A stretch of 22,735 nucleotides of DNA, taken from positions 1-22,735 of the IMG/VR virus record IMGVR_UViG_3300030382_004532; one strand, given 5' to 3'. A program made the translations under genes and the position numbers. Each line of letters starts with the position of its first letter. Within the stretch, counting starts at the first letter, position 1. Origin of the DNA: a virus. The notes under the pieces were generated by a model. That model saw nothing but the letters and a program-made list of their open reading frames with translations, had not been told where the DNA came from and ran no database searches. This document shows positions 1-22,735 of this stretch, piece after piece.

Positions 1-116
1 AAATTTTCTGTTTTGTTACACCTAAGACAATACCTAACAATGCCTCCTAATGGGTGCAAAGATTTATTGCTCCATTCATGGTATATATTAAACCAACATA
101 AAAGTTTTTGGATCAT
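1..116 (-). CDS. Small Cys-motif protein, 3' end cut by window edge
   Basis: An ATG at 116 opens a frame that stays open for 38 codons to the window edge. It begins MIQKLLCWFN and contains a CLRCNKTE segment, a single CxxC knuckle. Its ATG overlaps the stop of the 42-codon gene upstream (ATGA), and a GGGAG purine run sits just before it, so translation is probably coupled. Short phage proteins with an N-terminal hydrophobic/aromatic stretch and one C-terminal CxxC are common and of unknown role (DUF1660-like proteins look similar). I do not recognise a specific function. Confidence 0.5.
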   Translation of the reverse strand, partial: MIQKLLCWFNIYHEWSNKSLHPLGGIVRYCLRCNKTEN

Positions 117-241
117 ACTTCCCACTCCCAAATCCAATTTGCTATATCCCTATAAAACATTTCTTTTCGTAAACTTATATCAGGGTTTATATATTTATCT
201 TCAAAGTATGAATGTAGTATTCGTCTTAACCAACGTTTCAT
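113..241 (-). CDS. Hypothetical protein, 42 aa
   Basis: This is a 42-codon frame beginning MKRWLRRILHSY and ending IANWIWEWEV. The start overlaps the end of the HNH reading frame upstream (GTATGA) and is preceded by AAGGGTGGT, a usable SD. The end overlaps the next start by ATGA. The N-terminus is basic and the C-terminus is rich in Trp and acidic residues. No family is recognised. The case for a real gene is the SD and the two overlapping junctions, which match the style of the rest of the operon. Confidence 0.5.
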   Translation of the reverse strand: MKRWLRRILHSYFEDKYINPDISLRKEMFYRDIANWIWEWEV

Positions 242-897
242 ACCACCCTTATATTGATAATAGACATTTTACTAAATAATTTAATCCACTTTTTCCTGTC
301 GTGGTTAGTTTTTGTATGACAACTATGGCATAAAGTAATAAGGCTTATAGGATCACTATTCATCTTATTATAATCAATATGATGGACATGGTGTTTTCTT
401 TCTACTTGTTCTAACCCACATAATCTACAACAATAATTATCTCTTTTTCTAATTAATTCTTTTCAATTCTTCATTAAAATCAAATCCATAATCTCGAGAA
501 GTAATACCACCAGCCCAATTAGGATTATTTTCACCTCTCATATCGAGTCTTTTTTACCAAGATTTATTAATCTTAATTTTTTACGAGTTTCTTTTGAAAA
601 AATTTTACCTTTATGAGCTTCACTTCTTCGTTTTCTTTCTTCATTTGTAAATATTTTATTATGCATTGGATTCTTAATACCTAATTTGCATTTAGACATT
701 TTCTTTTTAGTTTCTTCAGAATGTTTTCTATTCCACATAGAACATTTTTCTCTTGTGCGAGTCTTTTTTAAAGTTTCTTTTTGTTCCTCTGTCCATTTTT
801 TACCCTTTTGCCCATGACCATTTAAATAAGTATTATATCTTTTAAATTGTTTATTCCACTTAGTTACTTTATTACACCCACACTCGCATAATTTCAT
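238..897 (-). pseudogene. Broken NUMOD3/HNH homing endonuclease
   Basis: The gene starts at 897 with a CxCGC zinc motif (MKLCECGCNKVTKW), followed by NUMOD3-like basic repeats, and hits a stop at 538-540. Beyond the stop the ancestral protein continues in two pieces: GENNPNWAGGITSRD in a shifted frame, then a complete HNH domain (RDNYCCRLCG, HHVHHIDYNK, ITLCHSCHTKTN) back in the original frame, down to a TGA at 238-240. The first shift fits loss of one base in the A6 run at 550-555 and the second fits gain of one base in the A4 run at 460-463. The intact paralogue at 1862-2581 aligns with the same order of parts. The 119-codon N-terminal fragment could still be made but lacks the nuclease. 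Two sequencing errors in homopolymers remain possible. Confidence 0.8.
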
Positions 898-899
898 AA

Positions 900-1865
900 T
901 TAAATTACCCCAAGTTTTTTAAAAACCGCAGAAAATTGTTTTTCCCAAGTATAACAATTGAGACATTTTGCTTGTCCTGCTTTAGCAATTACTAATCTAT
1001 CTTTTCTATTTTTGAACCTGCTATAAAATACTGCCTTCTCAACCAGTTCTTCTGGGCTTCCATAAAATAACATTTCTTTATCTTCTTCAAACAGCTCAGT
1101 TAAAAATGGTTCTCTTTCAGCCAAGTATAAACCACCCAAAGCTGGCACTTCAAAATCTCTCAGTCTTAATTGCTTCATTGCTTTATTTTTATAATCAGCA
1201 TTTTGTAATCCAGAAAATCCCAAACACACTCTTGATTCTAATACTGTTCTTATTAATCTTTTATATGATACCTTCCCCATCAATGTGTAGCTTACACCAG
1301 CATTAACTACATTAAAAAATAAAGGCAATCTATAACCATAAGGCTGCCCAATAAAACTTATATCAAAAGCAAACTTTGGCATATTCCTTTTATCTACTCT
1401 ATAAAACTGTGGATTGACCCCATAAGGAGTTTGTATTACTTTTGCATTAATACCTTTATAATTATCTACAGCAGCAATATTAGTAGTCCAATTCAAATCA
1501 AAAAAAGGCGCTGTCATTATATTGCCACGTTCAAAGGTGTGAACATCATTACACCCAAAATTGACTATCGGTATTTGCCAATTCTTTATTTCCTGTATAT
1601 ACTGAACATCAATCACAGGATCAGACAAATAGCCAAAGATCAAATCTAATGGCTTTTCTGCATGAGCCTTTGAAATCTTTTTCAATAATAAATCATTCAT
1701 TTCTTTTTTTCTTGTCGGTATCCAATCAGGATCATACTGTTTGTATCCATCTGCTTTCCAATCCCACGAAGTCACTGAGTGTCCCATATCTATCAGCGAA
1801 TCAACTAAATTCATTTTTTCCCAATTAAAATATTGAATAGCACAGAATATATTTAATTTTCTCAT
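900..1865 (-). CDS. CgeB-like GT-B glycosyltransferase
   Basis: A 321-aa protein with the two-domain GT-B plan. The N-terminal half begins MRKLNIFCAIQYFNWEK, an acceptor-side Rossmann start. The C-terminal half holds the conserved nucleotide-sugar signature of the Glyco_trans_1_2/CgeB group: RDFEVPALGG at about 236-245, then LAEREPFLTELFEEDKEM and a SPEELVEKA helix. The family transfers a sugar from an activated nucleotide donor; donor and acceptor cannot be read from the sequence. The start overlaps the HNH stop upstream (ATGA). A second, more diverged CgeB-like enzyme lies at 5309-6205, so the two probably act on different linkages of one glycan. The family call is firm; the acceptor is unknown. 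Confidence 0.85.
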   Translation of the reverse strand: MRKLNIFCAIQYFNWEKMNLVDSLIDMGHSVTSWDWKADGYKQYDPDWIPTRKKEMNDLLLKKISKAHAEKPLDLIFGYLSDPVIDVQYIQEIKNWQIPIVNFGCNDVHTFERGNIMTAPFFDLNWTTNIAAVDNYKGINAKVIQTPYGVNPQFYRVDKRNMPKFAFDISFIGQPYGYRLPLFFNVVNAGVSYTLMGKVSYKRLIRTVLESRVCLGFSGLQNADYKNKAMKQLRLRDFEVPALGGLYLAEREPFLTELFEEDKEMLFYGSPEELVEKAVFYSRFKNRKDRLVIAKAGQAKCLNCYTWEKQFSAVFKKLGVI

Positions 1866-2581
1866 TTAATAACCCTCACTTTAATACGTAACATTTTGTT
1901 AAAAAATTTAAACCATTTATCTCTATTAAAATTTGTTTTAGTGTGACAAGATTTACACAAAGAAATTAAGTAATTAGGATTAATGTTATCTTTATCATAA
2001 TCAATATGATGAACATCAAGTTTACTGTGAAACTTACTTCCGCTTTTTACTCCACAAAGTCTGCAGCAATAGCTGTCTCGTTGCCTAATAGACTCTTTTA
2101 AAGTATCTGTCCAATTAAAGTTATATGGCAACTTAGAAATACCTCCCTTCCAAGCATGAGATTTATTTCCTTTTTGTGCCTCACCTATTTTCCTTCTAAT
2201 TTCAAAAGACAAATGCTTACCCCAATTAGGATGTTTTTCTTTTGCACAAGCACCTTTATGAGACAAACTTAATTTTTCTTTTAATTTAGTAGAAAATTTT
2301 TTGCCAAAATTTGGATGATTTCTTTTATCTTTTAAACAATTTTTAGCTGCAACACTCATTTTCCTTTTTGATTCGTCAGACATTTTCTTTTCCAACATAT
2401 ATCTTGCATTATTCTTACTTATTTTATTTTTAGATTCTTTTGTATGTTTAAAACCTTTTAAAGATTTTGATATCTTATTACAAGTTTCAACTGATCGTTT
2501 TTTATTCTTATTAAAATGTCCTCTTTTCCAACACCCTGTTTTGTTGTGTTCTCCACAGCCACACTTACATAGTTTTTTCAT
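1862..2581 (-). CDS. NUMOD3/HNH homing-type endonuclease (intact)
   Basis: A 239-aa protein. Residues 5-9 form a CKCGC zinc motif. About 30-140 is a series of NUMOD3-type basic modules (SVETCNKISKSLKG, SHKGACAKEKHPNWGKHLS, GEAQKGNKSHAWKGG), known DNA-contacting elements of phage homing endonucleases. The C-terminus is an HNH nuclease: CCRLCG at 172-177, VHHIDYDKDN at 190-199, CKSCHTKTN at 209-217, with paired zinc cysteines and the catalytic HH. It overlaps both neighbours by ATGA, so this free-standing mobile gene is integrated seamlessly into the operon. It is a paralogue of the broken gene at 238-897. The cut site is not identifiable. Confidence 0.92.
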   Translation of the reverse strand: MKKLCKCGCGEHNKTGCWKRGHFNKNKKRSVETCNKISKSLKGFKHTKESKNKISKNNARYMLEKKMSDESKRKMSVAAKNCLKDKRNHPNFGKKFSTKLKEKLSLSHKGACAKEKHPNWGKHLSFEIRRKIGEAQKGNKSHAWKGGISKLPYNFNWTDTLKESIRQRDSYCCRLCGVKSGSKFHSKLDVHHIDYDKDNINPNYLISLCKSCHTKTNFNRDKWFKFFNKMLRIKVRVIK

Positions 2582-3093
2582 CTTCTATTCACCTCAAATA
2601 ATCTACTATAAATTTCATATGGAGCATTATCATCTCCATTCGTTAATACACTTTTACTATTCCACAGCAAAGGTTTAATCTTATCGTCAATTTCTTTTGC
2701 TTGTTCTTCTGTTTCAACTCTACCTGACTCAATATATGGTTTTACTCTGTTTATAAAAACATTTGTATTATCATAGCTATCAAATATATCATGAACAAAT
2801 GAAATAAAACTTTCCGGATAATTTTTTGGCATGTATATTAATGTCAACAGTAATGGTGAGTCAGTTATAGCATAATCAACTCTTCCTTTTAATCTTTCCA
2901 ACTTTCTATTTTGGTTTGCAAAAATATATAACTGGTCTTTTAAAATATCACGACTGTTATCCCATACAACATCTTTAGCAAACTCATTTACTAATTCCAC
3001 TGACATGCGTCTACTTTTCATCAGATGGAACAACCCAGCTGCTGCAGTACTCTTACCGCAACCAGGACCACCGAATAAATTTATTACTTTCAT
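2578..3093 (-). CDS. P-loop NTPase/kinase, AAA_28-like
   Basis: A 171-aa protein with a textbook Walker A loop, GGPGCGKST, at residues 8-16. An acidic DYAITDSP segment at about 73-80 resembles the lid/Walker B region of the AAA_28 (NadR/Ttd14-like) family of small kinases. Length is normal for a phage nucleotide or small-molecule kinase. The substrate cannot be assigned; in this context a sugar, nucleoside or cofactor is equally possible. The start overlaps the methyltransferase stop (ATGA) and the end overlaps the HNH start (ATGA), so it is translated as part of the accessory operon. Confidence 0.8.
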   Translation of the reverse strand: MKVINLFGGPGCGKSTAAAGLFHLMKSRRMSVELVNEFAKDVVWDNSRDILKDQLYIFANQNRKLERLKGRVDYAITDSPLLLTLIYMPKNYPESFISFVHDIFDSYDNTNVFINRVKPYIESGRVETEEQAKEIDDKIKPLLWNSKSVLTNGDDNAPYEIYSRLFEVNRR

Positions 3094-3806
3094 ATTTTAT
3101 CAATAGTTAAACACACAGGCATGATTCTGCCTTTATGTATTGGATTATCTGTAACATATAAATCATGTAATGTATTTGAATCTAATCTCATTAAGTCATT
3201 TCTATCTATCCCTTGATAACCAAGTAAAGTACCAAAAGAAATATTCATCTCATTTACCCAATCTAAATAAATATCAGTAGTTAAAATAACAATACCACCT
3301 TTTCTTGTTACTCTCAATGCCTCAGTTATTACTTTTTTTCTTATTGGGTATTCAGCAAGAACCTCATCTCCTTTTTTTATTTTTCCTGTAAATTGATTAA
3401 ATATCATATTAGTAGGAACATGCTCTAACACATTAATCAACAATGCTGCATCAAACTGTTCATCTTTAAAACTTAAATCAGCGCAGTTATTATGTACTAC
3501 TTTCATATTTATACTTTGAGATGCTTCCTTCATATCATCCCAACTCTTCTCATCATAATTATCTACACAGGTAACTTTATACATATCATTTGATATTAAA
3601 AATTTGGAAAATGCGGCATCTCCCGCACCTATATCTATTATTTCCGCACACCTATGAGTTTTTTCTTTTATAAGTTCATACACAAAAGGATATTCCCACA
3701 TTCTTGTATTATCTGTTCTCAACTTTGGTTGTTGACTCATCTTATGAATCAAAGGAGCATGCCTTAGACACCATGTTCTTGAGGGTAAGTAATGTTGTAT
3801 TTTCAT
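3090..3806 (-). CDS. SAM-dependent methyltransferase (class I)
   Basis: A 238-aa protein with the class I Rossmann motifs in order: motif I IDIGAGDAA at 58-66, the acidic ribose-binding end of strand 2 (CVDNYD, about 80-85), NNCADLSF at 106-113, and FDAALLINVLEHV at 118-130, as in Methyltransf_11. A later ALRVTRKGGIVILTT segment matches the conserved post-motif strand. The family transfers a methyl group from SAM to a small molecule, sugar or protein. Its position among glycosyltransferases and next to a radical SAM enzyme suggests sugar or lipid decoration, but that is inference. The N-terminal 50 residues are not typical of the family and may bind the substrate. Confidence 0.85.
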   Translation of the reverse strand: MKIQHYLPSRTWCLRHAPLIHKMSQQPKLRTDNTRMWEYPFVYELIKEKTHRCAEIIDIGAGDAAFSKFLISNDMYKVTCVDNYDEKSWDDMKEASQSINMKVVHNNCADLSFKDEQFDAALLINVLEHVPTNMIFNQFTGKIKKGDEVLAEYPIRKKVITEALRVTRKGGIVILTTDIYLDWVNEMNISFGTLLGYQGIDRNDLMRLDSNTLHDLYVTDNPIHKGRIMPVCLTIDKI

Positions 3807-3808
3807 AT

Positions 3809-3913
3809 TCAGCCAAAAAATTTATAAAATAATTCTTTCAATAAAGGAGACAAAATCTCCTCAATAATCCTAAAAACTGCTATTAAAAGTAGCACTTGAT
3901 TAAAAGTCATCAT
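3809..3913 (-). CDS. 34-aa hydrophobic membrane peptide
   Basis: A 34-codon frame beginning MMTFNQVLLLIAVFRIIEE and ending LFYKFFG. It starts on the base after the TAA of the upstream 75-aa gene, whose last codons GAGGAG supply an ideal SD, and it ends two bases before the methyltransferase ATG. The N-terminal half is one short hydrophobic helix; the rest is amphipathic. It could be a minor membrane protein or a holin partner. No family is recognised. The exact junctions on both sides are the main evidence that it is a gene. Confidence 0.6.
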   Translation of the reverse strand: MMTFNQVLLLIAVFRIIEEILSPLLKELFYKFFG

Positions 3914-4141
3914 TTACTCCTCATGGAAAGTTTTTAATCTTGAAACATCCTTTATCAAATCTTTAATATTTTCCCATTGTTTTACATCTGTTTGTTTTTT
4001 ATCACTCAATGATTTTATCGCACCGCTATTTGTATATACAGTTAACATTGTCCATCCCGCTAACGACAAAAATATAGTAATAACCATACCCAATAGCATT
4101 ACAAACATTTTGTCTTTAAACTTTTGAAAGGCATTTTCCAT
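3914..4141 (-). CDS. 75-aa membrane-anchored coiled-coil protein
   Basis: A short cytoplasmic N-terminus (MENAFQKFKDK) is followed by one transmembrane helix at about 12-35 (MFVMLLGMVITIFLSLAGWT) and a charged, probably helical tail. This resembles the XhlA-like/minor lysis or membrane-tether proteins of phages, but the sequence is not diagnostic. The helix and the following TVYTNSGAIKSL resemble GWTLVSTVETSKQVAVL in the 115-aa protein at 20140-20487, so the two may be distant paralogues. It overlaps the radical SAM gene by 26 nt and has an AGGAGA SD inside that gene. Confidence 0.7.
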   Translation of the reverse strand: MENAFQKFKDKMFVMLLGMVITIFLSLAGWTMLTVYTNSGAIKSLSDKKQTDVKQWENIKDLIKDVSRLKTFHEE

Positions 4142-5312
4142 TTTTAAACATCTCCTCTATTTTGTCTCTTTCCTGTATTAATTGTTCTGTAGTCAAATAA
4201 GGTGTTCTGACAGAAGATTTATATTCTCCAGCTCTACCTTTATAAAATTCTGGAACACCATCGCTCCAATCAATATCATATTTATTTTTCTCATTCCATA
4301 TTCTTGTATCGGGAAACGGCTGAAATAAGGATATGTCAAAATCATCTGGCTCTGCTTTTAAAAGCCATGCTATAGTATCATCTATACTATCTAAAGATTC
4401 TCCAGGAAGACCTAACATTAAAAACACCTTTGTTCTTATACCGTATTGCTTAAGCATCTTAATAGCATTTAATGCTTTTTGACTATTAAAGCCTTTACCT
4501 ATACTTTTTAATATACTATCATCTCCAGACTCTATTCCAATACCGACTTCCTTACACCCTGTCTGTTGCAATGTTTGGCACATATCTTCATTTACAAAAT
4601 TAACATGAGTAAAACATCTGTATATAATATCTTTTGATAACATATGTAAAGCTATATCTGCTAATCTATCTTTCTTCATAGTAAAAATATCATCAAAGAA
4701 CATCAATGATTGGTAGCCAAGTTTATATATCTCATCTATTTCTTTACGAACTCTATCCACACTTGCCATCCTAAGTTTTTTATTATTACCATCTACACAA
4801 AAAGCACAAGCAAAAGGACAGCCTCTTGAAGTAATAATTGTAGTTGTATTCCTTCCATCTATTTCATATTTATATCCATCAATTAAACCCCTTGCTGGGA
4901 AATGCACTTTATTAATATCTGGCGACTCATACACTTGTATTTCGTTAAGACCACTACCAATAAATTCTATTATATCTTCTACAAAATTTTCACCTTCCCC
5001 TTTAACCACAACATCAAAATATTCTTTATCTTCTTCTGTTAAACTTTGAACACCACAACCACCTATCACTGTTTTTTTACCATTACAATAATCTTTAACA
5101 AATCGTTTTGCTATTTCTATTTGAGGTGAAGTTATTGTTATAAAAACTATATCTTCATCAGGTTCGTTCAATCCTCTCCCAGCAAAGTCATACCAAACTG
5201 GCTCATGTCCTTCTTTTCTTAAAGCAGAAGCAATATACAAAATCCCCAATGGAGGAAATACTTTATCATCAATTAAAAAGGGAGAAGGTAAGTTTACACA
5301 AGCTATTTTCAC
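4116..5312 (-). CDS. Radical SAM enzyme with N-terminal B12-binding domain
   Basis: A 398-aa protein if started at the GTG at 5312. That GTG overlaps the upstream TGA (GTGA) and has AAAGGAGAG about 3 nt upstream; an ATG at 5333 would overlap the neighbour more and has no better SD. The N-terminus has the cobalamin-domain pattern of class B radical SAM proteins (FPPLGILYIASALRKEGHEP, then TVIGGCGV and VVVKGEGE). The 4Fe-4S site is GCPFACAFC (C165, C169, C172), followed by FFDDIFT. The family performs radical methylation, ring rearrangement or other C-H chemistry. No DxHxxG cobalamin motif is evident, so B12 may not be bound in the usual way. Lying between glycosyltransferases and a methyltransferase, it may modify a sugar or lipid carrier. 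Confidence 0.88.
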   Translation of the reverse strand: MKIACVNLPSPFLIDDKVFPPLGILYIASALRKEGHEPVWYDFAGRGLNEPDEDIVFITITSPQIEIAKRFVKDYCNGKKTVIGGCGVQSLTEEDKEYFDVVVKGEGENFVEDIIEFIGSGLNEIQVYESPDINKVHFPARGLIDGYKYEIDGRNTTTIITSRGCPFACAFCVDGNNKKLRMASVDRVRKEIDEIYKLGYQSLMFFDDIFTMKKDRLADIALHMLSKDIIYRCFTHVNFVNEDMCQTLQQTGCKEVGIGIESGDDSILKSIGKGFNSQKALNAIKMLKQYGIRTKVFLMLGLPGESLDSIDDTIAWLLKAEPDDFDISLFQPFPDTRIWNEKNKYDIDWSDGVPEFYKGRAGEYKSSVRTPYLTTEQLIQERDKIEEMFKNGKCLSKV

Positions 5313-6205
5313 ACACTCTCCTTTACTTTCCATTCATCTATATCTTTTAGCATCTTTTTAAACCTATGTTGAGCTAAATGATTATTCATTACACAATTAT
5401 AAGTTCTATCTGCCAGACTATTTATCTTGTGTGGATTGTCAAAATAGTATCTTAATTTTTTAATCAAATCATCAAAATCATACCAGCCAATAATCTCATC
5501 TTCATTAAATAAATCCATTAAGTCATCACTATATTTTGTAAACACAGCAGCACCGCAAGCACCTGCTTCAAACACCCTCTGAGACACACCAGATTCTCCC
5601 TGAGCAGCATTGATAACTATCTTTGACCTATTTAATAGGTCTGAATAAGCATGCCCATATACTCCTTGTTTGAAGCAAAGTTTCCTATTTTTAAAATGAT
5701 ACTTAACTGTGTTCATCATTTTAATCCTGTACTCATTAAAATTTCCTATGAAACAAATGTCTATGTCTCTAACCGAATTCATATTATTAAAAAACATATC
5801 TTGACCTGTCCAGCTTGGCATCCATTTAACTTCTTTACATCCAAGATACTTAAAAGCATTAATAGCATTTCCATCAAAAGTATAAACAATGTCATAGCAA
5901 TGTCCAACTCTTTTTATAAGCCTTGCATAATTTGGATACTGAAGAATATCATCTGGAAAATATAACACTCTTGGTTGGGAGCACACTTGTATACTTTCTG
6001 GGTTCAACATCTCCCCTTTGAATACAATAGTAGCATTATATGATTTGAATAAATTATTCTTATAAGATTCCGAATATCTAAGATCAGTTATTGTTAAATC
6101 TATGCCTAATTTTTTTCCTTCTTCAGTAGCCAACCAATTCACAATTCTACATTCATTACCATGAGGAAAATTTGATTTAACTGGAGCTATTAGATTTATT
6201 TTCAT
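5309..6205 (-). CDS. CgeB-like GT-B glycosyltransferase (second)
   Basis: A 298-aa protein. The N-terminus MKINLIAPVKSNFPHGNE starts a Rossmann domain. VLYFPDDILQYPNYARL and IVYTFDGNAINAFKYLGC are typical acceptor-domain segments of the CgeB/DUF3880 group. The donor-site signature is VSQRVFEAGACGAAVFT at about 207-223, followed by DDLMDLFNEDEIIGWYDFDDL. It is translationally coupled to the GT9 gene upstream (GT9 ends at 6202) and to the radical SAM gene downstream (GTGA). It differs strongly from the CgeB-like enzyme at 900-1865, so a different acceptor is likely. Confidence 0.82.
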   Translation of the reverse strand: MKINLIAPVKSNFPHGNECRIVNWLATEEGKKLGIDLTITDLRYSESYKNNLFKSYNATIVFKGEMLNPESIQVCSQPRVLYFPDDILQYPNYARLIKRVGHCYDIVYTFDGNAINAFKYLGCKEVKWMPSWTGQDMFFNNMNSVRDIDICFIGNFNEYRIKMMNTVKYHFKNRKLCFKQGVYGHAYSDLLNRSKIVINAAQGESGVSQRVFEAGACGAAVFTKYSDDLMDLFNEDEIIGWYDFDDLIKKLRYYFDNPHKINSLADRTYNCVMNNHLAQHRFKKMLKDIDEWKVKESV

Positions 6206-7164
6206 AATTTTAAATACCTATCAACATGCTCCATTACCATATCTACTGTAATATTTTGCATACACTTATTATCTTTACAATACCCAAACCTTTGTGTATA
6301 CAAACAAGGACTACATTCTAATTTTTCATCTCTCAACACAACACCATTTGCTCTCCATGCTTTATTTTTACTTGGCAATGTTGGTCCAAATAACTGTATA
6401 ACTGGTGTATTTACTGCAGCAGCAATATGCATTGGTCCTGAGTCAGTACTAATCATTAGATCACATTGGGATATAAGGTAAGCTATTTCTGTTATAGGCT
6501 GATTCCAATGAAAAATATTCAATGATCCTTTGCTTCCTATATTATTTTCTGCAATTTTATCTCCAATATAATCAATATCTTCTTTTTCCCAATAACTCAA
6601 TATCATATGAGTGTCAACATCACCATCTAATCGTTCTAATAACTCAACCCAATTATCATTGTCCCATCTTTTCTTCTTCCACCACACTTCAGGTCTTGAT
6701 CCTATATGAAGGCAAATATTTTTTTTATTTCTTTCTTTAGACATAATATCGCAAACTGTAACAGGACAATACATCATTGGTGGCATCTTAGTTACTTCAC
6801 ACTTTTCATAATAACCTAATTTCTCTGCCACCTTAAAATATAATTCTACTTCGTGCATTCCATTCAAAAAATATTTAAAAGGAGATTCTGATTCTTTTGT
6901 TATCTTCCAATTCAGCTTTGGTAGCATTCTATCTCCTTCTCCCCATATGTAAAAAGCTTCATCGTATTTTTTATCTGGAGAGTAAAACCCTAAGTCAAAC
7001 CAAGCATTTATTATATCGGTAATTGGCTCATATCTTAAATCGCCTTTTGGGACATCTAATAATATGTCTACATGGTAATCCATTTTTTGTAGACCGATAA
7101 TGGTAGGAGTAAGCATTATAAAGTTTCCAATGCCATTCTTAAAACTGAGGGCTATATTCTTCAT
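6202..7164 (-). CDS. Glycosyltransferase family 9 (heptosyltransferase-like)
   Basis: A 320-aa protein starting at the ATG at 7164, which overlaps the previous TGA (TGATG); a TTG codon just before it is unnecessary. Family 9 features are clear: GIGNFIMLTP at 11-20, CLHIGSRPEVWWKKKRW at about 151-167, and the nucleotide-sugar site STDSGPMHIAAAVNTPVIQL at 239-258 followed by FGPT. The C-terminal cysteines 284, 287, 296 and 301 match the usual GT9 Cys cluster. In bacteria these enzymes add heptose or related sugars to lipopolysaccharide. A viral copy could decorate the host envelope or a viral glycan. The family call is firm; the sugar is not readable. Confidence 0.93.
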   Translation of the reverse strand: MKNIALSFKNGIGNFIMLTPTIIGLQKMDYHVDILLDVPKGDLRYEPITDIINAWFDLGFYSPDKKYDEAFYIWGEGDRMLPKLNWKITKESESPFKYFLNGMHEVELYFKVAEKLGYYEKCEVTKMPPMMYCPVTVCDIMSKERNKKNICLHIGSRPEVWWKKKRWDNDNWVELLERLDGDVDTHMILSYWEKEDIDYIGDKIAENNIGSKGSLNIFHWNQPITEIAYLISQCDLMISTDSGPMHIAAAVNTPVIQLFGPTLPSKNKAWRANGVVLRDEKLECSPCLYTQRFGYCKDNKCMQNITVDMVMEHVDRYLKL

Positions 7165-7322
7165 CAATCCTTTATGAAATTTTCTAATTCGTATAAGAGA
7201 TGTGTTGGGTTTTGGTCAAAGTCTTCTTCTAAATAACTTGAATTGCTTTTCAAATCATTTTCACAAAGACAATGGTAAAATATTTCACCACACTCCCTGC
7301 AATAAAATCTACTATCTGGCAT
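7164..7322 (-). CDS. 52-aa zinc-ribbon-like protein
   Basis: A 52-codon frame beginning MPDSRFYCRECGEIFYHCLC, so C8, C11, H17, C18 and C20 could hold a zinc ion; the rest is acidic. It begins two bases after the upstream stop, with AAGAGGAAA as SD formed by the last codons of the HExxH gene, and its TGA overlaps the GT9 ATG. Small zinc-ribbon proteins are common in phage genomes as nucleic-acid or protein binders. No specific function can be given. Confidence 0.6.
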   Translation of the reverse strand: MPDSRFYCRECGEIFYHCLCENDLKSNSSYLEEDFDQNPTHLLYELENFIKD

Positions 7323-7324
7323 AA

Positions 7325-7732
7325 TTATTTCCTCTTCTTTTTATTATACTGCTTTATCTTTATAAGGACTTTGCCATACAAAGACTCAGCCAACTCTATA
7401 AAATTAGCTTCACTTTTTAAGCACACATCATACTGCTCTGGTGGCTCATCATCTTCCCAATGCTTATCTAAATGGAAACAAACATGAAGTAATTCGTGTA
7501 ACAATACTTTTTGAAAATGTATGTCGTGGCTTTGACTGTCTCCACACACCCATACAACAGCCTTGCCTCTGTAAAAATATGAAACTCCTTCATGGTTATT
7601 CTCTGTATGGAACACATCATCATTTGATAAATCCCATTGCTTCTTTACATATCTATTAGCTTTAGCAAGAGGTTCTTTCAAAAAGAATCTAACTACACTG
7701 CCTGTACGATCATCCGTTATTGAGAATATCAT
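7325..7732 (-). CDS. HExxH zinc-metallopeptidase-like protein
   Basis: A 135-aa protein with HELLH at residues 79-83 in a typical zinc helix (VLLHELLHVCFHLDKH), and a second conserved-looking helix EANFIELAESLYG at 108-120 that could supply the third ligand (E113). The order resembles small SprT- or ImmA-type phage metallopeptidases, but the match is limited to the motif. I chose the ATG at 7732 (MIFSITDDRTGS): the earlier ATG at 7786 would overlap the upstream gene by 77 bases and adds a hydrophobic run translated from that gene's other frame. The chosen start still overlaps the upstream gene by 23 bases. The C-terminus is very basic (KKKRK). Substrate unknown. Confidence 0.7.
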   Translation of the reverse strand: MIFSITDDRTGSVVRFFLKEPLAKANRYVKKQWDLSNDDVFHTENNHEGVSYFYRGKAVVWVCGDSQSHDIHFQKVLLHELLHVCFHLDKHWEDDEPPEQYDVCLKSEANFIELAESLYGKVLIKIKQYNKKKRK

Positions 7733-7931
7733 CTTTATACCATAAATAATAATTTCTTGTATTAATTGACACACCAAATACAGCAATAACTAACAAGCCA
7801 TACACTTCCATGGTTATAGCTACATATATCCAAGACAATGAAGCTAAAATATTAACAATAAACCCTGTCTTGTATTTATTGCCTACACACCAAGACCCAA
7901 ATAATTCTGTTATACCTGCTAACCAATCCAT
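7710..7931 (-). CDS. Small PnuC-like membrane protein
   Basis: A 73-aa protein with two predicted transmembrane helices, about 23-39 and 42-56. The segment SWIYVAITMEVYGLLVIAVF followed by GVSINTRNYYLW resembles one repeat unit of PnuC-like vitamin transporters, which many phages carry as very short proteins. At this length it cannot be a complete transporter by itself and may work as an oligomer or have lost that role. It starts at an ATG overlapping the upstream TAA (TAATG). Confidence 0.6.
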   Translation of the reverse strand: MDWLAGITELFGSWCVGNKYKTGFIVNILASLSWIYVAITMEVYGLLVIAVFGVSINTRNYYLWYKDDILNNG

Positions 7932-8128
7932 TACTTATTCTCATAAAAAATAGAAATTACAATATAATGAAGAAAAGTATATTTATGTCCTCCACCAATT
8001 GTTCTACTACCTGACATAGTATTTTGTTTCCGTTCTTGAACTATTATTGTGTTGTTTTTTTCAAACCATTCATTTATTTCTTTTTCCATTTCATTAACAT
8101 CTGTACCGCCAAACATTTTTACTTTCAT
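7931..8128 (-). CDS. Small protein, Cse60-like fold suspected
   Basis: A 65-aa protein from the ATG at 8128, which overlaps the stop of the upstream 28-aa gene (ATGA) and has GGAGG 12 bases upstream. The order MKVKMFGGTDVNEMEKEINE, a helix, a strand (TIIVQERKQ), a glycine-rich turn (RTIGGGHKYT) and a final strand (FLHYIVISIFYE) matches the plan of the Cse60/DUF2758 sporulation-associated small proteins, also found in phages. Their function is unknown. The resemblance is by pattern only. Confidence 0.6.
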   Translation of the reverse strand: MKVKMFGGTDVNEMEKEINEWFEKNNTIIVQERKQNTMSGSRTIGGGHKYTFLHYIVISIFYENK

Positions 8129-8211
8129 AAAATAGGTCTTCCTCCTGTACCACCCATATACCATGCTCCCAAAGCAGATACTATAACAATAATTGTAATA
8201 ATTGTAATCAT
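8125..8211 (-). CDS. 28-aa single-pass membrane microprotein
   Basis: This short frame reads MITIITIIVIVSALGAWYM and then a glycine-rich end GGTGGRPIL. Residues 1-19 form one uninterrupted hydrophobic helix. It is coupled on both sides by ATGA overlaps, to the 75-aa membrane gene before and to the Cse60-like gene after. The GGAGGAAG inside its 3' end is the SD for the next gene. No homologue is recognised. Its position within a run of membrane proteins (7710-8435) suggests a shared membrane role. Confidence 0.6.
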   Translation of the reverse strand: MITIITIIVIVSALGAWYMGGTGGRPIL

Positions 8212-8435
8212 AAAAAACTTGAGATCAATAATGCAGTAGCTGTACCAGACACAGCACCACAGGAATAAATTATTTTACCTTTTAAATCACAGCTTGCCAT
8301 TGAATTGACATTAAAAGCCCATGTCAAAGATATACAGAAACTCGTAATCAAACTTAAAATATATTTATCGTTAGCAATAAACCACGTGCTCAAAGTAATG
8401 AGCATTACCAACAAATATGATCTAAAAAATATCAT
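8208..8435 (-). CDS. 75-aa multi-pass membrane protein
   Basis: It contains two to three hydrophobic helices: FFRSYLLVMLITLSTWFIA, YILSLITSFCISLTWAFNV and the C-terminal SCGAVSGTATALLISSFL. Length and layout match small phage membrane proteins with an N-terminal helix pair and a Gly/Ala-rich final helix. No enzymatic motif is visible. The start overlaps the phosphoesterase stop (ATGA), the end overlaps the 28-aa gene (ATGA). A holin role is possible but nothing here proves it. Confidence 0.65.
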   Translation of the reverse strand: MIFFRSYLLVMLITLSTWFIANDKYILSLITSFCISLTWAFNVNSMASCDLKGKIIYSCGAVSGTATALLISSFL

Positions 8436-9283
8436 ATGACCACTTTATCTATACTATCAATATCACCATTACTTCCATTAAGAACTACATAACCTGTCTC
8501 AAGAGGATCATACATAGCTTGTTCTGAATAAGTAGATACACCAATCAAATTCGTCTTCATAAAAGAACCTGTGTTGCAATACCACCTATCATCTTCTGGT
8601 ATAATCTTAGAACTTCCGTGTCTCTTAGAATAAACACTTTGTAATTTCTTTTCATCCGAGATAAGATAGAGTCTTGATTTTGGACTAACTACCCTCAGAC
8701 CATGGGTGTGTCCCATGAACATAGCCAAACAATCTGCTGCTTTATTTTTTAACTTCCTTTTTAAAGACTCATCCATATTTGCTTCTCTACGAATAATATC
8801 ACCAGCACTTGATTTAATTATACCCGCACCATGACAACAATAAATCTTGTATAAAATTTTATTGCTTTTGCTTTTTTCTCTTAACGTAATAACAGAAGCA
8901 AATGTACCATAGTTAATACCAAGCTTTTTACACATTGTCCGAACCTTTGAGCCATAAATTCTACTCAACCCAAAATCATGGTTACCTTCATGAGCAGAAA
9001 TAATTTTTTCTTTGATTGGCTTTATGGTTTGATAGATATTCTCATATTGATTTTCAGGTAAGAGTAATTCTGGATCAGCTACTTCTAAATCAAAAAACTT
9101 ATGGTTACTCGGTCTTCCTTCAACCCAATCTCCTATTCCAACTACAAAAGCATTCTCTTGTTTTTTAACTTCATCAACAGCATCATCAAATGCCTTTGTA
9201 TTATGAGCTAAAGTGCCTCTGTGTATATCTCCAAAAAAATAAATCTTATGCTTATCAGGTACGTTGTAACTTATTAGTTGCAT
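8432..9283 (-). CDS. Calcineurin-like metallophosphoesterase
   Basis: A 283-aa protein with all five metal-site motifs in order: GDIHRG at 18-23, GIGDW at 49-53, GNHD at 100-103, CHGAG at about 150-154 and GHTHG at 191-195. The family hydrolyses phosphomono- or diesters with two metal ions; substrates range from nucleic acid to nucleotide sugars. An extra loop (residues 55-95) sits between motifs 2 and 3. The start overlaps the zinc-protein gene upstream by 10 bases and has AAGGAGA as SD. Substrate unknown; a nucleotide-sugar or nucleic-acid role would both fit. Confidence 0.9.
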   Translation of the reverse strand: MQLISYNVPDKHKIYFFGDIHRGTLAHNTKAFDDAVDEVKKQENAFVVGIGDWVEGRPSNHKFFDLEVADPELLLPENQYENIYQTIKPIKEKIISAHEGNHDFGLSRIYGSKVRTMCKKLGINYGTFASVITLREKSKSNKILYKIYCCHGAGIIKSSAGDIIRREANMDESLKRKLKNKAADCLAMFMGHTHGLRVVSPKSRLYLISDEKKLQSVYSKRHGSSKIIPEDDRWYCNTGSFMKTNLIGVSTYSEQAMYDPLETGYVVLNGSNGDIDSIDKVVI

Positions 9284-9618
9284 TTATTATATCTCCTTTG
9301 TGAAATAGCATGCCTTTCTTTACAAGCATGACAACGATAAGCTTCCCCCACCTCTGCTCTTAGTTTAATACCACAGGCATGACACCTACCTTCTTTCTTA
9401 AGCTGTATATTCTCTTGTCTTCTTTGCTTAAGGTGATAATCACACCTTATGCTTTTTTCAGATGAAACTGGTTCAGGACAATACCTACATAAACCCAGCA
9501 TACTCTGTCTTATTTGATAACGAATTTTACTTACATGACTTTCAGTCCAATGTGGTTTTATTCTTGAACGTGCCTCTTGATCAGCCAATTCAAAAATTAT
9601 ATCTCTTGTTATTCTCAT
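9274..9618 (-). CDS. Double zinc-ribbon protein
   Basis: A 114-aa basic protein with two probable zinc sites: CRYC...CDYH (C44, C47, C59, H62) and CHACG...CHACK (C79, C82, C96, C99). A helix rich in Arg and Lys lies between them (HLKQRRQENIQLKKEGR). This repeated CxxC...R...EGRCxxCG layout is common in phage DNA-associated proteins of unknown role. The start overlaps the GT4 stop (ATGA). DNA or RNA binding is a reasonable inference, not shown. Confidence 0.7.
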   Translation of the reverse strand: MRITRDIIFELADQEARSRIKPHWTESHVSKIRYQIRQSMLGLCRYCPEPVSSEKSIRCDYHLKQRRQENIQLKKEGRCHACGIKLRAEVGEAYRCHACKERHAISQRRYNKCN

Positions 9619-10655
9619 TCACCTACAATAACACCTACCAATGCTTTACCATTAGTTTCCCATGACCATTCGTTTCTCATTTTTAAAGTATTCTTTTTCA
9701 TTTCCAATATTGTCTCTGGACAATCTTCAAACCAATTAAAAGCCCAAGCAAGTGCATGTTCTAATCTATCTCTATCTAATGTGTAACCCGTCTTTTCGTT
9801 TATAACAAATTCATTCATCGGTGCTTCATCAATTGTCAGTATAGGAATACCGCACCCTATCGCTTCCAAGAATGACAGACCCAATCCTTCAACCTTTGAA
9901 GGCAACACACAGCAATCAGAGCACTGATAAAGAGTAAGAATTTCACTGCGAGTAAGATTTTGCCTACCGATGATAACATGTCCTAAATTATAATTAACAG
10001 GTTTCTGATTATTAGACAACAATGAATGCACATACAATAGTGATCTTGGTACTAACTCACCTTGTTCTGTAACATCTATTCTGTTCTTATTTAAAAAACC
10101 TCTTAAGGTTGGAACTTTGCCAGACAAATCTTCATCTGTATCTTTACCAACAGGATGGAAATATTTTATTGGTTTAGTATCTAACAAAAGTTCTTGTGAA
10201 GGTTTGAATATCTCTTCATCAAACCCCCACTTAACATATACTGCTTGATCATATTCTTTAAAAAAAGAAAAACACTTTTTAGTAGGACAAATTATCCTAT
10301 CAAAATCTTTATATAAATTAACATCTTTTATATATTCCCACATTGGGATTGATATAGTTTCAACTGCAACATTAATACTACCGATAACTTTTATTAAGTC
10401 ATCTACAGAATCAAACCCAAGAAACACACATCTACTAATATCATTTTTCTTAATCCAAAAATTTATAACATCAGCAGGTATTGTAAACTCTGGATACCAC
10501 TCTACACTTGGAACATTAAATTCAGGTTCACGAGTATTATTATTTCTCGCCAGTACAAATACAGAATGCCCATACTTAATGAGTTGTTTCCGTATGTCCA
10601 ATACTGTGTAACCATATCCGCCTCTTTTGAACGGAGCAACTATTCCAATATTCAC
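9615..10655 (-). CDS. Glycosyltransferase family 4 (GT-B)
   Basis: A 346-aa protein beginning MNIGIVAPFKRGGYGYTVLD, a glycine-rich N-terminal Rossmann loop. The C-terminal domain has the family 4 donor site PSKVEGLGLSFLEAIGCGIP with the EX7E pair E256 and E264, preceded by TLYQCSDCCVL and followed by NEFVINEKTGYTL. This is a retaining GT4 enzyme; the donor is probably a nucleotide sugar. The start is a GTG that overlaps the upstream TGA (GTGA). The middle part (residues 150-225) is less typical and may define acceptor choice. Confidence 0.92.
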   Translation of the reverse strand: MNIGIVAPFKRGGYGYTVLDIRKQLIKYGHSVFVLARNNNTREPEFNVPSVEWYPEFTIPADVINFWIKKNDISRCVFLGFDSVDDLIKVIGSINVAVETISIPMWEYIKDVNLYKDFDRIICPTKKCFSFFKEYDQAVYVKWGFDEEIFKPSQELLLDTKPIKYFHPVGKDTDEDLSGKVPTLRGFLNKNRIDVTEQGELVPRSLLYVHSLLSNNQKPVNYNLGHVIIGRQNLTRSEILTLYQCSDCCVLPSKVEGLGLSFLEAIGCGIPILTIDEAPMNEFVINEKTGYTLDRDRLEHALAWAFNWFEDCPETILEMKKNTLKMRNEWSWETNGKALVGVIVGE

Positions 10656-10789
10656 TTAGTTTCCTTTTCCTTAGATTCTTCTGAATCCTTTACACTTTTC
10701 TTTTTAAAAGTATTCTCCCATCTTTTGTGGTAATCTTTTTTTCTGTATCTATTCCCTTTACACAAAAGGTTTTCCCCTCTAATTGCCAT
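10652..10789 (-). CDS. 45-aa basic protein
   Basis: A 45-codon frame beginning MAIRGENLLCKGNRYRKKDY and ending ESKEKETK. A strong SD (AGGAGAG) lies about 6 bases before the ATG, inside the end of the 101-aa gene, and the stop overlaps the GT4 start. It is extremely Lys/Arg-rich, and its KE-rich tail resembles the C-terminus of the 101-aa neighbour. Function not recognised; it may bind nucleic acid or pack inside the head. Confidence 0.6.
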   Translation of the reverse strand: MAIRGENLLCKGNRYRKKDYHKRWENTFKKKSVKDSEESKEKETK

Positions 10790-11084
10790 ACCTGCCTCTC
10801 CTTTTTAATCTTTTAGATTCTTCCTTCTTTTCTTTCTTTGACTCTTCTTCCTTTGGAGCTTCTTTTTTTTCTTCAGCTTTAGCAACCATCTTATTAGCAG
10901 GTGCTTTCATTTCTTTTTGAGGTTTATTACAACCATCGACAATATCAAATGATCCAGGATAATCCCTCATTACCTCATCAGCTTTTTCTTTAGTGTATTC
11001 TTTTTCAGTACCTACCTGATGACCGTCAAAAACCTTCTTGTATCCTGGTGCTCCCTTATAAACTAATATCTTATGTGTACTCAT
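10779..11084 (-). CDS. 101-aa protein with KE-rich tail
   Basis: Residues 1-50 form a compact segment (HKILVYKGAPGYKKVFDGHQ, then EYTKEKADEVMRDYPGSFDI) that resembles small phage domains built around a glycine turn and a helix ending in a P-G-x-F motif. Residues 55-101 are a low-complexity Lys/Glu/Ala tail. Such two-part proteins often sit near capsid genes as minor head or fibre-attachment proteins. The start overlaps the upstream stop (ATGA). No enzymatic motif is present. Confidence 0.65.
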   Translation of the reverse strand: MSTHKILVYKGAPGYKKVFDGHQVGTEKEYTKEKADEVMRDYPGSFDIVDGCNKPQKEMKAPANKMVAKAEEKKEAPKEEESKKEKKEESKRLKRRGRYGN

Positions 11085-11284
11085 ATTCTTTCCTCCTCTG
11101 TTAAATTAAAATATTGATCTTTACTTAAATTTTTAAATTTCTTAAAGCCTTTGGCTACTTGCCATTCTCGCTTCTTTTTATTTTTATCCCACCTTTCTTC
11201 TCTTGTATATCTTTGACAAGATGGTTTATTTTTATTCCTTCCATACTTCTTTGTCCCACCTTTACCTTTCTTATGTGTAGGCAC
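11081..11284 (-). CDS. 67-aa highly basic protein
   Basis: A 67-aa protein, about one third Lys and Arg (MPTHKKGKGGTKKYGRNKNK, then CQRYTREERWDKNKKKRE). It starts at a GTG with GGAGGT 7 bases upstream, which lies in the last codons of the GT2 gene. The CQRYxxExRxxKNK pattern recurs in small phage proteins of unknown role. Nucleic-acid binding or packaging into the head is plausible from charge alone. Confidence 0.65.
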   Translation of the reverse strand: MPTHKKGKGGTKKYGRNKNKPSCQRYTREERWDKNKKKREWQVAKGFKKFKNLSKDQYFNLTEEERI

Positions 11285-12604
11285 TTACACAACCTCCATT
11301 CCTTTATTATACTGTTTTTCTCCTTTGCTTACTGTATTCATAGCATTATTCAATATTTCTGGACTCAAAAATTCTTTAGTCATATCCTTTGCTTTTTTAT
11401 CTTTATCTCTTTTTTCAATTGCCTCTTTTAAAAGTTTAATATTGTGCAAAGTTGCTGGGCAGCCTTCTCCTGTCTTTTTATTTGTCTTCCATTCCAGCAC
11501 TCTTCTAAAACACTTCAATGCTTCATCTAATTCACCAAGTTGACTAAAATTTACCGCCATGCCTTCCCACGGATACCAGCTATACACTCTTGCCATAAGA
11601 AAGTATGTAGTATCTGGCAAAGGCAATTGTGAAGCTATATACCACCAATGGTTTGATTCATGAAGTTTATTCAAATTCTTTTTTGCTAAAGCAAGGTAAT
11701 GATAAAGTTCAGCCCTGTCCCACCTATTCCTTAATCCTTTATAACCCCACTCAACCATCTCTTTATACTTCTTGACTTTATATAATGAATTCATAGCTGA
11801 TATACAAATCTGTGCAGCAATATCTGGATCATGTTGATCTGATAATTTAAAAGATTTTTTATAATGTTTAATAGCATTTGTTACATCATTTGCTTCATCT
11901 AAACTATCAGCATAATAAAAATTATCTCTAACATCCTTTGGCTTTTCACTTACTGACTTACCAAGCTTCCTTACATTCATATCAGTACGCATTCCAGTAC
12001 GCATTTGTTTTCTTTTCTCAGGCATATTGTGAATAAAGAAAACCTCTGGGAGTCTACATATTATTTTTTTATCATCATCAAAAAGATAATTATGTACTTT
12101 CCTATGAAACTTTACGTGCCCAGTATTTTTAAAAAATATTGGTCGTCTGAATATCACATCTGGTATATCATTATCATCTACATCAATTTCTATATTAGGA
12201 GAAAAAACATTTGCTTCAGTAGGATTTATCTTTAGAAGTTCTTGTATAACTTCTCTTCCATCATACTTCCCAGGATTATTAGCTGTTGTACGCATCACTT
12301 CGTGGCCATCAGGAAACATTATCCAAGCATCTTTATCAGCTTTATCTATTAAAGCATTTCTATGTTTGCTAAAATCTTCACCCCAATCAAAGAATGATAC
12401 TTCATCAGTGTACTTTCTAACTATCTCTTCTGTATTATCTTTAGTATTATTATCTATCCCAATGATCAGCCTATCATATAAAGGCTTACCATCATCCCAA
12501 TGAAATGCTTTTATTGCTTGTTCAATAGTTTCTGCCTCATCTTTTAAAATAAACATGAGGATAAACTTTACTGGATGTTCATTTCCATCTCTACCCATTA
12601 CCAT
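11285..12604 (-). CDS. GT2 glycosyltransferase fused to TPR-like repeats
   Basis: A 439-aa protein. Residues 12-200 are a GT-A fold: FILMFILKDEAETIEQAIKA at the N-terminus, IIGIDNNTKDNTEEIVRKY, then DFSKHRNALIDKADKDAWIM leading to FPDGHEVM at about 97-104. Family members usually show DADE at that metal/nucleotide site, so the DGHE form is unusual. Residues 225-370 read as TPR-like helix pairs (NAIKHYKKSFKLSDQHDPDI, ELYHYLALAKKNLNKLHESN, ELDEALKCFRRVLEW), which in other GT2-TPR proteins hold the protein acceptor. GGGAGAG is the SD. A protein acceptor, perhaps a virion protein, is inferred. Confidence 0.88.
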   Translation of the reverse strand: MVMGRDGNEHPVKFILMFILKDEAETIEQAIKAFHWDDGKPLYDRLIIGIDNNTKDNTEEIVRKYTDEVSFFDWGEDFSKHRNALIDKADKDAWIMFPDGHEVMRTTANNPGKYDGREVIQELLKINPTEANVFSPNIEIDVDDNDIPDVIFRRPIFFKNTGHVKFHRKVHNYLFDDDKKIICRLPEVFFIHNMPEKRKQMRTGMRTDMNVRKLGKSVSEKPKDVRDNFYYADSLDEANDVTNAIKHYKKSFKLSDQHDPDIAAQICISAMNSLYKVKKYKEMVEWGYKGLRNRWDRAELYHYLALAKKNLNKLHESNHWWYIASQLPLPDTTYFLMARVYSWYPWEGMAVNFSQLGELDEALKCFRRVLEWKTNKKTGEGCPATLHNIKLLKEAIEKRDKDKKAKDMTKEFLSPEILNNAMNTVSKGEKQYNKGMEVV

Positions 12605-12610
12605 TAAACT

Positions 12611-12629
12611 CTCCCAATAAAAAAGGGAG
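12611..12629 (-). promoter_or_regulatory. SD-sequestering hairpin before the GT2 gene
   Basis: In the transcript, CTCCC (12629-12625) can pair with GGGAG (12615-12611), the core of the GT2 gene SD, across a U-rich nine-base loop. The same CTCCC is the 3' arm of the terminator at 12616-12672, so the two structures exclude each other. Read-through transcripts could thus have the GT2 start masked or open. This is by base-pairing only. Confidence 0.35.
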
Positions 12630-12672
12630 CATACAAAATTCTCATTTGATTGAAAATATGTATCTCCCTTTT
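12616..12672 (-). terminator. Rho-independent-type terminator after the decoration gene
   Basis: In the minus-strand transcript, AAAAGGGAGATAC pairs with GTATGCTCCCTTTT (13 pairs, one bulged C) around a loop of about 25 bases, followed by a run of six U within UUUUUUAUU. It lies 32 bases beyond the end of the 99-aa gene and ends the head-gene transcript before the glycosyltransferase island. A second U-rich stretch (GGAGGTTTTTATTTT, near 12674-12690) precedes it. The long loop lowers certainty. Confidence 0.6.
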
Positions 12673-12704
12673 AGTTAAAATAAAAACCTCCGAAGATTTT
12701 AAAC

Positions 12705-13004
12705 TTAAGACCTGTCCCACCAAACTAACATAACTGACTTGGCAGAAGTATCAGTATTGGCAATCTGCATTCTACTTGACCCAACTACAAAAGTTACAGA
12801 AGCAAGGGTCATATTCTGAGAGCCAGCAGCAGTATCTCCAAATACCATACAAGATAAAGGTGCATCACTTGCAGGACTAAGACCTGAGATAGCAGAAGAA
12901 CCGTTACCCCCAGCAGACGCAAACCCAGTTACAAGTTCAAACCGAAGTTTCCCTGCCACCATATCAGATAATTCTTTAATTGCTCCGACTGTTGGATTTG
13001 GCAT
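12705..13004 (-). CDS. Putative head decoration protein, 99 aa
   Basis: A 99-aa protein rich in Gly, Ala and Ser, with alternating hydrophobic segments that read as beta strands (KLRFELVTGFA, MTLASVTFVVGSSRMQIA, SVMLVWWDRS). It directly follows the major capsid gene, has a perfect SD (AGGAGG, 9 bases from ATG) and is followed by a terminator, which is the usual place of capsid decoration or minor head proteins. No diagnostic motif is visible, so the role is inferred from position and composition. Confidence 0.6.
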   Translation of the reverse strand: MPNPTVGAIKELSDMVAGKLRFELVTGFASAGGNGSSAISGLSPASDAPLSCMVFGDTAAGSQNMTLASVTFVVGSSRMQIANTDTSAKSVMLVWWDRS

Positions 13005-13013
13005 ATTATATTT

Positions 13014-13069
13014 CCTCCTAAATTTCCTTTATTCTTTCTTGAAAATAGGAAATTAAGGTTTATCCTTAA
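13014..13069 (-). promoter_or_regulatory. Switchable leader hairpins before the decoration gene
   Basis: Two exclusive hairpins can form in the 94-base leader. Stem A is TTAAGG-ATAAA-CCTTAA (13069-13053, six pairs). Stem B pairs CCTTAATTTCC (13058-13048) with GGAAATTTAGG (13027-13017, ten of eleven pairs) and so covers half of the SD AGGAGG (13019-13014). Formation of A would release the SD. Pairing is visible in the sequence; a regulatory role is inference. Confidence 0.4.
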
Positions 13070-13098
13070 ATTACTCCCTTTGGATGTATCATTTATTT

Positions 13099-14592
13099 TT
13101 AAGCCACATTAGTAGCTTCAGAAACTATTTCCTCACTTGTTAAGTAGTTAGCCTGAAAGTCAGCTCTCATTGTTGCCCAAACCTCAACAGTGTCGGTTCT
13201 TGGAATCTTAGCACTTTCAACTGTCATTGCTCTCTTAGAACCAAAAGAGAATCCAGGTTTCCAAACCAGCTGGACAGAAGTATCATTGTAAGCTGAACTT
13301 GCTCCACCAGATACACCAGTTGTGGTTTTTAAATCCTGTCTTTCTTGTTCAGATACTATAATAGGAATGCCATTAAACCTTGCAAGTTCTCCTCTTTGTA
13401 CGATTGCAGCAGGACCAAATAAATCTATGGTCTGTACTTTGGTTACATGTAAGAAAGCATCAAAGTAACCGTTAGGAGAAGTAACCCAAGCAAGACTTCT
13501 TGGATTAATTCCATATTTACCCATATTCCTCTGAACTGTAATCATTCCACCGAAGGTAGCTGCTCCACCAGCATTTAATCTGGTATTGCCATTATCGGTG
13601 ATGTACTGTCTCCAACCATCCCACATTTTGGTTGGGGATTCCTCATCAATTGTTCTGGCGTGCATATCAGTGTTGTCCATTGTACCAGCAGTATCACCAT
13701 TGATGATTGTATCTTCAACACCTCTTGCTAATGCTTCAGCAATATTCACTTTCAAATTAGGAAGAACAGGAATTATAGAATCCTCTTCTAATTCTACATC
13801 AAACAATGTAGCAGCAACTAATTTCTCAGGAGTGAATGTTACGTTCCTGGTCGTTCTTGTACTTGCTCTAAACTTATTAGGAGTATCGCTTGCAGCAGCT
13901 GTCGTCCTAAATGCTTTAAGATCAGAACTGGTTCCTGGAACTTTCCAAGAAGTCATCTTCTGTGGAATGGTAAATTTAGGATGCAAATTACCAACAACCA
14001 TAGCAAGATGGAAAATCTCAATCAAATCAGAACTAAACCCAGTTGGGATCCATTCAAATCCTGCACTACCTGAATCAATAGACATTGCTTTCATAAGACC
14101 TTCAGTATCTTTCATAAAATCCTGATAAGTTTTTAATTTATGAACAACATCCTGGAACTTAACTCCATGTCTTCCAGCTATAAGCGTACCTAATATGTAG
14201 ATATCAGATGCCCTACTCTGAATAGATTTTAAAGCTACACTACACTCACCAGAGTCGGTAAGCAATTCATCAAAAGACATATCTTTCTGTTCATGACGAG
14301 TAAAGACATCTTTAGAATCATACCCTACTCCCCTGTCTTCTTTTGAATCTCCTTCTATAATAGTTCTTTTAGCTATTTCAGCCTTTTCTTTATTAATGGT
14401 CTCAAGCAAGGTAGCCATATCTGCCTTCATCTTGTCCATTTCCTCTTTCTTTTCAGAAAGGTCTTTTGAACTTTCCTGTTGGGCTTTAACCGTATCAGTG
14501 AAAGTCTGAAGTGTCTTAGTTAAGTCTTCAAGTTTCTCCGCACTTGTTTTCTTAACCTCTACTTCCTCTTCTTTCTTCTTTTCATCAGCCAT
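13099..14592 (-). CDS. Major capsid protein, HK97 fold
   Basis: A 497-aa protein with the plan of the phage_capsid family. Residues 1-85 are a charged coiled coil (EDLTKTLQTFTDTVKAQQES, EKKEEMDKMKADMATLLETI), the scaffold-like delta domain that is normally cut off by the prohead protease. The body then shows typical HK97 segments: STRTTRNVTFTPEKLVAATL (E-loop to spine region), VNIAEALARGVEDTIINGDT, and the C-terminal FNGIPIIVSEQERQDL and VEVWATMRADFQANY. It follows the protease gene after 12 bases with AGGAGG as SD, the standard HK97 order portal-protease-capsid. Confidence 0.95.
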   Translation of the reverse strand: MADEKKKEEEVEVKKTSAEKLEDLTKTLQTFTDTVKAQQESSKDLSEKKEEMDKMKADMATLLETINKEKAEIAKRTIIEGDSKEDRGVGYDSKDVFTRHEQKDMSFDELLTDSGECSVALKSIQSRASDIYILGTLIAGRHGVKFQDVVHKLKTYQDFMKDTEGLMKAMSIDSGSAGFEWIPTGFSSDLIEIFHLAMVVGNLHPKFTIPQKMTSWKVPGTSSDLKAFRTTAAASDTPNKFRASTRTTRNVTFTPEKLVAATLFDVELEEDSIIPVLPNLKVNIAEALARGVEDTIINGDTAGTMDNTDMHARTIDEESPTKMWDGWRQYITDNGNTRLNAGGAATFGGMITVQRNMGKYGINPRSLAWVTSPNGYFDAFLHVTKVQTIDLFGPAAIVQRGELARFNGIPIIVSEQERQDLKTTTGVSGGASSAYNDTSVQLVWKPGFSFGSKRAMTVESAKIPRTDTVEVWATMRADFQANYLTSEEIVSEATNVA

Positions 14593-14604
14593 AAGAAATT
14601 CCTC

Positions 14605-15735
14605 CTAATTATTAGCTATGCTCATAATATCATTAGCTGCTTCAGCAACTTTAGCAATCAACTCATCGTCTATTAATTCATCATCTTCACAGATGTCTGA
14701 TTCTTTTTTCCTTTTCCTTGGTTTATCTAAATGAGGTTTTAACTCATCAATATCAGTATCACTCTCTTCATCTTCTGCTGGTTTGGGTGATTGAATATCT
14801 AACACTGCCTTGACTGCACCAATAGCCCCCTCCATTGCTTCCACTGCAGTAGATAATGCCTTTCTATTCTTACCACTAATAACCCTACCTGCTTTTAATT
14901 CATCAATCTCTTTTTCTGCGGACTTTAAAAGTTCATAAAATACACTGGCATCTCTTTCTTCAACAGTTTCTTTCTTATCCTCTTCATTACTATCTTTAGT
15001 AAATAATTTTTCTAATTTTTTCTCTTCTTCTTTTGAAAGACCTTCCATTTCACAATCAGGCTTTCCACAGCTACAACCATCTTTCTCAATATCTTCTTTT
15101 AAATCTTTCATTGATAATGCTATTTTAATATCTTTTACATCTTTTCGAAGAACATCAAAATTATCTTTCAACCCTTCAACAAAATCATTTTCATAAATCA
15201 AATCAGTTCCGCATTCAAATGCTTTGGATACACTGAATAACGCTCTCCTGTTTGCTGGGATACTTACTACAGATACTTCCAACAATTCAACCTCTGCTAT
15301 CTTTCTAATGTCCTTACCAGCCTGTTTGATCATATCAGACTTTAGAATTTTAAAACCAAAAGAAAAAGCCTTGAACAACCCTTCTTTAATTTTGGTTCTC
15401 AACTCCTGTTCTGTTTCACTAATAAAAGCCTTTACCCATAATCCCTTTTCCCTAATCTCAGATTCAACTATCTTACCAACAACATCTCTTCCTTTTATTC
15501 CCATACCATGATTAAACATAAGAACAGGATTTTCCATAAAAGCTTTTAGTGTTTTCTTAAAGGCTGTTGGTTCTACAATATCATCAACACGATCAATATC
15601 CTTTGTGCTGGCAAAGCCTTCTATAAACAAATCATCACTATCTGACTTTATTGTTTTTAATTCAGCATGACATACGATATCAGGAGTAGTTATTTCTTTC
15701 TTACTATCCTTTTTCATTTTAATTCCTTTTTCCAT
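14605..15735 (-). CDS. Prohead protease (HK97 S78 type) with long C-terminal extension
   Basis: A 376-aa protein. Residues 20-175 are the serine protease: LFIEGFASTKDIDRVDDIVE, the catalytic His in MFNHG (H76), Ser in KAFSFGFK (S125) and a C-terminal acidic strand LLEVSVVSIPANRRAL (E150/E153). The spacing H to S (49) matches HK97 gp4. The remaining 200 residues are charged and helical, probably a scaffold-like extension, and include a CSCGKPDC cluster (C221, C223, C228) that could bind metal. Either ATG at 15735 (SD AGAGGT) or 15717 (SD AAGGA) may be used. It processes the capsid delta domain during head maturation. Confidence 0.9.
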   Translation of the reverse strand: MEKGIKMKKDSKKEITTPDIVCHAELKTIKSDSDDLFIEGFASTKDIDRVDDIVEPTAFKKTLKAFMENPVLMFNHGMGIKGRDVVGKIVESEIREKGLWVKAFISETEQELRTKIKEGLFKAFSFGFKILKSDMIKQAGKDIRKIAEVELLEVSVVSIPANRRALFSVSKAFECGTDLIYENDFVEGLKDNFDVLRKDVKDIKIALSMKDLKEDIEKDGCSCGKPDCEMEGLSKEEEKKLEKLFTKDSNEEDKKETVEERDASVFYELLKSAEKEIDELKAGRVISGKNRKALSTAVEAMEGAIGAVKAVLDIQSPKPAEDEESDTDIDELKPHLDKPRKRKKESDICEDDELIDDELIAKVAEAANDIMSIANN

Positions 15736-15762
15736 ATTGTGACCTCTTATATTTTAGCCCAA

Positions 15763-15818
15763 TAAAAAACCTCAAAACCATTAGGCAAATCCTGCCTTTT
15801 GACTTTGAGGTTTTCCTC
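15763..15818 (-). terminator. Terminator/attenuator-like hairpin before the protease gene
   Basis: In the minus-strand transcript AAAACCTCAAA (15814-15804 read in reverse) pairs perfectly with TTTGAGGTTTT (15776-15766), with an inner AGGC/GCCT stem and a following U6 run (TTTTTTATTGGG). Upstream, GAGG-AAAA-CCTC (15818-15807) is a small hairpin that shares the CCTC arm, so the two exclude each other. It lies between the 83-aa gene and the protease and is either a simple terminator or an attenuator of the head genes. The TTTTTTATTGGG tail is identical to that of the terminator at 12616-12672. Confidence 0.6.
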
Positions 15819-15838
15819 CAAAATCCTGTTGTTAATTA

Positions 15839-15867
15839 ATTATAATATAAAATGTTAAAAATAAAAA
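15839..15867 (-). promoter_or_regulatory. Possible promoter for the protease-capsid operon
   Basis: A perfect -10 hexamer TATAAT (15844-15839) lies in an AT-rich gap; the hexamer 17 bases upstream, TTTTTA (15867-15862), is a poor -35. Phased A-tracts just upstream (15869-15902) could bend DNA or act as an UP-like element. Transcription would begin near 15832 and pass through the hairpin at 15763-15818. In DNA this AT-rich a chance TATAAT is common, so confidence is limited. Confidence 0.35.
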
Positions 15868-15868
15868 T

Positions 15869-15902
15869 GTTTTTTACAAAGTTTTTACAAAGTTTTTACA
15901 TC
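15869..15902. repeat. Three 11-bp-phased A-tract repeats
   Basis: On the plus strand the unit GTTTTTACAAA occurs three times in a row (12, 11 and 11 bases, the last ending ATC). The minus strand therefore carries A-tracts once per helical turn, a layout that bends DNA. It lies directly after the stop of the 83-aa gene and upstream of the -10 element at 15839. It could also be a binding site for a regulator. Confidence 0.7.
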
Positions 15903-16152
15903 ATCTATTTACAAACTCTCTACCAGATTTCGCTTTCTCAAATTGAATACCGCTATCCTTTGGAAATGGTTTCAAATGTAAATTCTTTCCATAAGCTATT
16001 TCATTTGGAATTCCACCGTCAGCTATACTAAAAGCTTTACATACTAACAATACACCGTCAACGGTAGTTTGTCTATCCTTTACATTCTTAGTATTCTTTG
16101 CCCCTATAAAATTTATACATTGTCTTCTGTAACATCTCGGTTCTTCTAACAT
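15901..16152 (-). CDS. 83-aa Cys-containing protein
   Basis: An 83-aa protein with cysteines at 7, 12 and 38 and a highly patterned C-terminus (GGIPNEIAYGKNLHLKPFPK, then DSGIQFEKA). The layout CRxCxxFxG...VCKAF...GIPxEI recurs in small phage and bacterial proteins of unknown function; I know the pattern but no role. The Cys set could bind metal. SD TAGGAG lies 8 bases before the ATG. It is the last gene before the intergenic hairpin, close to the head genes. Confidence 0.7.
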   Translation of the reverse strand: MLEEPRCYRRQCINFIGAKNTKNVKDRQTTVDGVLLVCKAFSIADGGIPNEIAYGKNLHLKPFPKDSGIQFEKAKSGREFVNR

Positions 16153-16163
16153 AAGTTTAGCTC

Positions 16164-16325
16164 CTATTTATAAAACTTATCTACCAACTCTTTATCCACC
16201 TTCCGACTCTTAATCATAATCCTTTTGATAGTATTAATCAAGAATATTTCATGCTTCTTATTATCAGGATCATGCATCTTCTCATCTTGCTTTCTTAGCT
16301 GTTCATCTAAATGAAAAAATTCCAT
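16164..16325 (-). CDS. 53-aa charged helical protein
   Basis: A 53-codon frame beginning MEFFHLDEQLRKQDEKMHDP and ending DKELVDKFYK. The ATG overlaps the previous TAA (TAATG), and GGAGAT is a good SD. It is rich in Lys, Asp and Glu and probably helical. No family is recognised. The coupling to the preceding gene and the 11-base gap to the next support a real gene. Confidence 0.6.
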   Translation of the reverse strand: MEFFHLDEQLRKQDEKMHDPDNKKHEIFLINTIKRIMIKSRKVDKELVDKFYK

Positions 16326-16723
16326 TATAGTAATCTCCTTCTCCGTCTACCGATTCGTTTCCTTCTCTTCCAATTTTTTGCTTTACGTTGTTTCTCCTTA
16401 TGGTCAATCAAATAATCAAATTCTTCCCACTCTTTAAATAAACAATGATCATTAGTAATCACTTTAACATATTTATAATTTATAATACCATTAGCCTTAG
16501 CAAATCTTTCCCAATGCTTTACTGTGTCAGGAAGATTTTTAAAATCCCCTATGTTTATATTTGAAACGTCCCGATTCATTTCTAAGAAACCATAGGAAGG
16601 AACATTCCCATAAGACTCTTTTAAATTAAGTTGTACATTATCTAAAGCCCAAGCCCTCCACCTACTACCAAGAAAATGATCCCATATCTCTACATGAAAT
16701 CTACAATCCTTTAATGCCTTCAC
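16325..16723 (-). CDS. 132-aa protein with very basic C-terminus
   Basis: It starts at a GTG three bases after the upstream TAA begins, with GGAGAG as SD. Residues 1-105 mix aromatic and polar segments (CRFHVEIWDHFLGSRWRAWA, DTVKHWERFAKANGI); the end is a run of Lys and Arg (KRRKRIGRRRRRLL), suggesting contact with nucleic acid or the acidic portal tail. Function unknown. It lies within the head block between the 343-aa gene and the 53-aa gene. Confidence 0.65.
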   Translation of the reverse strand: MKALKDCRFHVEIWDHFLGSRWRAWALDNVQLNLKESYGNVPSYGFLEMNRDVSNINIGDFKNLPDTVKHWERFAKANGIINYKYVKVITNDHCLFKEWEEFDYLIDHKEKQRKAKNWKRRKRIGRRRRRLL

Positions 16724-16724
16724 A

Positions 16725-17756
16725 TTATCTCTCCGTTGAATTTGTATACGATGTTAATAATGACAGCTGTCTTTTATTTGTCATGTTAAGAAACCCATTC
16801 CATGTCTTACCCAACAACACTTCTTTTCCAATACGTCTACCATTAAATGTTACAGATGCTATCTCATGCATTGTTTTTATTTTAGGTACGAAAGCAAGGA
16901 TATCATTTTTGTCAGCACCTGCTTCAAATAGCCTATCAGATAATGTTGATTTAAATTTATTGAAATCCTGAAAGATATTGTCCTTTATCTCAAAGCCATA
17001 TCTTGCCCAAGCATAGCTACCAAATCCCTGTGCCCTCAACTCAATGGTTCTTATTTTTGTCCTTTGGTATAACCTTAAATTCCTTGCCAATATTTCCTTA
17101 CCAAAATTACTGTCTTCAAATTCATCCATCAAGCCAAAGTAATTATGTTCAACTATTCTTGCTTTACCATTCATTGGTGCTTTAAATATTCTTTCCATGC
17201 CAAATACCACTCTGTTTTCTAACAACGGGTCAATAGAATTGCCTTCACTATCCTTTGCTTCTACTATGTATTGTAAAAAGTTTCTACCCTGTACTACAAA
17301 CTGTTGCTTAACACTTACTATATTTCTTTTTGGCAATAACCTTTTTATTATTCGTTCAGTTGGAAATGCTGCCATTACTGCTCTTGGATTTATATTCACA
17401 CCAAAAAACTTTTTCCAAAACTTTGGTATTGTGTCCTCAGTTACTCCTTCTCTTCTTGCCCTACTACTTATTACAAACTTTTCCTGTTCAATCAATTTCA
17501 TTATTGTTTCTCTTACACCTTGAAATGAACCAAGCACAAACACTGGTGGTGCTTTTATTATAATATGACCATCTATATTCTTATCAATCATCTCTATATA
17601 ATTACTTTTCTTTTTCTTTTTTCTCTTCCTTCTTACTCTCAACCAATTAGCATCTTCATCTTCCGTATCCATTATTATAGCAACGTCAGGATTTCTCCTT
17701 TGGATTATGGATAATTCCTTGCCGTAAAGTTCTCTGGTTTTTTTAGTGAAAGCCAT
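16725..17756 (-). CDS. 343-aa unknown protein after the MuF-ART gene
   Basis: A 343-aa protein starting MAFTKKTRELYGKELSIIQR, with a polybasic stretch at about 41-51 (VRRKRKKKKKS), a middle segment with mixed strands and helices (FVLGSFQGVRETIMKLIEQE, RIIKRLLPKRNIVSVKQQFV) and a C-terminal helical part ending LGKTWNGFLNMTNKRQLSLL. No enzymatic motif stands out. AAGAGGT is a good SD. It directly follows the MuF-peptidase-ADP-ribosyltransferase gene, so it may be a partner or a minor head protein packaged with it. I do not recognise the family. Confidence 0.7.
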   Translation of the reverse strand: MAFTKKTRELYGKELSIIQRRNPDVAIIMDTEDEDANWLRVRRKRKKKKKSNYIEMIDKNIDGHIIIKAPPVFVLGSFQGVRETIMKLIEQEKFVISSRARREGVTEDTIPKFWKKFFGVNINPRAVMAAFPTERIIKRLLPKRNIVSVKQQFVVQGRNFLQYIVEAKDSEGNSIDPLLENRVVFGMERIFKAPMNGKARIVEHNYFGLMDEFEDSNFGKEILARNLRLYQRTKIRTIELRAQGFGSYAWARYGFEIKDNIFQDFNKFKSTLSDRLFEAGADKNDILAFVPKIKTMHEIASVTFNGRRIGKEVLLGKTWNGFLNMTNKRQLSLLTSYTNSTER

Positions 17757-17776
17757 ATTACCTCTTATATATTATA

Positions 17777-20137
17777 CTAAAGACCACGCCCGATATCTAA
17801 AATCTTATATCCCTTTTTATTTCTTCGAAGTAGCATCTCTGCTTCCCCTTGAATTAAATTCTCATCTATAACACCAGCATTAAATACATCATCTACCTCT
17901 ACTTCTATCTTCATAGTGAAGCTACCAAAATCATTTGCTATGTTTTTACTGGTTGACCACGAACTCAAAGAATTTGTCTCTAAAAGCTTACCTTTTAATT
18001 TCAAAGGTTCTTTAATCCCACGCTTTACAAAATAATCCAACCTCACTCCCCGATACAAAGTTATTTTTTTATTCCCAAGTTTTTTCAAAACCACAGATGT
18101 ATTAGCTTGCATATAATCCATTAGTCGACTAACTTGTTTTTTATATTCCTTGACAGTTATACCAAGAGCATTTGCTTTAAGTTCAAAAGCTCTATTAACA
18201 CTTCTCTCAAACAAAGCAATCCTGTCCACATCAGAATTTAAAAATTCTTGACCGTATAAAGTTTTAATCCCATGTTTCTTTTCAGTAAAAGTTTTCATAA
18301 TATTTGCTGCTCCTTGACTGGAGCTACTTCTCCACCCACTCATCAAATTATCTCTTATTGTAAGTAAAGAACGTCGTAAACCTCTTACGGGTGTGCCAAT
18401 CTTTTTACTTCTTAAAAATTCATCAAACCCAGCTTTCAATTCTAACACATCCGCAGGAACATCTGCAAAGTCTTTTTGAAATTGCTTTACAAATCGTCTT
18501 TGTCTTGGTGTTAACTTTGCTACCCCAGTAAGACTTGGCGTAACCCTCCGTCTTCTTCTGGGTGTACCGACCAGATCAACCATAAACTTTTCTACATCTT
18601 TCGGTAACATCCCTTTCTTATATTGAGATGATGTAAACGCAGAGAACGATTCAGCAAAGGTTTCAAAGGTATCTTTAGTTCCATAGTTTGAAAGATTCAT
18701 CCTCCAAAAACTTTCTGGTTTAGAATTTACAAACTTCACCCACCCAGGAGACTTCAAAATATTTTGTACATGATGGCCATACTCATGACGGGCTGTCCCA
18801 CGAATAGACCGCTCAACTGTATGAGGGGATTGAGCAAAGAATTCATTAAACCCAACATCCAAACTGGCTGTTCTCTCTGTCCTATCCATCGCTAACCTCA
18901 TTACCCTGGTACCATCACTATAATCTCCATTTGTAATACCAACATTTGAAGGAGATACACTTCTTTTATTAACAAAAAACAATTTAGATTTATTAGCTTG
19001 AGATGCTTCACTTTGCATAAAGGTTCTTAGCTTTGTATTAGAATTAAACATATGCGTGTATTCTCTACCGATTGTATTTATTTTACTAAGCATTAATTTA
19101 TCTTTATTACTTAACCCTTCAAAATCTTTAAACCTAACACTCTCAAAATTAAATCTCTGAGCGAAGACAGCATTCACTTCAGACAAGTCTTTCAAATTTT
19201 TCCATCTGGGTAACTTACCTTCTATTGGTGGTAAAGGAGTTGGCTTTGATATTGGAGTTTCTGCTGGTATCGGAGTCTCTGCTGGAATAGGTTTCCCTAC
19301 CGCCCCTGTCCTTGTAAATATAATAGTACATCTACAATTTATAACCTGACCTGCATTGCCACTTATCAACACTCCTGGTGATTTTAATTTTGCTCTTGTC
19401 TTACCTCTGCCAACTATAAATGGTTTTTCTAAAGGAATTGCTCCTCTCTTTTTATTATACTTTCTTCCTGCTCTCTTATGATCTGTTCTTACTTTCTTAT
19501 CTCTACTATCAAGCCATGCTTTAAACTTCACTGTGCCTGATTGCCTTGCTGCTTCTAATGATGAACCATTAGCAGTGCCAACCATTTCTGTTCTTGCTAT
19601 CATCCTTGCTCTTGGTGCTGTCCCTCTTACACTACTGTTAAACCTTTTACCAACTGCCTTTTGTATTCTCTCCCTAACAACTTCTGTACTTCCCCCTCTC
19701 TCTATAATGGGTTTAATTACTCGGTTCAGCCCTGCTATGGTCTCACCGTTGACAAGCCCACTAAATTGGATAACCTTGTTATTAATAAATTTCTTTGTGG
19801 CTACATCCTCCACATTAAAAGCTACACCCGCACCTATATCAGTAATGGCTCTTTGTCCCGATACCTTTGCCATCTGTTCATAGAAAGGTTTCATAGTTTG
19901 AATAAATATTTTATCCCACTGACCCTTCCTTAAATTTACATTTCTTAAGAATAAATCAAATTGGTTGGCTTTTGTTACTGTAGATAATTTGGAGAGTTTA
20001 GCATTCTTTACTTTTTTTAATACTTCTTTTTCTTGTCTGGCAAACAATCTTATTAAAGCTTTAGCAAACCTTCTTTCGTGCGGTACAGTTTGTGCTATCT
20101 GGGCTTTCCATATAATGGTATCAGAACGATATGACAT
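17777..20137 (-). CDS. MuF head-morphogenesis protein fused to HEYGH peptidase-like domain and ADP-ribosyltransferase
   Basis: A 786-aa protein in three parts. (1) Residues 1-275: the phage Mu gpF/SPP1 gp7-type minor head domain, with ARTEMVGTANGSSLEAARQS, KAWLDSRDKKVRTDHKRAG and the terminal INCRC. (2) A Pro-rich repeat linker (PIPAETPIPAETPISKP, 284-300), then 310-520 with a zinc-peptidase helix ARHEYGHHVQN (H451, E452, H455) and a second helix FETFAESFSAF (E496 as possible third ligand). (3) Residues 685-786: an R-S-E class ADP-ribosyltransferase: LYRGVR (R696), SSWSTSKNIANDF (STS 728-730) and QGEAEMLL (E765-A-E767). The ExE pair predicts an arginine-type mono-ADP-ribosyltransferase. MuF proteins sit in the head near the portal and can carry toxin domains, so delivery with the DNA is likely. 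The peptidase may cut the fusion. MuF and ADP-ribosyltransferase are confident; the peptidase is by motif. Confidence 0.88.
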   Translation of the reverse strand: MSYRSDTIIWKAQIAQTVPHERRFAKALIRLFARQEKEVLKKVKNAKLSKLSTVTKANQFDLFLRNVNLRKGQWDKIFIQTMKPFYEQMAKVSGQRAITDIGAGVAFNVEDVATKKFINNKVIQFSGLVNGETIAGLNRVIKPIIERGGSTEVVRERIQKAVGKRFNSSVRGTAPRARMIARTEMVGTANGSSLEAARQSGTVKFKAWLDSRDKKVRTDHKRAGRKYNKKRGAIPLEKPFIVGRGKTRAKLKSPGVLISGNAGQVINCRCTIIFTRTGAVGKPIPAETPIPAETPISKPTPLPPIEGKLPRWKNLKDLSEVNAVFAQRFNFESVRFKDFEGLSNKDKLMLSKINTIGREYTHMFNSNTKLRTFMQSEASQANKSKLFFVNKRSVSPSNVGITNGDYSDGTRVMRLAMDRTERTASLDVGFNEFFAQSPHTVERSIRGTARHEYGHHVQNILKSPGWVKFVNSKPESFWRMNLSNYGTKDTFETFAESFSAFTSSQYKKGMLPKDVEKFMVDLVGTPRRRRRVTPSLTGVAKLTPRQRRFVKQFQKDFADVPADVLELKAGFDEFLRSKKIGTPVRGLRRSLLTIRDNLMSGWRSSSSQGAANIMKTFTEKKHGIKTLYGQEFLNSDVDRIALFERSVNRAFELKANALGITVKEYKKQVSRLMDYMQANTSVVLKKLGNKKITLYRGVRLDYFVKRGIKEPLKLKGKLLETNSLSSWSTSKNIANDFGSFTMKIEVEVDDVFNAGVIDENLIQGEAEMLLRRNKKGYKILDIGRGL

Positions 20138-20139
20138 TT

Positions 20140-20487
20140 TTATCTATGCTTGTGATTTTTTATCATCTCAATAATTTGTTTTTTATCTCTCTCTGCATCA
20201 TCAGTATCATATCTTTTATCTGTTTTCTTTTCTATTAAAGCAAGAAGCCTATTGATATCTTTTTCAGCATCAGTAGTATCGTATCTATTATCAGTAGCCT
20301 TTGCAACAGAATCTTCTAACTTAATAAAACTATTTCGCATATGTTTAAAAGACTCTGCCAACACCGCTACTTGTTTGCTTGTCTCAACAGTAGATACCAA
20401 TGTCCAACCAACAAGCCCTAACAATGCCAACATGAAAAATTCCCTGAAATATTTTAACTCTCTTTTGTTCCCATTTGTATCAGTCAT
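20140..20487 (-). CDS. Membrane-anchored coiled-coil protein with internal repeat
   Basis: A 115-aa protein: charged N-terminus, one transmembrane helix at about 17-35 (FFMLALLGLVGWTLVSTV), then a helical tail with a 24-residue tandem repeat (DNRYDTTDAEKDINRLLALI at 66-85 and DKRYDTDDAERDKKQIIEMI at 90-109). It lies between the portal and MuF genes, an unusual place for a membrane protein in a head block; it might anchor assembly at the membrane or be a lysis/entry component. It resembles the 75-aa protein at 3914-4141. SD AAAGGGA precedes the ATG. No named family. Confidence 0.75.
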   Translation of the reverse strand: MTDTNGNKRELKYFREFFMLALLGLVGWTLVSTVETSKQVAVLAESFKHMRNSFIKLEDSVAKATDNRYDTTDAEKDINRLLALIEKKTDKRYDTDDAERDKKQIIEMIKNHKHR

Positions 20488-20501
20488 TTTATTTTCCCTT
20501 T

Positions 20502-20645
20502 CTAAAATAATTCTCTATTCAATAGCCCAGCTCTCATTGTAGCACTATTAGCACTTGCCCCTGCAACTGTAATTGCATCAGTAGGATTAAAAACAATTTC
20601 AAGAGGTTCCAAAGTTCTCCACAAGCACCCATTACTCATCACCAT
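20502..20645 (-). CDS. 47-aa hypothetical protein after the portal
   Basis: A 47-codon frame (MVMSNGCLWRTLEPLEIVFN, later SANSATMRAGLLNRELF), overlapping the portal end by 14 bases. A longer frame reaches an ATG at 20720, but that part is the portal's acidic tail read in another frame and is not convincing. The initiation site is uncertain: 20645 or 20639, both with weak SDs. The composition of the C-terminal half looks like an ordinary protein rather than a shadow. No family is recognised. Confidence 0.5.
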   Translation of the reverse strand: MVMSNGCLWRTLEPLEIVFNPTDAITVAGASANSATMRAGLLNRELF

Positions 20646-22179
20646 ATAAAAATTGTCTTTCTTCTTCATCATCCTCATCGTCTTCATCATCAGGCTTTGG
20701 TTGAGGTTTTGGCTTATCATCTTCTGGTTCTTCTAACTCATCTTGACTATCACCAAGAGCATCTAATGGAATAAGATTAGAAGAAATAAAGAACTCATCA
20801 CCTTCTTCACCTAATTCAATATCACTCAGCTCAATTCCCAACCTACTTAAATTTTCCCTGTACTCACGTCTTGTTAATGATCCATTAGCTAATGCTGCTT
20901 CTAATGACTTCTGAAACTCTTCCCTATTGACTTCCATTGCAGGTGTATTACTAAAATCAAACTTGACAAAAAAGTCAGGACCAAATAAAGGAGCCAATTC
21001 ATTATTGAACTTCTCTTCATGAGTTTGTAACTTAGGCATTAACGTATCAAGATAATATGCCCTTCTTGATTCCTGTGCTGTAGCAAAGTTCTCTGTAGGC
21101 AACCCAACCATTACAGGTGGTATCCCAAATGCTGCTAAATACTCTTCCCTATCTAATTTCTTAAATTCTAACAATTGAGCATCCTGTTGTGTCAATGACA
21201 TGGCTGTCCATTTCAATCCACCTTCCAACAATAACGGTCTGTGCATATTATTAAGACCAGCATAATTGTCTTCTATCTGAGCTTGCATCCTATCAAACTG
21301 ATGGTCACCCATTGGCTCATCAGTGCTCAATACAGCAGAAGGTTTCATCCCCTGTCTATAAAAGTTATTTTGGAAAGTTGTTAAATTAGCTTCTTGTCTA
21401 ATCGTTCTTACTAATGCCTGAACTGTTCCCTGTCCATAGAATATATTATCAGGATTAAAATATTTTATATGGATCATGTTTGCTGGGTTGATAGGTATCT
21501 TCTCTCTATCAGCAGCAAACACATATGCTTGAATAAATTCTTTTTTATCTGGGACAATAGCTATCTTATCAGGATCAAGATGCCACATCTCAACAGGTGG
21601 ATTCGTTTCTGAAGGAGGCATCTTTGGGTTCTCAGTTACCAATTCTATAAAAGCATTCCCTCTTAATTCAAGAAAGGTTGTTGACCCTTCTATCAAATAA
21701 TATTTTGTAAAGAAGGGAGTTGGTTTATCAAGCAGCATTTGAAGATCACTATCTGGTGCTTCATCTATAATGTCCAATTTATAAAGCAAATCTATTGGCA
21801 TTTTAGATAATTCTTGATTTGAGAAGAAACATTCTAATGACAAACTATATGGTGGGAGCTTTATTCCTGACTTGATAATAGTAGCATAATCTTTTTTTGT
21901 TAATCCTTTAATACCTTTGTTTGATCTTCTTCTAAATACTTTCAAAGGTACACGTGCTGCTGACTGTGCTATCCTATTGACACAAATGTATACCCAAAGG
22001 TCTTCACCATACTGACCAATAAAATCTATTTTCTTTTCTCTGGGAAGATTAAAGTACTGGGATATGATAGCACTGCGTTGAGGTTCTCTGGCTAAGTGCT
22101 CTTGAATGACTGATACTTTTTGATCTACAGGAAAGGCAAACCTATCTAATGCTTGATTAGCTAAACTTATTATGCTCAT
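20632..22179 (-). CDS. Portal protein, HK97 family
   Basis: A 515-aa protein. Early residues contain DLWVYICVNRIAQSAARVPL, the typical HK97/phage_portal start. Later come STTFLELRGNAFIELV, the MWHLDPDKIAIV core, MIHIKYFNPDNIFYGQGTVQ, and the clip/stem region EYLAAFGIPPVMVGLPTEN and TAQESRRAYYLDTLMPKLQT. Twelve copies form the DNA gate at one capsid vertex in this family. The C-terminus is an acidic, Pro-rich tail ending in DDEDDEEERQFLYGDE, which may contact basic head proteins. The SD GAGGT lies in a hairpin (22183-22231). MuF and prohead protease follow, as expected. Confidence 0.95.
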   Translation of the reverse strand: MSIISLANQALDRFAFPVDQKVSVIQEHLAREPQRSAIISQYFNLPREKKIDFIGQYGEDLWVYICVNRIAQSAARVPLKVFRRRSNKGIKGLTKKDYATIIKSGIKLPPYSLSLECFFSNQELSKMPIDLLYKLDIIDEAPDSDLQMLLDKPTPFFTKYYLIEGSTTFLELRGNAFIELVTENPKMPPSETNPPVEMWHLDPDKIAIVPDKKEFIQAYVFAADREKIPINPANMIHIKYFNPDNIFYGQGTVQALVRTIRQEANLTTFQNNFYRQGMKPSAVLSTDEPMGDHQFDRMQAQIEDNYAGLNNMHRPLLLEGGLKWTAMSLTQQDAQLLEFKKLDREEYLAAFGIPPVMVGLPTENFATAQESRRAYYLDTLMPKLQTHEEKFNNELAPLFGPDFFVKFDFSNTPAMEVNREEFQKSLEAALANGSLTRREYRENLSRLGIELSDIELGEEGDEFFISSNLIPLDALGDSQDELEEPEDDKPKPQPKPDDEDDEDDEEERQFLYGDE

Positions 22180-22182
22180 GAA

Positions 22183-22236
22183 ATAAACCTCTGTAATTAA
22201 TCATTGATAATTAATTAGACTAAAGGTTTATCCTCA
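22183..22236 (-). promoter_or_regulatory. SD-masking hairpin in the portal leader
   Basis: In the transcript ATAAACCT (22231-22224) pairs perfectly with AGGTTTAT (22190-22183), and inside it TAATTAAT pairs with ATTAATTA (22217-22210 with 22201-22194), giving two eight-pair stems. The 3' arm covers part of the portal SD AGAGG (22192-22188). A GAGG just upstream (22236-22233 area) could compete for ACCT but by only three or four pairs. AGGATAAACCTT is shared with the leader of the decoration gene. Confidence 0.45.
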
Positions 22237-22286
22237 CAAGCCCTATTACTTTATTATAAATTAAATTTCATTTTTATTAAATAAAA

Positions 22287-22553
22287 TTATTTCTCCTCTC
22301 TAAGTTCTGGAATAACTTCTTCACATTTTTGTTTGATTCTTTCATTTACTGATATAATAGCAAAAGAATAAATCTCCCTAAGAGCCTTCTCAAGTTTTTC
22401 TAAATCAACCACCATTTCAGCATTACGAAGGTCTGCAGCCTCTAATAATTCTTCAAGCTCTTCAATTCTTTTATCTTTGTTAGTATTTATCTTATTTACA
22501 CATTTTTCTCTTAGTTTTATTAAATCATCACCACTCATTTCACTAAGTTTCAT
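22287..22553 (-). CDS. 88-aa coiled-coil protein
   Basis: An 88-aa, strongly charged protein with continuous heptad character (KRIEELEELLEAADLRNAEM, DLEKLEKALREIYSFAIISV) and an acidic end. It begins at an ATG overlapping the stop of the 35-aa membrane peptide (ATGA), with GGGAGAG as SD. It could be a small structural or regulatory coiled coil; no enzyme motif. It is the last gene before the portal leader. Confidence 0.7.
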   Translation of the reverse strand: MKLSEMSGDDLIKLREKCVNKINTNKDKRIEELEELLEAADLRNAEMVVDLEKLEKALREIYSFAIISVNERIKQKCEEVIPELREEK

Positions 22554-22657
22554 AATCTCTCCCTATCCCTTTCCTCCTGCCACCTCTCTAAATCCCTATG
22601 CCATGAAATATGAACAGGAATAGTTATCGTAAGAAATAATGCCGCTAAAATTAACAT
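22550..22657 (-). CDS. 35-aa membrane microprotein
   Basis: A 35-codon frame: MLILAALFLTITIPVHISWH followed by a charged tail RDLERWQEERDRERL. One N-terminal hydrophobic helix and a charged cytoplasmic helix give the layout of small phage membrane or Rz-like proteins. The end overlaps the next start (ATGA). The SD is weak (AGTGAA), so the start is uncertain. The purine-rich 3' end (GGCAGGAGGAAAGGGATAGG) also serves as SD area for the next gene. Confidence 0.5.
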   Translation of the reverse strand: MLILAALFLTITIPVHISWHRDLERWQEERDRERL

Positions 22658-22735
22658 TGTTGAGTTCACTGGTATTATTTAGGCGGTTAGTCATTTAAAA
22701 TAACCATTTAATTAACTTGATCATTGTTTTACCAT

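Follow-up and report, generated by a model that had tools for sequence, protein, structure and literature searches.

Virion glycosylation by phage-encoded enzymes is documented in mycobacteriophages, where, according to the reports citing Freeman et al. 2023 (PMC11256854, PMC12619734), capsid and tail tube of Che8 and its relatives are modified. Maravista, a relative of these glycosylated phages, carries two glycosyltransferase (GT) genes near the 3' end of its genome (PMC11256854). In the chlorovirus PBCV-1, GTs encoded by the virus, most of them soluble, assemble a complex capsid glycan in the cytoplasm together with a methyltransferase and enzymes for GDP-deoxysugars (PMC5408694). Two further enzymes are relevant to the locus described here: GmaR combines a GT2 domain with TPR and acts on flagellin (PMC9638930), and FlmG binds flagellin through its TPR domain (PMC7591256). 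GT clusters of aquatic phages are usually interpreted as tools for altering the host surface.

The window analyzed in this study is one entire IMG/VR record of 22,735 bp. Its IMG numbering hints tentatively at a marine source; a paper that mentions one of the metagenome ids gives no habitat. On its minus strand, behind the genes of the capsid and decoration proteins, it carries five GT genes (GT2-TPR, GT4, GT9, and two CgeB-like) with Pfam domain matches at E-values well under chance level (Table 1), so that the GT types and their location as named in the original prediction were borne out. The run had been placed at 113-12604; all five GTs are indeed found there, but 113-899 turned out to be a decayed HNH/NUMOD3 homing endonuclease. 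The count of five, although correct for the window, is too low because the contig terminates within the cassette. In relatives, where the cassette is fuller, the GTs number as many as nine and are joined by two methyltransferases, a radical-SAM enzyme of the B12 type, and a homolog of GDP-fucose synthase, the whole lying amid capsid, connector, and tail genes. Most cassette genes in the window have overlapping or almost abutting ends, and the GTs are accompanied by a B12-type radical-SAM enzyme, a methyltransferase, a kinase, a metallophosphoesterase, and a further homing endonuclease. Window positions 1-119 align by BLAST with positions 4297-4415 of the relative G005, directly ahead of its next gene, which encodes another GT2. 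The homing endonucleases and small ORFs interspersed in this region mark an active cargo zone.

Table 1. Coordinates of cassette and flanking features in the window.
Feature	Position	Strand	Evidence
Decayed NUMOD3/HNH homing endonuclease and contig end	1..899	-	NUMOD3 1.2e-7 in 538-897; BLAST matches to HNH genes
CgeB2, CgeB-like glycosyltransferase	900..1865	-	Glyco_trans_1_2 6.3e-16
NUMOD3-HNH homing endonuclease	1862..2581	-	NUMOD3 1.4e-15, HNH 0.0046
P-loop kinase (AAA_28), accessory	2578..3093	-	AAA_28 1.6e-10, PHROG thymidylate kinase 1.7e-16
Class I SAM methyltransferase (MT1)	3090..3806	-	Methyltransf_11 1e-11
B12-binding-domain radical-SAM enzyme	4116..5333	-	Radical_SAM 5.5e-26, B12-binding 7.5e-8
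CgeB1, CgeB-like / WaaS-CpsH-like glycosyltransferase	5309..6205	-	Glyco_trans_1_2 2.1e-23
GT9 heptosyltransferase-like	6202..7167	-	Glyco_transf_9 1.3e-22
Calcineurin-like metallophosphoesterase	8432..9283	-	Metallophos 5.1e-9, PHROG 7339 5.8e-20
GT4-type glycosyltransferase	9615..10655	-	Glycos_transf_1 5.6e-17
GT2-TPR	11285..12604	-	Glycos_transf_2 3.9e-6, TPR_2 1.3e-7 (Pfam)
Intrinsic terminator (hairpin and U-tract), decoration gene / GT cassette boundary	12605..12704	-	Folding, z -4.11
Putative decoration protein, 99 aa	12705..13004	-	Position and conservation in L002, L003, G004
HK97-type major capsid protein	13099..14592	-	PHROG 1623 1.1e-10, Phage_capsid 6.4e-5

The boundary between decoration gene and cassette is formed by a strong hairpin with U-tract, confirming that the cassette begins after a terminator. 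A pattern-based terminator scan missed this hairpin, which was found by inspecting and folding the sequence; none of 200 shuffles was equally stable. Its position is kept in the relatives L002, L003, and G004, with hairpin and U-run of G004 differing in sequence. Location in a late operon is by itself no proof of a virion target. The decoration protein is a possible glycan acceptor. Its Ser/Thr content reaches 22%, compared with 11% overall; as the capsid protein is likewise rich in these residues, we do not weigh this heavily. Its predicted structure is beta-rich at low confidence (pLDDT 69), and a structure search with this model returned weak matches only (best Z 5.2), assigning it to no family.

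The first enzyme of the cassette, GT2-TPR, consists of 439 residues and shows the GmaR-like arrangement of an N-terminal GT2 domain of the GT-A type (Pfam match at 23-104) followed by TPR (346-371), forming a C-terminal superhelix. Correspondingly, its AlphaFold model combines an alpha/beta N-terminal part with helical repeats at residues 196-429; a structure search with this model retrieved TPR folds with Z up to 17.5, the list being filled by the TPR part. The original prediction had singled out this protein as the best candidate for a protein acceptor, which is supported by homology: its best relatives in the PDB are the peptide S-glycosyltransferase SunS (3e-8) and the GT2-TPR flagellin transferase GmaR (1.4e-7, covering profile positions 18-199). 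We therefore regard it as a putative protein-acceptor, i.e., initiating, enzyme. It scores below the cut-off of the SunS family TIGR04195 (33.8 vs 350 bits) and ends after the TPR helices, lacking the C-terminal antirepressor domain of GmaR (637 residues). Its DGHE and VHN motifs are kept across phage lineages. Bacterial relatives were found in two Clostridia loci only, at ~25% identity and in uninformative neighbourhoods. Viral GT2 proteins with a comparable predicted structure are also listed in the viral library, so that this type of GT is in itself no novelty.

Among the remaining GTs, GT9 clearly passes the Pfam gathering score of PF01075 (80.8 vs 22 bits) and matches 3tov and 1psw in the PDB. 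Its closest NCBIfam is heptosyltransferase II, under whose cut-off it remains, with 52 vs 185.3 bits for the LPS heptosyltransferase I equivalog (TIGR02193) and 62.8 vs 134.6 bits for II (TIGR02195). CgeB1 shows a weak match to WaaS/CpsH (7e-8), and GT2b scored to a GtrB-like PHROG, which speaks against a virion target. In 50,697 phage records, tblastn revealed no relative of GT2-TPR, GT4, CgeB1, or CgeB2; a search of phage records with the tail protein was equally without match. The radical-SAM enzyme has AprD4 as best PDB relative (6.5e-24) and represents a putative AprD4/PhpK-like sugar modifier; its family matches, PhpK at 3e-43 and AprD4 at 1.8e-27, are both under the cut-off (for the AprD4 equivalog 96.4 vs 500 bits).

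The search for the same cassette in related phages, which had been suggested as a check, revealed that the synteny recurs, both in contigs of several metagenomes and in a lineage that has diverged. In the latter, represented by G004 with 65% capsid identity, the order capsid, decoration, GT2-TPR, GT9, CgeB1, radical-SAM enzyme, MT1, CgeB2, second methyltransferase, GDP-fucose-synthase homolog, and connector is kept, and the core order is maintained at 48-60% protein identity. Orthologs in this lineage share 49% (GT9, by tblastn), 52% (CgeB1), 56% (radical-SAM enzyme), 59% (MT1), and 60% (CgeB2) identity. Values for L088 are 81% (radical-SAM enzyme), 87% (CgeB2), and 89% (MT1), and CgeB2 is 96% identical in G005. 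Several cassette genes vary from lineage to lineage: GT4 is present in the close relatives L002 and L003 and missing at the corresponding place in G004, the P-loop kinase is partial in L088, where it is truncated beside HNH sequence, and the intact homing endonuclease, a mobile insertion outside the glycan pathway, was not found between the matching neighbours in G004. G004 and G005 carry additional GTs among neck and tail genes. In more distant capsid relatives (78 loci, many of them short fragments), sugar genes were found in none, the positive control giving 32 hits. All tested cassette genes are under purifying selection, with dN/dS values of 0.04-0.26 for pathway genes compared with 0.05-0.08 for capsid and portal; individual ranges are 0.04-0.09 (CgeB2), 0.09-0.14 (GT2-TPR), and 0.14-0.26 (GT4).

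Genes for donor sugars were detected in the relative G008 (at least 77 kb); for the enzymes they encode, the nearest homologs with a solved structure or a curated entry are those of GDP-D-glycero-D-manno-heptose synthesis. The dehydratase is nearest to GDP-heptose 4,6-dehydratase (3.4e-69) and the epimerase to GDP-keto-heptose 3,5-epimerase, accompanied by an HddA-like kinase and an HddC-like gene, neither of which reaches the respective HddA/HddC equivalog cut-off. GmhA and GmhB were not identified. One end of G008 is identical over 127 bp to an end of contig L092, and the junction is bridged by a third contig. By their predicted functions, the donor genes fit the heptosyltransferase-like GT9, the two not being seen together within one record in the family search. 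Since the GT set is conserved and a relative has genes for a rare activated heptose, a glycan coat is probably built by the phage itself within the bacterial cell. The multi-step glycan proposed originally is supported by the up to nine GTs, the sugar-modifying and donor-making enzymes, their conservation, and purifying selection.

Based on these genes, we propose as the most likely reading, at about even chances, that the cassette glycosylates one or more virion proteins in the cytoplasm. On this reading, the window would contain the opening half of a cytoplasmic pathway for glycosylation that the phage itself encodes, situated within the late operon between the capsid/decoration genes and the head-tail connector genes. 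Capsid genes would be strongly transcribed, with part of the transcription passing the terminator into the GT genes. GT2-TPR would then add the first sugar to at least one virion protein (decoration protein, capsid, or tail), its TPR domain gripping the acceptor in the way that flagellin is gripped by FlmG and probably by GmaR. The chain may subsequently be extended by GT9, GT4, the CgeB-like enzymes, and GTs outside the window, one step probably adding heptose or 6-deoxyheptose, before the radical-SAM enzyme and methyltransferases would trim or cap it by deoxygenation or C-/O-methylation.

The main rival explanation is remodelling of the host surface, i.e., alteration of LPS core, O-antigen, or capsule, for instance blocking re-adsorption of progeny or entry of competing phages, which we consider rather unlikely, though a serious candidate. 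In its favor, the closest relatives of GT9 are LPS heptosyltransferases and those of CgeB1 are WaaS/CpsH, kinds of GT that typically serve in making LPS core or capsule. The same reading was given by the respective authors for pelagimyophage GT clusters (PMC7029224) and cyanophage sugar genes (PMC9602691), and GDP-heptose genes are present in a cyanophage sugar cluster. It is weakened by the position of the cassette in a late virion operon after the capsid-gene terminator and by a leading enzyme of the protein-acceptor type. Furthermore, machinery for lipid-linked export was absent from the sequence seen: GtrA flippase, WecA-type GT (PF00953), and Polysacc_synt flippase (PF01943) were not detected in seven records (fragments) with positive controls, and no ORF with at least three hydrophobic segments, indicative of a multi-pass membrane protein, occurs in the window, G004, G005, or G008. 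Soluble GTs, however, can use host lipid acceptors without a phage flippase, and host enzymes could substitute. A tyrosine integrase was not found in the sequence seen; therefore, nothing points to a lysogen to which an altered surface would be of benefit.

A loose collection of unrelated cargo genes with separate uses (e.g., small-molecule synthesis by the radical-SAM enzyme) rather than a single pathway would agree with the interspersed homing endonucleases and small ORFs and with the variation of several genes between lineages; the core order kept despite protein divergence, the purifying selection on every tested member, and the biochemical coherence with the donor genes render it improbable. 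Glycosylation of hydroxylated bases, protecting the phage DNA from restriction, is a still more remote reading, even though phage GTs can modify DNA (PMC12619734) and the cassette includes a P-loop kinase. This kinase is not conserved, the GTs lie in a structural operon, a relative has DNA methylases instead, and up to nine GTs plus heptose donors far exceed the needs of a base. The thymidylate-synthase family (PF00303), which includes base hydroxymethylases, was absent from the seven records (fragments) with a working control. Misassembly, or a host polysaccharide locus fused to a phage contig, which the original prediction had named as a refuting condition, is excluded for practical purposes by matching junctions in contigs of several metagenomes and in the diverged lineage, with nothing found in its favor.

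Returning to virion glycosylation, its most far-reaching version is a phage with a complex, heptose-containing glycoprotein virion that is made in the bacterial cytoplasm almost entirely by the phage's own enzymes (donor synthesis, priming of the protein by GT2-TPR, chain extension by GTs, radical-SAM and methyl caps), as the bacterial-virus counterpart of chlorovirus capsid glycosylation. We put this forward tentatively, as possible though doubtful; the host would probably be a Gram-negative bacterium, as guessed from signals in G004 that resemble those of lipoproteins. With a conserved set in the virion operon, a protein-type GT in first place, and a GDP-heptose pathway in a relative, the question of virion versus host surface becomes testable with few genes. 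Should the glycan prove to sit on the virion, the coating of phage particles with sugars would be more widespread and more intricate than the mycobacteriophage examples lead one to expect.

In comparison with known systems, PBCV-1 is the closest working analogue of our model, a likeness of scheme that leaves GT homology aside; it differs in being a eukaryotic algal virus with scattered, early expressed GT genes and an N-linked glycan. The parallel to mycobacteriophages drawn originally holds in that phage-encoded GTs are thought or, here, predicted to modify virion proteins, but not in gene position: unlike the two GTs of Maravista near the 3' end (PMC11256854), up to nine lie inside the virion operon, accompanied by enzymes that modify sugars and, in one relative, by donor genes. 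GmaR and FlmG share the fusion of a GT domain to TPR repeats; sequence similarity of GT2-TPR is detectable to SunS and GmaR, whereas FlmG is a GT-B enzyme, unlike the GT2 of the phage. The gtrABC serotype-conversion cassettes likewise are phage-borne GTs, but comprise a GtrA flippase and GtrB/GtrC with a lipid carrier (PMC3688519), none of which was detected in the phage records (fragments) studied here. Marine phage sugar clusters (cyanophages Bellamy and S-SCSM1, pelagimyophages) likewise combine many GTs with GDP-sugar enzymes, including relatives of heptose kinase and dehydratase. In pelagimyophages, however, many such genes are part of a hypervariable region for host recognition that also includes tail fibres, and the Bellamy cluster has no capsid genes annotated nearby, whereas the GTs described here are located between capsid, connector, and tail genes. 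Sugar-gene-rich phages are thus already known; new are the late-operon placement and the protein-type GT.

The 22,735-bp window, a complete IMG/VR record with a GC content of about 29-38% in 1-kb steps, carries its structural genes on the minus strand in the transcription order portal, MuF-type head protein/ADP-ribosyltransferase-like fusion, prohead protease, HK97-type capsid protein, and 99-aa putative decoration protein. These are followed on the same strand by GT2-TPR (a GT2 glycosyltransferase with TPR repeats), GT4, metallophosphoesterase, GT9, and the CgeB-like glycosyltransferase CgeB1, and subsequently by a B12-type radical-SAM enzyme, methyltransferase, kinase, homing endonuclease, a second CgeB-like glycosyltransferase (CgeB2), and a decayed homing endonuclease. 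Intergenic distances are negative or tiny for most gene pairs. The original prediction of five glycosyltransferases (GTs) behind the capsid genes was confirmed, all five being solid Pfam matches. Between decoration gene and GT2-TPR, sequence reading and folding revealed a terminator (AAAGGGAG...CUCCCUUUUUU; z = -4.1), and the same hairpin occupies this position in two close relatives. In the diverged relative G004 (capsid protein 65% identical), a hairpin and U-run of different sequence are located at the equivalent position, this stretch taken whole being less exceptional (z = -2.0). Conservation in position, not in sequence, would fit selection for more capsid than GT mRNA.

The order capsid, decoration, GT2-TPR, GT4 is kept in three related loci (L002, L003, L004), with capsid and GTs 82-98% identical, and GT2-TPR was found in every relative whose sequence covers its place. 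G004 shows the order capsid, decoration, GT2-TPR, GT9, CgeB1, radical-SAM, methyltransferase MT1, CgeB2 (sugar genes 48-60% identical), followed by methyltransferase MT2, a GDP-fucose-synthase homolog, gp6-like connector, further head-tail genes, GT-B, GT4b, tail tube, tape measure, and a GT-A-like protein. The relative G005, its CgeB2 96% identical, picks up where the window stops and continues with an AdoMet-decarboxylase-like gene, DUF3326, GT2b, MT2, GDP-fucose-synthase homolog, connectors, GT-B, GT4b, tail, tape measure, and GT-A-like genes. Summed over different records, the structural region of this phage family thus holds as many as nine GTs or GT-like proteins, five of them encoded in the window. 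Purifying selection acts on the pathway genes, with dN/dS values of 0.04-0.26 compared with 0.05-0.08 for capsid and portal.

Several individual features are compiled below. The N-terminal part of CgeB2 diverges as if an acceptor-side domain had been swapped or evolved faster, and the tape-measure sizes would imply very different tail lengths in G004 and G005. The absence of the middle part from the L098 version suggests that the MuF fusion is a swapping effector carried by the virion. In the relative's contig G008, the E1-like genes may perhaps, speculatively, serve branched-chain sugar synthesis, and the sulfotransferase-like protein could sulfate the glycan.

Features of the window and of related contigs
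Feature	Record	Positions	Strand	Remark
MuF-type head protein	window	17777-20137	minus	fused ADP-ribosyltransferase-like domain (DRAT 7.5e-13); HEYGH metalloprotease-like motif between
MuF relative	L098	6497-8143		shorter, without HEYGH-bearing middle part
NUMOD3-HNH homing endonucleases	window	1862-2581; 1-899		related; many in this phage group, at differing sites among late genes
NUMOD3-HNH homing endonucleases	L088, L096/L097, L106-L109			in L088, one adjoining the kinase accompanies a truncated kinase
CgeB2	window	900-1865		versus L088: first ~96 codons 64-76% DNA identity, most of rest 86-91%
CgeB2 relative	L088	3428-4390
Tape measure	G004	18497-24184		1895 aa
Tape measure	G005	13976-17170		1064 aa; otherwise syntenic with G004
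Pyruvate-dehydrogenase E1 alpha/beta-like genes	G008, L107	4335-6933	minus	in sugar island; HNH gene between them
Family A DNA polymerase	G008, L107	12545-14908	minus	fused to uracil-DNA-glycosylase domain
Sulfotransferase family, weak match	G008, L108	15774-16373	minus	adjoins tail genes
Type ISP restriction-modification-like protein	G008, L106	9503-12913	minus	1136 aa; within sugar island
Five predicted tRNA genes	G008, L106	1272-1668	minus	clustered

Searching with GT4b led to G008, a 65-kb contig. Read in cassette orientation, G008 starts with 127 bp identical to one end of contig L092. The latter contains the segment radical-SAM, MT1, CgeB2, GT2b, MT2, GDP-fucose-synthase homolog, and a third contig, L103, spans the junction; L092 and G008 are therefore a single genome of at least 77 kb. 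Its sugar island is located beyond the tail and replication genes. According to nearest-homolog predictions, in which E-values do not prove a substrate, the 4,6-dehydratase best matches the solved GDP-D-glycero-D-manno-heptose 4,6-dehydratase (237 bits; GDP-mannose dehydratase 131 bits), the 3,5-epimerase falls among GDP-keto-heptose epimerases, the kinase is nearest D,D-heptose kinases, and the adjoining gene is nearest HddC. Further genes encode two reductase/epimerase homologs, an SDR, an FkbM methyltransferase, and a second B12-type radical-SAM enzyme. We infer a link between this heptose donor and the window GT9; a family search found no GT9 relative in the joined genome, the upstream part of which is missing from the sequence. 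The GDP-fucose-synthase homolog inside the cassette is nearest E. coli GDP-fucose synthetase, which makes a sugar of the fucose type another candidate as donor.

In respect to the acceptor, a virion protein is best supported, a reading to which we give an even chance. It is based on the late-operon position and on the leading enzyme, GT2-TPR, being nearest SunS and GmaR, both acting on peptide or protein; the GT2-TPR architecture is shared by GmaR (PMC9638930), and FlmG binds flagellin through its TPR part (PMC7591256). It is further based on lacking lipid-carrier machinery: GtrA, Polysacc_synt flippase, and WecA-type GT were absent from seven fragmentary records, each search being positive in control genomes. 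Likewise, no thymidylate-synthase-type enzyme was found in the seven fragments and no tyrosine integrase in the fragments searched. No multi-pass membrane ORF was detected among the ORFs of the window, G004, G005, and G008. Remodelling of the host surface by the cassette enzymes seems less likely but is the strongest alternative, since host lipids could serve as acceptors for soluble LPS-core-type GTs and since published studies of marine phages prefer this reading for their own clusters (PMC7029224, PMC9602691).

GT2-TPR is neither SunS nor a full GmaR, and the cassette is not a gtr serotype-conversion cassette. Cultured phages harbor donor genes related to those of G008 and only remote matches to GT9 and the radical-SAM enzyme; tblastn against phage records returned no relative of GT2-TPR, GT4, CgeB1, or CgeB2. 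The window cassette would work like chlorovirus capsid glycosylation (PMC5408694) and mycobacteriophage virion glycosylation (PMC12619734, PMC11256854).

Follow-up and report, generated by a model that had tools for sequence, protein, structure and literature searches.

A phage radical SAM protein with a B12-binding-type domain in a sugar-gene island: a candidate glycan-tailoring enzyme from a mostly viral group

A sugar-gene island among phage head and neck genes

The 22,735-nt viral DNA analyzed here (IMGVR_UViG_3300030382_004532; "the window" denotes this whole stretch) is a tailed-phage fragment with genes for a portal, a MuF-type head protein, a head protease and a major head protein. An island of sugar genes lies inside this block of head and neck, particle-building genes (Table 1). 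A GT9 glycosyltransferase, a CgeB-like glycosyltransferase, a radical SAM enzyme (rSAM) with the motif GCPFACAFC and a SAM-dependent methyltransferase had been recognized from the sequence alone, and Pfam searches together with a check of the open reading frames confirmed all four at these positions on one strand, as well as the motif. The GT9 gene has an ATG at 7164, three bases inside its listed TTG start.

Table 1. Genes of the sugar island in the window, with profile matches.
Feature	Position	Strand	Match and remarks
Second CgeB-like glycosyltransferase	900..1865	-	PF13524 6.3e-16; kept in L002, L003, L009
HNH/NUMOD3 homing endonuclease	1862..2581	-	PF07460 1.4e-15
P-loop kinase-like protein (thymidylate-kinase-type phrog)	2578..3093	-	PF13521 1.6e-10; phrog_2107 1.7e-16
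SAM-dependent class I methyltransferase	3090..3806	-	PF08241 1e-11
75-aa membrane protein (by-eye call)	3914..4141	-	no Pfam match; kept in L002/L003
Radical SAM enzyme (rSAM)	4116..5312	-	PF04055 5.5e-26; PF02310 7.5e-8
CgeB-like glycosyltransferase	5309..6205	-	PF13524 2.1e-23
GT9 (heptosyltransferase-type) glycosyltransferase	6202..7167	-	PF01075 1.3e-22
GT4 glycosyltransferase, member of the island	9615..10655	-	PF00534 5.6e-17
GT2-type glycosyltransferase with TPR repeats (SunS-like)	11285..12604	-	PF00535 3.9e-6; PF07719 1.3e-7; TIGR04195 1.7e-8, below cut-off

The sequence-only reading described these genes as linked mostly by overlaps of a few bases, and this is correct in part. The GT9 and CgeB-like genes overlap by 4 bp, as do the CgeB-like and rSAM genes (GTGA) if the latter starts at GTG 5312. 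We adopt this start, which gives a protein of 398 residues (405 if ATG 5333 is used), because the orthologue in the closest viruses, L002/L003, begins with TTG at the same residue. The 3' end of the rSAM gene, however, shares 26 bp not with the methyltransferase gene but with the open reading frame of the 75-residue putative membrane protein, and a further 107 bp separate that frame from the methyltransferase. The block then extends downstream through the kinase, the HNH endonuclease and the second CgeB-like glycosyltransferase, with a 4-bp overlap at each junction.

The immediate rSAM gene cluster is not fixed among sister viruses. In L002/L003 (82% identical), a homing endonuclease and a DNA methyltransferase, with functions assigned by eye, replace both upstream glycosyltransferases, and the kinase-like gene is shortened; the methyltransferase is 89% identical in L007/L008 and 83% identical in L009. 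Single-sequence queries with the GT9 and CgeB-like glycosyltransferases, which cover close relatives only, found no relatives among the viral contigs.

Family and genomic context of the radical SAM protein

The rSAM has an N-terminal B12-binding-type Rossmann domain (approximately residues 1-126) followed by a radical SAM barrel. Its cluster motif, C165-x3-C169-x2-C172, is invariant in 71 of 71 viral relatives, and this CX3CX2C motif and a PF04055 score of 92.1 bits (cut-off 29.5) place the protein in the radical SAM superfamily. The match to the B12-binding domain is marginal (PF02310 scores 32.7 bits, just above its cut-off of 32.1), and in the predicted model (pLDDT 90.1, pTM 0.89) the N-terminal region folds as Rossmann strands and helices, without helix alpha-2. 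On the basis of this model we regard the domain as real, but weak by Pfam score.

None of the named families compared accommodates the protein. Among the best 25 of 61 NCBIfam matches listed for the rSAM, and among those listed to 1e-18 for nine of its relatives, no model reached its cut-off, and a PHROGs search with the rSAM gave weak matches only. The highest scores, for the PhpK-type P-methyltransferase model (TIGR04479, 148 bits, cut-off 600) and HpnJ (TIGR03471, 107.8 bits, cut-off 577.6), are far too low for either identity, and chiefly the radical SAM barrel aligns with these two models. We likewise rejected membership of the AprD4 diol dehydratases (NF033070, 96.4 against 500 bits), whose CX3CX3C motif in 6fd2 is not present here. 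The sequence-only reading had set its sugar interpretation against a grouping with MiaB- or BchE-like enzymes that lack a sugar link; both models score far below their cut-offs (TIGR00089 for MiaB/RimO methylthiotransferases, 49.8 against 251 bits; TIGR02026 for the BchE anaerobic cyclase, 74.3 against 481 bits), no UPF0004 or TRAM domain was found by Pfam (E up to 0.1), and in the fold comparison AprD4, MgmA and CysS all score higher than MiaB.

At least 80 relatives of the rSAM are present in IMG/VR. The viral loci, selected by similarity to the viral alignment, numbered 85, of which 71 remained after redundancy was removed at 90% identity; five loci from contigs already included and L123, which has no complete open reading frame, were left out. 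Since viral and cellular relatives cannot be told apart by their bit scores against the clade profile, we used trees, in which the 71 sequences form a clade (SH-aLRT 96) that includes one of 28 cellular sequences. Cellular relatives are under-sampled in this second tree, because the 28 were drawn from 57 proteins extracted from the best 80 of at least 594 genome stretches. The sole cellular member among those tested, L072, belongs to an archaeal polysaccharide cluster, where its gene is flanked by those for a rhamnosyl O-methyltransferase/CmcI-type protein and a GT2 glycosyltransferase, with an epimerase near. Outside the tree, a 344-bit match (L200) was found in one of 379 Patescibacteria genomes, and none in the 395 genomes of a second phylum. 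A distant match in the human-gut record MT835514 was rejected as phage; by eye its genes, glutamyl-tRNA synthetase and glycerol kinase among them, resemble those of a bacterial chromosome. The rSAM is one of a large group of mostly viral enzymes, and the earlier view that such gene combinations are rare in phages gives way to at least dozens of distinct viral loci from one IMG/VR scan.

The neighbors of these relatives include glycosyltransferases, NDP-sugar dehydratases and epimerases, DegT aminotransferases, pyruvyl- and carbamoyl-transferases, and methyltransferases. Sugar genes adjoin the rSAM gene in eight of ten viral loci read by hand, the other two (L011 and L014) having no visible sugar gene near. 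GT2 glycosyltransferases account for 19 of 140 immediate neighbors against 4 of 140 genes more than 3.5 kb away (a random sample of 318; p 0.0017), an enrichment that is inflated to some degree because the distant controls hold more short, possibly spurious reading frames. GT4 (PF00534) is not enriched (7 against 7), and a sum over wider classes is 46 against 17, assuming each protein was counted once. NDP-sugar epimerases or dehydratases (SDR) occur in 24 of the 50 relative records, of 71, that were covered by this search and by those for thymidylate synthase and TET/JBP, 23 of them above cut-off; and in 51 of 67 loci a same-strand upstream gene overlaps the rSAM gene or lies within 20 bp of it. 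The sugar link drawn by the sequence-only reading is thus backed by the clade neighborhoods and by L072. Among the papers covered by our literature search, none deals with radical SAM enzymes in phage glycan islands.

Candidate chemistry and acceptor

Taken together, gene context, sequence and predicted fold suggest that the rSAM is probably a phage-encoded enzyme of glycan tailoring, with a (nucleotide-)sugar or glycan carbon as its target. The group as a whole probably makes unusual sugars, and a C-methylated or rearranged sugar is a possible product. The [4Fe-4S] cluster would cleave SAM, and the resulting 5'-deoxyadenosyl radical would abstract a carbon-bound hydrogen of a nucleotide-activated sugar or growing glycan. 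As our tentative first choice, the sugar radical would be methylated from methylcobalamin; somewhat less plausibly, it would lose water or rearrange without cobalamin, as in AprD4. The neighboring glycosyltransferases would then transfer the modified sugar to the virion or the host surface, probably late in infection because the island sits in the head/neck gene block.

Cobalamin use had previously been left open for want of a DxHxxG motif. This absence is uninformative for the rSAM because cobalamin-dependent radical SAM enzymes, according to a review, bind cobalamin base-off and need neither a histidine ligand nor DxHxxG (PMC13331322). In favor of cobalamin use, the loop after strand 4 carries GG in 71 of 71 viral relatives and the histidine of GGxH in 59 of 71. 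The window protein has GGCG at this position and L120 also lacks the histidine, which counts against our reading, but by-eye inspection of the alignment gives GGIG for cobalamin-bound TsrM and GGPV for MgmA. Also on the negative side, the window protein has H236 and N238 where the clade mostly has R (54/71) and D (39/71). The N-terminal domain of L124 matches the solved structure 4q37 (0.0048), which we take to be the TM0182 cobalamin domain, while that of the window protein alone found no match in the PDB. The TM0182 cobalamin domain is mentioned in the same review (PMC13331322).

The cobalamin-free chemistry would be a radical elimination of a hydroxyl, or an epimerization, at a sugar carbon, with electrons supplied by a separate reductase. 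This is possible, and we give it limited credence. AprD4 is not known to use cobalamin, and as the top solved match by both sequence and fold it therefore counts against the methylation branch. The rSAM is similar to AprD4 in length and lacks the long C-terminal extension found in TokK, CysS and OxsB; the partner of AprD4 is an NAD(P)H reductase, a role that the SDR-type enzymes near relatives could fill. Against this stand the different cysteine motif and the low NCBIfam score, the short and weak alignment of the AprD4 N-terminal domain with the clade profile, and the retention of the loop motifs of cobalamin enzymes in most of the clade.

The island may instead be a moron that only alters the host polysaccharide, blocking superinfection or aiding adsorption, with the rSAM as a replaceable tailoring step. 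The GT9 and NDP-sugar genes resemble O-antigen genes, modules are swapped between sister viruses, and O-antigen genes and B12-domain radical SAM proteins have been described in viruses of methane-cycling archaea (PMC9723712). Placement among head and neck genes, however, suggests late expression, when surface conversion would bring little gain, and we consider this explanation rather doubtful; the placement is nonetheless compatible with it. We note that it fits our preferred reading in all but the acceptor.

Decoration of the phage's own DNA bases by the sugar genes and the rSAM is improbable. Viral glycosyltransferases reportedly hypermodify DNA, the block holds a kinase with a thymidylate-kinase-type match, and NodU-type carbamoyltransferases lie near relatives. 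However, no thymidylate synthase/hydroxymethylase homologue was found in the 50 relative records, which are fragments (the control search was positive in 9 of 14 genomes), the kinase is shortened in sister viruses, and NDP-sugar building enzymes and a location among structural genes better fit glycans. TET/JBP gave no match in the same 50 records, and none in the control search either. Least probable is an RNA- or protein-modifying enzyme of MiaB/RimO or RiPP type brought near sugar genes by chance modular insertion, since the good alignment of MiaB folds (Z 27) and the mosaic, homing-endonuclease-bearing viral islands are outweighed by the missing MiaB/RimO domains and score and by a sugar association that repeats in diverse viruses and one archaeal genome.

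Extending the glycan-tailoring reading, the clade may be a virus-specific lineage whose products are sugars modified at carbon (by methylation, deoxygenation or rearrangement) that decorate phage particles, with phages rather than hosts as the main bearers of this chemistry; this we offer as speculation. If true, phages carry a large, uncharacterized radical SAM branch linked to glycan making, the list of sugar-carbon chemistries lengthens and offers enzymes for glycoengineering, and late building by phages of their own surface sugars becomes testable. The clade is large enough for substrate discovery through comparison of neighborhoods.

Comparison with known systems

Viruses of methane-cycling archaea encode B12-domain radical SAM proteins alongside O-antigen genes, GT2, GT4 and GT9 glycosyltransferases and NDP-sugar genes; the available text of that paper treats the radical SAM proteins through their cysteine content and does not draw the link to sugar genes (PMC9723712). 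Among solved structures, the class 1 cobalamin-dependent enzymes CysS, TokK, OxsB and TsrM have the Rossmann domain and radical SAM barrel in common with the rSAM (Z 20-30), and CysS, TokK and TsrM also have the GG loop. They are, however, longer, with an extra C-terminal part, and only 16-21% identical, and cobalamin use by the window protein is putative. MgmA, the methyl-coenzyme M reductase glutamine C-methyltransferase (TIGR04014; PDB 9ccb), is the second-best fold match (Z 31.9), and in the alignments its Rossmann domain likewise joins strands 2 and 3 by a short segment; in contrast, its substrate is a protein, and the window rSAM scores 80 bits where 360 are required. The best match is AprD4, the radical SAM 1,2-diol dehydratase of the apramycin pathway (PDB 6fd2; Z 34.1 over 382 residues at 2.9 Å), which also comes first among solved proteins in the sequence searches (7.5e-21 with the single sequence, 1.2e-54 with the clade profile). 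While AprD4 is only 20% identical, has 457 rather than 398 residues and carries CX3CX3C in place of CX3CX2C, the two-domain fold is common to both across almost the whole length, and its substrate is a sugar.

The sugar-gene island and the lasting partners of the radical SAM gene

The minus strand of this linear IMG/VR virus fragment (22,735 bp) carries portal, MuF-type head protein, head protease and major head protein genes (PHROGs), and a sugar-gene island lies downstream of these head genes. The sequence-only reading had described linked GT9, CgeB-like glycosyltransferase (GT), radical SAM and methyltransferase genes, and Pfam places all four in the island. In the sister virus contigs L002 and L009 the same gene order runs on into a GT2 and an NAD-dependent epimerase and then into head-tail connector genes (L002 proteins: Pfam, PHROGs), so the structural genes of these viruses enclose the island. 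At its C-terminus the MuF-type head protein weakly resembles a family of phage ADP-ribosyltransferases (phrog_3895, 0.0025).

Features of the window, with the basis of each assignment
Feature	Position	Basis
MuF-type head protein	17777-20137	PHROGs
GT2 with TPR repeats	11285-12604	Pfam
GT4	9615-10655	Pfam
GT9	6202-7167	Pfam
CgeB-like GT	5309-6205	Pfam
Radical SAM gene	4116-5312	Pfam
75-residue membrane protein	between radical SAM and methyltransferase genes	
Class I methyltransferase	3090-3806	Pfam
P-loop kinase-like gene	2578-3093	
NUMOD3/HNH homing endonuclease	1862-2581	
Second CgeB-like GT	900-1865	Pfam
Second NUMOD3/HNH homing endonuclease	538-897	by eye

The radical SAM orthologue of the sister contigs L002 and L003 (82% over the alignment) has a TTG start at the same residue as the window's GTG at 5312, a start that yields a 398-residue enzyme and a GTGA overlap with the upstream GT gene. 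Both contigs keep the radical SAM, membrane protein and methyltransferase genes together; they lack the two upstream GTs, whose place is taken by a homing endonuclease and, in L003, a DNA methyltransferase (by eye). The radical SAM gene thus has its lasting partners in the membrane protein and methyltransferase genes rather than in the adjacent GTs. The homing-endonuclease genes, two in the window and those upstream of the radical SAM gene in L002 and L003, may be the source of the island's mosaic make-up. The kinase gene is reduced in the sister viruses to an 82-residue ORF (L002:3183-3431, L003:4413-4661) whose C-terminal part resembles an HNH endonuclease tail, as if a deletion had fused the two genes.

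A viral clade and its gene neighbours

An IMG/VR scan with an alignment of 12 viral sequences found at least 471 relatives among at least 599 matched stretches, and the best 80 were taken. With the earlier loci and the window added, and L123 and five repeats dropped, these made 85 loci, or 71 sequences at 90% identity. In a quick 103-row tree without bootstrap, its cellular sampling limited to 28 rows beside 4 other viral ones, a branch with SH-aLRT 96 separates the 71 sequences, together with the Nanoarchaeota sequence L072, from the remaining rows; the narrowest starred grouping to include the window with more than its sister comprises 48 rows, every one of them viral (SH-aLRT 99). An earlier tree of 76 rows was similar: its group (SH-aLRT 95) comprised 12 viral rows with 2 cellular ones, and of these two the second, L054, falls outside the clade in the larger tree. 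At 1e-95 or better, a threshold too strict for many of the viral members as well, genome searches in two phyla matched 1/379 and 0/395 genomes. Four of the viral loci (L132, L154, L158, L168) each hold two ORFs matching the clade profile within the retrieved stretch.

Sugar genes adjoin the radical SAM gene in 8 of 10 viral loci (by eye and Pfam): methyltransferase and NodU-type carbamoyltransferase (L010); cupin, NDP-sugar dehydratase, DegT aminotransferase and methyltransferase (L012); dehydratase, GT2, GT4 and FkbM (L013); GT4, a weak pyruvyltransferase and a second radical SAM gene (L015); DegT, methyltransferase, PglD-type acyltransferase and epimerase (L017); pyruvyltransferase and CgeB-like GT (L018, L019); and RmlD-type and epimerase genes (L020). 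The same inspection saw none nearby in L011 and L014. When Pfam was run over the 71 loci on 140 immediate neighbours and 140 genes more than 3.5 kb away, GT2 was enriched (19 versus 4; Fisher p 0.0017) and GT4 (PF00534) was not (7 versus 7); pyruvyltransferase and CgeB-like families numbered 5 each among the neighbours, with neither among the 25 families listed for the control. Of 50 relative records, 24 hold NDP-sugar SDR enzymes (23 over cut-off), but the window fragment has none. The gene for L072 belongs to an archaeal cluster that also contains a GT2, an epimerase and a protein of the rhamnosyl O-methyltransferase/CmcI type. In another virus contig (L006, 1-12950) two further radical SAM genes, one of them of the B12-domain kind, are surrounded by a dense run of sugar genes, which by eye includes acylneuraminate cytidylyltransferase-like, sulfotransferase-like and FkbM-like genes and several GTs.

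Matches among the 50,697 named phage records number only 4. A single Streptomyces phage, SF3, accounts for two of these (24% identity), and proteins of its type lie outside the clade. In contrast to the sugar context of the clade, neither CgeB-like nor GT9 genes were matched in 6 of 6 SF3-type records (L022-L025, L028, L029). The SF3 gp36 type (L004/L022) is a second viral lineage of B12-domain radical SAM enzymes; in SF3 its gene is followed by those for thymidylate kinase and NUDIX proteins, a setting that points to a nucleotide-related function unlike the clade's.

Fold, cobalamin and relation to known enzymes

The proposed radical SAM enzyme with a B12-type domain is borne out by a strong Pfam radical SAM match and a borderline B12-binding one. 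No NCBIfam model scores above its cut-off, the highest being PhpK, HpnJ, TIGR04072 and AprD4. The AlphaFold2 model (35 aligned sequences; pLDDT 90.1, pTM 0.89) has five Rossmann strands in its N-domain and lacks a helix between strands 2 and 3. Its top solved-structure match is the sugar diol dehydratase AprD4 (Z 34.1), followed by the glutamine C-methyltransferase MgmA (31.9), and it also matches CysS (29.8), MiaB (27.1) and OxsB (26.5).

Cobalamin-dependent radical SAM enzymes, as described in a review (PMC13331322), hold cobalamin base-off rather than His-on, so DxHxxG is not to be expected; the residue under cobalt, in the loop after strand 3, is there given as Asn186 (OxsB), Arg69 (TsrM) or Trp76 (TokK). 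Window Thr61 aligns by eye with the first two, and Thr is found there in 57 of 71 viral relatives. All 71 have the Gly-Gly that follows strand 4; the GGxH histidine, present in 59/71, is Gly in the window, as in TsrM, which was solved with cobalamin; MgmA has Val. These residues appear compatible with cobalamin use as well as with none.

The predicted fold, cluster motif, viral clade and sugar context are shown by the analysis. The enzyme would abstract hydrogen from a sugar carbon; methyl transfer from cobalamin is our tentative choice for the next step, an AprD4-like elimination is somewhat less likely, and some other outcome could follow. Among virion, host envelope and DNA, DNA is the least likely final acceptor, because the island lies within the head/neck block and thymidylate synthase occurs in 0 of 50 relative records.

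The literature searched, which took in few subscription papers, yielded no description of a viral radical SAM clade associated with glycan islands. Separately, both B12-domain radical SAM proteins of viruses and sugar genes of viruses are on record (PMC9723712).
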